Part shown: in pieces, positions 1-59,500 of the stretch
Layout: the number at the start of each line of letters is the position of its first letter
Position numbering within the stretch: the stretch's first letter is position 1
Assembly: GCF_001665535.1 (NCBI RefSeq)
Contig: NZ_LZSQ01000040.1
Location: forward strand, 1 to 59,500
Direction: 5' to 3'
Length of the DNA stretch: 59,500 nucleotides
From: Mycobacterium sp. 852002-51961_SCH5331710
GTDB taxonomy: Bacteria > Actinomycetota > Actinomycetes > Mycobacteriales > Mycobacteriaceae
Program-made: the position numbers and the translations under genes
Notes under the pieces: model-generated
What the model was told of the DNA's origin: nothing
The model's input: the letters and a program-made list of their open reading frames with translations, nothing else
Databases searched by the model: none

Positions 1-667
1 TCGGGGCATAGCCCTCCCGGATCACCGCGACCTGGGACGGATGGATCGCGACCTTGACGTCGAAGCCGACCGCCACGGCGTCGTCAACCTCGCCTCGAAG
101 GCCCTCGAGGTCCTTGATGTCGAGGTACACCGAGTCCAGCGCCAGCCGGCCGTAGGCCTTGGCGGCCAGCAGCGTCTGCGATCGCACGTGGCGGGCGACC
201 TCGCGGTAGCTGCCGTCTGGGTACCGGTTGGCGGTGCCACCGGTCACCGCGAACAGGTCTTCGGCGCCCCACATGAGCGCGACCGCGTTCTCCATGCGCG
301 CCAGGTCGGTCACGGCCAGCGCGCCCAGCGGGGTCTCGATCAGCACCACGACGTCGAGCGGCGCCAGGTCGCGCACCTGTTGCGGGTCCTCGGTCTTGGC
401 GAGCATGACCGTGGTGTAGTCGGTCTTGGCCAGCGTCTCGAGGTCGAGGGGATGATCGGCCGTGCCGGCCGGGTTGACGCGCACCACCGTCCGCTCCGGG
501 TCGAGACGGGTCTCGATGAGCGCCGCACGGGCGGCCTCCCGGTCCTTGGCGGCGACGCCGTCCTCGAGGTCGAGGATCACGACATCGGCGGCCGCGGCGG
601 CCTTCTCGAACCGCTCCGGGCGGTCGGCGGGGCAGAACAGCCAGGCTGGTCCCGTCGCGAGCGCCAC
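1..667 (-). CDS. citE: CitE-like beta-hydroxyacyl-CoA lyase (HpcH/HpaI aldolase family), 3' end missing
   Basis: The gene reads from a GTG at 667 leftwards off the window edge, so about 222 residues are visible and the C-terminus is missing. The N-terminal part has the CitE-type strand VVILDLEDGV and the glutamate motif VLIETPLGAL, both expected of the Mg-dependent malyl/citramalyl-CoA lyase fold. The GTG overlaps the TAG of the MaoC gene by one base (TAGTG), which implies translational coupling. The M. tuberculosis orthologue at this position, Rv2498c, is reported to cleave HMG-CoA and citramalyl-CoA, linking leucine catabolism and itaconate removal. Position as last visible gene of the accD1-accA1-fadE19 operon fits that role. 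The lyase family is clear; the exact substrate is inferred from synteny. Confidence 0.88.
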   Translation of the reverse strand, partial: MALATGPAWLFCPADRPERFEKAAAAADVVILDLEDGVAAKDREAARAALIETRLDPERTVVRVNPAGTADHPLDLETLAKTDYTTVMLAKTEDPQQVRDLAPLDVVVLIETPLGALAVTDLARMENAVALMWGAEDLFAVTGGTANRYPDGSYREVARHVRSQTLLAAKAYGRLALDSVYLDIKDLEGLRGEVDDAVAVGFDVKVAIHPSQVAVIREGYAP

Positions 668-1179
668 TATGCGTCACCCTCCGGTCGCTTGCGCACCATG
701 GTTTTTCGCGAAGCGGTGGCCACGATGTCGCCGTGTTGGTTGCGGCCGACGTGGGAGAAGGTAACGATGCCCTCACCGGGGCGGCTCTTGGACTCACGCT
801 TCTCGAGCACCTCGGACTCCGCGTAGAGCGTGTCGCCGTGGAAAAGCGGTTTCGGGAAGGCGATTTCACCGAAGCCCAGGTTGCCGACGATGGTGCCCTG
901 CGTCAGCTGGGTGACCGACAGCCCGACGAGGGTCGACAGCGTGAACATCGAATTGACCAGCCGCTGGTTGAACGGCGGCAGGGCGTCGGAGAACGCGGCG
1001 TCCAGATGCAGCGCCTGGGTGTTCATCGTCAGAGTCGTGAACAAGACGTTGTCCGCCTCGGTGATCGTGCGCCCCGGACGGTGCTGATACAGCACACCGG
1101 TTTCGAACTCCTCGTACCACAGCCCGCGCTGAACGACGATTTTCTTGTCGCTGTCGGTCTGATCGCTCGCTCCGCTCAC
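667..1179 (-). CDS. MaoC-family (hot-dog) enoyl-CoA hydratase of the leucine operon
   Basis: This 170-residue protein has the MaoC dehydratase features of a PGRTITEADNVLFTTLTMN segment near residue 35 and a downstream GFGEIAFPKPLFHGDTLYA segment, typical of single hot-dog (R)-specific hydratases. It starts with GTG at 1179, overlapping the fadE19 stop by four bases (GTGA). It lies between an acyl-CoA dehydrogenase and a CitE-type lyase, where a hydration step is needed. The inferred role is conversion of 3-methylglutaconyl-CoA to HMG-CoA, as proposed for Rv2499c. The catalytic Asp/His pair of MaoC hydratases is not in its classical spacing, so the reaction is inferred mainly from context. Confidence 0.85.
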   Translation of the reverse strand: MSGASDQTDSDKKIVVQRGLWYEEFETGVLYQHRPGRTITEADNVLFTTLTMNTQALHLDAAFSDALPPFNQRLVNSMFTLSTLVGLSVTQLTQGTIVGNLGFGEIAFPKPLFHGDTLYAESEVLEKRESKSRPGEGIVTFSHVGRNQHGDIVATASRKTMVRKRPEGDA

Positions 1180-2339
1180 AGGCCCAGCTCCCGTCCGATC
1201 AGCATCAACTGCACTTCCGTTGTGCCCTCGCCGATTTCGAGGATCTTGCTGTCACGGTAATGCCGTGCGACGGAGTACTCGTTCATGAAGCCGTAGCCGC
1301 CGAAGATCTGGGTGGCGTCGCGGGCGTTGTCCATCGCGGCCTCGCTGGCCACCATCTTGGCGATGGACGCCGCCTTCTTGAACGGCTTTCCGGCCAGCAT
1401 CAGCGCGGCGGCGTCGTAGTACGCCGTGCGGGCAATGTGTGCCCGCGCCTCCATGCGCGCGATCTTGAAGGCGATCGCCTGATAGCTGCCGATGGCGGCG
1501 CCGAAGGCCTCGCGTTCCTTGGCGTACTTGACCGATTCGTCAACACACCCCTGGGCCGCCCCGACCGACAGCGCGGCGATCGCGATGCGGCCCTCGTCGA
1601 GGATGCGGAGGAAGTTCGCATATCCCCTGCCGCGCTCACCGAGCAAATTCTCCTCGGGCACGCGCACATCGTCGAAGCTCAGCGGGTGGGTGTCCGAGGC
1701 GTTCCAGCCGACCTTGCTGTAGGCCGGCTCGGCGGTGAAGCCGTCGATGGGCACCGGCACCAGGATCGACGAAATCTCTTTCTTGCCATCAAGTTTCTCG
1801 CCCGTCACCGCCGTCACCGTCACCAGCTTGGTGATGTCGGTGCCCGAGTTGGTGATGAACTGCTTGGAACCGTTGATGACCCAGTGGCCGTCGTCGAGCC
1901 GGGCCGTGGTCTTGGTGGCGCCCGCGTCGCTGCCCCCACCGGCTTCGGTCAGGCCGAACGCGCCGAGCGCCTTACCGCTTGCCAGCAGCGGGAGCCACTC
2001 TTCCTTCTGCTTGTCGGAACCGAACCGGTACACCGGCATCGCGCCCAGCGACACCCCCGCTTCGAGCGTGATCGCGACGCTCTGGTCGACCTTGCCGAGT
2101 TCCTCGAGCGCGAGGCACAGCGCGAAGTAATCGCCGCCCATGCCGCCGTACTCCTCGGGAAACGGCAGGCCGAACAGGCCCATGTCGGCCATGCCCGCGA
2201 CGACCTCGTACGGGAACGAGTGTTCCTCGTCGTGCTTGGCGGCGACGGGCGCCACCACGCTCTGGGCGAAGTCGCGAACCGTTTTGGCCAGCTGTTCGTA
2301 GTGATCCGGCAGCATGCCGGTGGCCAGAAAGTCGCTCAT
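1176..2339 (-). CDS. fadE19: Acyl-CoA dehydrogenase FadE19 (isovaleryl/branched short-chain type)
   Basis: A full-length FAD acyl-CoA dehydrogenase of 387 residues. The family signatures are visible: [14 protein letters not shown] (flavin-binding region near residue 130), the [12 protein letters not shown] strand, and the C-terminal [15 protein letters not shown] helix. It ends [11 protein letters not shown], so the MCAD-type catalytic glutamate position is occupied by Glu, whereas characterised isovaleryl-CoA dehydrogenases have Ala/Gly there and a Glu elsewhere. Start ATG at 2339 overlaps the accA1 stop by four bases (ATGA). The expected job is oxidation of isovaleryl-CoA, possibly also 2-methylbutyryl-CoA, in leucine/isoleucine catabolism. 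Family is certain; substrate range is inferred from the operon. Confidence 0.92.
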
Positions 2340-4327
2340 AATTGTTCCTCCACTGCGGGGTCCGCGATGACCTTCGCCAGCAACTGACCCACCTTGACTT
2401 GATCGCCTTCGGCGACAAGGAGTTCCACCACGCCGTCGACCGGGGCGCTCAACGCGTGTTCCATCTTCATGGCCTCGACGGTGACCACGACCGTGCCCGC
2501 CGTGACCCGATCGCCCTCGGCGACCCCGACGGCCACCACGGAACCCGGCATCGGGCTTGTCAACTCGGCGTCGCCGCTGTGCGCGTCGTCGGGCCGCACC
2601 GGCGCTTCGCGCACCTCGTCGACCGCCAGGGTGCGGCCGCCGTCCGCCAGCCAGACCCGACCGTCTTCGGCCGCCACGACGTAATCGGTTCGGACACCGT
2701 CGAATGTGACCGCCAGCCGGTCGCCGGCCGACGACGCCGACAGTGGGCGCGCTTGCCCGTCCTCGATCGCCGCGTTGCCCGCCGACGGCGTCCCGCTGAG
2801 GTGGACGTGGTCGATGCGTTCACCCGACTGCAGTCGATACGTCGTCGGCGCATGCCGGCCCATCCGCCAGCCGGACGGGACCGCCCACAGGTCGCCGACG
2901 GGTTCCGGCCATGCGCGCAGCCACTTGTACGCCGCGGCGGCGACCAGGTCGACGTCCCGAGCGGCCGCCGGCGCGAAGTCCGGGCTGCGGCGGTCCAGTA
3001 GGCCGGTGTCGAGGCGGCCGGCCGCGACGTCGGGTTCGGCGAGAAGGAACCGCAGGAACTCGATGTTCGTGGTGACACCCAATACGGCGGTCTGCGCCAG
3101 CGCACGGTCGAGCGCACGAAGGGCGCCCGGCCGGTCCTCGGCGTGCGCGATGACCTTCGACAGCATCGGGTCGTAGTCGCTGCCGATCACCGAGCCCGGG
3201 GCCAGCCCCGAGTCGACGCGGACGCCGGGCCCCTGCGGCTCGGCGAGGTCCAACACCTCGCCACCCGTGGGCAGGAAGCCGCGCCCGGGATCTTCGGCGT
3301 AGACGCGGGCCTCGATCGCGTGCCCGGTCATGACGATGTCGTCCTGCGCGATCGACAGCTTCTCCCCCGCGGCGATCCGCACCTGTTGCTCGACGAGGTC
3401 GATGCCGGTGACCATCTCGGTGACCGGATGCTCGACCTGCAGGCGGGTGTTCATCTCCATGAAGAAGAACTCGTCGGGCCGGTCGGCGGACACGATGAAC
3501 TCGACGGTGCCCGCGCCGGTGTAGTCGACGCTGCGCGCGGTGTCGCACGCCGCCGCGCCGATCCTCGCCCGCGTCGCCGCGTCCAGCAGCGGCGACGGCG
3601 CCTCCTCGATGACCTTCTGGTGTCGGCGCTGCAGGCTGCATTCGCGTTCGCCGAGGTGCACGACGTTGCCGTAACCGTCGGCGAGCACCTGCACCTCGAT
3701 GTGGCGCGGGTTGAGCACGAACCGTTCGAGGAACAGGGTGTCGTCGCCGAACGCGGCGGCGGCCTCCCGGCGTGCGCTGGCCAGCGCGGCCGCCAGTTCG
3801 GCCGGCTCGTGCACGACGCGCATGCCTTTGCCGCCGCCGCCCGCCGAGGGTTTCACCAGGACGGGGAAGCCGACCTCGTCGGCGCCGGCGATGAGGTCGT
3901 CATCGGACAGGCCCGGCCGGGACACCCCGGGGACAACCGGCACGCCGAATGCCGACACCGCCGCCTTGGCCGCGATCTTGTCGCCCATGGTCTGGATCGC
4001 ACCGACCGGTGGGCCGATGAACACGATGCCTGCGTCCTGCAGGGCGGCGGCGAATTGCGCGTTCTCCGAGAGGAATCCGTAACCGGGATGGACGGCCTGG
4101 GCGCCGGTGCGCTTGGCCGCCGCGACGACGGCATCGATGTCGAGGTAACTCTGCCTGGCCGCCGCCGGCCCGATGTTGACGGCGACGTCGGCCTCGGCGA
4201 CATGGCGGGCTTCCGCGTCCGCGTCACTGAACACCGCGACCGACCGGATGCCCATGGCGCGCAACGTGCGGATGACCCGGACGGCGATCTCGCCTCGGTT
4301 GGCGACAAGGACGGTATCGAAGTTCAT
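2336..4327 (-). CDS. accA1: Biotin-carrying alpha subunit of 3-methylcrotonyl-CoA carboxylase, AccA1
   Basis: About 663 residues, close to the usual length of AccA1. The N-terminus [17 protein letters not shown] begins a biotin carboxylase domain (residues 1-450) with the ATP-grasp glycine loop [12 protein letters not shown] and the [14 protein letters not shown] motif. The C-terminus has the biotinyl domain with EAMKME, the biotin-accepting Lys near residue 621. The frame stays open to 4441, but ATG 4327 is chosen because the family starts exactly at this motif and it sits four bases after the accD1 stop. With AccD1 it carboxylates 3-methylcrotonyl-CoA, the ATP- and bicarbonate-dependent step of leucine degradation. 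Confidence 0.95.
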
Positions 4328-4331
4328 GTCC

Positions 4332-5942
<1,611 letters not shown>

Positions 5943-5971
5943 CGAGATGTCTACAGCGGGCGGGAGGCGTC

Positions 5972-6586
5972 GTGTCCCCTACTCAGGTGCCCGCGACCAC
6001 CCGGCGCAGCAAGGCGAAATCGGATCGCCGTTCCCAGCTGATCGCCGCGGCGGAACGCCTGGTGGCCGAACGCGGTTACCTCGCGGTGCGGCTGGAGGAC
6101 ATCGGCGCCGCGGCCGGCGTCAGCGGACCGGCGATCTATCGGCACTTTCCGAACAAGGAGGCGCTGCTGGTCGAGTTACTGGTCGGTATCAGCACCCGGC
6201 TGCTGGCCGGCGCCACCGAAGTGGTCGCCCTTGCCGCGGATGCCACGTCGGCGTTGGACGGCCTGATCGACTTCCATCTGGACTTCGCGCTCGGCGAGTC
6301 CGACCTCATCCGCATCCAGGATCGCGACTTCGCCAGCCTGCCGCCGTCGGCCAAACGCCAGGTGCGCAAGGCGCAACGCCAGTACGTCGAGATCTGGGTG
6401 GACGTGCTGCGCAAGGTCGACACCTCGTTGGCCGAGGCCGACGCCCGACTGATGGCGCACGCCACGTTCGGGCTGCTGAACTCCACGCCGCACGCTCTGA
6501 CCACGAAGACGGCCGAGGCCAGACCGCGATCCGTCTTGAAAGCTATGACGGTCGCGGCGCTGACCTCGGCCGCACGTGACGTTTAG
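5972..6586 (+). CDS. TetR-family regulator, probable repressor of the leucine catabolic operon
   Basis: A 204-residue TetR protein. The N-terminal helix-turn-helix is clear (EDIGAAAGVSGPAIYRHFPNK, residues about 43-63), followed by an alpha-helical ligand domain. The GTG at 5972 is chosen because GGGAGG lies five bases upstream; the alternative frame on this strand is a shadow. It diverges from accD1 and corresponds in position to Rv2506. The shared gap holds two palindromic operators, so it most likely represses both itself and accD1-accA1-fadE19-maoC-citE, with an acyl-CoA intermediate as inducer. The ligand is inferred and not visible. Confidence 0.9.
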   Translation: MSPTQVPATTRRSKAKSDRRSQLIAAAERLVAERGYLAVRLEDIGAAAGVSGPAIYRHFPNKEALLVELLVGISTRLLAGATEVVALAADATSALDGLIDFHLDFALGESDLIRIQDRDFASLPPSAKRQVRKAQRQYVEIWVDVLRKVDTSLAEADARLMAHATFGLLNSTPHALTTKTAEARPRSVLKAMTVAALTSAARDV

Positions 6587-6604
6587 GCGCTGGGCCTCAA
6601 ACCG

Positions 6605-6760
6605 TTAGTACCAGGCTTTCCTGCCACCGACAGGACGGCCGACGGATCCCAGAATCCAGAACACCGCTCCGATGACCATGAGGATGATGCCGATGGTCCA
6701 GAGGATGTTGATTCCGAAGATCAGTCCGAGGATGAGAAGGATCGCTCCGAGGATGATCAT
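6605..6760 (-). CDS. Small hydrophobic protein, DUF6131-like (51 aa)
   Basis: This short reading frame encodes 51 residues starting MIILGAILLILGLIFGINIL and ending in a basic GGRKAWY tail. Almost all of the first 40 residues are hydrophobic, giving one or two membrane spans. AGGGAA lies at good spacing upstream of the ATG at 6760. Small proteins of this composition, grouped as DUF6131, are common in mycobacteria and have no known function. It lies 33 bp downstream of another small membrane protein on the same strand, so the two may be co-transcribed. Too short for ordinary ORF cut-offs. Confidence 0.75.
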   Translation of the reverse strand: MIILGAILLILGLIFGINILWTIGIILMVIGAVFWILGSVGRPVGGRKAWY

Positions 6761-6793
6761 TAGTGTTCCCTTCGAATTGTCAAGCGCCAGTTG

Positions 6794-7003
6794 TCACTGG
6801 CTGGGTTCCGGCAGATTGCAGTTTTCAACCTTGGGGTTGACACCTGCGTAGTTCAGCGGACCGGCCACCACCGTCAGGGCGATGCTTCCCGCTGTCGCGC
6901 AATTGGTTTCACTGGTCTCGAAGTAGCCGCGTTGGTATGCGGCAAATGCGCCGATCAGCAACCAAACGAGCACCAGAACGCCGAGAATTCCGCCACCTCG
7001 CAT
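6794..7003 (-). CDS. Small membrane protein, unknown function (69 aa)
   Basis: The 69-residue product begins MRGGGILGVLVLVWLLIGAF, a single N-terminal membrane span, followed by about 45 polar residues with two cysteines (NCATAG and VENCNLP) that could form a disulfide on the outer face. GGAGGCGC lies just upstream of the ATG. The frame is not a shadow of a larger gene and the stop is 33 bp before the next small gene. I do not recognise a named family. Homologues should be easy to find if it is a conserved mycobacterial membrane protein. Confidence 0.65.
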   Translation of the reverse strand: MRGGGILGVLVLVWLLIGAFAAYQRGYFETSETNCATAGSIALTVVAGPLNYAGVNPKVENCNLPEPSQ

Positions 7004-7093
7004 GCTGCGCCTCCTTTGTCGCGCCCGATCGGCGCGTGCGCAGCGTTTACCCGGCAGACAATTTCGATAAACGTGGCTACGGCGTCAATTCGG

Positions 7094-8935
7094 TTACGAC
7101 GCGGAATGCGGGCCGAAAGCCGCAATCAGCCACTCGCGCATGGCTTTGACCAGCACGGCGCGATTCTCGCGTCGGTCGATCTCGTGGCCGTCGTCGTCGA
7201 ACATCAGCAGTTCGACTTTTCGGTTAAGTTCCTGCAGCGCTTCGAACATTTGCTGAGATTCACCGGGGGGCACGTTGGTGTCGTTGGCGCCGTGCACCAA
7301 CAGCAACGGCGCCGTCATCGCATCGACGCGTTGCAACGGCGATAGCTGCTCGAGCAGTTCACGATCGCTGATCGGGTGGCCGTACTTCGGATATGCGGCG
7401 GCGGCGATCCACGGTTCGGTGTTGCGGTACCAGGTGTTCAGATCGCTCATACCGCAGATGCTGATTCCCGCGGCGAACCGGTCGGGGTGGAAGGTGAGCG
7501 CCGCCTGGGTCAGGTAGCCACCGTAGGACCATCCGCAACATGCGATGCGATCGACGGGTGCGACCCCCTGCTCGACGAGATAGTCGACCGCGTCGGCGAC
7601 GTCGTCGATGGCGGCGAACCGTCGCTCCTTGTCGTCGGCGTGCATGAACGTCCTGCCGAATCCGCCCGAGCCGCGGACGTTGGGCAGGAACACGCTGATG
7701 CCCTCCTCCAGCAGCGCCGGGAAGAACTCGTTGTACCCGGGCCTTCCCTGCCCCTCGGGACCGCCGTGCAGGAACAGCATCGCGCCGATCGTCGGGACGC
7801 CGTCGCGCGGGCGGAACAGCCAGCCGGAGAACTCCATGCCGTCGCGTGCGGTGACCCGTTCCAGCGTCGGGTCCGGCGCCATCGGTCCGGAGCTCGGTTC
7901 GCGGTCGACGAGCTCCCACTCCCGCGTGCGAGGGTCGACCAGTTCAACGGTCGGCGGGGTGGACGGTCCCTCGACCGTCATGGCCAGCATCGAACCGCCG
8001 GCGCTGATGCTCAGCTGGCTGGCCACCATGCCGGGCAGTGGGATCGGTTCGTGCAGGAAGCTGTCGGGCAGCTCGAGAATCTGTAACTCGCTGGCGCCGT
8101 GCATGTTCCACAGCATCGCCACGGTGGACCCGTCGTCGCTGACGGTGAACTCGTCGAGTTCGTAGCCGGGTCGCTCGGCGACGACCTGGTACGCCACGCC
8201 GTCGGCGGTGACCGTGACCTCGAGCAGTCGCGCGTGCTCGGCGCCGTTCTCACTGCGGATCAGGGCCCGCACATAGCCTTCGGTGCTGTTGACGTCGTAG
8301 GTGCTGGCGGGTTGGTACAGCTTGGTGAGCTCACCCTCCAGCCCGGCGCGCAACCGGCGTGCGTAGTGGTCGTCGAGGATGACGCCGGTGTCGGTGGTCG
8401 AGCCTGGATCGTATGGCAGCAACGCGGTTTCGGTGCGCCCGCGCAGCATGATGAGGTCGCGGTAGCCGCGCGGCCCGACCCGCACCAGCGCGGCGCCGGC
8501 CCAGGCGTCGACGAGCCTGCCGCCCGAGCGGCGGTCCAGCACGGCGGTGCGACCGGTGGCCGGGTCGATCAGGCATGAACTGCCGACACCGTCCTCACCG
8601 GTGAGGATCGCCGCCACCAAGGTGCCGTCCCAGTTGATGAGTTCGGCGGTGCCCTCGGGCGCTCCGGCCTGCCACGAGTCGATGCGGCGGGCGTCGCGGT
8701 CGTCGGGATCGGTTGTCACCACCCAGATCTGGGTGCGGGTGCTGCCTTCGGGTGCGACCTCGCAGGCGAGCCAGTGACCGTCGGCCGAGTGCAGGACCCG
8801 CGTCACCGGCCCTTCGACGGGTAGATCGACGTCGCGCGAGGAACTCGCCCGCCAGCCGCGCAGGAACCGCTGCACGGCCCGCGGGAAGCCGCCGTCGTCG
8901 ACCAGATGTGCGAACGCGGTGGCGTCCGGCGACAT
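7094..8935 (-). CDS. S9-family serine peptidase (prolyl oligopeptidase/acylaminoacyl-peptidase type)
   Basis: About 613 residues. The N-terminal two thirds look like a beta-propeller with repeated strand patterns; the C-terminal 250 residues are an alpha/beta hydrolase with nucleophile motif GWSYGGY (Ser near 469), Asp in HGANDTNVP and His in DDDGHEIDRRE, the complete S9 triad. The frame is open far upstream; ATG 8935 is chosen from the family-like N-terminus MSPDATAFAHLVDDGG, with GTG 8971 as the alternative. No signal peptide is seen, so it is probably cytoplasmic and cleaves oligopeptides. It diverges from the proline-rich membrane protein gene. I recall no orthologue at this place in M. 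tuberculosis. Confidence 0.88.
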   Translation of the reverse strand: MSPDATAFAHLVDDGGFPRAVQRFLRGWRASSSRDVDLPVEGPVTRVLHSADGHWLACEVAPEGSTRTQIWVVTTDPDDRDARRIDSWQAGAPEGTAELINWDGTLVAAILTGEDGVGSSCLIDPATGRTAVLDRRSGGRLVDAWAGAALVRVGPRGYRDLIMLRGRTETALLPYDPGSTTDTGVILDDHYARRLRAGLEGELTKLYQPASTYDVNSTEGYVRALIRSENGAEHARLLEVTVTADGVAYQVVAERPGYELDEFTVSDDGSTVAMLWNMHGASELQILELPDSFLHEPIPLPGMVASQLSISAGGSMLAMTVEGPSTPPTVELVDPRTREWELVDREPSSGPMAPDPTLERVTARDGMEFSGWLFRPRDGVPTIGAMLFLHGGPEGQGRPGYNEFFPALLEEGISVFLPNVRGSGGFGRTFMHADDKERRFAAIDDVADAVDYLVEQGVAPVDRIACCGWSYGGYLTQAALTFHPDRFAAGISICGMSDLNTWYRNTEPWIAAAAYPKYGHPISDRELLEQLSPLQRVDAMTAPLLLVHGANDTNVPPGESQQMFEALQELNRKVELLMFDDDGHEIDRRENRAVLVKAMREWLIAAFGPHSAS

Positions 8936-9060
8936 GGATGCGCCGTAGACCCTGCGAACCTGCTCTCCCACCGGACCAATTCTGCCTACCCAGGCAAGTC
9001 GAGCGGTGACCTGCGCCTGTTGGGCGGTCGCACAGGTACCCTCGCACGCATGAGGTGGGT

Positions 9061-9849
9061 ATGACCGATACACCACGCCCCGGCCGCGACGAGCAATCCG
9101 GCACGGGTGGTCGCGGGGAGCAACCGCAGGGTTACGGCTATTCCGGTTACAGCGATCCGGCGTATGCCAGCCAGGCGTACGGCCCCACCTATCAGCCGCC
9201 GCCGGGACCTGCCCCGACGCAGCGCCTGCCGCAGTACGGCACCTACGGCTATGACCCCTACGCCACCGGCCAGTACGGGGCGCCCTACCCATCCGGTGAG
9301 CCCTCACCCCAGCAACCGCCAGAGGAACCGCGTTCACCCCGTTGGCTGTGGGTCGCCGCGGGTCTCGCGGTGCTGACCGTGCTGGGCCTGGTGATCGCGC
9401 TCGTCGTGGTCAACAGTTCGCAACAGCAGACGGTCGTCGCGCCACCGCCGATGCAGGAGCCCGACTTCACCACGCCGATCCCGACGACGACGCTGCGCCC
9501 GACCGTCCCGCGCACCACGCGGCCGACCGTGCCGCCCGCGGTGCCCACCGTGCCGAGCACTCCGCGCACCACCACCCCCGGTGCCACCCAGACCGTCGTC
9601 TACGTCGTCAGCGGTTCCGGACGGGCGATCAACATCACCTACGTCGACACCGGCGGTCTGCTGCAGACCGAGTTCAACGTGATGCTGCCGTGGAGTAAGG
9701 AAGTTGAGTTGTCCGAGTCCGCCGCGGCGTCGGCGAGCATCAGCATCATCAACGTCGGCCGCGAGGTGAACTGTTCGATCTCCGTCGACGGCACCGTGGT
9801 GCAGAAGCGCACGGGAGCGGGCCTCACGATCTGCACCGCGACCGGTTAG
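9061..9849 (+). CDS. Proline-rich single-pass membrane protein with MmpS-like C-terminal domain
   Basis: The protein has 262 residues. Residues 1-90 are rich in Gly, Tyr, Pro and Gln; a membrane span follows (WLWVAAGLAVLTVLGLVIAL), then a Thr/Pro linker, and a C-terminal beta-rich domain starting VVYVVSGSGRAINITYVDT that resembles the MmpS fold, with a Cys pair (NCSIS and LTICTA). It is probably anchored with the C-terminal domain outside. ATG 9061 is preferred over GTG 9055 because AGGTGGG lies upstream. Its place matches Rv2507. The last four bases overlap the end of the convergent MFS gene. Confidence 0.85.
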   Translation: MTDTPRPGRDEQSGTGGRGEQPQGYGYSGYSDPAYASQAYGPTYQPPPGPAPTQRLPQYGTYGYDPYATGQYGAPYPSGEPSPQQPPEEPRSPRWLWVAAGLAVLTVLGLVIALVVVNSSQQQTVVAPPPMQEPDFTTPIPTTTLRPTVPRTTRPTVPPAVPTVPSTPRTTTPGATQTVVYVVSGSGRAINITYVDTGGLLQTEFNVMLPWSKEVELSESAAASASISIINVGREVNCSISVDGTVVQKRTGAGLTICTATG

Positions 9850-11156
9850 GCGGTCACGCTGCGGGGAACGCGCACGGCCAGCATCGCGACCAGGCCGGCG
9901 GCGAGGACCACGAGCAGACCGCCCATCCCCGCGCGGTCGGTGCCGAAGATCGCGATGAACGCCGAGAACAGCGTGGGCGCCAGGTACGAAACGGCGCGGC
10001 CCGTCGTCGTGTAGAGGCCGAACGCGACGCCCTCCTTGCCGTGGGCCGACATGCGCAGCATCATCGTCCGCGCCGCGGACAGCGTCGGGCCGATGAACAG
10101 GCACAGCAGCAGCCCGCAGACCCAGAAGGCGAGCACCCCGTCGAGCGACAGCAACGCCAGCCCGACCGCGATCATCGCGCTCAGCGACACGACGATGACG
10201 GGTTTGGCGCCGAACCGGTCATCGAGCAGCCCGCCGAGGACCGCGCCGACGGCGGCGACGGTGCTCGCGCTCACACCGAACAGCAGCACGTCCGCGTCGG
10301 AGACGCCGTAGACCCGCACGCCGAGCACCGCCCCGAACGCGAAGATGCCCGTCAGACCGTCGCGAAACACCGCGCTGGCCACGAGGTAGTAGATGACGTG
10401 GTGGTCGCGCCGCCACTCGCTGCGGATGTCGGAGAACAGCCTGCGATAGCCGCCGATGAACCCCACCGACTGCCGTTGTTCCAGCGGGTCGGGTTTGACG
10501 CTGGGCACGGCCACCAGGACCGGCAGGGCGAACAGCCCGAACCAGACGGCGGTGAAAACCATGGCGGCCCTGATGTTTTGGCCGTCGTCGAGCGGTAGGC
10601 CGAGCAATCCGCCGTCACCGGAGACGAAGCCGAAGTAGACCATCAACAGCAAGGTGACGCTGCCGAGGAAACCCAAGCCGAGGCCGAGCCCGGAGATCTG
10701 GCCCGACGTCTGGGGCGTCGAGAGTTGGCGCAGCATTGCGTTGTACGGCACGGTGGCCAGTTCGTTGCACGCCGACGCGCAGCCCAGCAACACCAGACCG
10801 AGCGCCAGGTAGCGGTAGTCGTCACGCACCGAACTCATCGCCGCGATCAGCACCACCGCGAGCGCGCTCAGCACGCCCAGCACCCGGCGCCGTCGCCACG
10901 GGGCGTCGACCCACACGCCGGTCACGGGCGCCAGCACGGCCACGACCACACCGGCCCCTCCCAGCGCCCAGCCGAGCCAGCTGGTGGCGCTGATGCCGCC
11001 GGGCAGGTCGGCGCCGACGGAGTTCGTCAGATAGATCGAGAACACGAACGTCACGACCACGGCGTTCAGCCCGGTCGCACCGAAATCCCACAGCGCCCAC
11101 GAGATGACCTGGCGAGGAGGCGCGGGAGCCCGGCCGGAATCGGGTGGGTCGGTCAT
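9846..11156 (-). CDS. Major facilitator superfamily transporter (UMF1/Rv2508c-like)
   Basis: A 436-residue integral membrane protein with about 12 hydrophobic segments and a short Pro-rich N-terminus. ISWALWDFGATGLNAV at the start of span 1 and ALGLVLLGCASACNELATVPYNAML in the middle resemble the UMF1/Atg22-like MFS branch. The frame is open to 11198, but ATG 11156 is chosen since it gives a normal N-terminus and lies 26 bp from the divergent cmrA start. Position matches Rv2508c. Substrate cannot be deduced. The stop TAA overlaps the stop of the convergent upstream neighbour by four bases. Confidence 0.88.
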   Translation of the reverse strand: MTDPPDSGRAPAPPRQVISWALWDFGATGLNAVVVTFVFSIYLTNSVGADLPGGISATSWLGWALGGAGVVVAVLAPVTGVWVDAPWRRRRVLGVLSALAVVLIAAMSSVRDDYRYLALGLVLLGCASACNELATVPYNAMLRQLSTPQTSGQISGLGLGLGFLGSVTLLLMVYFGFVSGDGGLLGLPLDDGQNIRAAMVFTAVWFGLFALPVLVAVPSVKPDPLEQRQSVGFIGGYRRLFSDIRSEWRRDHHVIYYLVASAVFRDGLTGIFAFGAVLGVRVYGVSDADVLLFGVSASTVAAVGAVLGGLLDDRFGAKPVIVVSLSAMIAVGLALLSLDGVLAFWVCGLLLCLFIGPTLSAARTMMLRMSAHGKEGVAFGLYTTTGRAVSYLAPTLFSAFIAIFGTDRAGMGGLLVVLAAGLVAMLAVRVPRSVTA

Positions 11157-11169
11157 GGTCCGCCCACGA

Positions 11170-11175
11170 TATAGT
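11170..11175 (+). promoter_or_regulatory. Probable -10 element (TATAGT) for a leaderless cmrA mRNA
   Basis: TATAGT fits the mycobacterial SigA -10 consensus TANNNT. It ends seven bases before the cmrA ATG, so transcription would start at or next to the A of the start codon. There is no room for a ribosome binding site. Leaderless transcripts are common in mycobacteria. Confidence 0.65.
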
Positions 11176-11182
11176 CCCGGCC

Positions 11183-11989
11183 ATGTCAGTACCGGCACCC
11201 AGCGCCGACGCCCGCGCGGTGGTCACGGGCGCATCGCAGAACATCGGCGAAGCGCTGGCGACCGAACTCGCCGCCCGTGGACACCACCTGATCGTCACCG
11301 CCCGCCGCGAGGAGGTGCTGCGCACGCTGGCCGACCGCCTCACCCAGCAGTACGGCGTGACCGTGGAGGTGCGCCCCGTCGACCTGGTCGATCCCACCGA
11401 GCGCACGAAATTCTGCGACGAACTGGCCACGCGCAACATTTCGATCCTGTGCGCCAACGCGGGCACCGCGACGTTCGGCCCGGTGTCGTCGCTGGACCCG
11501 GCGGACGAGAAGGCGCAGGTTCAGCTGAACGTGCTCGGTGTGCACGATCTGGTGCTCGCCGTCCTGCCGGGGATGGTCGAGCGCAAGTCCGGCGGCATCC
11601 TGATTTCCGGTTCGGCAGCGGGCAATTCGCCGATTCCGAACAACGCGACCTATGCCGCGAGCAAGGCATTCGTCAACACGTTCAGCGAGTCACTGCGCGG
11701 CGAGCTCAAGAAGGTCGGCGTGCATGTGACGCTGCTGGCCCCCGGACCGGTGCGCGAGGCGCTGCCGTCCGAGGAAGAGCAGTCGTTGGTGGAGAAGCTG
11801 ATTCCGGACTTCCTGTGGATCTCGACGCAGTACACGGCCAAACAGTCGCTGGATGCGTTGGAGCGCAACAAGATGCGTATCGTCCCCGGCGTGACGTCGA
11901 AGGCGATGTCGGTTGCGGCGGGCTACACGCCGCGGGCGATCGTGACGCCGATCGTCGGCGCCGTGTACAAGAAGCTCGGCGGCGGCTAG
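11183..11989 (+). CDS. cmrA: Short-chain dehydrogenase, 3-oxo-mycolate reductase CmrA
   Basis: At 268 residues it matches the length I recall for Rv2509. It is a classical SDR: cofactor loop VVTGASQNIGEAL near residue 15, LCANAGTATFG for adenine-ring stabilisation, and catalytic Ser with the YAASK pair (TYAASKAFVNTF near residue 155). Rv2509 and its M. smegmatis and Corynebacterium counterparts reduce the beta-keto group of newly condensed mycolates, the last step of mycolic acid synthesis. ATG 11183 is chosen over an upstream in-frame start because TATAGT lies seven bases before it, implying a leaderless message. The divergent MFS gene starts only 26 bp away. Confidence 0.9.
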   Translation: MSVPAPSADARAVVTGASQNIGEALATELAARGHHLIVTARREEVLRTLADRLTQQYGVTVEVRPVDLVDPTERTKFCDELATRNISILCANAGTATFGPVSSLDPADEKAQVQLNVLGVHDLVLAVLPGMVERKSGGILISGSAAGNSPIPNNATYAASKAFVNTFSESLRGELKKVGVHVTLLAPGPVREALPSEEEQSLVEKLIPDFLWISTQYTAKQSLDALERNKMRIVPGVTSKAMSVAAGYTPRAIVTPIVGAVYKKLGGG

Positions 11990-12002
11990 GGGCTCGCTAC
12001 GC

Positions 12003-12063
12003 CGCGAAACTGTATTCCGTCAGCGAAAGTGCGAGTAGAGGCCTGCTGGAATACAGTTTCGCG
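12003..12063. terminator. Long perfect dyad between convergent genes, likely bidirectional terminator
   Basis: Arms CGCGAAACTGTATTCC (12003-12018) and its exact complement (12048-12063) flank a 29-base loop. The element fills the gap between the 3' ends of cmrA and the HerA-like ATPase gene. There is no T-run on either side, so a Rho-independent mechanism is uncertain. It could equally be a dispersed intergenic repeat. It shares the core CGAAACTG with the dyad at 50405-50446. Confidence 0.6.
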
Positions 12064-12070
12064 AAGTGAA

Positions 12071-13678
12071 TCAGCGCCGACGGCGGGTGCGCCTGCGGCC
12101 GGTGCCGAAGATGCTGCGGGTGATCTCGCGGCCGATCACCGTGCCCGCCGAGCGCATCGCGCTCTTGAACGCCGGGCTGCTGACCACCTTCTCGACCATC
12201 GACGGCTCGGCGGTGTCGCGCGATCTGACCTGCCCCGAGGCGCTGGCCCCGCCGGCCTGCGGCGCCGGAGGCAGCGGCGGCGGTAGGGCGTCGGGGGCGG
12301 CGGCAGGCTCCTCCGGCGGCGCCAACCGCGCGTTGAGTCGCTCGTAGGCCGACTCCCGGTCGATGGTCTGCCCGTATTCCGCTTGCAGCGCACTGGCTTT
12401 CGCCGCGGCGGTGATCGCTTCGGGGCCGATGGTGTCCATCAGCGACCGTGGGGCCCGCATCCGCGTCCACGCCACCGGCGTCGGGGCGCCCTTCTCCGAC
12501 AGCACGGTGACGATCGCCTCGCCGATGCCCAACGACGTCAGGTCCGACTTCAGGTCGTAGACATCGGTTTTCGGGTACGTGCGCACCGTCTTCGACAGCG
12601 CCTTCTCGTCGTCGGGCGTGAACGCGCGCAGCGCGTGCTGAATGCGCGCACCCAGTTGGGACAGCACATCGTTGGGCACGTCGGTCGGTAGCTGGGTGCA
12701 GAAGAACACCCCGACGCCCTTGGACCGGATCAGCTTGACCGTCTGCTCGACCTGTTCGAGGAACGCCTTGGACGCGTCGGAGAACAGCAGGTGCGCCTCG
12801 TCGAAGAAGAAGACCAGTTTCGGCTTGTCGAGGTCGCCGACCTCCGGAAGCGTCGCGAACAGATCGGCGAGCACCCACATCAGGAAGGTCGAGAACATCA
12901 CGGGGCGGGCCGCCTGGCTGCCGAGTTCCAGCAGAGTGATGATTCCGCGGCCCTGCTCGTCGACCCGCAGCAGGTCCTCGGGCTCCAGTTCGGGTTCACC
13001 GAAGAAGGTGTCGCCGCCGTCGGCCTCCAGGTTGATCAGCGCCCGCAGGATCACCCCCGCCGTCGTGGTGGACACCGCGCCGATCGCCTTCAGTTCGGCC
13101 TTGCCCTCGTCGCTGGTGAGGTACTGGATCACCGCGCGCAGGTCCTTGAGGTCCAACAGCGAGAGCCCTTGCTGGTCGGCCCAGTGAAAGATCAGGCCCA
13201 GTGTCGACTCCTGCGTGGCGTTCAGCCCGAGCACCTTCGACAGCAGGATCGGCCCGAAACTGGAGATCGTCGCACGCACGGGCACCCCGATGCTGGTGGT
13301 GCCCAGCGACAGGAACTCCACGGGATAGGCCGTCGGCACCCAGTCGTCACCGGTGTCGGCGGCCCGCGCGGTGACGTTCTCGCTCGCCTCGCCGGGCCGC
13401 GACAGCCCCGAGAGGTCGCCCTTGACGTCGGCCATCACGCACGGCACACCCGCGGCCGACAGCTGTTCGGCAAGCACCTGCAGCGATTTCGTCTTCCCCG
13501 TGCCGGTGGCGCCGGCGATCAGGCCGTGGCGGTTGACGGTGGCCAGTGGTATACGAACCTGCGCTGTCGGATCACAGGCGCCGTCGACGACGACGGAGCC
13601 AAGCTCCAGCGCGGCCCCTTCGGGGGCGTAACCTGCGGCAATCTGCTGTGCGGGGGTGGGTGCGGACTCACTGGCCAT
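12071..13678 (-). CDS. HerA-like DUF853 ATPase (Rv2510c-type)
   Basis: A 535-residue P-loop ATPase of the HerA/VirB4-like DUF853 group. The Walker A motif is [12 protein letters not shown] near residue 50, preceded by [10 protein letters not shown], and Walker B is [13 protein letters not shown] near residue 300. A proline-rich linker near residue 470 is followed by a basic tail ending RRRTRRRR. The frame runs upstream to 13993, but ATG 13678 gives the family N-terminus and the expected length. Such proteins are annotated as putative helicases; function in mycobacteria is unknown. It is convergent with cmrA and divergent from orn, as in the Rv2509-Rv2511 order. Confidence 0.87.
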
Positions 13679-13751
13679 GGCTGGCACCCTAACCCCCACC
13701 GCAGCCCGAACGGGCGGGTGCAGCGGGCCGCAGACGGTGGCAAGGCTTACT

Positions 13752-14408
13752 GTGAGCGTCGTGCGCGACGAACTGGTGTGGATCGACTGCGAGATGACCG
13801 GCCTGGATCTCAAGACGGACCGGCTCATCGAGATCGCGGTGCTGGTGACAGACGCTGACCTCAACATCCTCGGCGACGGCCTCGACGTCGTCATCCACAC
13901 CGACGACGAAGCGTTGGCGTCGATGATCCCGGTGGTGACCGACATGCACACCCGCTCGGGCCTGATCGACGAGGTCAAAGCGTCGACCGTCACCGTGGCC
14001 GAGGCTGAGGAACAGGTGCTCGACTACATCCGCGGCCACGTCAAACAGGCCAAGACGGCGCCGCTGGCGGGCAATTCGATCGCCACCGACCGCGGCTTCA
14101 TCGCCCGCGACATGCCCAAGCTCGACGACTACCTGCACTACCGGATGATCGACGTTAGCTCGATCAAGGAGTTGTGCAGGCGCTGGTATCCGCGGATCTA
14201 CTTCGGCCAGCCCGAGAAGGGCCTCGCGCACCGGGCGCTCGCCGACATCCACGAGTCGATCCGTGAACTGCAGTACTACCGCCGCACCGCGTTCGTACCC
14301 CCACCTGGGCCGTCGACCAGCGATATCGCGGCCGTCGCCGCAGAACTGGGACCCCCGAACGGCAACGCGAAGGATATCGATTCGGCCGCTGAGCGTTCGA
14401 GCGGTTAG
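13752..14408 (+). CDS. orn: Oligoribonuclease
   Basis: Orn degrades the 2-5 nt RNAs left by other nucleases, and pGpG. All DEDDh exonuclease motifs are visible: [10 protein letters not shown] (first Asp/Glu), [11 protein letters not shown] with an Asp in the second motif, and [11 protein letters not shown] with the catalytic His and Asp. The start is ambiguous: GTG 13752 (218 residues) or GTG 13761 (215 residues, which equals the M. tuberculosis length). The last third ends in a non-conserved polar tail. tRNA-His follows 40 bp downstream on the same strand. Confidence 0.93.
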
Positions 14409-14448
14409 TATCGACGTCGCCGCTTCGCCCGTTCGGGTTCGCGGCGAT

Positions 14449-14522
14449 GGTGGCTGTAGTTCAGTTGGTAGAGCACCAGGTTGTGATCCTGGCTGTCGCG
14501 GGTTCGAGTCCCGTCAGCCACC
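14449..14522 (+). tRNA. tRNA-His (anticodon GTG)
   Basis: A full cloverleaf can be folded: acceptor stem GTGGCTG with CAGCCAC, D-loop TTCAGTTGGTAGAGC, anticodon GTG at 14483-14485, and T-loop GGTTCGAGTCC. The extra 5' G at 14449 is the G-1 typical of tRNA-His. CCA is not encoded. A strong terminator lies 12 bp downstream. Confidence 0.96.
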
Positions 14523-14533
14523 CCGACTGATGA

Positions 14534-14573
14534 CATTGCCCCACCCGCAATCGCCGGGTGGGGCAATGTTTTT
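14534..14573 (+). terminator. Rho-independent terminator after tRNA-His
   Basis: A 14-bp perfect stem, CATTGCCCCACCCG paired with CGGGTGGGGCAATG, has a 7-base loop and is followed directly by TTTTT. This is an unusually canonical intrinsic terminator for a mycobacterium. On the minus strand it lies just beyond the stop of ldtB but lacks a T-run there. Confidence 0.93.
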
Positions 14574-14589
14574 CCGGTGCGAGACCGGC

Positions 14590-15807
14590 TCAGACGTTGG
14601 CGTTGCCGGCTTTCCACTGCTCCCACGGGATGTTCCAGTCACCGAGTCCGTCGGTGCCCGGAAGCGTCGAGCCGACCGTGTTGACGATCTCGACGACGTC
14701 CCCGCGCTTCGAGTTGTCGTGGAACCACTGCCCGTTGCTCGTGCTGACGTTGATGCACCCGTGGCTGACATTGCTGTAGCCCTGGCTGCCCACCGACCAC
14801 GGCGCGGCGTGGACGTAGATGCCGCTGTAGGAGATCTGCGTGGCCCAGTCGACCTCGGTGCGATACCCGTTGGGCGAGTTGGACGGAACGCCGTAGGTCG
14901 AGGAGTCCATCACCATGTGCGAGCGACGGTCTCCGACGATGTAGACGCCGTTGTTGGTGGGCGTGCTGTTCTTGCCCATCGACACCGGCATGGTCTTGAT
15001 CACCTCGCCGTTGCGCTTGACCGTCAGCGTCTTGGTGTTGTCGTCGACGGTGGTGATCACTTCGTCGCCGATCGTGAAGCTGGTGCTGACGTTCTCCTGG
15101 CCGAACAGGCCGTCACCGAGATCGACGCCATAGGTGTTCACGGCGACGTCGACCTTCGTGCCGGGCTTCCAGTACTTCGCCGGCCGCCAGCGCACCTCCT
15201 GGTTGCTCAGCCAGTAGAACGCCCCCTCGACGGGCGGGTCGGTCTTGATCTTGATGGCCTTCTGTGCGGCCAGCCGGTTGGTGATGTTCTCGTCGAACCG
15301 GACGGCGACCGGTTGTCCCACACCGACCACCTCGCCGTTGTTGGGCAACACGTACGACATGGTCAGGTTTTCCGGCGAATGGGTCTCAAAGGACATCCGC
15401 CGGGTGGTGGCGCCGCCGAGCCCCAGCGATTCCGCGGTGAGCGTGTAGCGCTTGTTGTAGCCTAGCGGCTCGGTGGTCGACCAGGTCAGCCCGTCCTTGC
15501 TCAAGGCGCCTGCGACGGTCTTGCCGGACTCGTTAACCATGGTGACCGCGCCGAGGACGCCGTCCTCCGCGCTGACGGTCACCGGCGAGTCCACCGAAAC
15601 GCCCACGGCGCCGTCGGTCACCGATGCGGTCAGCTTGGGGACGAGCAGATCACCGAACGGTGTGCCCTTGTCGTCGATCACCTGAGGCTGCGGCGGCGCC
15701 GAGTTGCCTCCGCAAGCGGACAACCCGAGCGCCAGGGCGGGGATCAGCGCAACGGTCACCAACCATGCGCGTCGACGCGGACGGGCCACTGAACGGACTC
15801 GCCACAT
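14590..15807 (-). CDS. ldtB: L,D-transpeptidase lipoprotein LdtB (LdtMt2/LppS-like)
   Basis: The 405-residue protein starts with a basic n-region and a lipobox LGLSAC (lipidated Cys32), then Ig-like domains, then a YkuD catalytic domain from about residue 250. The active-site motif VSHGCINVS is present, Cys near residue 352, with the upstream HAAPW histidine. It makes 3-3 cross-links in peptidoglycan outside the membrane and is a target of carbapenems. Length and domain order match Rv2518c (408 residues). It is divergent from the tRNA-Lys gene and convergent with tRNA-His. Confidence 0.94.
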
Positions 15808-15962
15808 TGCTCACTCCACCTCACAACCAGGGACAGATCGATGATTCTTGGCAACAGTCTAAGGGCATTTTCAGGTCCGGGTTACGTGGCGGATGTCGAC
15901 GAAGCAACGTTGTGGGTACAGATTTCGTACTGCGCAGCAGAGCCTGTTATTGTCGCACCCGC

Positions 15963-16038
<76 letters not shown>

Positions 16039-16052
16039 GCTTCACATCGAGT

Positions 16053-16088
16053 GCGACCGTGGCGGACCGTCACGGTCGCGTTCTTTTC
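16053..16088 (+). terminator. Terminator after tRNA-Lys
   Basis: Stem GCGACCGTG (16053-16061) pairs with CACGGTCGC (16071-16079) around a 9-base loop. It is followed by a T-rich run, TTCTTTTCT. It begins 14 bases after the encoded CCA of the tRNA. Confidence 0.82.
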
Positions 16089-16268
16089 TGCACCGACCGG
16101 CGACGCCATGGCGATCGCTTATTACGGTTACGTAAATTTCTGGGCGGAATTAGCCATCGTGCGCGGGAAGTGTGCTGAGCGCTACATAACGCAGCTTACG
16201 GAGACGTGGGTCTCAGTTCGCGCGGCGTTGCGGAGAAGCCACTTCATCGGAGTTACCGCTGATTAAGC

Positions 16269-16297
16269 TGCGATAAGACAAATCGATCTGCTAGAGT
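16269..16297 (+). promoter_or_regulatory. Possible extended -10 promoter for the 56-aa ORF
   Basis: TGCTAGAGT (extended -10, hexamer 16292-16297) lies 17 bp after TGCGAT (16269-16274). The start would fall near 16304, about 60 bases before the ATG of the small ORF. The rest of the 325-bp stretch 16039-16363 holds the tRNA-Lys terminator and AT-richer DNA in which I see no convincing gene. Confidence 0.35.
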
Positions 16298-16363
16298 CGC
16301 GTTAGCTGACACCCGGAATCTCCAGGATCAGCAAAATCTCGGAAGGGAAAAGGGACTTAGCTG

Positions 16364-16534
16364 ATGCTTCAGCCAGGCCATTCATTTGCGGCGGACGGAG
16401 CGGGTGCGGGCGCATCCGCCGAGGTGACTGCCCAAAGCCCGGTCGCGGTGTACAGCTGCAATCGAATCGGCCGGGTCGCCAACCCCCCGGGCTTCTCCCT
16501 CTCTGACTGGTTCCGCTCGACGCGACGACGCTGA
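16364..16534 (+). CDS. Possible small protein of unknown function (56 aa)
   Basis: The frame encodes 56 residues beginning MLQPGHSFAADGAGAG and ending GFSLSDWFRSTRRR, with one cysteine near residue 32. A purine-rich GGAAGGGAAAAGGGA precedes the ATG, and an extended -10 promoter lies about 70 bases upstream. No larger gene covers this stretch. It ends 11 bp before the stop of the convergent DUF3618 gene. I do not recognise it. The Ala/Gly-rich first half and basic aromatic tail could suggest a small regulatory or secreted peptide, but that is speculation. Confidence 0.4.
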   Translation: MLQPGHSFAADGAGAGASAEVTAQSPVAVYSCNRIGRVANPPGFSLSDWFRSTRRR

Positions 16535-16545
16535 CGCCGGCCCGT

Positions 16546-16773
16546 TCAGTCCCGCCGGATCCGGCGGACGACGAGCACCAGAGCGATCACTCCCACGCCC
16601 GCAAGCGACACCGCCACGGCGGGTTTCGTCACAAAGCGGATCGCGGCCGACTTGGCGTCCTCGACCAGCCGACTGGGATTCGCGCGTTCGGCGAGGGTGT
16701 CCACCGTCGCCGCCAGTTGCTCCCGAGCTTGGTCGATGTCCTGCTTGATGGTCTCGGGATCGCGGTCCGCCAC
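16546..16773 (-). CDS. DUF3618 small membrane protein (Rv2520c-like)
   Basis: Seventy-five residues, equal to the length I recall for Rv2520c. The N-terminal half has the DUF3618 motif RDPETIKQDIDQAREQLAAT followed by VDTLAERANP, an amphipathic helix. The C-terminal half has one membrane span (AVAVSLAGVGVIALVLVV) and a basic end RRIRRD. The frame is open to 16890; GTG 16773 is chosen because GGAGG sits five bases upstream. The function of DUF3618 proteins is unknown. It diverges from bcp, with 110 bp between the two starts. Confidence 0.85.
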   Translation of the reverse strand: MADRDPETIKQDIDQAREQLAATVDTLAERANPSRLVEDAKSAAIRFVTKPAVAVSLAGVGVIALVLVVRRIRRD

Positions 16774-16883
16774 GTGCGCCTCCAAGCCGTCCAAGTCGGT
16801 GCTCTTCACTAGAGCCTGCCGATCTACCCTAGAGCAGCCCGCGCTCGCTGCAGCGCACCGGTCGACAGAAGGGATGCCCGCGC

Positions 16884-17357
16884 GTGCCACAGACTCCGCG
16901 ACTCGAGGTCGGCGATAAAGCCCCCGCGTTCAGCCTGCCCGATGCCGACGGCAACACCGTGAAGCTCTCCGATTACAAGGGCCGCAAGGTCATCGTGTAC
17001 TTCTATCCGGCGGCGTCCACCCCGGGGTGCACCAAACAGGCGTGTGACTTTCGCGACAGCCTCGCCGAACTCAACGATGCCGGGCTCGACGTCATCGGTA
17101 TTTCCCCCGACAAGCCTGAGAAGTTGGCGAAGTTCCGCGACAAGGAGAAGCTGACGTTCACCCTGCTGTCGGATCCGGACCGCAAAGTGCTCACCGAATG
17201 GGGCGCGTTCGGGGAGAAGACGATGTACGGCAAGACCGTTCAGGGCGTCATCAGGTCGACCTTCGTCGTCGACGAGAAGGGCAAGATCGCGGAGGCGCAG
17301 TACAACGTCCGCGCGACGGGTCACGTCGCAAAGTTACGGCGCGACCTGTCCGTTTGA
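16884..17357 (+). CDS. bcp: Thioredoxin-dependent peroxiredoxin Bcp (BCP/PrxQ type)
   Basis: A 157-residue peroxiredoxin, the same length as Rv2521. The motif FYPAASTPGCTKQACDFRD contains the peroxidatic Cys49 and resolving Cys54 with the five-residue spacing of the PrxQ subfamily. It reduces hydrogen and lipid hydroperoxides in the cytoplasm. The start is a GTG at 16884. Its last 24 bases overlap the 3' end of the convergent M20 peptidase gene, so each may affect the other's 3' end formation. Confidence 0.94.
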   Translation: MPQTPRLEVGDKAPAFSLPDADGNTVKLSDYKGRKVIVYFYPAASTPGCTKQACDFRDSLAELNDAGLDVIGISPDKPEKLAKFRDKEKLTFTLLSDPDRKVLTEWGAFGEKTMYGKTVQGVIRSTFVVDEKGKIAEAQYNVRATGHVAKLRRDLSV

Positions 17358-18689
17358 GCCGAGCTCGCCCAGGCCGGCCAGCAGCAGCGCCTCGGAGACG
17401 GCGGCGCGCTCCAGCACGCCGAGGTGCAGGCTCTCGTTGACGCTGTGTGCTTGCGTCTCAGGGTCTTCCACGCCGGTCACCAGGATCTTGGCCGACGGAA
17501 ACGCCGCGGCGAATTCGGCGATGAACGGGATCGAACCGCCGACGCCGGTGTGCACGGGCTCGGTGCCCCACGCCTCGGAGAACGCGGCGCGGGCGGCGTC
17601 GTAGACCGGCCCGCTGGCGTCGATCGCATACGGCTGCCCGTGGTCGCCCGGTGTCACCGTCACCTGCGCACCCCAGGGGGCGTGCTGTTCGAGATGGCGG
17701 GTCAACGCCGTCATGTGCTGTTCGACGTCGGCCCCGGGCGCGATGCGCATGCTGACCTTGGCCCGCGCGCGAGGGATCAAGGTGTTCGACGACTTGTCGA
17801 TCGGCGTCGTGTCGATACCGATGATGGTGATCGCCGGCTTGGCCCACAATCGTTGCGGCACTGAGCCAGAACCGATTTCGTGCACACCGGGCAGCATGCC
17901 CGTCTCCTCGCGGACCCGTTCGGGCGGGAAGTCGACGGCGGCGGCCTCACCTTCGTGCAGCCCCGCCACCGCCACGTTGCCCTCGTCGTCGTGCAGGCTG
18001 GCCAGCAGTCGCACCAGCACGCTGACTGCGTCGGGGACGACGCCACCCCACAGGCCGGAATGCAGGCCGTGGTCGAGCGTGGCAACCTCGACGACGCAGT
18101 CGACGAGCCCACGCAGCGACACCGTCAGCGAGGGCACCTCGGTGCTCCAGTTGTCGGAGTCGGCGATGACGATGACGTCGGAGGCCAGGGTGTCGTGATG
18201 GGCGGCCAGCAGACGCGACAGCGACGGCGAACCCGACTCCTCCTCCCCCTCCACGAAAACGGTGACGCCGACCGGCGGATTGCCGCCGTGTGCCCGAAAC
18301 GCCGCCAAATGCGTTGCGATACCGGCCTTGTCGTCGGCGGTGCCGCGGCCGTAGAGGCGTCCGTTGCGCTCGGTGGGCTCGAACGGCGGCGAATTCCACT
18401 GTGCCGGATCGCCCTCCGGTTGCACATCGTGGTGGGCGTACAACAGCACCGTCGGCGCACCGGGCGGCGCGGGATGGCGCGCGATGACGGCGGGTGCACC
18501 GCCCTCGCTGACCAATTGCACATCCTTGAAGCCCGCCTCGGTCAACAGCTTCGCCACGGCGTCGGCGCTGCGCTGCACCTCGCTGCGGCGGGCCGGGTCC
18601 GCCCACACCGACTCGATGCGCACCAGATCTTCCAGATCGCGCCGCACCTGCGGCATAACCTCGTGCACCCGCGCCACCAGATCGCTCAT
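17334..18689 (-). CDS. M20-family dipeptidase/aminoacylase-type metallopeptidase (Rv2522c-like)
   Basis: About 451 residues. The first metal-binding motif is LLYAHHDVQPEG (His, Asp near residue 90) and the catalytic glutamate motif is VEGEEESGSPS (near residue 150). A lid domain precedes the C-terminal motif DPETQAHSVNESLHL with the last metal His. This is the M20 pattern of dinuclear zinc dipeptidases. The frame extends to 19046; ATG 18689 is chosen because the family begins MSDLVARVHEVMPQVRRDLE. It is cytoplasmic with no signal peptide. Position equals Rv2522c, between bcp and acpS. The physiological substrate is not known to me. Confidence 0.9.
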   Translation of the reverse strand: MSDLVARVHEVMPQVRRDLEDLVRIESVWADPARRSEVQRSADAVAKLLTEAGFKDVQLVSEGGAPAVIARHPAPPGAPTVLLYAHHDVQPEGDPAQWNSPPFEPTERNGRLYGRGTADDKAGIATHLAAFRAHGGNPPVGVTVFVEGEEESGSPSLSRLLAAHHDTLASDVIVIADSDNWSTEVPSLTVSLRGLVDCVVEVATLDHGLHSGLWGGVVPDAVSVLVRLLASLHDDEGNVAVAGLHEGEAAAVDFPPERVREETGMLPGVHEIGSGSVPQRLWAKPAITIIGIDTTPIDKSSNTLIPRARAKVSMRIAPGADVEQHMTALTRHLEQHAPWGAQVTVTPGDHGQPYAIDASGPVYDAARAAFSEAWGTEPVHTGVGGSIPFIAEFAAAFPSAKILVTGVEDPETQAHSVNESLHLGVLERAAVSEALLLAGLGELGSNGQVAP

Positions 18690-18733
18690 GGGATCGAGGC
18701 TAGCCGCAACACTTTCGTCGCGCCCGGAAGCCA

Positions 18734-18794
18734 CGAGCGTGCACAAACCGCCGGGATTGGGCGGCGTGTCGTGTGCAGACACGCACGCTCGCGC
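18734..18794. repeat. Mycobacterial intergenic dyad; includes one copy of a 34-bp dispersed repeat
   Basis: The outer arms CGAGCGTGC (18734-18742) and GCACGCTCG (18783-18791) form a dyad with a 40-base loop. Positions 18761-18794, read on the minus strand, match 43293-43326 at 32 of 34 bases, sharing GCACACGACACGCCGC. It fills most of the gap between acpS and the M20 gene, both on the minus strand. It may be a terminator or a miniature repeat. Confidence 0.7.
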
Positions 18795-18811
18795 CAAATA
18801 GGAGCCGGGGG

Positions 18812-19204
18812 TCAGCGCTCTTCGAGGATGGCCACGGCGGCGGCCGTGTCCGCCTCGTGCGTCAACGACAGATGGATCGTCACGTTCTTCAGATGCTCGG
18901 CGATCGCCCCCGACAGGCGCACCTTCGGCCTGCCCCACATGTCGGTGATGACCTCGATGTCGCGGTGGATGCCCTCGGGCAGCACCGGGCGCCTGGCGAA
19001 GCGCGACCCCGACCACGCCTTGATCACAGCCTCCTTGGCCGCCCACCGCGCCGCGAGATGCCGCGCCGCCGACGAACTCTTGTCTGCGGCGTCGCGGCGC
19101 TCACCCGGCGTGAACGTCTCGGCGAACACGGTGCCCGGCTGATCGACCTGCTCGGCGAACTCGGGAATGGAGACCAGGTCGATCCCCACCCCGACTATCG
19201 CCAT
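18812..19204 (-). CDS. acpS: Holo-[acyl-carrier-protein] synthase AcpS
   Basis: AcpS transfers 4'-phosphopantetheine from CoA to the ACP domain of FAS-I. This 130-residue protein has both family motifs: GVGIDLVSIPEF at the N-terminus with the Mg-binding Asp, and ARWAAKEAVIKAW near residue 55 with the second acidic ligand. The size equals Rv2523c. It is 15 bp downstream of fas on the same strand, so synthase and activating enzyme are co-transcribed, a fixed arrangement in mycobacteria. Confidence 0.95.
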   Translation of the reverse strand: MAIVGVGIDLVSIPEFAEQVDQPGTVFAETFTPGERRDAADKSSSAARHLAARWAAKEAVIKAWSGSRFARRPVLPEGIHRDIEVITDMWGRPKVRLSGAIAEHLKNVTIHLSLTHEADTAAAVAILEER

Positions 19205-19219
19205 GGGCCGAACGTTATC

Positions 19220-22200
19220 TCATGCCTGTCCGGGCACATACACGTCGTCGTCGCCGAGTCGCGAGCCCGGATCGAGAAGCATCTCGGCTTCCCGCGGCTT
19301 CTCCGGTCCCTCGTGGCCGAACCGGCGGTCCGCCGGCTTCTCGTACATCGGCTTGCCGCCGGCGATCGCCGACGCGAGCCGGTGTTGACCGGCCAGCACC
19401 CGCGCGTCCGCGCGCTGCTTGTAATCAGCACGCTGCTCGGGGGTCAGCGCGGCGAGGAACGCCTGCGGATGCACCAACGCGATCAGGCCGGACACGTGAC
19501 CGAAGCCCAGGCTGGTGATCAGCCCCGCCTTGAGCGGGAACGACCCTCCGAAGTGCAGGGTGTCGCGCAGCCACACCATGTGCGCGGAGCCGGCGAGCTC
19601 GTCGTCGACACAGTCCAGGCTGCGGTTCGGCGGAATGACGCCGTCGCGCAGGATCTGGCACAGCCCCATCATCTGGAACGCCGCCGCACCGCCCTTCGAG
19701 TGGCCGGTCAGGCTCTTCTGCGACACCACGAACAACGGCGCGCCCTCCGAGCGGCCCAGCGCGTCGGCGAGCCGCTCGTGCAGCTCGGTCTCGTTGGGGT
19801 CGTTGGCCAGCGTCGAGGTGTCGTGCTTGGAGACCACCGCGATGTCGTCGGGTCCGACACCGAGCTGAGCCAGCGAGCGGGCCAACTGCGACGCGCGACC
19901 CCCGCGGCCGGCGGCCAGCGCGCCGAGGCCCGGCGCCGGGATCGAGGTGTGCACACCGTCGCCGAACGACGACACGTAGCCCACCACCGCGAGCACCGGC
20001 AACCCCATCTGGAGCGCGAGATCGCCGCGCGCCAGCAGGATGGTCCCGCCGCCCTGGCCCTCGACGAAGCCGAGGCGGCGACGGTCGTTGGCGCGGGAGA
20101 ACTTCGAGTCGCTGATGCCACGGGCTCGCATCATCGCGGTGTCGGCGGTGGCGGCCATGTCGCCGAACCCGATGACCGCCTCGAGGGTCGTGTCGTCGTA
20201 TCCGCCCGCGACCACGAACTCGGCCTTGCCGAGCTTGATCTTGTCGACGCCCTCCTCGACCGAGATGGCCGCCGTCGCACAGGCGCCGACCGGGTGGATC
20301 ATCGCCCCGTAACTGCCGATATAGCTCTGGACGACGTGGCCTGCGATGACATTCGGCAGGACCTCCTGCAGGATGTCGTTCGGCTTGTTCCTGCCCAGCA
20401 GGTTGCCGTGGTACATCGTCTGCATCGACGTCATGCCGCCCATGCCGGTGCCCTGCGTGCTGGCCACCAGGCTGGGATGCACCCACCGCATCAGCTCCGC
20501 GGGCGTGAACCCGGCCGACAGGAACGCATCGACAGTGGTGACGAGATTCCAGATGGCCAGCCGGTCAATGGAGTTCATCATCTCTTGGCTGACGCCGTAC
20601 ACCATCGGGTCGAACCCGGTGGGGATCTGCGCGCCGACCGTGCGGGACAGCTTGACCTTCCGCGGAACCCGAACCTCGGTGCCCGCCTTTCGGGTCACCT
20701 GCCAGTCGCCGCTGTCGGGCACGGGCGCGATCACGGTGTGCTCCGGATCGAACTTGAGGAATCCGCGGGCCTCGGCCTCCGACGACACGACGAAGGTGAA
20801 GTCCTTGTCGAGGAAGACCGAAACCAGAAGCGGCGACGCGTGATCCGGGTCGATCGCTCCGTCGTCGACCCACTCGCGGATGCCGACCCGCTCGACCACG
20901 GCGTCGTGGTAGCGCTCGACCAGCTCGCCCTCGTCGACCAGCTCGCCCGTCACGGTGTCGTACCAGCCCGGCGTGGGATCATCCTCCCACTTGACCAGCC
21001 CGGTCGTCCACGCCAGCTCGAGCACACCGGCGGCCGACAGCTCGTTCTCGACCTCCATCTCGAAGCGGGTGCGCGAGGAGCCGTACGGACCGAGTTCGGC
21101 GCCACCGACGATGACCACCATGTCGGCGGGGTCCAGGTCGAGGTCCTGCCATTCGGGCGGCGGTGCGGACTTGTAACCACGCGGCGGCGACGGCAGGGCA
21201 CGCACGGTGCCCTCGGGATCGCTGTCCTCGGTGTGGCTTTCGGTCACCATCTCTTCGCGGGCCTTGGCGGCCAGCTCGGCCATGTCGATGTCGACGTCGG
21301 CCAGCCCGCCGGTGAAGTCCGCCTGCAGCGGCTCATGCGCCGCGGCCACCTTGGCCTCGATGTCGCACAGGCCCAGCAGCATGCTCGCCATCTCGTCGGT
21401 GGTGAACGTGCGCACACCGGCCTCCTCGACGGCCCCGACGATCGCGTCGTTGTGGCCCATCAGACCGGTGCCCTTGGTCCAGCCGATCAGCGCGTGCGCC
21501 AACGAAACCCGCTGCGCCCACGACGATTCGGCCCTCCACCGGGACACCAACGCGTCCAGCGCCGACTTCGCCTCGCCGTACGCGCCGTCGCCGCCGAACA
21601 TGCCGCGGTTCGGCGAACCGGGCAGCACGACGTGCAGGCGCGCGGCGATGTCGCGCTCGGTGCCGATGTGAGACAGCCCGCCGATCAGCCGTTGCACGGC
21701 CCACAGCAGCACCTTCATCTCCATCTCGGCGCGCGATCCGGCATCGGACAGATCGCCCGCGACCCGCGGTGCGGCGAACGGGAACAGCAACGTCGGCGTC
21801 TGGGCGTCCTTGATGTGGATCGACTGCGGCCCAAGGCTTTCGGTCTGCTCCGTGCCGACCCACTGCACCAGCGCGTCGATGTCGGTGTAGGACGCCATGT
21901 TGGCGGGCACCACCCACAGCTTCGCGTTCCAGCGGGCGCTGTCGCGATAGAGGTTGCGGTAGAACGCCAACCGGTCGTCGTCCAGACGCGACGTCGTCGC
22001 GATCACGGTCGCACCGCCGTCGAGCAGCTGCGCGACCACGGACGCGGCGATCGAGCCCTTGGACGCGCCGGTGACGACGGCGACCTCGTGGCTGTAGCGC
22101 CCGGTCCCCGGATTCTCGGCACCCGCAGCGGCGCGGCCGTACAGCGAGGCGTGGATGTTGCGACCAGCCGCCAGCGCCTTGCCCTGCCACCAGGTGGCCT

Positions 22201-25200
22201 GCGTGCCGACCACGTGGCCTGCGCCCTCGAAGCGTTCCGAGAGTCGCTGCCAGTCGCGGTCGATCTCGTCCTCGTCGTACAGCCACAGCTTGGCCAGGTC
22301 CTCACGCGCGCTGGCCCAACGGTCGTCGAAGAGCACCGCCTTGCGGCCGTCGAACGTCGGCGCCACCAGACGCGGCCAGTCCGAACCGAGTTCGGCGGTC
22401 ACCAGGTCGATGAGTTCGGCGTCGGTGGCCTCCGGAACGGGAACCGGGGTATCGAGGCCGAGCTGTCCGAGGATCATCCGTGCCGCAGAGGCGAGCACGC
22501 CGTCGCGGCCGGTGACCCGCTCGGCGAACTCGGTCAACGCCGCGGAGTTCACCACGCCCCCGCTCGCGCCGCCGGCGGACGGCAACGACACCGCCACACC
22601 GCGCCGGGCCGCCACCGCGGCGACCGCGCTGTCGATGACCTTGTCGACGGTCGCGGCATCGGCCAGTGCGCCGTCGTGCAGGCCGCCGAGCTCACCACCG
22701 CGCACGCTGGTGCCCTCGCGGGTACCCAGCGCGACCTCGACGGTGACGTGTTTGACCCAGCCCGGACCCAGCTCCCAGGTTTTGGTGACCCGCTCGCCGA
22801 TGTAGGCGGGGCGCTTGCCCGAGGGCCCGAAGACGGTGCGCAACTGGTCGTTCACCGCGTCGGACAGCACCGGGCCGAACGGCTTGTAGGTCCTGGCCAG
22901 CTTGGTGACCTGACCCTTGAGCGCGGCCAGGTCGGCCTCCCCCGCACCGTCGATGGCGCCGAGGTTGAGCTCGGAGCCCAGGTCGACGAGCAACTGGTTA
23001 CGCCGCGACGATGCACCGTCGGTGATCGACTCGATGGAGTCCAGCGGTTCGATCTGGTCGATGCGCATCTTGGCCGACAGCGCGATCAGCGCCGTGGTGG
23101 CGTCGGCGGCGTCGAACGTCAGGTCGTCCGGACGGGGCCCGCCGGCGGGTGCCGCCGGTGCGGCTGCCGGGGCGGCGGGCGCGGCCGCCTCGACGGGCGC
23201 GGCGGCCTCCGATGCCGGCGCGGGCGTCGGCTCGTCGTCGAGTTCCGGCTCCGGATCGGTGTCGGTGGCGAACAGCACCGCCGCATCGCGCTCGGAGTTC
23301 AGCACTTCGGTTGTGTTGTGCGAATATTCGGGCAGCTTCAGCGTGTTGGCTGCGAGCCCGGCCACCGTCGGCGCGGACTTCACCCCGATCTCGACGAAGC
23401 GCTCGATACCGAGACCGCCTGCGGCCTCCTCGATGAACAACAGGTCCTGGGTCTCGATCCACCGCACCGGGCTGGCGAACTGCCACGCCAACAGCTCGAT
23501 GACGATCTTGCGGCACAGCTCGCGCGGCTTCTCGTTACGCCAGGTGTCGTAGTCGGCGAGGATCTCGTCCAGCGGCTCGGCGGGCACCAGATCCCGGATC
23601 TCCTGGATGAATTCGCGATCCAGCGTGAACGGCTTGGGCACCAGGTTGGGGATGTAGCGCCCGATGATCAGGTCGGGATCCTGGTCGCGCGGCATGACGC
23701 GCTCCAACGAGCGGCGGAAGTCGGCGACACCGACCCGCAGCACCGACGAGTGGAACGGCACGTCGATACCGGGCACCAGGATGAACGAGCGCTTACCGCC
23801 GGTGATCTCGCGACGCCGCTCGACCTCCTCCTCCAGCGCCTCGAGGCCCCGCACCGTGCCCGCGATCGCGTACTGCGAGCCGCGCAGGTTGAAGTTGACG
23901 ATCTCTAGAAATTCACCGGTATCCCGGGAGACGTCAGCGACAAACTGCTTGACGTCGGCGTCGTCGAGGTCGATCTGCGACGGGCGGATTGCGGCCAGCC
24001 GGTAGTTCGAGCGGCCGAGGTGATCGCGCGGCACGATGTCGTGCATCTTGCTGCCGCGGTGGAACACCACCTCGAGCAGCGCCTCCAGTTCGTAGACACC
24101 GCTGACGCAGGCGAGCGCGGTGTACTCGCCGACGGAGTGACCACAGGCGATCGCGCCCTCGACGAACGCGCCCTGCTCACGCATCTCGGCGACCTGCGCC
24201 GCGGCCACGGTGGCCATCGCCACCTGGGTGAACTGCGTCAGGAACAGCACGCCGTCGGGATGGTGGTAGTGCACACCGCTGGCGATCAGGCTGGTCGGGT
24301 TGTCCCGCACCACGTGCAGCACCGAGAAGCCCAGCGTCTCGCGGGTGAACTTGTCGGCGGTGTCCCACACCTTGCGGGCGGCCTTCGACCGGGCCCGCAC
24401 CTCCATGCCCATGCCCTTGTGCTGGATCCCCTGTCCGGGGAACGCGTACACGGTCTTCGGGGCGGCCAACTGCGCCGTCGCCGACATCACGAGTTCACCG
24501 CCGACTTTGGCGCTCACCTCGAGAATCTCTGCGCCGCGGTCGATTCCGACCCGGTCGACGCGGAAGTCGATGTCGTCGCCCGGCAGCACCATGCCCAGGA
24601 ACCGCGACGTCCAGCCGACCACCCGGGCCGGCGGGGCGGCCCTGCCGTCGGTCGCGGCCACGACGTGCTGGGCGGCGGCCGAAAGCCACATGCCATGCAC
24701 GATGGGCGATTTCAGGCCGGCGAGCAGGGCGGCGGCGCGGTCGGTGTGGATCGGATTGTGATCACCCGACACGACGGCGAACGCGCTCATGTCCGTGGGT
24801 GCGGTGACCGTGACGTCGCGGCGGCGACGCCGCTGGGTGTCGGTCGCGTTGTCAGTGATCGCACCGCCCGCGCGCGGCGGGTCGGCCAGTTCGGCGGCGC
24901 CGGTGCGGCCGCGGATCGCGAAGCGCTCCTCGAGCCTGGCCAGCACCGTGCCGTCGGCGTCGCGGATCTCCACCGACACCGGCACGACGCGGCCGTACTC
25001 GGTGTCGGTCGCGGCGGAAACCGTTGCGGTGACGGCCAGTTCGGCTCGCTGCTTGGGCATCGGAGCCAGCAGGTGCGCGGCGTGGTCGAGGTGTACCAGG
25101 CTCAGCAGGCCCTCGACGACCGGGAAGCCGTCGTCGGTGAGGGCCGAACCGATCGCGGCGAACACCGCGGGCCAGCAGTGGCCGACGAGCGCGTCGGGCA

Positions 25201-28200
25201 CCAGCGACAAGCCGGGCGCGAGCGGGGCGCCGAATGTCGCGGTCACGCCGGTGTGGTCTGCGACGCGTTCGGGATCCCAGTCGGCGGTGACCGTCGCGGT
25301 GTTGTTCTGCACCGGCGGCAACGCGCCGGGTCCATCCACACCCGCCGCGATGGCTAGCACGGAACGCATTGCGGCCGAGGCGTCTTCGACCGTGACGACC
25401 GGCATGCCGCCGTCGACGGTGCATGCGGGCAAGGTGAACGGGATGTCGATCCAGATGTCGGACAACGGCACGCTCAAGGTGACCCGGTCGCCGCTGAGCT
25501 CGAGGCGGGCGCCGGTGGACGGGTGCGTCGCGTTACGGTTCTCGTTCGCCTGCCACTCGTCGGGTGCGCCGATCCGGTGCACCGGGTTGATCGCGACCCG
25601 GCCCGCCCACAGCACGTCCGGCGAGTCCAGCACCACCGCAAGCGGACCGGTGACGTCGGCGCGCGCCTGCCGGCGCGACACGACCGGCACGGGGTCGCCG
25701 TCGGTGGCCAGCGCCTCGTCGATCGCGGCCTGCTCGAAGCGGTCGAGCAGTTCACCGACCGGCTCGTCGACGCGGGTGATGCCCGCGACGGCCTGAGTAC
25801 CGGGGATGATGCACACCTCATCGGCGCTGTAGCGGGCGTCGTGGGCCTGCCACAGCGAATCGCTGCGCCACCACCGCCGCACGTCCTTGTCGATCACCGG
25901 CACGAAGTTGACCGGCTTGCCCGGCGTCTTGCACAGCGTGACGAACCACGGCACGTCGGCCGGATGCAGCCGCAGCGTCTCGGCCTCGGGGTAGCGCGAC
26001 ACCAGCGTCGCGATCGCGCGCTGCGGATCATCCAGCAGCGCAACGTCGTTGAAGAGCGTCGGGATCGGACCCGAATCCTGCGGGTGCAGACGGGCTTCCG
26101 CGCGGTGCAGCATGTCGGCGAACCGGTCGCGCCAGGTGTCGGCCAGCCACGGGCTGTTGGGCAGTTTGGTGTCGGCGGTGCTGTCGCCGTCGCCGATGGC
26201 CAACTCGACGTAGCGCTGCAGCCACTGCAGGTAGGTCATCTCGCCGATGTCGCCGTAGTACGGCTTGCAGGTGGCGGCCATCGCGGTGATGATCTCGTCG
26301 CGGCGCGCCGCCACGGCGTCGGCATCGCCGGCGACCTCGTCGAGCAGCCGCCCGCACCGCGATGCGGCGTTGTCGATCTCGTGGATGTCGGCGCCGAGCT
26401 GGCTGCGGCTGGAAGCCATGCCGCCCGTTGCCTTTCCGGCGCTGATCCAGTGGTCGGTTCCGGTGGTCTCGACCAGCATCTGCTTGACGGCCGGGGACGT
26501 GGTCGCCTCGAGCGTCGCCATCGCCGCGGTGCCGACGAGGATCCCGTCGACCGGCATTGCGGGGAAGCCGTACTCGGTGGCCCAACGCCCGGACAGGTAC
26601 TGCGCCGCCCGCTCGGGGGTGCCGATGCCGCCACCGACGCAGACGGTGATGTTCGGCAGCTTGCGCAGTTCGCCGTAGGTCGTCAGCAGGAGGTCGTCGA
26701 GGTCCTCCCAGGAGTGGTGCCCGCCCGCGCGGCCGCCCTCGATGTGGACGATGACGTCCTTGTTCGGCACCTCGGCCGCGATCTTGATCACGGACTTGAT
26801 CTGGTCGACCGTGCCGGGTTTGAACACGACATGGCTGATGCCGACGGTGTTGAGCTCGTCGATCAGCTCGACGGCCTCCTCGAGCTCGGGGATGCCTGCC
26901 GACACCACGACACCGTCGATCGGCGCACCGGACTGACGGGCACGCTGCACCAGGCGCTTGCCGCCCAGCTGCAGCTTCCACAGGTACGGGTCGAGGAACA
27001 ACGAGTTGAACTGCACCGCGCGGCCCGGCTCGAGCAGGGTGGTCAGCTCGGCGATGCGGTCTTCGAAGATCTCCTCGGTGACCTGCCCGCCGCCGGCGAG
27101 CTCGGCCCAGTGCCCCGCGTTGGCGGCGGCCGCGACGATCTTGGCGTCGACGGTCGTGGGGGTCATGCCCGCGAGCAGGATCGGCGACCGCCCGGTCAGC
27201 CGGGTGAACTTCGTCGACAGCTTCACCGATCGGTCCGGCAGCTGCACGGTGGTGGGCGCATAACTCGACCAGGCGGGCGGCACCTCGGGTTCCGCGCCGA
27301 CCGTGAACAGGTTGCGCTGCCCGACCCGCGTGGCGGCAGGCACGATGCCCACGCCCAGCCCGCGGATGATCGGGGCGGTCAGCCTGGTCACGGTGTCGCT
27401 CGGGCCCAGGTCCACGATCCACTTCGCACCGGCGTCGTGCAGCCGCTCGACCTCGGCGACCCAGTCGATCGGGCGCACGAAGATCGCCTCGGTCATCTCG
27501 TGAGCCAGCTCGGGATCGATGCCGCACTTGGCCGCCCAGCGGTCGACCACCTCGACGCCGTCGGCCAGCCGCGGCGTGTGGAAGCCGACCTCGACCTGCA
27601 CGCCATGGAAGACCGGGCTGAACACCGCACCGCCGCGGATTTTGTTCTTGCGCTCGGCCTCTTCCTTCTCGGTGATCTTCGAGCAGTAGAGCTCGAACCG
27701 GCCGAGCTGTTCGGGGGTCCCGGTGATGACGACCGAACGCCTGCCGTTGCGGATCGACAGCACCGGCGGCAGCACGGTCCGCACGTCTTGGGAGAACTCT
27801 TCGAGCAGTTCGGCGATGCGGTCGGGATCGACGTTCGTCACGGACACCATCGGCGACTTGTCCCCGCGGCCGACCATGCCGCGACGGCGCGAGACCAGCG
27901 ACCCGGCCGCACCGATCAGCTGCAGCAGCGCCAACAGTTCGGCGTCCTTGGCGCCCCGCGACCGCAGCGACTCGCAGGCGATGATGCCCTGCGAGTGCCC
28001 GGCCATCGCGACCGGCGGCGCGTCGTACAGGTCCAGACCCTGGCGGATGGCGGCGCGGATCGCGGCCATCTGCGCCAGCAGGATGCCCGGTCCGGAGATG
28101 GCCGCGGTGATGAGTTGCTTCGTCGGGGGCAGCGGCTCGTCGGCGGCGAGCGCACGCACCCACTGCAAGGGCTCGAAGCCGATGGGGCGCACCACGACGA

Positions 28201-28441
28201 GTTCGCGCGCCACGGGCTCGAGAAGGAGGGCGGCCTCCCCGACGACCTCGCTGAGCTCCGACTCGATGCCGGCCGAGCTGACCAGCTCCTCGAGGTTCTC
28301 CAACCACGAGCCGCCCTGGCCACCGAAGGCCACGGCGTAGGGCTCACCGGAGTTCAGTCGATCGACGAGGGCCTGATTGCCGGCGAGGGCGGCTCCCGCG
28401 GTGCGGTCGGCCGACACCCTGTGCTGCTCGTTGATCGTCAC
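19220..28441 (-). CDS. fas: Type I fatty acid synthase
   Basis: A single 3073-residue chain builds C16-C26 acyl-CoAs for phospholipids and the mycolate alpha branch. Domains in order: acetyltransferase (AGHSQG, Ser about 151), enoyl reductase (ILLAGMTPTTVDAK about 420), MaoC-like dehydratase (VSGDHNPIHTD about 1229), malonyl/palmitoyl transferase (FPGQGIQHKGMGM about 1334, ACGHSVGEYTA about 1435), ACP region (DSIESITDGASS about 1810), ketoreductase (VTGASKGSIAAS about 2127) and ketosynthase (Cys in GACATAA about 2721, His in SKHDTST and TGHSKGG). No phosphopantetheinyl transferase domain is present; acpS supplies it. The GTG at 28441 follows GAGGAGAG and overlaps the stop of a 71-codon upstream frame. 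Confidence 0.97.
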   Translation of the reverse strand: MTINEQHRVSADRTAGAALAGNQALVDRLNSGEPYAVAFGGQGGSWLENLEELVSSAGIESELSEVVGEAALLLEPVARELVVVRPIGFEPLQWVRALAADEPLPPTKQLITAAISGPGILLAQMAAIRAAIRQGLDLYDAPPVAMAGHSQGIIACESLRSRGAKDAELLALLQLIGAAGSLVSRRRGMVGRGDKSPMVSVTNVDPDRIAELLEEFSQDVRTVLPPVLSIRNGRRSVVITGTPEQLGRFELYCSKITEKEEAERKNKIRGGAVFSPVFHGVQVEVGFHTPRLADGVEVVDRWAAKCGIDPELAHEMTEAIFVRPIDWVAEVERLHDAGAKWIVDLGPSDTVTRLTAPIIRGLGVGIVPAATRVGQRNLFTVGAEPEVPPAWSSYAPTTVQLPDRSVKLSTKFTRLTGRSPILLAGMTPTTVDAKIVAAAANAGHWAELAGGGQVTEEIFEDRIAELTTLLEPGRAVQFNSLFLDPYLWKLQLGGKRLVQRARQSGAPIDGVVVSAGIPELEEAVELIDELNTVGISHVVFKPGTVDQIKSVIKIAAEVPNKDVIVHIEGGRAGGHHSWEDLDDLLLTTYGELRKLPNITVCVGGGIGTPERAAQYLSGRWATEYGFPAMPVDGILVGTAAMATLEATTSPAVKQMLVETTGTDHWISAGKATGGMASSRSQLGADIHEIDNAASRCGRLLDEVAGDADAVAARRDEIITAMAATCKPYYGDIGEMTYLQWLQRYVELAIGDGDSTADTKLPNSPWLADTWRDRFADMLHRAEARLHPQDSGPIPTLFNDVALLDDPQRAIATLVSRYPEAETLRLHPADVPWFVTLCKTPGKPVNFVPVIDKDVRRWWRSDSLWQAHDARYSADEVCIIPGTQAVAGITRVDEPVGELLDRFEQAAIDEALATDGDPVPVVSRRQARADVTGPLAVVLDSPDVLWAGRVAINPVHRIGAPDEWQANENRNATHPSTGARLELSGDRVTLSVPLSDIWIDIPFTLPACTVDGGMPVVTVEDASAAMRSVLAIAAGVDGPGALPPVQNNTATVTADWDPERVADHTGVTATFGAPLAPGLSLVPDALVGHCWPAVFAAIGSALTDDGFPVVEGLLSLVHLDHAAHLLAPMPKQRAELAVTATVSAATDTEYGRVVPVSVEIRDADGTVLARLEERFAIRGRTGAAELADPPRAGGAITDNATDTQRRRRRDVTVTAPTDMSAFAVVSGDHNPIHTDRAAALLAGLKSPIVHGMWLSAAAQHVVAATDGRAAPPARVVGWTSRFLGMVLPGDDIDFRVDRVGIDRGAEILEVSAKVGGELVMSATAQLAAPKTVYAFPGQGIQHKGMGMEVRARSKAARKVWDTADKFTRETLGFSVLHVVRDNPTSLIASGVHYHHPDGVLFLTQFTQVAMATVAAAQVAEMREQGAFVEGAIACGHSVGEYTALACVSGVYELEALLEVVFHRGSKMHDIVPRDHLGRSNYRLAAIRPSQIDLDDADVKQFVADVSRDTGEFLEIVNFNLRGSQYAIAGTVRGLEALEEEVERRREITGGKRSFILVPGIDVPFHSSVLRVGVADFRRSLERVMPRDQDPDLIIGRYIPNLVPKPFTLDREFIQEIRDLVPAEPLDEILADYDTWRNEKPRELCRKIVIELLAWQFASPVRWIETQDLLFIEEAAGGLGIERFVEIGVKSAPTVAGLAANTLKLPEYSHNTTEVLNSERDAAVLFATDTDPEPELDDEPTPAPASEAAAPVEAAAPAAPAAAPAAPAGGPRPDDLTFDAADATTALIALSAKMRIDQIEPLDSIESITDGASSRRNQLLVDLGSELNLGAIDGAGEADLAALKGQVTKLARTYKPFGPVLSDAVNDQLRTVFGPSGKRPAYIGERVTKTWELGPGWVKHVTVEVALGTREGTSVRGGELGGLHDGALADAATVDKVIDSAVAAVAARRGVAVSLPSAGGASGGVVNSAALTEFAERVTGRDGVLASAARMILGQLGLDTPVPVPEATDAELIDLVTAELGSDWPRLVAPTFDGRKAVLFDDRWASAREDLAKLWLYDEDEIDRDWQRLSERFEGAGHVVGTQATWWQGKALAAGRNIHASLYGRAAAGAENPGTGRYSHEVAVVTGASKGSIAASVVAQLLDGGATVIATTSRLDDDRLAFYRNLYRDSARWNAKLWVVPANMASYTDIDALVQWVGTEQTESLGPQSIHIKDAQTPTLLFPFAAPRVAGDLSDAGSRAEMEMKVLLWAVQRLIGGLSHIGTERDIAARLHVVLPGSPNRGMFGGDGAYGEAKSALDALVSRWRAESSWAQRVSLAHALIGWTKGTGLMGHNDAIVGAVEEAGVRTFTTDEMASMLLGLCDIEAKVAAAHEPLQADFTGGLADVDIDMAELAAKAREEMVTESHTEDSDPEGTVRALPSPPRGYKSAPPPEWQDLDLDPADMVVIVGGAELGPYGSSRTRFEMEVENELSAAGVLELAWTTGLVKWEDDPTPGWYDTVTGELVDEGELVERYHDAVVERVGIREWVDDGAIDPDHASPLLVSVFLDKDFTFVVSSEAEARGFLKFDPEHTVIAPVPDSGDWQVTRKAGTEVRVPRKVKLSRTVGAQIPTGFDPMVYGVSQEMMNSIDRLAIWNLVTTVDAFLSAGFTPAELMRWVHPSLVASTQGTGMGGMTSMQTMYHGNLLGRNKPNDILQEVLPNVIAGHVVQSYIGSYGAMIHPVGACATAAISVEEGVDKIKLGKAEFVVAGGYDDTTLEAVIGFGDMAATADTAMMRARGISDSKFSRANDRRRLGFVEGQGGGTILLARGDLALQMGLPVLAVVGYVSSFGDGVHTSIPAPGLGALAAGRGGRASQLARSLAQLGVGPDDIAVVSKHDTSTLANDPNETELHERLADALGRSEGAPLFVVSQKSLTGHSKGGAAAFQMMGLCQILRDGVIPPNRSLDCVDDELAGSAHMVWLRDTLHFGGSFPLKAGLITSLGFGHVSGLIALVHPQAFLAALTPEQRADYKQRADARVLAGQHRLASAIAGGKPMYEKPADRRFGHEGPEKPREAEMLLDPGSRLGDDDVYVPGQA

Positions 28442-28649
28442 GTCTTGTTCTCTCCTCTGTCCCGCGTCATGCTCGTCGTCGGCTGTCGTCTCAGAAGCTC
28501 CAATGGCTCCCGGCTGCCTGCCGCGGCGCCACGCGATTCGGCGTCGAATCCGACTGGTTCGGTCGGGCGGTTCCGAGTCGTTTCGCGACTGCCTTCGAAC
28601 CGCCTTCCGTGCACTCCAGCCGTACTAAGAGTGTCATAAGAAGAGCCCT

Positions 28650-28669
28650 CCATTTCGCGCCCGAAATGG
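28650..28669. promoter_or_regulatory. Palindrome in the fas leader, candidate operator
   Basis: CCATTTCG and CGAAATGG form a perfect 8-bp inverted repeat with a CGCC spacer, about 210 bp upstream of fas. A second pair, GGTTAC (28668-28673) and GTAACC (28693-28698), overlaps its edge. M. tuberculosis fas is known to be activated by the TetR-type FasR through inverted repeats in this region; I cannot confirm that these are the same sites. The 514-bp stretch 28442-28955 has no convincing gene. Confidence 0.5.
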
Positions 28670-28938
28670 TTACTGAAGAGTTCTACGCTCGGGTAACCGC
28701 CCGTTGCATAACGCGCAGTTCGACACGGACCGAAGGCTTTCGGGACAAACGTCCTGCATGCAGGTGGTTACGGTCGAGTAGGCAGAACAGCGCTGATCAC
28801 GGTAGTTTTGTTATCAAATCGTTATAAAGAAATTTTCGACGCGTCTCACCAGCGGCGTCGCTGCGGCCAGACGAGACACGCACGTGTGATTTGTCTTCTC
28901 AGCGGCCCCGGCCACGCGGAAAAGTTTGCTGAAGATAC

Positions 28939-28954
28939 TTACTGATCGGTAAGG
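28939..28954. promoter_or_regulatory. Near-perfect 16-bp palindrome between fas and the DUF1906 gene
   Basis: CTTACTGATCGGTAAG is symmetric except for one base pair. It lies one base beyond the stop of the DUF1906 gene, at the far end of the fas upstream region. Its size and symmetry resemble TetR operators. The adjacent 28800-28850 is unusually AT-rich and includes TATAAC and GATAAC on the minus strand, possible -10 elements for a distal fas promoter. Confidence 0.4.
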
Positions 28955-28955
28955 T

Positions 28956-29675
28956 TTAGTCCCACTGCCCAAATTGGGGCCTGAGGATGTGGTTGACGTC
29001 CACGCCGATCCCGGCCACCGACCGCTTGTCGATCTCGACCTGGTGCAGATGTGCGGCGGGGTGCGCGACCCGTCCCGGCGATCCCCAGTTGTGCTGCCAG
29101 AAGTACGTGCCGATGCCGTCCTGGAGCGCCCACTCGATCGTCCTCGAATTCGCATAGACACCGACGCGCTGCTTGCCCAGCACCGACTCCCAGCCGCGCA
29201 GATACGGCGCCACCAGCTGTTTGTACTGCTCGTAGGTCGGATCGTCATCGATCGACGCGTAGATCGGGGCGCCCTGGGATCCGCCGGCGGCGACGTGCAG
29301 TTCCCAGCCCCGCTTCGCGTGCGCGACCCCGGCGTTCTGGCCGCCGAGCCAGTCGGCGGTGTCCTTCTTGCCGTACTGGTAGCAGGACACGATCTTCAGG
29401 CCGCCCTGGTACAGGTCGCGCGCCTCGGTCAGTTGGATCGGCTTACCCAGCATCCAGGCCCCGCCGGGCCGGCGGTCGGAGACGTAGCGAATGGCCCCCA
29501 GGGCGCCCGCCGCACGGATGTCGCTGGCCTTGAGGACGCCGGCCGCGTAGTCGAGAAGGATGCCCAGCGGCGCGGCCCCCGCGGGTGCGGCCGCCGCCTG
29601 CATGCCTGCGCCGATGACGAGGGCCGCCGGGGCGGTAAGCGCGCCCTTCAGCACGGCGCGCCGGGATATCGACAC
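28956..29675 (-). CDS. Tat-exported DUF1906 glycoside-hydrolase-like protein (Rv2525c-like)
   Basis: A 239-residue secreted protein. The N-terminus MSISRRAVLKGALTAPAAL is a twin-arginine signal (SRRAVLKG) followed by a hydrophobic stretch and an AGAAPLG cleavage region. The rest is a DUF1906 TIM-barrel-like domain, with YASIDDDPTYEQY, VGVYANSRTIEW and TYFWQHNWGS. Rv2525c occupies the same place upstream of fas and is a known Tat substrate linked to cell-envelope properties; its catalytic activity is unproven. The gene is transcribed towards fas, with 514 bp between. Confidence 0.92.
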   Translation of the reverse strand: MSISRRAVLKGALTAPAALVIGAGMQAAAAPAGAAPLGILLDYAAGVLKASDIRAAGALGAIRYVSDRRPGGAWMLGKPIQLTEARDLYQGGLKIVSCYQYGKKDTADWLGGQNAGVAHAKRGWELHVAAGGSQGAPIYASIDDDPTYEQYKQLVAPYLRGWESVLGKQRVGVYANSRTIEWALQDGIGTYFWQHNWGSPGRVAHPAAHLHQVEIDKRSVAGIGVDVNHILRPQFGQWD

Positions 29676-29803
29676 AAGCCACAGGATACGACAACTGTCA
29701 CAATCTTCACGCCGATGTCACTGGTCACAGCAGTATCACCGGACATGGCATCGGCGCGGCGTTGCCGAGCTAAGCCGAAACGCGGAATCATCGCAGGAGC
29801 ACG

Positions 29804-29826
29804 GTTCGACGATCCGCCGATCGAAC
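29804..29826. promoter_or_regulatory. Inverted repeat upstream of the solute-binding lipoprotein gene
   Basis: GTTCGA (29804-29809) and TCGAAC (29821-29826) flank two direct CGATC copies separated by CGC. The element ends 14 bp before the ATG, next to the GAGGAG ribosome binding site, so it could be an operator or a leader hairpin masking translation. Confidence 0.35.
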
Positions 29827-29840
29827 GAGGAGTAGAACCC

Positions 29841-31049
29841 ATGGCGCGCTGGCCGTCCGCCGTCGTGCGAACCGGTCTGACCGTCATCAGCTGCGCCGTG
29901 CTGGTCCTGTCGCTGACATCCGGCTGCTCGGACGAACGGCGCTCCCCCGGCGGCCAGGCTCCGCCGGAGATCGAGCCCCTCGGCGCGGTCGGCGAGGGCG
30001 AGGGGCGACTCGACCTGATCGCCTGGGCCGGCTACGCCGAGGACGGTTCCCACGACGCCGAAGCCGATTGGGTGACACCGTTCGAACGCGAGACCGGCTG
30101 CCAGACCGAGGTGACGCTCGGCAACACCTCCGACGAGATGGTGCAGTTGATGCGCAGCGGTGCCTACGACGGGGTCTCGGCGTCCGGCGACGCGACTCTT
30201 CGGCTCATCTACGCCGGCGACGTCGCCCCCGTGAACACCGATCTGGTTCCGAACTACGACTCCATCTCGCCGTTCTTGAAGGACCAGCCGTGGAACTCGG
30301 TCGACGGCCAGATGTACGGCATTCCGCACGGATGGGGAGCCAACCTGCTGATGTACAACATCGAGGTCGTGCGGGACGCGCCCAATTCCTGGGCGGCGGT
30401 GTTCGACGACGCCGACAAGTACCGCGGCAGGGTCACCGCATACGACTCGCCCATCTACATCGCCGACGCGGCGCTGTATCTGTCCAAGACGCAGCCCGAG
30501 TTGGGCATCGACGACCCGTATTCGCTGACGCCCGAACAGCTGGACGCGGCGGTGCGGCTGCTCGAGAAACAACGCGAGAACGTCGGCCAGTACTGGTCGG
30601 ACTACTTCAAGGAAGTGGAGGCGTTCGAGTCCGGCGCCTCCGTCATCGGCACCACCTGGCAGGTGATTGCGAACACGATCGGTGCGCGTAACAGGGTTCC
30701 GGTCAACACGGTGCTGCCGAAGGAGGGTTCCACCGGCTGGTCGGACACCTGGATGATCTCGTCGAAGGCGGCGCACCCCAACTGCATGTACAAGTGGATG
30801 AACTGGATCTCCTCGCCGGAGGTCAACGCCGAGGCCGCCGAGTTCTTCGGCGAGGCGCCGGCCAACGCGAAGGCCTGCGAGCACACCACCGAGCGCGACT
30901 TCTGCGACATCTACCACGCCACCGACGCGAGGTTCGCCGCGAAGATCCACTACTGGACCACGCCTCAGAAGCGGTGCGTCGGCGGCGGCGGTGACGAGTG
31001 CACCGATTACGACGAGTGGGCCGCCCGGTGGCGCCAGATCACCGGGTGA
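29841..31049 (+). CDS. Orphan extracellular solute-binding lipoprotein (spermidine/putrescine PotD type)
   Basis: A 402-residue lipoprotein. The signal sequence ends in the lipobox LTSGC (lipidated Cys29), followed by a Pro/Gly linker. The mature part has the periplasmic-binding-protein fold of the PotD/iron SBP_8 group: LDLIAWAGYAEDG, then FERETGCQTEVTLGNTSDEM and YGIPHGWGANLLMYN. Six cysteines in the C-terminal 60 residues (NCMYKW, KACEH, DFCDIY, RCVGG, ECTDY) suggest disulfides. GAGGAG lies upstream of the ATG. No permease or ATPase gene is adjacent, so its transporter partner is elsewhere or it has another role. Its end overlaps the convergent MerR gene by 11 bp. Confidence 0.88.
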   Translation: MARWPSAVVRTGLTVISCAVLVLSLTSGCSDERRSPGGQAPPEIEPLGAVGEGEGRLDLIAWAGYAEDGSHDAEADWVTPFERETGCQTEVTLGNTSDEMVQLMRSGAYDGVSASGDATLRLIYAGDVAPVNTDLVPNYDSISPFLKDQPWNSVDGQMYGIPHGWGANLLMYNIEVVRDAPNSWAAVFDDADKYRGRVTAYDSPIYIADAALYLSKTQPELGIDDPYSLTPEQLDAAVRLLEKQRENVGQYWSDYFKEVEAFESGASVIGTTWQVIANTIGARNRVPVNTVLPKEGSTGWSDTWMISSKAAHPNCMYKWMNWISSPEVNAEAAEFFGEAPANAKACEHTTERDFCDIYHATDARFAAKIHYWTTPQKRCVGGGGDECTDYDEWAARWRQITG

Positions 31050-31749
31050 GCCGCGGACTCTGCTCCGGGTCCGCTGTCGGCATGTGACGCTGCAGCGCCG
31101 CGTCCAGGCGCCCGGACACCACGCTGGTCCACAGGTCGCGGTAGTCGCGCGCAGCCCGCGCGAGTTCGTCGATGTTGTCCGGTGTCGGTGTGTAGTCCGC
31201 GCCGAATTGAGCCGCCATGCAGTCGCCGAGCGTCGCGACGAACTGTGCCGCCAGCGCGTCGACCGCGTCGCGGCTGGCCTCGACGATGTGCAGCAGCGCG
31301 CGGACGGCGGCCAGATGGTCCGACGAGCGCGAAACCACCTGCCGCACCGCGGGATCGGTCAACACCACGCCGCCGTCGATCACCTGCGCGAGCCCGTAGT
31401 CGACCAGCCTCCGTGCCTCGTCGCTCTCGGCGCCGATGCCCACCGCGTCTGCCTCCTGGGCACCGGACTCCGCTCTCGGGCCCAGCACCGCGCGCTGGAT
31501 GCCGAGGATGTCGGCCAGGTCGGTGCCCTCACGCAGGCTGGTGAAGAACTCGGCGATGTGGGCGGTGTTGAAACCCCGTCGGTGCAACTGGTTGATGGTG
31601 CGCAACTGCGACAGGTGGTAGTCGTCGTAGAACGCGGAGCGGCCGACGCGCCGGGGTGGGTCCAGCAACCCCCGCTCCCGGTAGGCGCGGATGTTGCGGG
31701 CGCTGACGCCAGAGATCTCCGCCAACTCGTTGAGGCGATACTCAGCCAC
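31039..31749 (-). CDS. MerR-family transcriptional regulator
   Basis: A 236-residue protein whose first 70 residues are a MerR winged helix-turn-helix: YRLNELAEISGVSARNIRAY then RERGLLDPPRRVGRSAFYDD, followed by HLSQLRTINQLHRRGFNTAHI. A long C-terminal effector domain has no recognisable metal-binding cysteines, so a small-molecule ligand is more likely than a metal. It is divergent from the MFS gene, with 323 bp between the starts, and convergent with the solute-binding protein. It may control one or both neighbours; nothing in the sequence settles this. Confidence 0.88.
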   Translation of the reverse strand: MAEYRLNELAEISGVSARNIRAYRERGLLDPPRRVGRSAFYDDYHLSQLRTINQLHRRGFNTAHIAEFFTSLREGTDLADILGIQRAVLGPRAESGAQEADAVGIGAESDEARRLVDYGLAQVIDGGVVLTDPAVRQVVSRSSDHLAAVRALLHIVEASRDAVDALAAQFVATLGDCMAAQFGADYTPTPDNIDELARAARDYRDLWTSVVSGRLDAALQRHMPTADPEQSPRLTR

Positions 31750-31974
31750 CGTCGCGACCTCCCACGGCCCCGCGGGCCGACGGCTGAGCGCGACGCTTCA
31801 TTCGATCACTGTAACCCGCCACAACATTTGCGAGCGAACTTTAGGCCCGGCGACGGCGGTCGACCAGCCCGCCGCTCGCACCACCCTCTATCTGCATCGA
31901 TCACGAGCGGGGTCCGGACAACCGTGCACGAACCGTCGATTACAGCCAACTCGGTCCGCCCGCCGGATCACCGC

Positions 31975-31990
31975 GGTGAGCGAACTCACC
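31975..31990. promoter_or_regulatory. GGTGAG-CGAA-CTCACC hairpin/palindrome in the merR-MFS gap
   Basis: A perfect 6-bp inverted repeat with a CGAA tetraloop lies about 83 bp before the MFS start. It could be an operator for the divergent MerR regulator or a leader hairpin. The rest of the 323-bp stretch 31750-32072 shows no gene that I can support. Confidence 0.4.
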
Positions 31991-32072
31991 GATGCGGGAT
32001 TGGCGCCGTCGCACCCGCGTACGGAAACATGGAAAAGTCAGATTTATTACTCATCAGCGGGAAAGGTTCGGT

Positions 32073-33347
32073 GTGCGTCCCTGGATCGTCTGGGCCACCG
32101 GGCTGTTCGCATACATCGTCGCAGTTCTCGACCGCACCACGTTGGGCGTCTCCGGCCTCGATGCGGCAGACCGGTTCCATGCCAGCCCCAGCGTGCTCTC
32201 GACGTTCGTCGTGCTGCAGGTCATCGTCTACGCCGCCGCGCAGGTGCCCGCCGGCGTCCTGCTCGACCGCTTCGGTTCCAAGACCCTGATCCTGGCCGGC
32301 GCCGCGCTCATGTCCGGCGGTCAGCTCACGCTCGCGTTCACCGAATCACTGCCCATCGCCATCGGGGCGCGCGCCGTGTTGGGCCTCGGCGATGCCTTCA
32401 CGTTCATCTCGGTGCTGCGCCTCGTCCCGCACTGGTTCACTCCGCGGCAGGTTCCGCTGGTCACCCAGCTGACCGGTATCTGCGGACAGCTCGGCCAGGT
32501 GCTGTCGGCCGTCCCCTTCTTCGCCGTGCTCGACGCGATGGGATGGACGACGGCTTACGTCTCGGTGGCGGCCATCGGTGTGTTGTCGATGGTTTTGACC
32601 GCGGCGCTGGTGAAGAACACCCCGCACGGCAACGCGGTGGAGATCGAGACCGTTTCGGTGCGCGAGACGCTGGCCAGCGTCAAAACGGTCTGGCTGCGTC
32701 CGGGCACCAGGCTCGGGTTCTTCACCCATATGGGCACCCAGTTCTCCGTCACCGCGTTCGCGCTGATGTGGGGTGTGCCCTACTTGACGAACGCGCAGGG
32801 GCTGTCGGCCGGCGTGGCCGGGCTGATGTTGACGGTGTCGGTGGTGGCAGCCATCTCGGCCGGTGTGCTGATCGGCATCTTCACCGGGCGCCGCCCGCAT
32901 CGGCGCTCGCGGCTCGTGCTGTGCATCATCGCGAGCAATGCGTTGATGTGGACCGTCGTGTTGGCGCTACCCGGCAGGGCGCCGCTGTGGCTGCTCGTGA
33001 CGCTGATCGTGGTGATCTCGGTGGGTGGGCCCGGCTCCATGGTGGGCTTCGACTTCGCCAGGACCTTCAACCCGAGCGCGACACTCGGCACCGCGTCCGG
33101 TCTGGTCAACATGGGCGGCTTCATCGCCTCGCTGCTGGTGATGCAGTCGATGGGGGCCATCCTCGACGCGGCCGGCGGCTTCTCCTTCGACTCGTTCCGG
33201 GTGGCCTGGACCGTGCAGTACGCGATCTGGGCGTTCGCGGTACTCGGCATCCTCATCACCCGCGGCAAGGCGCGCAAGGTGATGAGGGCCGAACAGGAGC
33301 GGATGCTGCTCGAGAGCTTGGACACCCGCGCCGGCGCGGAGGACTAG
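32073..33347 (+). CDS. Major facilitator superfamily transporter
   Basis: A 424-residue membrane protein with about 12 spans. The first begins RPWIVWATGLFAYIVAVLDR, typical of the anion:cation symporter-like MFS branch, and ALGLGDA-like MFS loops follow, with a long central loop near residue 190. GTG 32073 is chosen because GGGAAAGG sits upstream at the right spacing; the longer frame from 31992 would add a very basic, unlikely tail. Substrate is unknown. It diverges from a MerR regulator, which may control it, and stops six bases before the end of the convergent ChaB-like gene. Confidence 0.88.
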   Translation: MRPWIVWATGLFAYIVAVLDRTTLGVSGLDAADRFHASPSVLSTFVVLQVIVYAAAQVPAGVLLDRFGSKTLILAGAALMSGGQLTLAFTESLPIAIGARAVLGLGDAFTFISVLRLVPHWFTPRQVPLVTQLTGICGQLGQVLSAVPFFAVLDAMGWTTAYVSVAAIGVLSMVLTAALVKNTPHGNAVEIETVSVRETLASVKTVWLRPGTRLGFFTHMGTQFSVTAFALMWGVPYLTNAQGLSAGVAGLMLTVSVVAAISAGVLIGIFTGRRPHRRSRLVLCIIASNALMWTVVLALPGRAPLWLLVTLIVVISVGGPGSMVGFDFARTFNPSATLGTASGLVNMGGFIASLLVMQSMGAILDAAGGFSFDSFRVAWTVQYAIWAFAVLGILITRGKARKVMRAEQERMLLESLDTRAGAED

Positions 33348-33353
33348 GCGAAC

Positions 33354-33773
33354 TCAGCGACGGCGGGCCGTGGTGCGGCGGTTCGCCTTCTTGATCGCCG
33401 AGACCAGCTCGTCCTTGTTCATCGTCGAGCGACCCGAGATGTCCAGCCGCCGTGCGACTTCCATCAGGTGCTTCTTGGAGGCGTTGGCGTCCACGCCTTC
33501 CGCCGTGTCGCCCTTGGCATTCGGGCCGCCGCTGCGCGCACGCTGGTCGGACGGGCCCTTCTCGGACTTCGCTTCCCAGTGGTCGCCGACCTTCTCGTAG
33601 CTGTGCTTGAGCGCGCTGTAGGCGACGCGGTGTGCGCGCTCGCCCTCGCCGTATTCCTCGGCAGCGGCGTCATGAGCCTTCGCGAAGGTCCGCTGGGCCT
33701 TGGCGGATGACTTCTTCAGGGTGCTGGGCAGCTCGCTCTTTCGGGCGCTGCCACTCTTGGTTGTCTTCGGCAT
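33354..33773 (-). CDS. ChaB-like protein with Rho N-terminal-like C-terminus
   Basis: A 139-residue, lysine-rich soluble protein. Residues about 10-75 resemble ChaB (PSTLKKSSAKAQRTFAKAHD, then ERAHRVAYSALKHSYEKVGD). The last 45 residues resemble the Rho N-terminal/SAP-like helix-extended-helix (KKHLMEVARRLDISGRSTMN, then KDELVSAIKKANRR), often a nucleic-acid-binding unit. ChaB was first described as a cation-transport regulator, but these proteins in actinobacteria are more likely nucleic-acid- or stress-associated; that is inference. The start is followed upstream by a run of T/A bases (AAAAAAA at 33774-33781 on plus). Confidence 0.82.
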   Translation of the reverse strand: MPKTTKSGSARKSELPSTLKKSSAKAQRTFAKAHDAAAEEYGEGERAHRVAYSALKHSYEKVGDHWEAKSEKGPSDQRARSGGPNAKGDTAEGVDANASKKHLMEVARRLDISGRSTMNKDELVSAIKKANRRTTARRR

Positions 33774-33819
33774 AAAAAAAGGCGTACCCGGGCCGTGAGG
33801 TGCCGAAACGATCGGCGAA

Positions 33820-35046
33820 TCAGTAGTTCAGCCCGAGAATCTCGTAGCCGACGACCGTCAGCATCGGCGCCAGCGTGACGACCAGGAGACAGTTCGCCAT
33901 CGAGATTCCGGCGGCCGCCAGCCACACCGAAAGCGCCAGCACAACGATCGTCAGCGTGATCAGCAGGACATGCGGGATCGAGGCCTTACCCACCATGAAC
34001 GTGTTGAGCAGATAGACCGAGACGACGAAGAGCCCGACCGGCACCGCGACCGACAACACGGTCCCGACCGAGGAGAGTTCGGAATGGTGCTCGATGTAGA
34101 GGGCGGCCGCGTCCAGGCCGGCGCCGGTGGCGACGATCGCGCCGAGCGTCACGATCGGGAAGTAGCCGAACCAGAAAGATCTTTCACGCCGGGCGTGCAG
34201 AAGCTCGGCATGCGGGGTCAGGAAGTAGATCCACCACAACCCGAACGTCAGGCCGACGCCGGCCACCACGACGAAGACGGCGTCGAAGGTCCAACCCTGC
34301 GCGTTGACCACCGCGGTCAGTGAGGCCACGGTCCCGACCACACCTTCCCCGAGCGCGATGATCGTCAGCAGTCCGTAGCGTTCGGCGATGTGATGGGCGT
34401 GCCACGGCGTACCGCCGCGGCGCAGCTCCGCGAGAAGCGGCCCCAGCGTTTCGATTCCGATCAGCACGACGACGATCGCCATCGTCACCGGCAGCGACGT
34501 GTCGAGGAAGATGCTGACGATCCACAGCACTTGCGCGAAGGTGACCGCGGCGACGTAGGTCAGGCACGCCGACCGGTGCGCGGGGTCCTGGGCGGCCGCG
34601 CGTACCCACTGCCCCACCAACGCGATACGCATCACGACATAGCCGGCGACCACGACGCGGTTGTCGACGTGCGCGCCGTGTTCGATCGAGGCGAACAACG
34701 GAGGGAAGCCCAGCGCCATGACGATCACACCGACCATCTGCAGCATCGTCATGACGCGGTAGACCCAGTCGTCGGTGTCGTAGGCCGAGGCGAACCAGCT
34801 GAAGTTGATCCACGCCCAGCACACCGCGAACGTCGCGAACGAGAACGCGAACAACCCGGAACCGACGTGGTTGGCGGCGAGCATGTGCGCGAACTCGCGG
34901 GCCGCGACGCCGAATGCGATCACGAAGGTCAGGTCGAAGAGCAGTTCCAGGGGCGTGGCAACGCGGTGCGCCTCGTGGGGATCGCGACCGGACATGCGAT
35001 GCACCCGGTGCTGCATGGCCGTCGGTTCGTGCGGAGTCTCGCTCAC
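33820..35046 (-). CDS. Low temperature requirement A (LtrA) family membrane protein
   Basis: A 408-residue protein with about 11 membrane spans. The LtrA signature is at the N-terminus: RVATPLELLFDLTFVIAFG followed by AAREFAHML, and later AERYGLLTIIALGEGVVGT in the middle. The family is widespread in actinobacteria; its founding member from Listeria is needed for growth at low temperature, and the molecular function is unknown. The gene is transcribed in the same direction as the ChaB-like gene, 46 bp upstream of it, and diverges from ispD with 40 bp between the starts. Confidence 0.87.
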   Translation of the reverse strand: MSETPHEPTAMQHRVHRMSGRDPHEAHRVATPLELLFDLTFVIAFGVAAREFAHMLAANHVGSGLFAFSFATFAVCWAWINFSWFASAYDTDDWVYRVMTMLQMVGVIVMALGFPPLFASIEHGAHVDNRVVVAGYVVMRIALVGQWVRAAAQDPAHRSACLTYVAAVTFAQVLWIVSIFLDTSLPVTMAIVVVLIGIETLGPLLAELRRGGTPWHAHHIAERYGLLTIIALGEGVVGTVASLTAVVNAQGWTFDAVFVVVAGVGLTFGLWWIYFLTPHAELLHARRERSFWFGYFPIVTLGAIVATGAGLDAAALYIEHHSELSSVGTVLSVAVPVGLFVVSVYLLNTFMVGKASIPHVLLITLTIVVLALSVWLAAAGISMANCLLVVTLAPMLTVVGYEILGLNY

Positions 35047-35086
35047 GGCGCCGTCCTTTCCTGACGTGCAGTGTCAAGATACGAGG

Positions 35087-35815
35087 GTGACCGTCGCAGA
35101 ACGCTCAACCCCGCCGTCGGCCGTGGCCGTCGTACTCGCGGCGGGGCTGGGAACCCGCGTCGGCGCCGACGGCAACAAGGCCTACCTCGCGGTCGCGGGT
35201 CGGCCGATGGTCGCCTGGTCACTCGACACCCTGACGAGGGTTCCGGACGTCGGGCGCATCGTGCTGGTGTACCGGCGCGGGGAGCTGGATCTGGCCCGCG
35301 ACATGGTGGCACGCGAACTTCCCGCGGCGAGCGTCGAACTCGTCGAGGGCGGCGACAGCAGGCACGGATCCGAACTCAACGTCCTTCGGCACCTGGAACC
35401 CGATATCGAGGCGGGCCGCATCGACGTCGTGCTCATCCATGACGCCGCGCGACCGGTGGCCGGTGCGGACATGTTCATCCGCGCGCTCGCGGTCGCACGC
35501 GAAGCCGGTGGTGCGGTACCGGCGTTGCCGCTGCGCGATGCGGTGACCACCGAGCTGCAGCGGCCGGCCGGCGGATCGCCGCTCGTGCGGGTGCAGACAC
35601 CGCAGGCGTTTCTGGCCGCGCCACTGCTCGCCGCATACCGGAGCTCGGAACGGTACGGGTTCGAGGGCACCGATACGTCGTCGTGCATCGAGGCGTTCAC
35701 CGACGTTGCGGTGCAGACGTTTCGGGGCGAGCTGCACAACATCAAGGTGACCTACGCCCGCGACATCGCGACCGCCGAACATCTGTTGGCGACGGTCAGC
35801 GGCGAGCGGCGATGA
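35087..35815 (+). CDS. ispD: IspD-type 2-C-methyl-D-erythritol 4-phosphate cytidylyltransferase
   Basis: About 242 residues with an intact nucleotidyltransferase core: VVLAAGLGTRVGADGNKAYL (CTP-binding loop and Lys), LIHDAARPV, RVQTPQAFL, GTDTSSCIEAF and the C-terminal NIKVTYARDIATAEHLL. All the catalytic positions of IspD can be matched. It forms CDP-methylerythritol in the MEP isoprenoid pathway. The start is taken at GTG 35087, as the longer frame overlaps the LtrA gene. Its 3' end overlaps the convergent degenerate paralogue by 20 bp. M. tuberculosis ispD (Rv3582c) sits elsewhere, beside carD, so this may be an extra or relocated copy; a related CDP-alcohol transferase role cannot be excluded. 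Confidence 0.8.
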   Translation: MTVAERSTPPSAVAVVLAAGLGTRVGADGNKAYLAVAGRPMVAWSLDTLTRVPDVGRIVLVYRRGELDLARDMVARELPAASVELVEGGDSRHGSELNVLRHLEPDIEAGRIDVVLIHDAARPVAGADMFIRALAVAREAGGAVPALPLRDAVTTELQRPAGGSPLVRVQTPQAFLAAPLLAAYRSSERYGFEGTDTSSCIEAFTDVAVQTFRGELHNIKVTYARDIATAEHLLATVSGERR

Positions 35816-36491
35816 CGGCCTCGAGGAACGGTCCGTCGTGCGGGAGATCGACCGCTACGGCCTCCGCGTCACCGTCGACGGTCGCGATCGGCACCGTCGA
35901 TCGGATCGCTTCCACCGCCTCGTCGAACTCGCCGACCGGGTCCTCGAGCAATCGGCCGAGATGGCCGGCGGCGAATCCGCGCGGGTATTGCACGGTTTGA
36001 AGGGTCGAGCGATCCAGCGACGCGGTGACCACACCGCGCTCGTCGATGACCTTCACGCTGTCGGTGACCGGTTGCACCGGCAGCACGACGCTCGCTCCCC
36101 GCGTCAGGCCCTCGGCGACGCGCCTCGACAGGTCCGACGGCGTCAGCGGTTGCCGCACGTCGTACACGAGCACGTGTGACGCCGAAACCGGTTCGGCGAC
36201 AACCTTTTCGACCGCCGCCGCGAGACACCGCGCCCGGCTTGCCGATCCACCGACCCCCTCGACGTACACGGCGTCCAGTCCGTCGCGGGCGAGTGACGCG
36301 TACACCTCGCCGGCGATGGCTTCGGCGGCCGCCACGACGACCGCGGTGCAATCGGGGACCGCCTGAAGGCAGTCGTCCACGACGCGCGCCAGAGGCGATC
36401 GGCCCGCCACTCGTTGCAGCGATGCCGCCGCGCGTTCGTCGGCCGGCAGTGTCACGACCGCCGCGAGGCGTTGGCCGGGAAGCGCCGTCAC
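35796..36491 (-). CDS. Degenerate IspD-like nucleotidyltransferase fold protein, probably inactive
   Basis: A 231-residue protein with recognisable IspD relics: YDVRQPLTPSDLSRRV in place of DAARP, LPVQPVTDSVKVIDERGVV nearly intact, and QTVQYPRGF in place of QTPQGF. The N-terminal AAGxGxR loop and the following Lys are replaced by VVTLPADERAAASL, and the TDDxS and C-terminal NxKxT motifs are absent. Cytidylyltransferase activity is therefore unlikely. The GTG start at 36491 overlaps the TAG of the upstream Mce-associated gene by one base, so the protein is translationally coupled to two membrane proteins. A structural or regulatory role is the best guess. Confidence 0.72.
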   Translation of the reverse strand: MTALPGQRLAAVVTLPADERAAASLQRVAGRSPLARVVDDCLQAVPDCTAVVVAAAEAIAGEVYASLARDGLDAVYVEGVGGSASRARCLAAAVEKVVAEPVSASHVLVYDVRQPLTPSDLSRRVAEGLTRGASVVLPVQPVTDSVKVIDERGVVTASLDRSTLQTVQYPRGFAAGHLGRLLEDPVGEFDEAVEAIRSTVPIATVDGDAEAVAVDLPHDGPFLEAVIAARR

Positions 36492-37144
36492 TACACGGGG
36501 TCGAATTTGTTGATCAGCCAGTGCCCGTCGGATTTGGTCAGGCCGACCTTGACCGCGCTCGCGGCGAAGGCACCGTCGGGATTCTCCTTGCTGACCGTCG
36601 TCTGGTTGACGAACACCAACACGGTCGCGGTGTCGGGATGCATCTCGGCCACACCGGCCTCGACGACCGCCGCGCTGGTCTTGACCTGCTTCTCCTTGAC
36701 CGCCGGGGTCACGATCTGCTCGGTGAATTGGGTGTAGTAATTGAGGAAGTCGCCGGTGAGGTGCGATTTCGCATTCGTGAAATCCTGCTCCATCGAGTCC
36801 GGGGCGTACGACAACAGCGCCACGGTGCCCGACTTCGCCGCCTCCACCGCGACATTTTGTGCGTCGGCGTTGACCTGCTGGTCCGGTCGGTACTGGGAGA
36901 GGTACAACCAGGCGGCCACGCCTGCGGAGATCACGAGCAAAACCGTCAGCAGGATGGCGCCGAGATGCCGCCGCACGCCACCCCGAACTTTCGGACTGCT
37001 GTCCTCGGCGGGTTCCTCGTCGCCCTTCTCGGTGGCGTCCGGTTCCTCGGCGGCCGTCGACTCCGGTTCCACGGCCGTCGATTCCGGTTCGTCTGAGGCC
37101 GTGGTCTTCACGTCGGCCTCGTCGGTGTTGGCTTCGGTGCTCAC
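36491..37144 (-). CDS. Mce-associated membrane protein
   Basis: A 217-residue protein with an acidic, low-complexity N-terminus of about 55 residues (many Glu, Pro, Ser), one membrane span (HLGAILLTVLLVISAGVAAW near residue 60) and a C-terminal extracytoplasmic domain of the Mce-associated/VirB8-like kind (SAAVVEAGVAEMHPDTATVLV, then VGLTKSDGHWLINKFDPV). Proteins of this type (Mas/Omam) stabilise Mce lipid importers. It overlaps the upstream paralogue by four bases and the downstream IspD-like gene by one. The nearest visible mce operon is 14 kb away. Confidence 0.85.
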   Translation of the reverse strand: MSTEANTDEADVKTTASDEPESTAVEPESTAAEEPDATEKGDEEPAEDSSPKVRGGVRRHLGAILLTVLLVISAGVAAWLYLSQYRPDQQVNADAQNVAVEAAKSGTVALLSYAPDSMEQDFTNAKSHLTGDFLNYYTQFTEQIVTPAVKEKQVKTSAAVVEAGVAEMHPDTATVLVFVNQTTVSKENPDGAFAASAVKVGLTKSDGHWLINKFDPV

Positions 37145-38013
37145 GGTACGAACTCGACTTTCGACATCTTGATCTGGTCACCCTCGCGGACCAGGTCGAC
37201 CTTGAGGCGCCAGGAGCGCGGCTCCTGGTTGGCGCCCGCGGTGTTGGTGACCCGCGAGGTGGCCGACACCAGTGCGGTGGCGTTGTTGTCTGTCTTCGAC
37301 GTCAGCGCGGCGGTGTTGACGGTGACCTCGGTGACGACCTTGGACTCCTTGGCCACGTTCGTGAAGTCCTCGGCCTGTGCCTCGAAGTCCTGTTTGAACT
37401 GGCCGGTGGAGTTGTCGATGATGCGCTGCACGTCTTCCTTGGCCCGATTGAAGTCCAGCGACATCAGCGTCACGACACTCTGGCGGGCGGCCGCGGTGAA
37501 CTCGGCGGTCTCCTGCCGGTCCTGTTCCGCCAGCCGGTGCTGCCAGACCATGTAACCGCTCGCGGCGCCGAACGCGAGGATCAGGACGACGGCGACGACC
37601 GCGGCGACGATCTTCCACCGGATCCGCGGCATCCGCAGGCGGCGGCGCTTCGAGGTCTCGGCGTCCTCGGTCGCGACGGCGTCGTCACCGACCGCTCCAT
37701 CATCGGCGGCACCGTCGGCACTGTCGGCGGCTTCGGTATCGGCTTCGGCCGCGGTCTCCTCGGCCTCGACCACTTCCTCTTCGGCCCGTGCGGAACCTTT
37801 GGCCTCGGCAGCCTGCTTCCGCAACCGGATGGCCTTGGCCCGAGCACGGGCGGCGGCGGCGATCGCCTCCGCCTCGGCCGCTTCGGCCTCTGCCTCCTCG
37901 GCGAGGCGCAGCGCCTCGTCCGAGTCCGCCGACCGCTGCTCAGGGTCGTCCTGCGGCGGCTTTTCGACGCGGTCCGCGTCGATCACCGACTCGCGGCGCC
38001 TGAATGACGGCAC
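37141..38013 (-). CDS. Mce-associated membrane protein with charged coiled-coil N-terminus
   Basis: The 290-residue product has a long Ala/Glu/Lys/Arg-rich region (residues about 30-100) that is probably a coiled coil, an acidic linker, a membrane span near residue 135 (IVAAVVAVVLILAFGAASGY), and a C-terminal domain homologous in pattern to its downstream neighbour (VVTLMSLDFNRAKEDVQRII, then WRLKVDLVREGDQIKMSKVEF). GTG 38013 is preceded by a strong AAGGAGGG. It heads a three-gene overlapping operon. A GATAAT -10 element at 38053-38058 on the minus strand is likely its promoter. Confidence 0.85.
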   Translation of the reverse strand: MPSFRRRESVIDADRVEKPPQDDPEQRSADSDEALRLAEEAEAEAAEAEAIAAAARARAKAIRLRKQAAEAKGSARAEEEVVEAEETAAEADTEAADSADGAADDGAVGDDAVATEDAETSKRRRLRMPRIRWKIVAAVVAVVLILAFGAASGYMVWQHRLAEQDRQETAEFTAAARQSVVTLMSLDFNRAKEDVQRIIDNSTGQFKQDFEAQAEDFTNVAKESKVVTEVTVNTAALTSKTDNNATALVSATSRVTNTAGANQEPRSWRLKVDLVREGDQIKMSKVEFVP

Positions 38014-38030
38014 AGCGCCCTCCTTACTGC

Positions 38031-38084
38031 TTCACCACTTGTGAGAATGCCATTATCGATTTTTGAGTATCGCCGCGACGATAC
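38031..38084 (-). promoter_or_regulatory. Promoter/operator region of the Mce-associated operon
   Basis: On the minus strand GATAAT (38053-38058) is a good -10. Just downstream is TTCTC-N7-GTGAA (38031-38047), a one-mismatch copy of the TTCTC-N7-GAGAA repeat found at 42522-42538. The minus strand here reads CGATAATGGCATTCTC, differing in one base from CGATATTGGCATTCTC at the 42.5 kb promoter. A perfect GTATCG-N6-CGATAC palindrome lies upstream at 38067-38084. Confidence 0.55.
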
Positions 38085-38151
38085 CTGTGCAGGCACCGCC
38101 CGGCAAACATCGTCTTGCTGCGGAAATGCTATTTACGCGCTGTGCGGGAGC

Positions 38152-39618
38152 TCAGCGGCGATTGTCCTGAAGGCGGTCCTTCATCACCTTGCCGGTGGCG
38201 TTCAACGGCAGGCTGTCGAGGAACTCTACAGAGCGGGGCACCTTGAATCCCGCCATTCTTTCGCGGCTCCACGAAATGAGGTCCTCACCTGTGACGTCGT
38301 CGTGACCCCGGGTGCGCACGATGAACGCCTTGCCGACCTGGCCCAATCTATCGTCCGGCACCCCGATGACCGCCGCCTGCGCCACCGCGGGGTGCTCGAG
38401 CAGGAAACCCTCGATCTCGGCGGGATAGGCGTTGAAGCCGCCGACGATGAACATGTCCTTCTTGCGCCCGACAATCCTCAGGCGGCCCGAGTCGGTGAAT
38501 TCGCCGAGGTCGCCGGTGTGCAGGAAGCCGTCGGCGTCGATCGCGTCGGCCGTTGCAGCGGGGTCGTCGAGATAGCCCTGCATGACGTTGTAGCCGCGCA
38601 CCAGCACCTCGCCGTCGTCGGCGATGCGGACCTCCACGCCTTCGCACGGTAGGCCGGCCGTGGTCGCGACGTCCTCGGGGCTGTCCCCCGGACGGGACAG
38701 CGTCACGTTGCCGGCCTCGGTGAGCCCGTAGCCGGTCATCAGGCTGCCGAACGGCAACTCATCGCGGATCCGGCGGATCAGCTCGACCGGGATGTCGGCG
38801 GCCCCCGTCACGCCCGCCCGCAGCGATGCGAGCCGGTCCTTGTCGGCAACGGTCAGCAACGAGTGGTACAGCGTGGGCGGGCCGGGCAGCATCGTGATGC
38901 GTTCGCTCTCGATGAGCTCGACAACCAGGTCGACATCGAAAGCGGCGACGGGAAGCATCGTGGCGCCCCGCAGGAAGGACGCGACGAGCCCGGCCTTGAG
39001 CCCGAACGTGTGGAAGTACGGGTTGATCATCAGGTAGCGATCGCCTTCGCGCAGATCGGCGAGGGTCGCCCACTCCTCGTACGCGCGCAGCGTCTGGCGG
39101 TGGTTCATCATCGCGCCCTTGGGCCTGCCCGTGGTGCCCGAGGTGAAGATGACATCGGCGATGTCGGAGCCCGTCAGCTCGGCGACGCGGTCGAACGGTT
39201 TGCCGGAGGACAGGAAGCCCGACCCCAGGTCGATCACCGGCGCGTCCGTGGTCACCGAGTAGTCCAGGCCGAGGAAGTCCTTCTGAACCAGCACGGCCTT
39301 CGCGCCGCTGCGACCGATGATGTCGGCCGCCTCCTCAGGTTTGAACCGGGTGTTGACCGGGACCAGCACGCCGCCGGCGGCCAGCAGGCCGAAAGCCGCG
39401 ATGATCCAATCGGCGGAGTTGGGCGCCCAGATGGCGAGCCGATCGCCCTTGGCGATGCCGAGGTCGGCGAATGCGCCTGCCGCGCAACGGATCCGCTGCA
39501 CGGCCTCGGCGAAGGACAAGCGCAACGGACCGTCGACGATCGCTTCCGCGTCGCCGAAACGGTCCGCTGCGCTCAAGACCATCCCGGGGATGGTCTCCCA
39601 AGTGGGGTGCTGGGTCAC
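38152..39618 (-). CDS. FadD-type fatty-acyl-CoA synthetase (1)
   Basis: An ATP-dependent acyl-CoA ligase of 488 residues. The AMP-binding P-loop is DVIFTSGTTGRPKGAMMNHR (near residue 160), followed by GYGLTEAGNVTLS, the hinge motif GRKKDMFIVGGFNAYPAE and the C-terminal catalytic Lys in PLNATGKVMKDRL. The frame extends to 40338, but GTG 39618 is chosen: it overlaps the amidohydrolase stop by four bases (GTGA). It resembles the FadD3/FadD17 group that activates ring-fission or side-chain carboxylates rather than long fatty acids, but this is inference. It is co-transcribed with the amidohydrolase. Confidence 0.88.
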   Translation of the reverse strand: MTQHPTWETIPGMVLSAADRFGDAEAIVDGPLRLSFAEAVQRIRCAAGAFADLGIAKGDRLAIWAPNSADWIIAAFGLLAAGGVLVPVNTRFKPEEAADIIGRSGAKAVLVQKDFLGLDYSVTTDAPVIDLGSGFLSSGKPFDRVAELTGSDIADVIFTSGTTGRPKGAMMNHRQTLRAYEEWATLADLREGDRYLMINPYFHTFGLKAGLVASFLRGATMLPVAAFDVDLVVELIESERITMLPGPPTLYHSLLTVADKDRLASLRAGVTGAADIPVELIRRIRDELPFGSLMTGYGLTEAGNVTLSRPGDSPEDVATTAGLPCEGVEVRIADDGEVLVRGYNVMQGYLDDPAATADAIDADGFLHTGDLGEFTDSGRLRIVGRKKDMFIVGGFNAYPAEIEGFLLEHPAVAQAAVIGVPDDRLGQVGKAFIVRTRGHDDVTGEDLISWSRERMAGFKVPRSVEFLDSLPLNATGKVMKDRLQDNRR

Positions 39619-40805
39619 ACGGTGACGAGGCGACCCAGGTTGCCGCCCATGATCTTCGCCTGATCCTCGACCGACAGGTGCTCGAGTGCGGTGACGTAGT
39701 GGGTCGGCTCGGCCAGGCCCTCCGGATGCGGCCAGTCGGACCCGTAGAGGACCTGCTCCACGCCGATCAGGTTGATCAGGTCGTCGATGCCCTCCTCGTA
39801 GAAGGGGCTGACGTAGATGCGGTTCTTGATCTCCTCGATCGGGTTGCCCAGGAAGGCCTCGGGGGCCTTCTTGTACACCTCGGCCATGGAGTCCAGCAGC
39901 GGGAACATCCACTTCGAACCCGCTTCGACGATTCCGACCTTGAGCTTCGGGTGCCGGAACAGCGCGCCGTGAATCACCCACGAGGCCACCGCATCCTGGA
40001 TCGGGCGCCACTCGTTGAGGATCGACATCGCGTTGGTCTGGAACGGCAGCATCTCCTGCGCGACGCCGTCCCACTCCGAGGTGTAGCGGGAGTAACCGCT
40101 GTCGGAGGAGTGCATGCCGACGAACACGTCGTATTCGACGCACTTCTCCCAGAACGGATCGAACTCGGGCAGCGCGAACGACCGCGGGCCGCGGAATCCG
40201 GGCACCGGCGCCGGGCGGACGAGGATGGCGCGGGCACCGCGCTTGACCGCCCAGTCGAGCTCCTCGATCGCCTTCTCGACGATGGGCAGCGTGATGACCG
40301 GCGTGACGAAGATGCGGTTCTGGTAGTTGAAGCCCCACACCTCATCGAGCCACTGGTTCAGCGAGTGGATGATGACGTGGATCGCGACCGGATCGTCGCG
40401 CAGCCGCTCCTCGATGAGGCTGGCCAGCGTCGGGAACATCAGAGAGCGGTCCACGCCGAGCTCGTTCATGAGCTCCAGGCGCGGTCCGGGTTCGAAGAAC
40501 GCCGGGATCGAGCGCATCGGCTCACCGAACAGCTCGCGCTTGCTCTTGCCCTCGGGGTTGCCGAACTTGAAGTACTCCTCCCAGGCGCCCGGCTTGGCGA
40601 CGTGGGAGAACGTCGGGTTCGGGATGTAGTTACTGATCTGACCCTTGATGGCGATCTTGGTACGCCCGTTGACCTCGACGTACTGGACGACGTCCTTGTA
40701 CTCCTTGGGCAGGTACTTGGTCATCGCCTCCGGCGGCTCGTACAGGTGGTTGTCCGCGTCGAACAGCGGGAACGGTATGTCGACCCGATGTGACAGTTGC
40801 CCCAT
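39615..40805 (-). CDS. Amidohydrolase-2 family metal-dependent hydrolase
   Basis: A 396-residue TIM-barrel hydrolase of the amidohydrolase-2 family. The N-terminal motif FPLFDADNHLYEPPEAM replaces the usual HxH with DxDNH, as in many mycobacterial members. VFVGMHSSDSGYS and WVIHGALFRHPKLKVG supply histidines, and LYGSDWPHPEG supplies the C-terminal Asp. ATG 40805 is preferred to the upstream 40844 because AAGGAG precedes it. The family includes decarboxylases and C-C hydrolases (amidohydrolase-2/ACMSD-like). Here it precedes and overlaps a FadD gene, suggesting it generates an acid that FadD activates. Promoter TTGCGC-N18-TAGGAT lies upstream. Confidence 0.87.
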   Translation of the reverse strand: MGQLSHRVDIPFPLFDADNHLYEPPEAMTKYLPKEYKDVVQYVEVNGRTKIAIKGQISNYIPNPTFSHVAKPGAWEEYFKFGNPEGKSKRELFGEPMRSIPAFFEPGPRLELMNELGVDRSLMFPTLASLIEERLRDDPVAIHVIIHSLNQWLDEVWGFNYQNRIFVTPVITLPIVEKAIEELDWAVKRGARAILVRPAPVPGFRGPRSFALPEFDPFWEKCVEYDVFVGMHSSDSGYSRYTSEWDGVAQEMLPFQTNAMSILNEWRPIQDAVASWVIHGALFRHPKLKVGIVEAGSKWMFPLLDSMAEVYKKAPEAFLGNPIEEIKNRIYVSPFYEEGIDDLINLIGVEQVLYGSDWPHPEGLAEPTHYVTALEHLSVEDQAKIMGGNLGRLVTV

Positions 40806-40827
40806 GGAACACTCCTTTTCGTCTCGG

Positions 40828-40861
40828 GAGAATCCTATTCTCATTGGTGTCGGCTGCGCAA
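40828..40861 (-). promoter_or_regulatory. Promoter of the amidohydrolase-fadD operon with palindrome on the -10
   Basis: Minus strand: -35 TTGCGC (40856-40861), 18-bp spacer, -10 TAGGAT (40832-40837), about 27 bp before the ATG. The -10 lies inside the perfect palindrome GAGAATCCTATTCTC (40828-40842). The string GAGAATAGGAT here matches GAGAATAGCAT at the 42.5 kb promoter. Confidence 0.65.
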
Positions 40862-40895
40862 TGCGCCTTCGGCCAAATGGTTGTCGCCGGCGGAC

Positions 40896-42476
40896 TCAAT
40901 TCCGCGCTTTGGCCCGCACCTGCTCACGCAGGACGACCTTTTGCACCTTCCCGCTCGCGGTGCGCGGATAGTCCTGCCCCTCGGGCACCTCGTGCAGTTC
41001 CTCCGGCCACTTCTGAATCGCGACGCCGGCCCGCTTGAAGTGAGTACGCACCTCGTCGAGCGTCGGCATGGCGCCGCCCGCCCGGATGCGAAGCACCGCC
41101 GCGGCACGCTCACCGAGCCGGTCGTCGGGTGCTGCCACCACGACGGCTTCGGCGACGCTGGGCATGCCGAGCAGCACCTCTTCGACCTCGAGGGCGGAGA
41201 TGTTCTCTCCCCCTCGGATGATCACGTCGGCCTTGCGGTCGGTGATGGTCAGGTAGCCGTCCTCGTCGAGCACCCCGACATCACCGGTGTGGTACCAGCC
41301 GTCGTCGTCGAACGCGCGCCTGGTCATCTCGTCGTCGGTGTAACCCAGGCACAGATCCGGTCCGCGCGAAAGGATCTCGCCGTCCTCGGTCAGCTTGATC
41401 TCGACGCCGGGACGCGCATCGCCGTCGGTGTAGAGCCGCTTGTCCTCGGGGGCGGTGGGCCGCGAGCCGGTGATGGAGGGGTGCTCGGTGCTGCCGTAGG
41501 AGCGGAACACGAAGAACCCCATATCGGCGAGCCGGCGTGTCACCGCCGCGGGGACGGTGGATCCGCCGAGGCCGACGGTCGTGAACCGGGAGCGGTGTGC
41601 GTCGGTGCAATCGGGATGGTCGAGCAGGCTGGTGACGAAGTAGGGCGGCCCGCCGCCAATCGACATGCCTTCGGACTCCATGAGTTTGAGCACCTTGCCC
41701 GGATCCCACACGTCGCACAGATCGATCGGGGCGCCCTCGAGCACCGGGATGAGGAACGCGCCGAGCATGCCGATGAAGTGACCGATCGGCGTCGCGGTGA
41801 GCTGGCGTCCGCGGTCCTTGGGGTAGTTCTCCAGCAGCTGGCGAGTCTCGAAGCCCAGCGTCTGATGGCTGTGCACAACACCTTTCGGCTTACTCGTGGT
41901 GCCCGAGGTGAACGCGATCAGCGCCGGGCCCGCCGGGTCGGTGGCCAAGGTGCCCGACATCGGGGCGTCGTCGAGAAGATCGTCGAAGCTGTGGACATGG
42001 TCCTCGCGCAAGCGCTCGTCGGCCCCCACCAGCGCCACGATCGGGACGTCGGCGGCCAGGTCCGGCGCGAACACCATCCGGCCGAATTCCCGCGCGGTGA
42101 TGAGGACTTTCGGCCGCGCGGTCGCCAAGATGTGGGCGAGTTCCTTGCGGCCGTAGAAATGCACGATCGGCACCACGACCGCACCAAGGAACGCCGAAGC
42201 CCAGAAGGCAACGGCGGCCTCCATCCAATTGGGCAGCTGTAGCGCCACGACGTCGCCAGGGCCGACGCCTCGCTTGTGCAGACCCGCCGCGAGGCGACGG
42301 GCCCGCAGTTCGACATCGGCGAACGTGCCCGCGTACGGCCGGACGTCGGAGTGCACCCAGAAGCCGGTATCGGGGTTCTGGGCCAGGTGGCGGGCCAGCA
42401 GCTCACCGAGCGTGTCCGGGGTCCACCAACCTTCCTCCTCGTAGCGTTTGGTCAGCTCGACCGGGATGTTGCGCAT
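40896..42476 (-). CDS. FadD-type fatty-acyl-CoA synthetase (2)
   Basis: A 526-residue acyl-CoA ligase. The AMP-binding P-loop is LIAFTSGTTSKPKGVVHSHQ (near residue 190), with RSYGSTEHPSITGSR as the substrate/AMP motif, DGWYHTGDVGVLDEDGYLTI, the hinge TDRKADVIIRGGENISALEV and the catalytic Lys in RTASGKVQKVVLRE. Architecture is standard for medium-chain/cyclohexanecarboxyl-CoA-ligase-like enzymes. The start ATG 42476 is preceded by GGGGAG and by a textbook promoter whose spacer is the shared inverted repeat. It diverges from the enoyl-CoA hydratase-like gene and is separated from the amidohydrolase operon downstream by 90 bp. Confidence 0.9.
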   Translation of the reverse strand: MRNIPVELTKRYEEEGWWTPDTLGELLARHLAQNPDTGFWVHSDVRPYAGTFADVELRARRLAAGLHKRGVGPGDVVALQLPNWMEAAVAFWASAFLGAVVVPIVHFYGRKELAHILATARPKVLITAREFGRMVFAPDLAADVPIVALVGADERLREDHVHSFDDLLDDAPMSGTLATDPAGPALIAFTSGTTSKPKGVVHSHQTLGFETRQLLENYPKDRGRQLTATPIGHFIGMLGAFLIPVLEGAPIDLCDVWDPGKVLKLMESEGMSIGGGPPYFVTSLLDHPDCTDAHRSRFTTVGLGGSTVPAAVTRRLADMGFFVFRSYGSTEHPSITGSRPTAPEDKRLYTDGDARPGVEIKLTEDGEILSRGPDLCLGYTDDEMTRRAFDDDGWYHTGDVGVLDEDGYLTITDRKADVIIRGGENISALEVEEVLLGMPSVAEAVVVAAPDDRLGERAAAVLRIRAGGAMPTLDEVRTHFKRAGVAIQKWPEELHEVPEGQDYPRTASGKVQKVVLREQVRAKARN

Positions 42477-42515
42477 GGACTCCCCACACTCAGGCGGCTG
42501 CTCCGACTCGAGGCG

Positions 42516-42544
42516 ATGCTATTCTCTGAATCCGAGAATGCCAA
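42516..42544 (-). promoter_or_regulatory. fadD promoter TTGGCA-N17-TAGCAT whose spacer is a TTCTC-N7-GAGAA operator
   Basis: Minus strand: -35 TTGGCA (42539-42544), spacer 42522-42538, -10 TAGCAT (42516-42521). The 17-bp spacer is exactly the inverted repeat TTCTC-N7-GAGAA. On the plus strand AATATC at 42543-42548 could be the -10 for the divergent hydratase gene, putting the repeat across its -35 region. One bound regulator could control both directions. Confidence 0.7.
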
Positions 42545-42566
42545 TATCGCAAATGGAGAACGGTTG

Positions 42567-43283
42567 ATGGTAGACCTCGAGTTGGACGACGGCTTGGCGG
42601 TCATCACCATCGACCGGCCGCAGGCGCGCAACGCGATCGCGCCCGAGACCATGGAGCAGCTCGACGACGCGCTCGACCGCGCCGCGGGCGCAACCGCGCT
42701 GGTGGTCACGGGCGCCGGCGATCGGGCGTTCGTCTCCGGCGGTGATCTCAAACAGCTCGCGACCCTGCGCACCGAGGCCGACGCGGCCGCGATGGCGCGG
42801 CGGATGCGTGCGGTGTGCGATCGCATCGTCGCGTTCCCCGGCGTGACGATCGCCGTGCTCAACGGCCATGCGCTCGGCGGCGGGGCGGAGTTCGCGACCG
42901 CGGCCGATATCCGGCTGGCCGCCTCCGACATCAAGATCGGCTTCAACCAGGTGGCGCTCGAGATCATGCCTGCGTGGGGCGGCGCCGAGCGGCTGGTCGA
43001 GATCGTCGGCTACAGCAGGGCGTTGCTGTTGGCCGGTACCGGCACGATCCTGTCGGCCGACGAAGCCGAGCGCGTCGGCCTGATCGACCGGGTGCTCGCG
43101 CGGGAGACGTTCGACGACGACTGGCGCGCCGTCGCCCGCAAGCTTGCCCACCGGGCCGCCGGCGAGATCAAGCGTGTGATGAAGGGCGCCTCGACCGACG
43201 AGGCCGTGAACGCGTTCGCGCGGCTGTGGGTCTCCGACGAGCACTGGGCCGCCGCCGACAAGGCCATGAACCGCGGCAAGTAA
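42567..43283 (+). CDS. Enoyl-CoA hydratase/isomerase-like (crotonase) protein
   Basis: A 238-residue crotonase-fold protein. The oxyanion-hole strands are FVSGGDLKQL and NGHALGGGAEFATAADIRL. By hand alignment with rat mitochondrial hydratase, the first catalytic glutamate (GGGAE) is kept, but the second falls on Gln in GFNQVALEIMPAWGGAERL. It may therefore be an isomerase, hydrolase or lyase of the superfamily rather than a hydratase. ATG 42567 follows GGAGAA; the long upstream frame is not coding. It diverges from fadD and is a single-gene transcription unit facing the VOC-ADH-SDR operon. Confidence 0.85.
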   Translation: MVDLELDDGLAVITIDRPQARNAIAPETMEQLDDALDRAAGATALVVTGAGDRAFVSGGDLKQLATLRTEADAAAMARRMRAVCDRIVAFPGVTIAVLNGHALGGGAEFATAADIRLAASDIKIGFNQVALEIMPAWGGAERLVEIVGYSRALLLAGTGTILSADEAERVGLIDRVLARETFDDDWRAVARKLAHRAAGEIKRVMKGASTDEAVNAFARLWVSDEHWAAADKAMNRGK

Positions 43284-43292
43284 CTCCCGTCG

Positions 43293-43326
43293 CGCGAGCG
43301 CGCGTGTTTGCACACGACACGCCGCG
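43293..43326 (+). repeat. 34-bp dispersed intergenic repeat, second copy
   Basis: This segment matches the reverse complement of 18761-18794 at 32 of 34 positions, sharing GCACACGACACGCCGC. It begins 10 bp after the hydratase-like stop, and CGCACGCTCACGCG follows at about 43342, giving an imperfect dyad. The element fills the 83-bp gap between convergent genes and may act as a terminator. Confidence 0.75.
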
Positions 43327-43366
43327 CATTGTCAGCACTTTGCGCACGCTCACGCGCCGCGAAAGA

Positions 43367-43897
43367 TCAGCCGCCCAGAACCCGGATCGGATCGCTGCCG
43401 TCCCAGTTCGCCGCGGCGTCGCGCACGAACGACGCCATCCCGCTGGTGATCTCGGTGAGCTCCATGATCTCGATGATCTGCGCGACCTGCGCCCGGCCGG
43501 CCGGCGGCTCGACGTACGCGAAGCGGGTACCGACGTCCTCGCCGCCCGACCACACGACCGGCCAGCCCGCCTCGGCAACCGCGCGCATGGTGGCGTCGAA
43601 ATCGGTTGCCCAGTAGGCGAACTGATGGAATCCCTCACCGTGGGCGTCGAGGAACTCGGTGAAGACGCTCGGCGCCTCGCTCTGCTGCTGGATGAGCTCG
43701 AGCTGCATGTCGCCGCTGTTGCTCAGCGCCAGCGACTGGGTGATCTCACACGGCTCGCCGCGATAGCGCGCGGCCAGCGTCAGATCCCGCATGACGAACC
43801 AGGGCCCCACCCCCAGCTCGAGCCAGCCCGCGATCGCCCGGTCGATGTCGGTGACGACGTAGCCGATCTGGCGGATGGGGCCCGGAAGGACTTTCAC
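43367..43897 (-). CDS. VOC-family (glyoxalase-like) protein
   Basis: A 176-residue vicinal-oxygen-chelate protein with two beta-alpha-beta-beta-beta units: PIRQIGYVVTDIDRAIAGWL at the start and FHQFAYWATDFDATMRAVAE in the middle. Candidate metal ligands are the Glu in MQLELIQQQS and the His in GFHQFAY; the usual first His is replaced (RQIGYVV). It resembles the methylmalonyl-CoA-epimerase-like and dioxygenase-like branch. GTG 43897 overlaps the dehydrogenase stop by four bases (GTGA). It is the last gene of the SnoaL-SDR-ADH-VOC operon; the reaction is unknown. Confidence 0.82.
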   Translation of the reverse strand: MKVLPGPIRQIGYVVTDIDRAIAGWLELGVGPWFVMRDLTLAARYRGEPCEITQSLALSNSGDMQLELIQQQSEAPSVFTEFLDAHGEGFHQFAYWATDFDATMRAVAEAGWPVVWSGGEDVGTRFAYVEPPAGRAQVAQIIEIMELTEITSGMASFVRDAAANWDGSDPIRVLGG

Positions 43898-44916
43898 GGC
43901 GCCCCCGGATGGACCACGATGCGCGGCGGGCCCGACCCCCTGCGCGCCTGATCGATGGCCTCGGGCACCTCGTCGAGACCGATCGTCGCGCCGATGCTCG
44001 GCGTCGGATCGAGGCGACCGTCGACGACCGCGTCGAGGGTGCCGTACCAGTCCTGCGGATGAGGCCCGCCGCCGAACTGGATCGTCATGCCCTTGTGGGT
44101 GGCGGCCGTGCAGTCGATCGTGCCCGCGTCGTACCAGCCTCCCGCGGCGTGCACACGCGCGAGGAACTCGCAGTTGTCGACGATCGTCTGCATCAGACCG
44201 TTGGCGCCCACGCACTCGAAGATCACCTGCGTGGTCTGGAAACCCTTGGCGCGAAACGTCTCCCGCCACACGTCGTAGGGGTCGCGCTGCGCCGGGTTGA
44301 CCAGTACGTCGGCGCCGAACTTCGCCGCGTATCCGAGTCTGTCGTCGCTGTAGTCGGACACCACGATCGACTCGATGCCGCGCTTCTTCAGCGCGGCGAC
44401 GGTGGACAGCCCGATGGCGCCCGCGCCGATGACCAGCGGCAGATCACCGGGGCCGGCGCCCGAGCACCGGACGTAGTACTCCCCGACCGCGAACGCGTCG
44501 ACCAGCGCGACCGCGTCGTTCGGCGCGCCGTCGGGCACCCGTCGCGACATCATCTCCGAGACCACCATCAACTCGCCGAACGCGCCGTGGGCGTCGGGAT
44601 GGTGTCCGATCACCAGCGGTTCCTGACCCGCGCGGATCAGGATCGGCATGCTGGTCACCTTGGTTCCGACCGGGAAGTCGCCCGAGCAGTCGGGCCCGTG
44701 GCCCACGACCTCCCCGACGAACTCGTGGCCCATCACGGTGTCGCGGTCGGGATCCCACAGAAATCGCGGCGACGAGTTGGGATGGTCCATGTAGTGAACG
44801 TCGGATGCGCAGATCGCCGCCGACAGCGGCCTGATCAACAACTCCCCCGGCCCGGGCGACGGATCGGCCGTCTCCCGGACGTCGAGCTTGCCGTCGCGAA
44901 GCACCACCGCGCGCAT
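43894..44916 (-). CDS. Zinc-type medium-chain alcohol dehydrogenase
   Basis: A 340-residue MDR protein. The catalytic zinc site is visible in the Cys of AAICASDVHYMDHP and the GHEFVGEVVGHG motif; the cofactor loop is LVIGAGAIGLSTVAALKKRG, followed by VSDYSDDR, whose Asp favours NAD(H). The four-cysteine structural zinc lobe is missing: the segment after GTKVTSMPIL has no Cys cluster. That makes it an atypical member. It is one base downstream of the SDR stop and overlaps the VOC gene. It probably oxidises a secondary alcohol of the pathway substrate. Confidence 0.88.
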   Translation of the reverse strand: MRAVVLRDGKLDVRETADPSPGPGELLIRPLSAAICASDVHYMDHPNSSPRFLWDPDRDTVMGHEFVGEVVGHGPDCSGDFPVGTKVTSMPILIRAGQEPLVIGHHPDAHGAFGELMVVSEMMSRRVPDGAPNDAVALVDAFAVGEYYVRCSGAGPGDLPLVIGAGAIGLSTVAALKKRGIESIVVSDYSDDRLGYAAKFGADVLVNPAQRDPYDVWRETFRAKGFQTTQVIFECVGANGLMQTIVDNCEFLARVHAAGGWYDAGTIDCTAATHKGMTIQFGGGPHPQDWYGTLDAVVDGRLDPTPSIGATIGLDEVPEAIDQARRGSGPPRIVVHPGAP

Positions 44917-44917
44917 G

Positions 44918-45724
44918 TCAGACCTTCCTCTTGGCCGCGAAATCGGTTGAGGCGGCGCTGATCATCTCGACGAGTGTGCGCCGGTCGACCGTCCACACCT
45001 GCGAGGCCATGGCGCGATTGTTCTCGCCGACGACGTAGGTGGGTCCGTTTCCGATGTTCGCGATGATCTCGGCGGCGACGTCCTCGGAGCGCATCTGCGT
45101 CTGTGGGTCGTAGTCGACACCCATCCGCGCGAGCGCCGGGGTGTAGGTCATGCCGAGCGGAGTGCAGCACACGTCCACGCCGTGGGGACGCAACTCCGCC
45201 CACAGCCCCTCGGCGAACGTGTGCTGGAACGCCTTGACCGCGGAATACACCGCCAGCGTGGCCGACCCGGCCAGGCAGGCCAGCGACGCGACGATCACGA
45301 TGCCGCCGCGGCCGCGCTCGGCCATCGCCGGTCCGAAGTGTCGGGCCAAGGCCATCGGCCCGACGCAGTCCAGCGCGACCTGTTTGAGCGAGTACTCGAG
45401 GTCGTTCTCGAGAAACGTCGTCGTACGGTCGGAAGCGCCCGCGTTGTACACGATCAGCCCCACGTCGAGTCCGTCGGTCGCCGCCGCCACCTTCGCGACC
45501 ACGTCGGGATCGGTGAGGTCCTGCACGACGGCCTGCACCGCAACGCCGTGCCGCTCACGCGCCGCGGCGGCGACCTGGTTGAGCAGCGCTCCATTGCGTG
45601 CGATCAGCACGAGGTCGAGCCCACGCGACGCCAGCTGATCGGCCATCTCGGCGCCGATGCCCTCCGAGGCCCCGGCGATCGCCGCCCACGGTCCGTACCG
45701 CGCGGCGAAGTCGCCGATTGTCAC
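44918..45724 (-). CDS. Short-chain dehydrogenase/reductase
   Basis: A 268-residue classical SDR: cofactor loop AIAGASEGIGAEMADQLAS, VYNAGAS, and catalytic VASLACLAGSATLAVYSAVK with Ser, Tyr and Lys in the right spacing. The segment MSAASTDFAAKRKV ends the protein. GTG 45724 overlaps the SnoaL-like stop by four bases, and the frame's longer N-terminus, rich in His/Arg, is not coding. The substrate is unknown; co-transcription with an MDR dehydrogenase gives two oxidoreductases in one operon. Confidence 0.87.
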   Translation of the reverse strand: MTIGDFAARYGPWAAIAGASEGIGAEMADQLASRGLDLVLIARNGALLNQVAAAARERHGVAVQAVVQDLTDPDVVAKVAAATDGLDVGLIVYNAGASDRTTTFLENDLEYSLKQVALDCVGPMALARHFGPAMAERGRGGIVIVASLACLAGSATLAVYSAVKAFQHTFAEGLWAELRPHGVDVCCTPLGMTYTPALARMGVDYDPQTQMRSEDVAAEIIANIGNGPTYVVGENNRAMASQVWTVDRRTLVEMISAASTDFAAKRKV

Positions 45725-46140
45725 GGCGCGACGCCGGCCGCGCTCATCACCCGCGCGATGTTGGTGGTGCGCTTGGCGATTCGCCACCCGTCCGCGGTCC
45801 TGACGAGCTCGTCGTCGTAGTGACCGAGGGCATCGATCCAGCTTCCGCCGTCATCGGGCACCGCCTGCAGCACCGCGCGCACGTAGGACCGCGCAGTCGC
45901 CCGGTCGGCGTCCACGTCGACGACGATGTTGGAGATGCGGTGGTAGGTCTGCCCCATGCCGCCGTGGATCTGCTCCATCAACGTGGTGAAGGCGTCGGGA
46001 TCGGTGAAGGTCCCCAGGTCGCCGTAGTCGATGTCGACCTCGTCGGCCCAGCACGTGCGGAACAGCTTCCAGTCCTTGAAGTCGATCCCCGTTGCGTAGC
46101 GAATCAAGACCTCGGCGATCTGCGCTTTGTCGGCGTCCAC
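45721..46140 (-). CDS. SnoaL-like/nuclear transport factor 2-fold protein
   Basis: The protein has 139 residues with the SnoaL_4 pattern: IAEVLIRYATGIDFKDWKLF followed by RTCWADEVDIDYGDLGTF, and a C-terminal sheet ALGHYDDELVRTADGWRIAK. The Tyr/Asp of the IRYATGIDFKD segment and the buried His of QTYHRISNIV are typical pocket residues. These folds serve as isomerases, dehydratases or hydroxylases for polycyclic or terpenoid compounds. It starts the four-gene minus-strand operon with a GTG and faces the DUF35-thiolase pair across an 84-bp gap holding the shared inverted repeat. Confidence 0.85.
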   Translation of the reverse strand: MDADKAQIAEVLIRYATGIDFKDWKLFRTCWADEVDIDYGDLGTFTDPDAFTTLMEQIHGGMGQTYHRISNIVVDVDADRATARSYVRAVLQAVPDDGGSWIDALGHYDDELVRTADGWRIAKRTTNIARVMSAAGVAP

Positions 46141-46181
46141 ATCGGGGAGGCTAGCAGCGCGTTGACTCGTTGACGACCCTG

Positions 46182-46200
46182 GTTCTCTCTAGACGAGAAC
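46182..46200. promoter_or_regulatory. GTTCTC-N7-GAGAAC operator between the SnoaL operon and the DUF35 gene
   Basis: A perfect 6-bp inverted repeat with 7-bp spacer in the divergent gap. Its core TTCTC-N7-GAGAA is identical to the site at 42522-42538. On the plus strand GTTATC at 46211-46216 lies 8 bases before the GTG of the DUF35 gene, which has no ribosome binding site, suggesting a leaderless message. Confidence 0.65.
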
Positions 46201-46224
46201 GTCATTTCCAGTTATCGTCGGCGC

Positions 46225-46647
46225 GTGCCGACACAGCAAGTGGCGCTCGCGCCCGAAATCTCGACCTGGCCCGACGACAATCCGCAGCTGATCGGAAGCC
46301 GGTGCGGCGCGTGTGGCGCCACCGCCTTCCCGATTCAGCAGCGCTGCCCGCGGTGCAGCGCCGGTGACATGTCCGAGCTCAAGCTGCCCCGGCGCGGCAC
46401 CCTCGTCGCGTGGACGACGCAGGGCTTCCCGCCCGGCGCCCCGTACAAGGGTCCTACCGGGAACGACTTCGTGCCCTTCGGCGTCGGGCTGGTTCAGCTC
46501 GAGGACGTCATCCGCGTCGAGGGCCGGCTCACCGAGAACGACCCGGCCAAGCTCGAGTTCGGCATGGAGGTCGAGCTGACGATGGTGCCGTTCACCACCG
46601 ACGACGACGGCAACGAGGTCGTCACCTTCGCCTTCAAGCCCGTCTAG
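46225..46647 (+). CDS. DUF35 OB-fold protein with zinc ribbon, partner of the thiolase-like protein
   Basis: The 140-residue product has an N-terminal rubredoxin-like zinc ribbon with four cysteines (Cys27, Cys30, Cys41, Cys44 in RCGACGATAFPIQQRCPRC), followed by an OB-fold domain (RRGTLVAWTTQGFPP and the C-terminal VVTFAFKPV). DUF35 proteins bind acyl-CoA and form complexes with SCP-x-like thiolases, as in the Ltp2/ChsH2-DUF35 retro-aldolase of cholesterol side-chain degradation. It lies 16 bp upstream of such a thiolase. The GTG start has no clear ribosome binding site. Confidence 0.88.
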   Translation: MPTQQVALAPEISTWPDDNPQLIGSRCGACGATAFPIQQRCPRCSAGDMSELKLPRRGTLVAWTTQGFPPGAPYKGPTGNDFVPFGVGLVQLEDVIRVEGRLTENDPAKLEFGMEVELTMVPFTTDDDGNEVVTFAFKPV

Positions 46648-46663
46648 ACACAGGAGCATCGAG

Positions 46664-47809
46664 ATGACCAACGACGTGGCGATCATCGGCGTCGGGCTGC
46701 ACCCGTTCGGCCGATTCCCCAAGACCGCGATGGAGATGGGCGCCGAGGCCATCCAATCCGCGCTCACCGACGCCGGCCTGGAATGGAAGGACATCCAGTT
46801 CGGGTTCGGCGGCAGCTACGAGGTGTCCAACCCCGACGCGGTGACCCGGCTCGTCGGGCTGACGGGCATCACCTTCACCAACGTCTTCAACGCGTGCGCC
46901 ACCGCCGCCAGTGCGATCCAGCAGACCGCGGACACCATCCGGCTCGGCAAGTACGACATCGGCATCGCGATCGGCCTGGACAAGCATCCGCGCGGTGCGT
47001 TCACCGACGATCCGGCCAAACTCGCTCTGCCGCAGTGGTATGCCGAGAACGGTCAATTCGTCACCACGAAGTTCTTCGGGATGAAGGCCAACCACTACAT
47101 CCACAAGCACGGCATCTCGCAGGCCACGCTGGCCAAGGTGGCGGCCAAGAACTTCCGCAACGGTGCGTTGAACCCGAATGCGTTCCGGCGCAAGGCGATC
47201 CCCGAAGCGGAGATCCTGAACTCGACGGTGCTGAACTACCCGCTGACGCAGTACATGTTCTGTGCGCCGGACGAGGGCGCCGCGGCGGTGATCATGTGCC
47301 GCGGAGACATCGCGCACCGCTTCACCAAGAAGCCGGTGTACGTGCGCGCCACCGAGATTCGCACCCGGCGCTTCGGCGCCTATGAGGTCCATGCGACGTC
47401 GGCGCCGCTGGACGAGGACGCCTCCCCCACCGTCTACGCCGCCAAGGCGGCCTACGAGGCGGCGGGCCTGGGCCCGGAGGATGTCGACGTCGCGCAGCTT
47501 CAGGACACCGACGCGGGCGCCGAGGTCATTCACATGGCGGAGACCGGCCTGTGCGCCGACGGAGAGCAGGAGAAGCTGCTCGCCGACGGCGCCACCGAGA
47601 TCCACGGGTCGATGCCGATCAACACCGACGGCGGGCTGATCGCCAACGGTGAGCCGATCGGGGCTTCGGGACTGCGGCAGGTGCACGAACTCGTCCGGCA
47701 GCTGCGCGGTGAGGCGGGCGACCGTCAGGTCCCCGGTGAGCCCAAAGTCGGCCTGGCGCAGGTGTATGGCGCGCCCGGCACCGCGTCGGCGACGATCCTC
47801 GCGGTCTGA
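46664..47809 (+). CDS. Thiolase-superfamily lipid-transfer-protein-like enzyme lacking thiolytic histidines
   Basis: A 381-residue thiolase-fold protein, with ATG after AGGAGC. The nucleophile-position Cys78 is in FNACATAASA. The usual GHP motif reads NGEPIGASG (Glu near 330), and the NHEAFA motif reads QDTDAGAEVIH. Both histidines expected for thiolysis are thus absent, which points to a retro-aldol, retro-Claisen or non-thiolytic role as in Ltp2-type lyases. Gene pairing with a DUF35 protein supports that. Substrate is unknown; a branched or ring-bearing beta-hydroxy or beta-keto acyl-CoA fits the cluster. Confidence 0.88.
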   Translation: MTNDVAIIGVGLHPFGRFPKTAMEMGAEAIQSALTDAGLEWKDIQFGFGGSYEVSNPDAVTRLVGLTGITFTNVFNACATAASAIQQTADTIRLGKYDIGIAIGLDKHPRGAFTDDPAKLALPQWYAENGQFVTTKFFGMKANHYIHKHGISQATLAKVAAKNFRNGALNPNAFRRKAIPEAEILNSTVLNYPLTQYMFCAPDEGAAAVIMCRGDIAHRFTKKPVYVRATEIRTRRFGAYEVHATSAPLDEDASPTVYAAKAAYEAAGLGPEDVDVAQLQDTDAGAEVIHMAETGLCADGEQEKLLADGATEIHGSMPINTDGGLIANGEPIGASGLRQVHELVRQLRGEAGDRQVPGEPKVGLAQVYGAPGTASATILAV

Positions 47810-47861
47810 TGCGGTTGGCGATTCGCGACCTGGGTCGCGGACGACGTTCTAAGATCCGGAA

Positions 47862-48308
47862 ATGATCTCCGGTCGCTCGGTCCGTATCGCTTTGCCGGCC
47901 CTCGTGGCGGCAACCGTGGTGACCGCCGGCGGCGTGCTGTCGGTCAGCGCGCCGGCGGTGGCGCAGGATCCGCCGCCGCCGGTGCTGCACAACGTCAAGT
48001 ACTCGGTGTTCTCCGAGCAGCCGTTCTACGTCGACATCTACTACCGCGACGTCGATCCCCCGAACTGGGCCGCCTACAGCCACAACCCGTACGAGTTCAG
48101 CCCGAAGGCCGAGGCCCAGATCGGACCGGACCAGCAGTGGAACTTGGACGTCCAGCTCGCCGATCCCGACCGGTGGGCGATGGTCGCGGCGACCAGCGGG
48201 ACCGGCGAGGCGAAGCCGAACATCCACTGCGTGCTCGCGGTGGACGGCGTGGTGGTCGCCACCCACCAGGGCCCCAAGGGCGCGCTCTGCTCGATCCGGA
48301 ACTGGTGA
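47862..48308 (+). CDS. Small secreted protein of unknown function
   Basis: The 148-residue product has a signal peptide (RIALPALVAATVVTAGGVLS, cleavage near AVAQD) and a mature part rich in aromatic residues with a pair of cysteines near the C-terminus (IHCVLAVDG and ALCSIRNW). The end pattern, two cysteines flanking VDGVVVA, resembles the MmpS-like/mycobacterial secreted beta-domain seen at 9.6 kb. It is the third plus-strand gene after DUF35 and the thiolase-like gene, with a 52-bp gap. I do not recognise a named family. Confidence 0.78.
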   Translation: MISGRSVRIALPALVAATVVTAGGVLSVSAPAVAQDPPPPVLHNVKYSVFSEQPFYVDIYYRDVDPPNWAAYSHNPYEFSPKAEAQIGPDQQWNLDVQLADPDRWAMVAATSGTGEAKPNIHCVLAVDGVVVATHQGPKGALCSIRNW

Positions 48309-48317
48309 GCGCCGTTC

Positions 48318-48926
48318 TCAGCCGGCCGTGAGCGGTTCGCCCTCCAGGCGACGGATCCACTTCTCGCAGAAGGCGAATGTCTCCGCATGCCCGGTGGTCA
48401 TGCCGAGCGCCCGTTCGACCACCAGCGCCTGCGACACGCTCGTCGCGAAGACCGTCCACACCACCGGCGGAACCTCCTCGGCGTCGGCCCCATAGCGTTC
48501 GAGGACCGACGCGATGGCCTTGTTCTGCTCTTCGCGGAACCGTTCGGCGTAGTAGATGATCTCGGCCCGTAACGCCTTGCGGTGATTGGCCAGGCCCATG
48601 AACTCCATCGTGAGCCGGGTGGCCTCGGGCTGGGTGCTGAACCGCCACAGCGCCCACAGCGGCTGAGGCGACGCGAGCGCCTCGGTGAGCGCTTTGAGGC
48701 CCAACTCGGCCATGCGGCGGAACACCGCGAGAAACAAGTCCTCCATGGTGCGGAAGTAGTAGTGCACGAGTTGCGGTTTGAGGCCCGCCTTCTCGGCGAC
48801 CCGCCGCGAAGTGACGGCGGCGTAGCCCTCTTCCAGCAGCAACTGCTCGGCGGCGTCGAGCAGCACACCGCGGTTTTTCGCGTCCGGCGCCCCTATCCGT
48901 CGTGCCGACCCGGAAACCTGCGTCAT
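48318..48926 (-). CDS. TetR-family regulator divergent from a cytochrome P450
   Basis: A 202-residue TetR protein with an N-terminal helix-turn-helix (RRVAEKAGLKPQLVHYYFRT) and an alpha-helical C-terminal domain. ATG 48926 is chosen over the upstream in-frame 49019 because the longer version would run through the palindrome at 49009-49030. The gene is convergent with the small secreted protein and divergent from the P450. It most likely represses itself and the P450, and could also control the neighbouring catabolic operons, although their shared repeat differs from its own presumed operator. Confidence 0.88.
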   Translation of the reverse strand: MTQVSGSARRIGAPDAKNRGVLLDAAEQLLLEEGYAAVTSRRVAEKAGLKPQLVHYYFRTMEDLFLAVFRRMAELGLKALTEALASPQPLWALWRFSTQPEATRLTMEFMGLANHRKALRAEIIYYAERFREEQNKAIASVLERYGADAEEVPPVVWTVFATSVSQALVVERALGMTTGHAETFAFCEKWIRRLEGEPLTAG

Positions 48927-49008
48927 CCGATCACTTCTCTTCCCGCCCTTCCGACACGCCGATCGTAGTGGGGACCCGCTTACCGATCTTGACCACGACC
49001 TTAACCCC

Positions 49009-49030
49009 ATGCTAAGCAAGTGCTCAGCAT
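49009..49030. promoter_or_regulatory. 22-bp TetR-type operator between tetR and P450
   Basis: The sequence is A-TGCTAAGCA-AG-TGCTCAGCA-T: two TGCTNAGCA half-sites, each itself a near-palindrome, arranged symmetrically. It lies 82 bp upstream of tetR and 80 bp upstream of the P450 start, central in the divergent gap. It is the strongest palindrome in this gap. Confidence 0.78.
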
Positions 49031-49110
49031 ATTAAGTCAAAGATGCAAGCGAGCGGCGCCGTCCGCTCACCATCACGCGGGCCAGCGTCGACCCTGAAGG
49101 GCTGAAAACC

Positions 49111-50391
49111 ATGACCACTGATTTCGATTCGGTTGACTACTTCACCGATCCCTCCCTGGTTCCCGACCCGCACCCCTACTACGACCACATCCGGTCGAAG
49201 GACCCGGTCTGTTGTCCGATCAACAACGGCGTGCTCGCGGTCACCGGATGGGAGGCGGCCAACAGCGTCTACAAGGACAGCGAGAACTTCTCGTCCTGCG
49301 TGGCGGTCATGGGCCCGTTCACCCCGATGCCGTTCACGCCCGAGGGCGACGACATCTGCGAACAACTCGAAAAGCATCGGACCGAGATTCCGATGTTCGA
49401 GCACATGGTCACGATGGATCCGCCGCAGCACACCGACGCGCGCTCGATCCTGGCCCGACTGCTGACGCCCAAGCGCCTCAAGGAAAATGAGGACTTCATG
49501 TGGCGGTTGGCCGACCGCCATATCGACGAGTTCATCGCCGACGGCACGTGTGAATTCCTCGCCGCGTACGCAAAGCCCTTCTCGCTGTTGGTCGTTGCCG
49601 ATCTGCTTGGCGTACCCGAGGAAGACCACGACGACTTCCGCGAGGCGTTCGGCGCCGAGCGGCCCGGTACGAACATCGGCAGCCTCGACCACGAGGTGAT
49701 CGCCACCAACCCGCTCGAGTGGGCCGACGAGAAGTTCGCGCACTACATCGAGGAGCGCCGCGAGAACCCTCGCGACGATGTCCTCACCTCGCTCGCCACC
49801 GCGAAGTATCCGGACGGCTCCACCCCCGAGGTCGTCGACGTGGTGCGCACCGCGACATTCCTGTTCGCCGCCGGTCAGGAGACGACGGCGAAACTGCTCG
49901 GCGCCGCGATGCGGGTGCTGTCCGACCGGCCCGACATCCAGCAGCAGTTGCGCGACGACCGAAGCCTGATCCCGGTGTTCATCGAGGAGTGCCTGCGGAT
50001 GGACAGCCCGGTCAAGAGCGTGTTCCGGATGGCCCGCAAGACAACAACACTCGGCGACACCCCGGTGCCGGCGGGCACGACTGTGATGGTCAGCCCCGGG
50101 GCGGCCAACCGCGATCCCGAGCGGTTCGACAATCCCCACGAGTTCCAGTTGGACCGCAAGAACGTCCGCGAGCACATCGCGTTCAGCCGCGGTATCCATT
50201 CCTGCCCTGGTGCACCGCTGGCGCGTGTGGAGGGCCGCGTCTCGATCGAACGACTCCTCGACCGGTTGGGCGACATCACGGTCGACGAGGAGAAGCACGG
50301 ATCGATCGACGACCGCCGGTACGTCTATGAGCCGACATTCATCCTGCGCGGGCTCACCGAGATCAACATCGAGTTCAAGCCGATCGGCTGA
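49111..50391 (+). CDS. Cytochrome P450
   Basis: The 426-residue protein is a soluble class I bacterial P450. The I-helix motif is FLFAAGQETTAK, the K-helix ExxR is EECLR, and the heme-binding loop is FSRGIHSCPGAPLAR with the thiolate ligand Cys365. It lacks a membrane anchor and needs a ferredoxin; none is encoded nearby. The subfamily cannot be assigned with certainty. It is controlled, by context, by the divergent TetR protein, and it sits between the catabolic cluster and the mce operon, where hydroxylation of an imported hydrophobic substrate would be the first step. Confidence 0.93.
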   Translation: MTTDFDSVDYFTDPSLVPDPHPYYDHIRSKDPVCCPINNGVLAVTGWEAANSVYKDSENFSSCVAVMGPFTPMPFTPEGDDICEQLEKHRTEIPMFEHMVTMDPPQHTDARSILARLLTPKRLKENEDFMWRLADRHIDEFIADGTCEFLAAYAKPFSLLVVADLLGVPEEDHDDFREAFGAERPGTNIGSLDHEVIATNPLEWADEKFAHYIEERRENPRDDVLTSLATAKYPDGSTPEVVDVVRTATFLFAAGQETTAKLLGAAMRVLSDRPDIQQQLRDDRSLIPVFIEECLRMDSPVKSVFRMARKTTTLGDTPVPAGTTVMVSPGAANRDPERFDNPHEFQLDRKNVREHIAFSRGIHSCPGAPLARVEGRVSIERLLDRLGDITVDEEKHGSIDDRRYVYEPTFILRGLTEINIEFKPIG

Positions 50392-50404
50392 GCGTCACCA
50401 CGGT

Positions 50405-50446
50405 CGCCGAAACTGCGGAGCGATCACACGATCCGCAGTTTCGGCG
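50405..50446. terminator. Perfect 15-bp dyad between convergent P450 and secreted-protein genes
   Basis: CGCCGAAACTGCGGA (50405-50419) and its exact complement (50432-50446) flank a 12-base loop, 14 bp after the P450 stop. There is no T-run. It probably terminates transcription from both sides, or is a dispersed repeat related to that at 12003-12063. Confidence 0.6.
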
Positions 50447-50481
50447 TTCCGTGTGCAGTCTCGGGCAGTCGGCGCGAGACT

Positions 50482-50913
50482 CTACAGATCCCCGCGCTCC
50501 CAGTAGCTGCGCCCGTCCTTGGAGACGCAGGTGAGGAAGAGACCGTCCGGTGCCTGAGCGACCTCGCCGTCCATCGACGGGCACAGATCGTTCTCGAGCT
50601 TGACGCCGTGCATCTCCGGCGAGCGGAACCAGCGCGGCTCGTAGCGGCGCGGAGAACCGCAGAACACCAGCCGGCCCCACGACGTCACGCCGAACGCGTA
50701 GTACGTCGTGTTGTTGCAGTAGGACCCCAGCACGACGCCCGGCTGGATACCCGGTGTGCAGTTGGGGCTGTTGCATTCGGCGCCCGGCGGCGGCAGCGGC
50801 GGCAACGGCGGCTGCGCCTCGGCGGTCGGCGCCGTGAGCATCAACGCGGGGGTAGCCAGGGCAGCAAACACTGCGGCGAGGGAACGCACGGGCACATTGT
50901 TCCATACGCGCAC
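50482..50913 (-). CDS. Small secreted cysteine-containing protein, unknown function
   Basis: A 143-residue secreted protein. GTG 50913 is chosen because GGGAGA lies upstream and it gives an n-region MRVWNNVPVRS before the hydrophobic AAVFAALATPALML and a cleavage site near AEAQP; GTG 50895 and 50889 are alternatives. The mature protein starts with a proline-rich segment and has six cysteines (ECNSPNCT, YCNNTTY, FCGSP, LCPSM, TCVSK), suggesting three disulfides. It diverges from another secreted protein gene, 54 bp apart. No known family. Confidence 0.75.
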   Translation of the reverse strand: MRVWNNVPVRSLAAVFAALATPALMLTAPTAEAQPPLPPLPPPGAECNSPNCTPGIQPGVVLGSYCNNTTYYAFGVTSWGRLVFCGSPRRYEPRWFRSPEMHGVKLENDLCPSMDGEVAQAPDGLFLTCVSKDGRSYWERGDL

Positions 50914-50967
50914 AAGGAAATTCTCCCTTTCGGAGAGGGCGGCTACCGACCGCGATAAGCTGCATTC

Positions 50968-51507
50968 ATGCGTGGATTTGGCGTGGCCGCCGGAGCGGTC
51001 GCAATCGCTGTGGCCGGAAGTCTGAGCACCGCGACAGCGGCGCACGCCGACGATTTCGCCGACGACTATCAAGTCGCGCTCAACGGCACCTTTCGGGTGA
51101 TGTCGGACGGGCAATGGGCGAAACGCGGTATGCGACCTGGTGGCGCCGACGTCTTCATCAAGCAGCAGACGGTCGAGCAGACCTGGACGATCAGCACGAG
51201 TTGTATCAGCCCGATCGAATGCAGCGGCACCGTGCAGAGTGATCTCGGCTGGACCGCTCCGATCCGGCTCGACGACCTCTGGTACGTCGACCACGATATC
51301 CCCAACTGGTTGCCGTGCCCCGACGGCAGCTTCGCACCTGGTCACCAGAAATTCATTCTGGTGGGCTGGGACCCCACCATCAATCAGCGGGTCAACCATA
51401 ACGCCACCTTCCTGATGGGCCGCGATCAGACCAAGAGCCCGAGCGGTGCGTGCGGCGCCAATCAGCCCCTCGTGATCGAGATGCCTGTCAAGGTCCAGAA
51501 AATCTGA
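50968..51507 (+). CDS. Secreted protein of unknown function next to the mce operon
   Basis: The 179-residue product has a signal peptide (FGVAAGAVAIAVAGSLSTAT, cleavage near AHADD) and a mature beta-rich domain with four cysteines (SCISPIECSG, LPCPDG, ACGANQ). FRVMSDGQWAKRGM and WTISTSCISPIECSGTVQSD resemble small secreted proteins common near mycobacterial mce and catabolic loci, but I recognise no named family. It is convergent with mceF, 46 bp apart. Confidence 0.78.
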   Translation: MRGFGVAAGAVAIAVAGSLSTATAAHADDFADDYQVALNGTFRVMSDGQWAKRGMRPGGADVFIKQQTVEQTWTISTSCISPIECSGTVQSDLGWTAPIRLDDLWYVDHDIPNWLPCPDGSFAPGHQKFILVGWDPTINQRVNHNATFLMGRDQTKSPSGACGANQPLVIEMPVKVQKI

Positions 51508-51553
51508 CGTCCACCCACCTTCACGGAGCTTCCCGACCGGGGCGCTCCCCCGG

Positions 51554-53236
51554 TCAGGTCGGCATCAGGTCCTTCCACGACTTCGGCTCGTTGCTGGCAA
51601 GATTCGTCTGCCGCGGCAGCAAGCCATCGGGTGTCATGTACTGACCCGTCTCCGGATCGTAGTGGGCGACGGCCACCGACGGTCCCCCGGAAGCGTTGCC
51701 GCTGTGCGCACTTGGCGCAACGGGGGTCGCCCCACCCGCTGCAGGCGGCGCCGGGATCGGTGTGCCGTTGATCGAGTTGCCGGGCGGCGGAGGCGGTGCC
51801 ACCGGATCCTGGATCGGTGCCGGCGCAGCAGCGGGTGCCGACGCCGAGCCATGTGGGGTCCCGCCGGCCACCGGCAGCGGTGGCGGCGGCATACCCGGTG
51901 GCGTTCCCGCGGGGGCCGCACCGGGAGGCAGCGGAGTGCCCTCCACCGGTGCGTAAAGCCGCTCGGAGAAGTCCACCCGGTCGTCGGGCGGGATCCCCTG
52001 GGATATCAAATTCGGGTCGATCGGGTACGCACCGAGGGTGTGCTGACGCAAGGCCAACGGCTGATAGCCCTTGGGGTCGTTGCACAATTCGACGGTCGGC
52101 GCCCGTTTACCCGGATGCTCCATGCACGGGTAGTTGCGCGCACCACGCACCGCGATCGGCGAATCCTGCGGCAACTTGCAGTAGAGCCCGTCTGGGGTGT
52201 CGATGGACGTGGTGTCCTCCGGCGAGCGCCAACTCGACGGAGGCAGGAACCCGACGGTGCAGGGCGTTGGGTCGCTGATGGTGAGCGCGAAGTCGCCCAT
52301 CGGGAGGCCGGTGGGGTTGTTCTGCGGAAGCCCGAACGACTGCTGTGCGGCGATGATGCCCGGGAAGATGACCAGCAATTGCTCCAGCGACGGATTGTAG
52401 GTGAGCAGAGTCTGGCCCACCGTGGTGAGATTCGCCAGCAGGATCGGCAGCGTCGGCTTGATCTGGTTCAGCAGCGTCGAAACCTCCTGCGCGAAGCCGG
52501 GCCCCTGCTGAAGCAGCGTCCGGATCTGCGGATCGTTCTGCCGAAGCTGACCGGTCACTCCCGCAAGGCTTTTCGCCCAGGTGCGGATCTGCTCGGTGGT
52601 CTCGGCCTGCGATTCCAGTAGCGGCCCGCTGTCATCGATGAGCCCGCGGGTCTGGTCGGAGACGGTGTTGGCCTCGGCGCTGATCTTGGCCGCAGAGTCG
52701 ACCAGGGATTGGAAATCGGGGCCGGCCCCGTTGAACGCCTTGAACGACTCGTCGAGCAGGTCGGCGATCCGGTCCGACGGGATGCTTCCGATCAGTCGGT
52801 TGAGTCCCTCCAGTACCGGGCCGATCTCTTGCGGAATGATGGTGTCCGCGACAGGAATTCGCGACCCGTTCTGCAAGTAAGGCCCGGAGTCGGTACGCGG
52901 CCGCAGGTCGACGTATTGCTCGCCGACGGCGGAGACACTGCGCACTTCGGCCTGTAAATCTGCGGGAACCTTCGGCGATGTGTCGAGCGACAGCGTGGCC
53001 TCGGCCCCGTTTTCGGTCAGGGCCACGTCGGTGACCTTGCCGATCTGCACACCGCGGTACGTGACGTTGCCGAAGCGATAGAGGCCACCCGCGGCGGGCA
53101 GTTCCATCTTCACCGTCAACCGGCCGACGCCGAGCAAGGTCGGCACCTGCATGTAGACGAACAGCATCACCGTCACACCCACGATCGACGCGATCGTGAA
53201 GATGATCAACTGGTTTCGTACGAAGCGCGTCAGCAT
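51554..53236 (-). CDS. mceF: Mce-family protein, MceF position
   Basis: Last gene of the mce operon, 560 residues. An N-terminal membrane helix (LIIFTIASIVGVTVMLFVYM) is followed by the MCE domain (TVKMELPAAGGLYRFGNVTY, then RGVQIGKVTDVAL), a long helical region and a very proline/alanine-rich tail (residues about 420-520) ending in a short conserved block (GQYMTPDGLLPRQTNLAS then PKSWKDLMPT). Mce proteins form a hexameric tunnel carrying lipids across the cell wall to the YrbE permease. Its ATG overlaps the mceE stop by one base (TGATG). Confidence 0.93.
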   Translation of the reverse strand: MLTRFVRNQLIIFTIASIVGVTVMLFVYMQVPTLLGVGRLTVKMELPAAGGLYRFGNVTYRGVQIGKVTDVALTENGAEATLSLDTSPKVPADLQAEVRSVSAVGEQYVDLRPRTDSGPYLQNGSRIPVADTIIPQEIGPVLEGLNRLIGSIPSDRIADLLDESFKAFNGAGPDFQSLVDSAAKISAEANTVSDQTRGLIDDSGPLLESQAETTEQIRTWAKSLAGVTGQLRQNDPQIRTLLQQGPGFAQEVSTLLNQIKPTLPILLANLTTVGQTLLTYNPSLEQLLVIFPGIIAAQQSFGLPQNNPTGLPMGDFALTISDPTPCTVGFLPPSSWRSPEDTTSIDTPDGLYCKLPQDSPIAVRGARNYPCMEHPGKRAPTVELCNDPKGYQPLALRQHTLGAYPIDPNLISQGIPPDDRVDFSERLYAPVEGTPLPPGAAPAGTPPGMPPPPLPVAGGTPHGSASAPAAAPAPIQDPVAPPPPPGNSINGTPIPAPPAAGGATPVAPSAHSGNASGGPSVAVAHYDPETGQYMTPDGLLPRQTNLASNEPKSWKDLMPT

Positions 53237-54570
53237 CAGCCACCCCCTCCCGGGGTCGGTTGGGGTTGCACGGGCGGCGCCGCTGGGACCGGTGGCGTCG
53301 GGGCTTCAGCCCCGTACGGACCCGCGAAGACCTCCGATGTGGTGGTCGCCTGCGACAGCCACGGCGCTGCCGGCGGTGGCGGCGCCACCGGCAACAGCGG
53401 TTGCGCCACCGGAGGCGGCGCCGCGGGCGCGGGCGTGCCTTCGGCAGGCGGCCCGGTCGGCGGCGGGGCAACCCCGAGCGACATCGGGCTGTAGGAGTAA
53501 TTGAGGTAGTACGGGTCCCCGGGGGCCGGTATCAATCTCGCGTTCTCGTCGCCCCACCGGGTGCCGAGCAGAAGCGTCCGCTTGAGCCGGGGGTACGTGA
53601 GATCGAAGCTCGCATAGAGGTTGATGTAATCCCCGCGGGTGATCCGATCGGCGAAGGTCGGACCGTACGGGAACGCGGTCGCCCACAGCAGTGCGAGATT
53701 CAGGTCGGGTCCGATGTCGGCAAGCGCGCCGAGCGCGGGCCCGAGGTTCTCCAGATCCTTGACCAGGTCGTCGCCGGCATCGTTGACCAGGCCGGCCGCG
53801 GTGTCCCCGAACTGGCCGAGCTTCTCCAGCGCGGCGGTCAGGTTCGGCCGTTCCTTGATCAGCACGTCGAGCGCGGGCGGAATCTCTTTCAGTGCGCGGT
53901 CGATCTTGTCCCGCTGACCCGCGAATGTGCCTGCGACACGGTTGAGTTGCTGGATCGAGGCGATGATGTTGTCACGCTGACTGTCGAGCACGCCGACGAA
54001 ATTGTCGAGCCGGGTCAACAATTCGCGGATCTGCGGTTCTCGCCCGTTCAACGCGGTGTTGAAATTGTGGATGACGTCGCCGATCTGACCGAGCCCGCCG
54101 CCGTTTACCACGGTGGCCAGCGACGACAGTGTCCGCTCGGTCGACGGATAGGTCGACGAGTCGCTCAGCGGGATCGTGGCACCGGCTGCGAGCCGGCCCT
54201 CCGGCTTTTCGCCCAGCGGCGGATTGAGGGCCAGGTGCATCGAGCCGAGCAGACTTGTCTGCCCGACGGTGGCGACCGCGTTGGCCGGCACCGTCACGTC
54301 GGGTTTGACCGAGATCTCGACGTCGGCATGCCAGTTGTCGACCGTCATTTTGCGGACGCTGCCGACGACGACGTCGTCGATCAGCACCGGCGAGTTCGCC
54401 TCCAGCGTCGCGACATTCGCTACCTGGACATGGTAGGTAGCGGCGTCCGGGCCGCGGCCGACCGCGCCGGGCAGCGGCAGTGAATTCACACCTTGGAACG
54501 AGCAGCCGGTCACCAGTAGCGCCAGGGCGGACCCGGCGACCGACCATCTCTTCACGGTTCGGCGGATCAT
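53236..54570 (-). CDS. mceE: Mce-family lipoprotein, MceE position
   Basis: A 444-residue lipoprotein with lipobox LLVTGC (lipidated Cys23), as in LprK/LprN. The MCE domain (YHVQVANVATLEANSPVLID, then DVVVGSVRKMTV) comes right after, then a helical region and a Pro/Ala-rich C-terminal tail from about residue 380. The anchor and position in the operon define it as MceE. The start overlaps the mceD stop by four bases (ATGA). Confidence 0.93.
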   Translation of the reverse strand: MIRRTVKRWSVAGSALALLVTGCSFQGVNSLPLPGAVGRGPDAATYHVQVANVATLEANSPVLIDDVVVGSVRKMTVDNWHADVEISVKPDVTVPANAVATVGQTSLLGSMHLALNPPLGEKPEGRLAAGATIPLSDSSTYPSTERTLSSLATVVNGGGLGQIGDVIHNFNTALNGREPQIRELLTRLDNFVGVLDSQRDNIIASIQQLNRVAGTFAGQRDKIDRALKEIPPALDVLIKERPNLTAALEKLGQFGDTAAGLVNDAGDDLVKDLENLGPALGALADIGPDLNLALLWATAFPYGPTFADRITRGDYINLYASFDLTYPRLKRTLLLGTRWGDENARLIPAPGDPYYLNYSYSPMSLGVAPPPTGPPAEGTPAPAAPPPVAQPLLPVAPPPPAAPWLSQATTTSEVFAGPYGAEAPTPPVPAAPPVQPQPTPGGGG

Positions 54571-56063
54571 CGTGGCGGCGCCCCTTCTGCAGGCAACAGG
54601 GGTGTGTTCGGCGCGACCGGCGCGGGTGACGGCGGAAGCAGCATGCCCTCCACGGACTTCGGCGGTTCCGGTTGCGCGGGCAGGTTGCTCAACACGTTGG
54701 GCGGCCCGGGTATCGGCGCGCCGGGGAAAAGCGCGGGGGACGGGATCGCGGGCGCATCGGGCCCACCGCCGGTGTACAACCCCGGCGGGCCGGGCGGTTG
54801 GTTCCAGCCGGGAGGCGGCGGTACATCGCCCACACCGGTGTAGGCCGACACTGTGGGGGGCGGTTCTGGCGGGTCACCCGGGCCGGCGCCCCCTGGCGCG
54901 AGTTTCGGATCGGTGATGATCTGCCGGTCCGGGGTGACCGCGGGCCGCAGGTAGGCATTGATCGGCAATGGAACGTTGTTGACGTTGAGCAGTCGCAGCG
55001 CCGGGCCGAGGTATTGCGCGCACAGCTTCGCGGTCTCGGGTGCGGTGACGTTCGCGACTGCCCCGACCATGCCGCAGATCATCTGCACCGGGTTGTTGAA
55101 GTTGACCAACGCGAATGCACCGGTGACCGATCCGCCGTTGGGATAGAAGATGTTCTGGAAGTTCGCGATCGCGTTCGGTGTGATGTGCAGGACATTCTCG
55201 AACGCCAACTTGTGGTCGACCAGGATCTGAGTGAGGCTGCCGAGTCGCTGAATCTGCTCGGATGTCTGGTCCCGGGTGCCGACGACGAAGCGCTGCACCT
55301 CTCCGATCGCCGTCGAGAGATTCGACAGCGCCGCATCCAGGTCGGACCTACTGTTGTCGAGGACGCTGGAAAGCGTCGCCAACCGGTTCTCGAACATCAC
55401 GATCTGCTGCTTGCTGTCGCGCAGCGCTGAGACGAAGGTCTGCAGATTCTTGATGATGTCGACGATGTTCCCGCTGCCTTCGGCGAAAGTCCTTGCCACA
55501 CCAGATAGTTGGGCCAGCGTCTGGCGCAGCTTGTCGCCGTTGCCGCCCATCGCGTTCGCCGCGCTGTCGATGAACCGCGACACCGAGGTATCCGACACAC
55601 CGGTCTGCGGTCCCAATTCATCGGAAAGCCGCATCAACTGGGTCTTGACCTCGTCCCACTCCACGGGCACCGCGGTCCGGTCACTGGGGATGACCGCCCC
55701 GTTCTTCATCGTCGGCCCGTCGCCGTTGCGGTACGCCGGAGTGAGTTGCACGTAACGTGCCGCCACCAGATTCTGCGCAACGATCACGGCCTTGGCGTCG
55801 GCCGGAACCGGCACGCCACGATCGACTTTGAGGGTCATCTTGGTTTGGGTGCCCTCGGGTGTGATCGACTCGATGGTGCCGACCTGGACACCGGACACCC
55901 GCACCTCGTCGCCGGGGTAGATGGCGGTCGCGGTCGGAAAGTACGCGGTGATCGTGGTCGGCCCGAAGAACACCTGGCGCACCAGGAAGGCCGCGCCGGC
56001 GATCAGACCGATGGCCAGCAGGATCGCTGTGCTGACCACCAGGCGCTTACGGGTTGCCATCAT
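54567..56063 (-). CDS. mceD: Mce-family protein, MceD position
   Basis: The 498-residue product has an N-terminal membrane helix (LVVSTAILLAIGLIAGAAFL), an MCE domain (TTITAYFPTATAIYPGDEVR, then VSGVQVGTIESI), a helical region and a proline/glycine-rich tail from about residue 388. The frame is open to 56150; ATG 56063 is chosen because AGGAG lies nine bases upstream, with ATG 56060 also possible. The gene overlaps the end of mceC by 17 bases. Confidence 0.9.
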   Translation of the reverse strand: MMATRKRLVVSTAILLAIGLIAGAAFLVRQVFFGPTTITAYFPTATAIYPGDEVRVSGVQVGTIESITPEGTQTKMTLKVDRGVPVPADAKAVIVAQNLVAARYVQLTPAYRNGDGPTMKNGAVIPSDRTAVPVEWDEVKTQLMRLSDELGPQTGVSDTSVSRFIDSAANAMGGNGDKLRQTLAQLSGVARTFAEGSGNIVDIIKNLQTFVSALRDSKQQIVMFENRLATLSSVLDNSRSDLDAALSNLSTAIGEVQRFVVGTRDQTSEQIQRLGSLTQILVDHKLAFENVLHITPNAIANFQNIFYPNGGSVTGAFALVNFNNPVQMICGMVGAVANVTAPETAKLCAQYLGPALRLLNVNNVPLPINAYLRPAVTPDRQIITDPKLAPGGAGPGDPPEPPPTVSAYTGVGDVPPPPGWNQPPGPPGLYTGGGPDAPAIPSPALFPGAPIPGPPNVLSNLPAQPEPPKSVEGMLLPPSPAPVAPNTPLLPAEGAPPR

Positions 56064-57150
56064 CGGGAAGATCTCCTGGCTGCGGAATTCCGTTGAACGG
56101 GAACGGCAATTCGGCCCGCGGGCCGGCCTGGTCCGGCGGTTGGCCTGCATTCATGCCGCGCCGGAACCCGAATGCGTAATCGAGGAACGGCTGCAGAATC
56201 TGACCGAAGATCAGGTTGGGCACGAGCGCGTTGTAGTAGGCGCCGTTGGCGACGATCTCGCCCTGCGTGAGGTAGTACTTGGCCGCGCCGGGCAACATCT
56301 TGGCGAGGTTGTCTCGGTTCTTCTCCAGCATCGCTATGACCGTGTTCAAGTCCTTCAGCGCCGGCGCGAGTTCCGCCTCGTTGTCGGCCACGATGCCGGT
56401 CAGCTCCTGCGACACCGCCGAGGTGGCGCGCAGCAGGCTGGTGATCGCGTAGCGGCGCTCGTTGAGCACGGCGAGCAGATCGTTGGAGTTGAGGATCAGC
56501 TCGTTGACCTGCCGACTGCGCTCGGCGAAGATCCCGGTGACGTCGCCGGCGGTCCGAAGGAGTTCGGCCAGGCTTTCGTTGCGGTTGTTCAACGACTTGG
56601 ACACCCGTGACAGGCCGTCGAACGTCGGACCCAATTGCGGCGCAACCTGATCCAGGGTGGCCGCAAGGGTGTCCAACGACTGGTTGAGAGTCTGGGTGTT
56701 CGTGTCGGCGGTGTTGGCGGTCAGCTCGCTGACCGCGTCGGTCAACGAATACGGCGACGACGTTCGCGATGTGGGGATCGGCTTGGTGCGGTCCAGGTTG
56801 CCGCTTCCGTCGGACTCCAGCGCCAGCACGCGCTCACCGAGCAACGTCCCGGTGCGGATGTGGGCGGTGGTGTCGGAACCGAGCGCGTACTTCCCGTCGA
56901 TGGTGAAGCCGACCAGCGCATCGCCGTTCACCAACTCCACCGACGAGACCGAACCCACCTTGATACCGGACACCGTGACGTCGTTACCGGTCGTGATCCC
57001 GCCCGCCTCGGTGAACAGCGCCTCGTAGCGCAGCGAGGTCGCCCAGGAGATGAGCCGTTCCGGCTGCAGGCCGATCGTGATGACGAGGACGATGAGGACA
57101 ACGCCGATGAAACCCGCCCTCATCAGCTGCGCACCGCGGTACTTGAGCAT
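56047..57150 (-). CDS. mceC: Mce-family protein, MceC position
   Basis: Encodes 367 residues: a membrane helix near the N-terminus (AGFIGVVLIVLVITIGLQPE), the MCE domain (FTEAGGITTGNDVTVSGIKV, then GSVSSVELVNGDAL), and a helical region ending in a short Pro-containing tail. ATG 57150 overlaps the mceB stop by one base (TAATG); the frame extends upstream to 57189 inside mceB. It lacks the long proline-rich tail of the D, E and F subunits. Confidence 0.91.
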   Translation of the reverse strand: MLKYRGAQLMRAGFIGVVLIVLVITIGLQPERLISWATSLRYEALFTEAGGITTGNDVTVSGIKVGSVSSVELVNGDALVGFTIDGKYALGSDTTAHIRTGTLLGERVLALESDGSGNLDRTKPIPTSRTSSPYSLTDAVSELTANTADTNTQTLNQSLDTLAATLDQVAPQLGPTFDGLSRVSKSLNNRNESLAELLRTAGDVTGIFAERSRQVNELILNSNDLLAVLNERRYAITSLLRATSAVSQELTGIVADNEAELAPALKDLNTVIAMLEKNRDNLAKMLPGAAKYYLTQGEIVANGAYYNALVPNLIFGQILQPFLDYAFGFRRGMNAGQPPDQAGPRAELPFPFNGIPQPGDLPDDGNP

Positions 57151-58175
57151 TACTCGTCCACGCACCTTCCCGTTTCTTGGCGGATCCACGGGAACACCAC
57201 GGTGCGGCCCTCCAGGTCGCTCGCCCGGAACGTGACACCGCAGATGTAGTACGGGAAGAACGCCCCGTACGAGCCGACGCGCGCGAGCTTGCGGTAGATC
57301 TCGGGCAGGCGCTGGATCGTCGCGTCGAGGCGATCCAGGTCGTTGTTGACGAACGGGGCCAACCGGGCCAACTGGTCGACCGTGTTGTTCAACGGTGCCC
57401 GCCCGCGGCTGAGAAGGTCTGCGAGCGAGGTGGTTCCGTTGTCCAGGGATTCGATCGCGGTGCCGATCGGGTCACGGTCGGCGGACAGTCCCTCGATGAG
57501 TTGGCTGAGCCTGTCGATCGCGCCGGTGAATTCGTCACCGTCCTTGGACAGGGTGTCGAGCGTGTCGCGCAGGCTGTCGATCAACTGCTCGACGATCTGA
57601 TTGTTGTCCGCCAGAGAATTGGTGAACGACGACGACTTCGAAAGCAGTGATTCCAGGGTACCGCCCTGGCCTTGCAGGATCTGGATCAGCGAGTTGGTGA
57701 GCCCGTTGACATCCTCTGGATTCAGGCCCTGGATAACGGGTTTGAGGCCGCCGAGCAGCAAGTCGAGGTCGAGCGCGGGTGCGGTGCGGTCGGCCGGTAT
57801 CTGGGCGCCGGCCGGCAGGATGCGGGCCGAGTCAGGCGTATCGATCAGTTCCAGGTAGCGGTCGCCGACCAGGTTGAGATAGCGGATCGCAGCCTTGGTG
57901 CCGGTAGTGAGCTTGGTGTTGCGGTCGGCGTCGAACTTGACCAGGACCTTCCTGTCGGCCTGCAGCGACACGTTCTTCACCGTGCCGACCCTGATACCGG
58001 CGATCCGCACGCTGTCGCCCGCCTTCAGCCGCGACGCATCGACGAAGACGGCCGAATATCCGTCTGTCGAACCGGTTCTCGACTCGCTGAAGACCACGAA
58101 CAAGAATGCGGTCAGCACCATCATGACCACTCCGAAGATGCTGAATTTGATCAGCGTGCCCGTTGAACGCGTCAT
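57150..58175 (-). CDS. mceB: Mce-family protein, MceB position
   Basis: Encodes 341 residues: an N-terminal helix (LIKFSIFGVVMMVLTAFLFV), the MCE domain (YSAVFVDASRLKAGDSVRIA, then GIRVGTVKNVSL), and a helical region. Near the C-terminus, YGAFFPYYICGVTFRASDLE and ETGRCVDE contain two cysteines, the usual MceB ending. Overlaps the mceA stop by four bases (ATGA). Confidence 0.93.
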   Translation of the reverse strand: MTRSTGTLIKFSIFGVVMMVLTAFLFVVFSESRTGSTDGYSAVFVDASRLKAGDSVRIAGIRVGTVKNVSLQADRKVLVKFDADRNTKLTTGTKAAIRYLNLVGDRYLELIDTPDSARILPAGAQIPADRTAPALDLDLLLGGLKPVIQGLNPEDVNGLTNSLIQILQGQGGTLESLLSKSSSFTNSLADNNQIVEQLIDSLRDTLDTLSKDGDEFTGAIDRLSQLIEGLSADRDPIGTAIESLDNGTTSLADLLSRGRAPLNNTVDQLARLAPFVNNDLDRLDATIQRLPEIYRKLARVGSYGAFFPYYICGVTFRASDLEGRTVVFPWIRQETGRCVDE

Positions 58176-59368
58176 CCTGGCATCCCAATCTGCGCGGTGT
58201 TGCGCGGCGGCCCGGGCAGCGGCCCGAACAGCCAGTTCTTGAGGCCCTCGGAGTTCAGCAGAATGCCCGCGTTGCCGTACTGGTTCGGGTTGGTTCCGAC
58301 GTCACCGACGATCATCGGCGGCACGAACTCCGGCGGCAGTTCCGGCAGCCCCAATTCCGTGCAGTAGTCACGGCCCCCGCTCTTGGCGGCGACCTTCGGC
58401 AAGTCACGCGGATAGCGATAGCGCTCGACGCCGAGCGTCAAACCCGCGTTGACGATGACGCCGGAGTACTGCGGCCCGGACTTCGAGAACGGAACGAGTC
58501 CGCCGATTCCGCACCACAACGAGGCCTTGTTCCTGTTGAGCAGTTCGGCGGTCGGCACCAGGAGGTGTGTTACGTCGGTCAGGCCCTGCCGATTTCCACC
58601 GATCACGTCGTTGCCGATATCGGCCAAACCTATTGCGCTGATCAAGAACTCGTCGAGGTTGTCCTGCTGGTCGACGATCGAATTGCTGACCTCCGTCGTG
58701 TTCTCGATTGTCGACAGCAGGTCCTGGGACCCGTCACCGTACGCGGTGAACGCCGGCACCGCCGCCTCGATGTCGTGCGCCAGGTTCGGCAGGCTCGGTT
58801 CGATCTTCGCCAGCAGGGCGTTGAAATCCTCCAGCGTCTGACCGAACTTCTCGCCCCGCCCGTTGAAGGCGGACGCGATCGCACCGAGTGTCTGGTTGAG
58901 CTTGGCCGGGTCGATCTTGTCGAGGACCTGAACCAGTTGCTGGAACACGGTATTGACCTCGACGGTCACATGCTTGCTTTGGATGACCTGCCCGGCGCGA
59001 AGTCGGTCCGCCGACGGGTCCGTCGGCGCGTTCATCTGGACGAACTTCGCGCCGAAGACGGTCGTCGAGGTGATGTCGACGTCGACGTTGCCCGGTATGA
59101 GCCGCAGCGCGGACCGATCCATCGCCAGGTGAAGCGCGGCGGTGCCGTCGGGACGCTCCTCGATCTTCTCGACCTGACCAACCTGGACGCCCCGCATCTT
59201 CACCTTGGCGTCGGGGTTCATCACCAGGCCCGCGCGATCCGAAATCACCGTCACCGGAACGGTATCGGCCCAGTCCCCGCGGAACAGGCTGATGGCCAGG
59301 GCGATGATCAGGCCGATGGCCACGATCAAGCCCAGACCCGTCAGGGGGCGAACGACACTGCTCTTCAT
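58172..59368 (-). CDS. mceA: Mce-family protein, MceA position
   Basis: The 398-residue product has an N-terminal helix (LTGLGLIVAIGLIIALAISL), the MCE domain (DRAGLVMNPDAKVKMRGVQV, then GQVEKIEERPDG), a helical region, and a C-terminal part with ASLWCGIGGLVPF and RDYCTELGLPEL (two cysteines) that resembles the Mce1A-type ending. It is first of the six mce genes and 9 bp downstream of yrbEB. Which of the mce1-mce9 operons this is cannot be decided from the sequence alone. Confidence 0.93.
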   Translation of the reverse strand: MKSSVVRPLTGLGLIVAIGLIIALAISLFRGDWADTVPVTVISDRAGLVMNPDAKVKMRGVQVGQVEKIEERPDGTAALHLAMDRSALRLIPGNVDVDITSTTVFGAKFVQMNAPTDPSADRLRAGQVIQSKHVTVEVNTVFQQLVQVLDKIDPAKLNQTLGAIASAFNGRGEKFGQTLEDFNALLAKIEPSLPNLAHDIEAAVPAFTAYGDGSQDLLSTIENTTEVSNSIVDQQDNLDEFLISAIGLADIGNDVIGGNRQGLTDVTHLLVPTAELLNRNKASLWCGIGGLVPFSKSGPQYSGVIVNAGLTLGVERYRYPRDLPKVAAKSGGRDYCTELGLPELPPEFVPPMIVGDVGTNPNQYGNAGILLNSEGLKNWLFGPLPGPPRNTAQIGMPG

Positions 59369-59377
59369 CGGCGCGAC

Positions 59378-59500
59378 CTATCCCGACAGGTTGAAGTTGC
59401 CGTTGGAACCGTAGATGGACAGTGAGACCAGCAAGGTGACCGATACGACGACCACCAGCGAGGTACGCACCGCGTTGCCCACAGCAACCCCCACACCCGA
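59378..59500 (-). CDS. yrbEB: YrbE-type permease (YrbEB), C-terminal fragment
   Basis: Only the last 40 codons are in the window. They read VGNAVRTSLVVVVSVTLLVS then LSIYGSNGNFNLSG, the conserved final membrane helix and tail of the MlaE-like YrbEB permease, which always precedes mceA. The 5' end lies beyond the right edge. Confidence 0.88.
   Translation of the reverse strand, partial: SGVGVAVGNAVRTSLVVVVSVTLLVSLSIYGSNGNFNLSG

Follow-up and report, generated by a model that had tools for sequence, protein, structure and literature searches.

Gene content of the locus

The DNA analysed is a 59.5-kb mycobacterial stretch, here called the window, which holds a Mce-associated gene pair, a set of degradation genes and, further on, mce genes (Table 1). 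The same cluster includes a TetR gene at 48.3 kb, divergent from a CYP150-like P450 gene, and the CYP150A6-like P450 matches the PDB entry 6dcd with 682 bits. The matches that PDB, Pfam and NCBIfam searches gave for the P450, the FadD3-family ligase, the ChsH2-type and thiolase-fold proteins, and an ecdysteroid-kinase-like gene in the gene run of the TetR protein P0001 are suggestive only as clues to the substrate, for which a polycyclic, steroid- or terpenoid-like lipid would suit this enzyme set best.

Table 1. Genes and operator elements of the window (matrix, score of the operator matrix described in the text)
Feature	Position	Strand	Remarks
Second gene of the Mce-associated pair	36491-37144	-	Named from position; no match in domain-family searches
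Mce-associated (Mas-like) gene, leading the same-strand pair	37141-38013	-	Named from sequence style and position; no Pfam or NCBIfam match
Operator GAGAATGCCATTATC	38043-38057		Mce-associated gene starts 29 bp away; matrix 18.3, second in window
FadD3-family acyl-CoA ligase	38152-39582	-	NF005801, 741.6 bits (cut-off 657)
Amidohydrolase (Amidohydro_2)	39615-40805	-	PF04909
Operator GAGAATCCTATTCTC (- strand, GAGAATAGGATTCTC)	40828-40842		Exact palindrome; matrix 26.2, first in window
Second acyl-CoA ligase	40896-42476	-	PF00501
Left degenerate dyad GGCGATGCTATTCTC	42512-42526		Three mismatches; matrix -1.2; supported by 22-bp register
TTCTC-N7-GAGAA	42522-42538		Exact; inner halves of both dyads, exactly the 17-bp promoter spacer
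Right dyad GAGAATGCCAATATC	42534-42548		Matrix 9.1, third in window
Enoyl-CoA hydratase	42567-43283	+	PF00378
SnoaL, SDR, zinc ADH and VOC (glyoxalase) run	43367-46140	-	Domain matches
TTCTC-N7-GAGAA	46183-46199		Exact; between the divergent SnoaL-SDR-ADH-VOC and ChsH2-like/thiolase units
Right dyad GAGAACGTCATTTCC of the 46.2-kb site	46195-46209		Matrix 7.3, fourth in window
ChsH2-type OB protein and thiolase-fold protein	46225-47809	+	PF01796, PF12172, PF22691
mceA-F genes	51554-59368	-	PF02470/PF11887 for three of six; synteny

Operator copies in the window and in the genome

The initial annotation had listed several copies of an inverted repeat, and a pattern scan of the window recovered every one of them where it had been placed. 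These comprise two exact copies of TTCTC-N7-GAGAA (Table 1), two more with one mismatch (38031-38047 and 40816-40832), and one exact GAGAAT-N3-ATTCTC palindrome. The statistics of the N7 pattern within the window are modest, with 21 matches at up to two mismatches against 13.83 expected, a number reached by 2 of 100 shuffles. Across the whole genome, it occurs exactly at ten places, four intergenic and six inside genes, so the bare N7 pattern does not mark promoters alone. The palindrome GAGAAT-N3-ATTCTC has greater selectivity: all seven of its exact copies in the genome are intergenic, and 66 places match it at up to two mismatches, versus 6 for the reversed control. Both classifications use our own gene calls, gene boundaries outside the annotated families coming from a codon-score caller.

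Sites were also scored with a matrix trained solely on loci upstream of P0001 genes, none of the window's own promoters being included. This foreign-trained matrix puts first exactly the four promoters at which the motif had been noted, those said to serve all the transcription units between 36 and 47.8 kb, with sites at 40828, 38043, 42534 and 46195; the fifth site scores 1.5. Some site of at least 7 is present in 10 of 20 simulated windows, so the dyads at 42.5 and 46.2 kb (9.1 and 7.3) prove nothing alone and rest on conservation.

Conservation at the four promoters

Conservation in orthologous clusters is the deciding evidence that the motif is real. In the count of orthologous promoters, homologues below 55% identity (except for the Mce-associated and small secreted proteins) and alignments beginning after residue 25 were dropped, and the L186 row for the P450 is an edge artefact. 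Among coding control windows, 0 of 435 had the N7 pattern at up to one mismatch and 1 of 435 an N3 site scoring at least 7.

At 38.0 kb, the operator carries GATAAT, a -10-like hexamer, on the - strand. The row filters leave the Mce-associated gene only two rows, so this promoter was judged instead from the seven relatives that have this gene order: four of them carry a site of no more than one mismatch between the FadD gene and the Mce-associated gene, and three do not. The operator at 40.8 kb covers the predicted -10 hexamer TAGGAT of the amidohydrolase-FadD unit. Upstream of the amidohydrolase, an N3 operator scoring at least 7 is found in 27 of 29 orthologous clusters, and TAnnnT occupies the centre of the operator in all 28 of the 28 promoters compared, the window included. 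At both promoters the conserved element is, on these comparisons, the N3 palindrome; the N7 copies with one mismatch (38031 and 40816) most plausibly represent the right half of the palindromes located at 38043-38057 and 40828-40842.

At 42.5 kb, the repeat had been described as filling the spacer of TTGGCA-N17-TAGCAT, and the sequence bears this out. The left dyad overlaps the predicted -10 hexamer TAGCAT (- strand, 42516-42521) of the acyl-CoA ligase gene and the right dyad the predicted -35 hexamer TTGGCA (- strand, 42539-42544); the extended form ATTCTC-N7-GAGAAT, at 42521-42539, is the sole exact copy in the genome. TnGGnA-N17-TAnnnT is present in 19 of 26 orthologous FadD2 intergenic regions, including that of the window, and absent in 7, and all 23 orthologous clusters compared have the N7 repeat (at most one mismatch) ahead of the enoyl-CoA hydratase. 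At the 46.2-kb promoter, N7 is exact in three of five orthologous ChsH2 upstream regions, and the right dyad scores at least 5 in five of five relatives.

Architecture of the operator

The core operator is, as predicted from these comparisons, GAGAAT-N3-ATTCTC, and TTCTC-N7-GAGAA probably arises where two such dyads, spaced by 22 bp, meet with their inner halves. The outer halves of the N7 sites are enriched in this register, with only 3.07 of 6 matches at 22 bp, however, versus 1.1 to 2.4 at other offsets. The everted N7 spacing is unlike that of the N3 palindrome, and in three genomes (G021, G093 and G106) a P0001 paralogue, 58-59% identical, has an N7 site next to it; N7 might thus be an element in its own right, recognised by a second protein such as this paralogue, with P0001 reading the N3 palindrome only. 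This is improbable given the 22-bp register and the distribution of ATTCTC-N7-GAGAAT, which is found in 19 of 34 genomes with P0001 versus 1 of 117 without it in the family sample; moreover, most P0001 genomes, including that of the window, have no such close paralogue among the matches listed.

The TetR protein P0001 as candidate regulator

The likely best candidate for the regulator of this operator is P0001, a 216-aa TetR protein encoded outside the window, on contig C61. It has one TetR_N match (PF00440, 31.6 bits, cut-off 24) and no match above cut-off among the NCBIfam models, and its predicted model is an all-helical TetR fold (pLDDT 84.9, pTM 0.74). Of 404 relatives, the best 80 supplied the named loci, and in each of these 80 the exact operator precedes P0001 by 128-149 bp. 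In the family sample, a strong upstream site (score of at least 22) is found at 29 of 30 P0001 loci, and at 19 of 20 outside the genus. In 20 of 29 genomes, P0001 is located on the same contig as the catabolic cluster, at a distance of 25-127 kb.

The distribution of the operator follows that of the protein. Of the family genomes, 33 of the 34 that encode P0001 have exact sites, compared with 8 of the 117 that lack it (Fisher p 1.4e-24), and none of 100000 permutations within the five genera that vary reaches the observed co-occurrence. P0001 is carried by 82 of 98 sampled members of the genus, and exact sites are present in 80 of these 82 versus 1 of 16 without it; this sample shares 10 genomes with the family sample of 151. 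The reversed-pattern control gives no site in the 151 family genomes and one in the 98 genus genomes. As exceptions, P0001 is present but exact sites are absent in G095, G194 and G223, and nine genomes without P0001 hold one exact site each, counting both samples. Chance or composition, by which AT-rich promoters of a GC-rich genome look alike, would agree with window counts mildly above those of the shuffles at two mismatches; contradicted by the conservation, the reversed-pattern control and the co-occurrence, this explanation is already refuted and retains practically no probability. The co-occurrence could, on the other hand, come from another regulator always co-inherited with P0001.

The TetR protein encoded at 48.3 kb is the nearest regulator and has a TetR_N domain. 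However, none of the 11 orthologous loci examined has the operator in the intergenic region between this TetR gene and the divergent P450; the region instead holds a palindrome of its own, TGCTnAGCAnnTGCTnAGCA, which is found in 10 of the 11 and in the window and is unique in the genome at up to one mismatch. In addition, the amidohydrolase operator is retained in many clusters (e.g., L188-L196) whose examined stretch holds no orthologue of this TetR. The 48.3-kb protein is thus very unlikely to be the regulator of the operator. A single dedicated regulator for the degradation genes and the Mce-associated pair, as postulated in the initial annotation, is well supported by the matrix ranking and by the recurrence of the sites in orthologous clusters, and where that regulator had been left without identification P0001 can now be put forward.

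Proposed mechanism

Four promoters share GAGAAT-N3-ATTCTC, and it is highly probable that the TetR-family protein P0001 binds this operator; it would hold a regulon for lipid import and degradation off until a pathway intermediate releases it. The operators overlap predicted -10 and -35 hexamers, which suggests repression by occlusion of RNA polymerase. P0001 would bind as a dimer, and the N7 sites would hold two adjacent dimers at a distance of 22 bp (two helical turns), the first covering the -35 and the second the -10 hexamer, so that bound P0001 would block the polymerase. It would also repress its own gene. By analogy with the structurally similar FadR proteins, the inducer may be a CoA thioester produced by the acyl-CoA ligases of the regulon itself, and its release of P0001 would switch on the whole gene set together. 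The sign of control is read from operator placement, which leaves room for P0001 as an activator or dual regulator; this is most improbable, as the operator covers the -10 hexamer at all 28 of the amidohydrolase promoters compared and the -35/-10 hexamers at 19 of 26 FadD2 promoters, where a bound protein would block the polymerase.

Relation to known TetR regulons

KstR and KstR2 are TetR repressors of sterol uptake and catabolism in mycobacteria that control acyl-CoA ligases, hydratases and P450s and, in the case of KstR, also an mce importer. The regulon described here would resemble theirs in combining a TetR repressor, predicted in our case, with a palindromic operator over genes of these same kinds. 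Nevertheless, P0001 is unlikely to be either of them: KstR (5ua2) matches it at an E-value of 0.0095 only, as a distant sequence relative, and no NCBIfam model scores above its cut-off. The operator matrix also appears to be unlike the KstR and KstR2 motifs.

In a structure search with the P0001 model, TetR structures ranked on top, with FadR, EthR2 and KstR2 (4w97) among the neighbours; FadR-type proteins from Bacillus and Thermus were the best-ranked besides YvdT and EthR2. The predicted structure yielded these fold neighbours but pointed to no ligand. FadR-type repressors respond to acyl-CoA, but share about 15-23% identity with P0001 and have different targets. MftR was likewise rejected: over L226 1-900, a stretch that includes 437 bp ahead of mftA, the operator scores -8.5 at best, and no MftR model is among the NCBIfam matches of P0001.

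PMC6593523 treats the KstR2 regulon and describes, in Mycobacterium sp. VKM Ac-1817D, a TetR regulon of 14 operons predicted by comparative motif search, that of the Rv0767c orthologue. Its palindromic "motif X" lies upstream of P450, dehydrogenase and SDR genes (PMC6593523). The two regulons are alike in being predicted by motif comparison and in having a palindrome before catabolic genes; compared by gene names, however, the motif X genes named there (a steroid isomerase, cyp125 and others) differ from the Rieske, amidohydrolase and acyl-CoA dehydrogenase genes found here (PMC6593523). A search for the Rv0767c orthologue through P450 neighbours in the genome did not locate it, and Rv0767c ChIP sites are described as rich in GAC/GTC (PMC10312376). 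Mce3R is a further TetR regulator tied to an mce operon, but it is a double TetR protein binding a non-palindromic sequence (PMC11667970), whereas P0001 has 216 aa, one TetR_N match and a palindromic site.

Extent of the predicted regulon

The predicted regulon is wider than the window. In one close relative, operators are present in 13 intergenic regions spread along about 146 kb, including the head of a run that ends in mce genes. The contig of G144 repeats about 26 kb at both ends, for which reason 4 of 27 rows of the operator scan are duplicated. Operators precede an ALDH-CaiB run in 28 of 29 genomes, and in 8 of these 28 the run continues on the same strand into yrbEA-yrbEB-mceA/B/F; in other genera, no mce genes turned up after the ALDH run. 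The mceA-F genes of the window (51.6-59.4 kb) are predicted to be the 3' part of such an operator-headed run starting on contig C128.

A literature search that included the literal operator strings found no description of the operator. We consider it reasonably probable that this is a regulon not described before, occurring across the genus and in further genera of the family. In it, a single TetR repressor would control its own gene together with 13 or more promoter regions of a catabolic island of about 146 kb and, within the genus, a dedicated mce importer for a polycyclic or isoprenoid lipid; key promoters would carry two side-by-side dimers on the -35 and -10 hexamers with half-sites that fill the 17-bp spacer exactly.

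To our knowledge, few regulators or substrates have been assigned to mycobacterial mce importers beyond mce1-4. A loose motif here becomes a regulon that can be tested and for which a candidate regulator gene is named, linking an mce importer to a specific enzyme set, and a compound releasing P0001 would point to the substrate of the regulon.

Regarding individual sites, G030 has P0001 and six exact sites, none of them at the amidohydrolase or ALDH promoters. A further operator site, at C90:6688, adjoins an IclR gene.

The operator in the window and the genome

All the motif copies that the initial annotation described are present at their positions. Allowing two mismatches, TTCTC-N7-GAGAA (the N7 form) has 21 matches in the window against 13.83 expected, a number reached by 2 of 100 shuffles, and the within-window evidence for its enrichment is modest. 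The palindrome GAGAAT-N3-ATTCTC (the operator) is more telling. Throughout the genome (5.55 Mb in 134 contigs, with gene calls made in this analysis), its exact form lies in 7 places, all intergenic, whereas the exact N7 form lies in 10, 4 intergenic and 6 inside genes. At up to two mismatches, the operator is found in 66 places, against 6 for the reversed control. No paper carrying the operator strings tried was found in the literature searched; judging from its text, with the motif letters in a figure, the nearest published report is that of motif X (PMC6593523). One exact N7 copy, off the regulon island contigs examined, lies between divergent genes whose products both look like F420-dependent (luciferase-type) oxidoreductases.

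A 27-bp matrix built only from the 173 unique sites at loci of the TetR-family protein P0001 was run over the whole window, and its top four sites are exactly the four promoters claimed to share an operator, with no other; after the fourth, the score falls to 1.5. Sequence simulated with the window's first-order composition has 0.75 sites scoring at least 6 per window, against 4 observed. Since 10 of 20 simulated windows hold some site scoring at least 7, the two weaker sites (42534 and 46195) need evidence from conservation.

Features discussed, with their coordinates
Feature	Location	Remark
Site at amidohydrolase promoter	window 40828	matrix score 26.2
Site before Mce-associated gene	window 38043	matrix score 18.3
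Site at FadD2/enoyl-CoA hydratase promoter	window 42534	matrix score 9.1
Site at ChsH2 promoter	window 46195	matrix score 7.3
ATTCTC-N7-GAGAAT	window 42521-42539	single copy in genome
Palindrome beside 48.3-kb TetR	window 49010-49029	likely private operator
mceA-F	window 51.6-59.4 kb	
3073-aa ORF	window 19220-28441, minus strand	
P0001 TetR gene	L026:9602-10252	contig C61
EcKL gene	L026:12583-13653	in run after P0001
TetR-amidohydrolase pair	G000:C119:46797-48700	window's genome
Exact N7 copy between divergent genes	G000:C55:84414 (L032:6415)	window's genome

Conservation and promoter architecture

The operator is kept at the amidohydrolase promoter in 27 of 29 orthologous clusters, the exceptions being L201, from genome G030, and L204, a contig-edge copy. 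In the enoyl-CoA hydratase/FadD2 region, the N7 form (at most one mismatch) is present in 23/23 regions upstream of the hydratase, and the ChsH2 promoter scores at least 5 in all five orthologues, three of them with the exact N7 form. Of 7 relatives sharing the gene order, 4 also have the site that precedes the Mce-associated gene. Among 435 coding control windows, one scores at least 7 and none has the N7 form. G030 has P0001 and six exact operators, yet its amidohydrolase and aldehyde dehydrogenase promoters are without a site, which may mean that the operator has diverged or that the regulon has been rewired.

The mycobacterial -10 element has the form TAnnnT. It coincides with the operator centre in 28/28 amidohydrolase promoters (window counted), whereas at P0001 loci 193 of 408 oriented sites have it. 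For the FadD2 promoter, 19 of 26 regions (window counted) retain TTGG(C/A)A-N17-TAnnnT, in which the N7 repeat forms the spacer. When 97 distinct N7 sites are taken as pairs of dyads at a distance of 22 bp, the expected outer half-sites agree at 3.07 of 6 positions, and other offsets give 1.1-2.4; two repressor dimers may thus bind there, one covering the -35 and the other the -10. Such placement on the promoter hexamers would imply repression by occlusion.

P0001 as the candidate regulator

The operator set probably represents a new regulon governed by a TetR protein. The intergenic region separating the P0001 gene from a divergent acyl-CoA dehydrogenase gene holds an exact operator, upstream of P0001; three further sites, behind P0001, precede a P450 gene. 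Among 404 relatives obtained by scanning named genomes, the best 80, all mycobacterial by title, have an exact operator 128-149 bp ahead of the gene start in 80/80 cases; their loci (1,575,615 bases) hold 204 sites at up to one mismatch and 0 for the reversed pattern. Residues 1-215 of P0001 are identical to the loci of Mycolicibacterium novocastrense and two Mycobacterium strains, which suggests close relatedness. In the family sample, an upstream site scoring at least 22 is found at 29 of 30 P0001 loci (19/20 among those outside the genus), the lone exception being G095.

Operator and regulator also occur together. A P0001 orthologue (at least 298 bits) is present in 34 of the 151 family genomes, and 33 of these carry the exact operator, in 164 places (one, in G144, being a repeat of contig ends), versus 8 of the 117 without P0001, with one site each; the reversed operator has 0 places in all 151. 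Related genomes are not independent, which limits the Fisher p of 1.4e-24, and the comparison was therefore also made within genera: P0001 genomes of the five genera that vary hold 87 sites, a number reached by 0 of 100000 within-genus permutations. In a second sample, of 98 genomes from the genus (10 common to both samples), sites are found in 80/82 genomes with P0001 and 1/16 without, the reversed control having one place, in G235. The extended form ATTCTC-N7-GAGAAT is present in 19 of the 34 P0001 family genomes versus 1 of the 117 others.

The initial annotation's reading of a shared regulator is partly supported, with P0001 as the likely regulator in place of the TetR at 48.3 kb, whose knockout had been suggested. 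The latter is a separate regulator: the operator is upstream of it in 0/11 orthologous loci, and a palindrome, TGCTnAGCAnnTGCTnAGCA, lies between it and its divergent CYP150A6-like P450 in 10 of these 11 and in the window, where the copy, TGCTAAGCAAGTGCTCAGCA, is the only one in the genome at up to one mismatch. Lacking the operator and having a palindrome of its own, this TetR would probably leave the regulon unaffected if knocked out.

Fold neighbours of P0001 include the FadR proteins, which are acyl-CoA-responsive, EthR2 and KstR2, making a CoA thioester a plausible inducer. Paralogues 58-59% identical to P0001 occur in G021, G093 and G106, with ATTCTC-N7-GAGAAT about 100 bp off. The C119 TetR is 37% identical to P0001 and adjoins an amidohydrolase 56% identical to that of the window; this pair, with no operator at up to one mismatch in the stretch fetched, is a possible paralogous system.

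Extent of the regulon and the mce operon

The close relative G144, assembled as one contig and with a 99% identical P0001, has 23 distinct sites within 224 kb, of which 2 fall inside genes; 4 of the 27 rows obtained are repeats due to overlapping contig ends and are not counted. Thirteen intergenic regions with a score of at least 17 or an exact N7 form span about 146 kb, and about 97 kb separate P0001 from the window cluster; both are on one contig in 20 of 29 genomes, 25-127 kb apart. About 26 kb are repeated at both ends of the G144 contig, probably an untrimmed circularisation overlap.

A pair of operators heads a same-strand run of genes for an aldehyde dehydrogenase, a CoA transferase, an OB/HMGS-like protein, a thiolase, the two MlaE-type permeases yrbEA and yrbEB, and six mce genes, no gap exceeding 139 bp. 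Of 29 genomes, 28 have operators ahead of this run and 26 have at least two; in eight genus members the run continues on the same strand into yrbEA, yrbEB and the mce genes; none of the latter were found behind it outside the genus in the stretches fetched. The end of contig C128, in the window's genome, falls in yrbEA; the run probably goes on in the window's mceA-F.

Products of the regulon genes include a Rieske oxygenase, Amidohydro_2, acyl-CoA dehydrogenase, P450, mycofactocin-type SDR, FadD3-family ligase, ChsH2-type OB and thiolase proteins, a set that suits a polycyclic or isoprenoid lipid as candidate substrate. The run after P0001 includes an ecdysteroid-kinase-like (EcKL) gene. Elsewhere in the window, the 3073-aa ORF holds Fas1-type, MaoC and ketoacyl-synthase domains and is, by its predicted domains, a type I fatty acid synthase.
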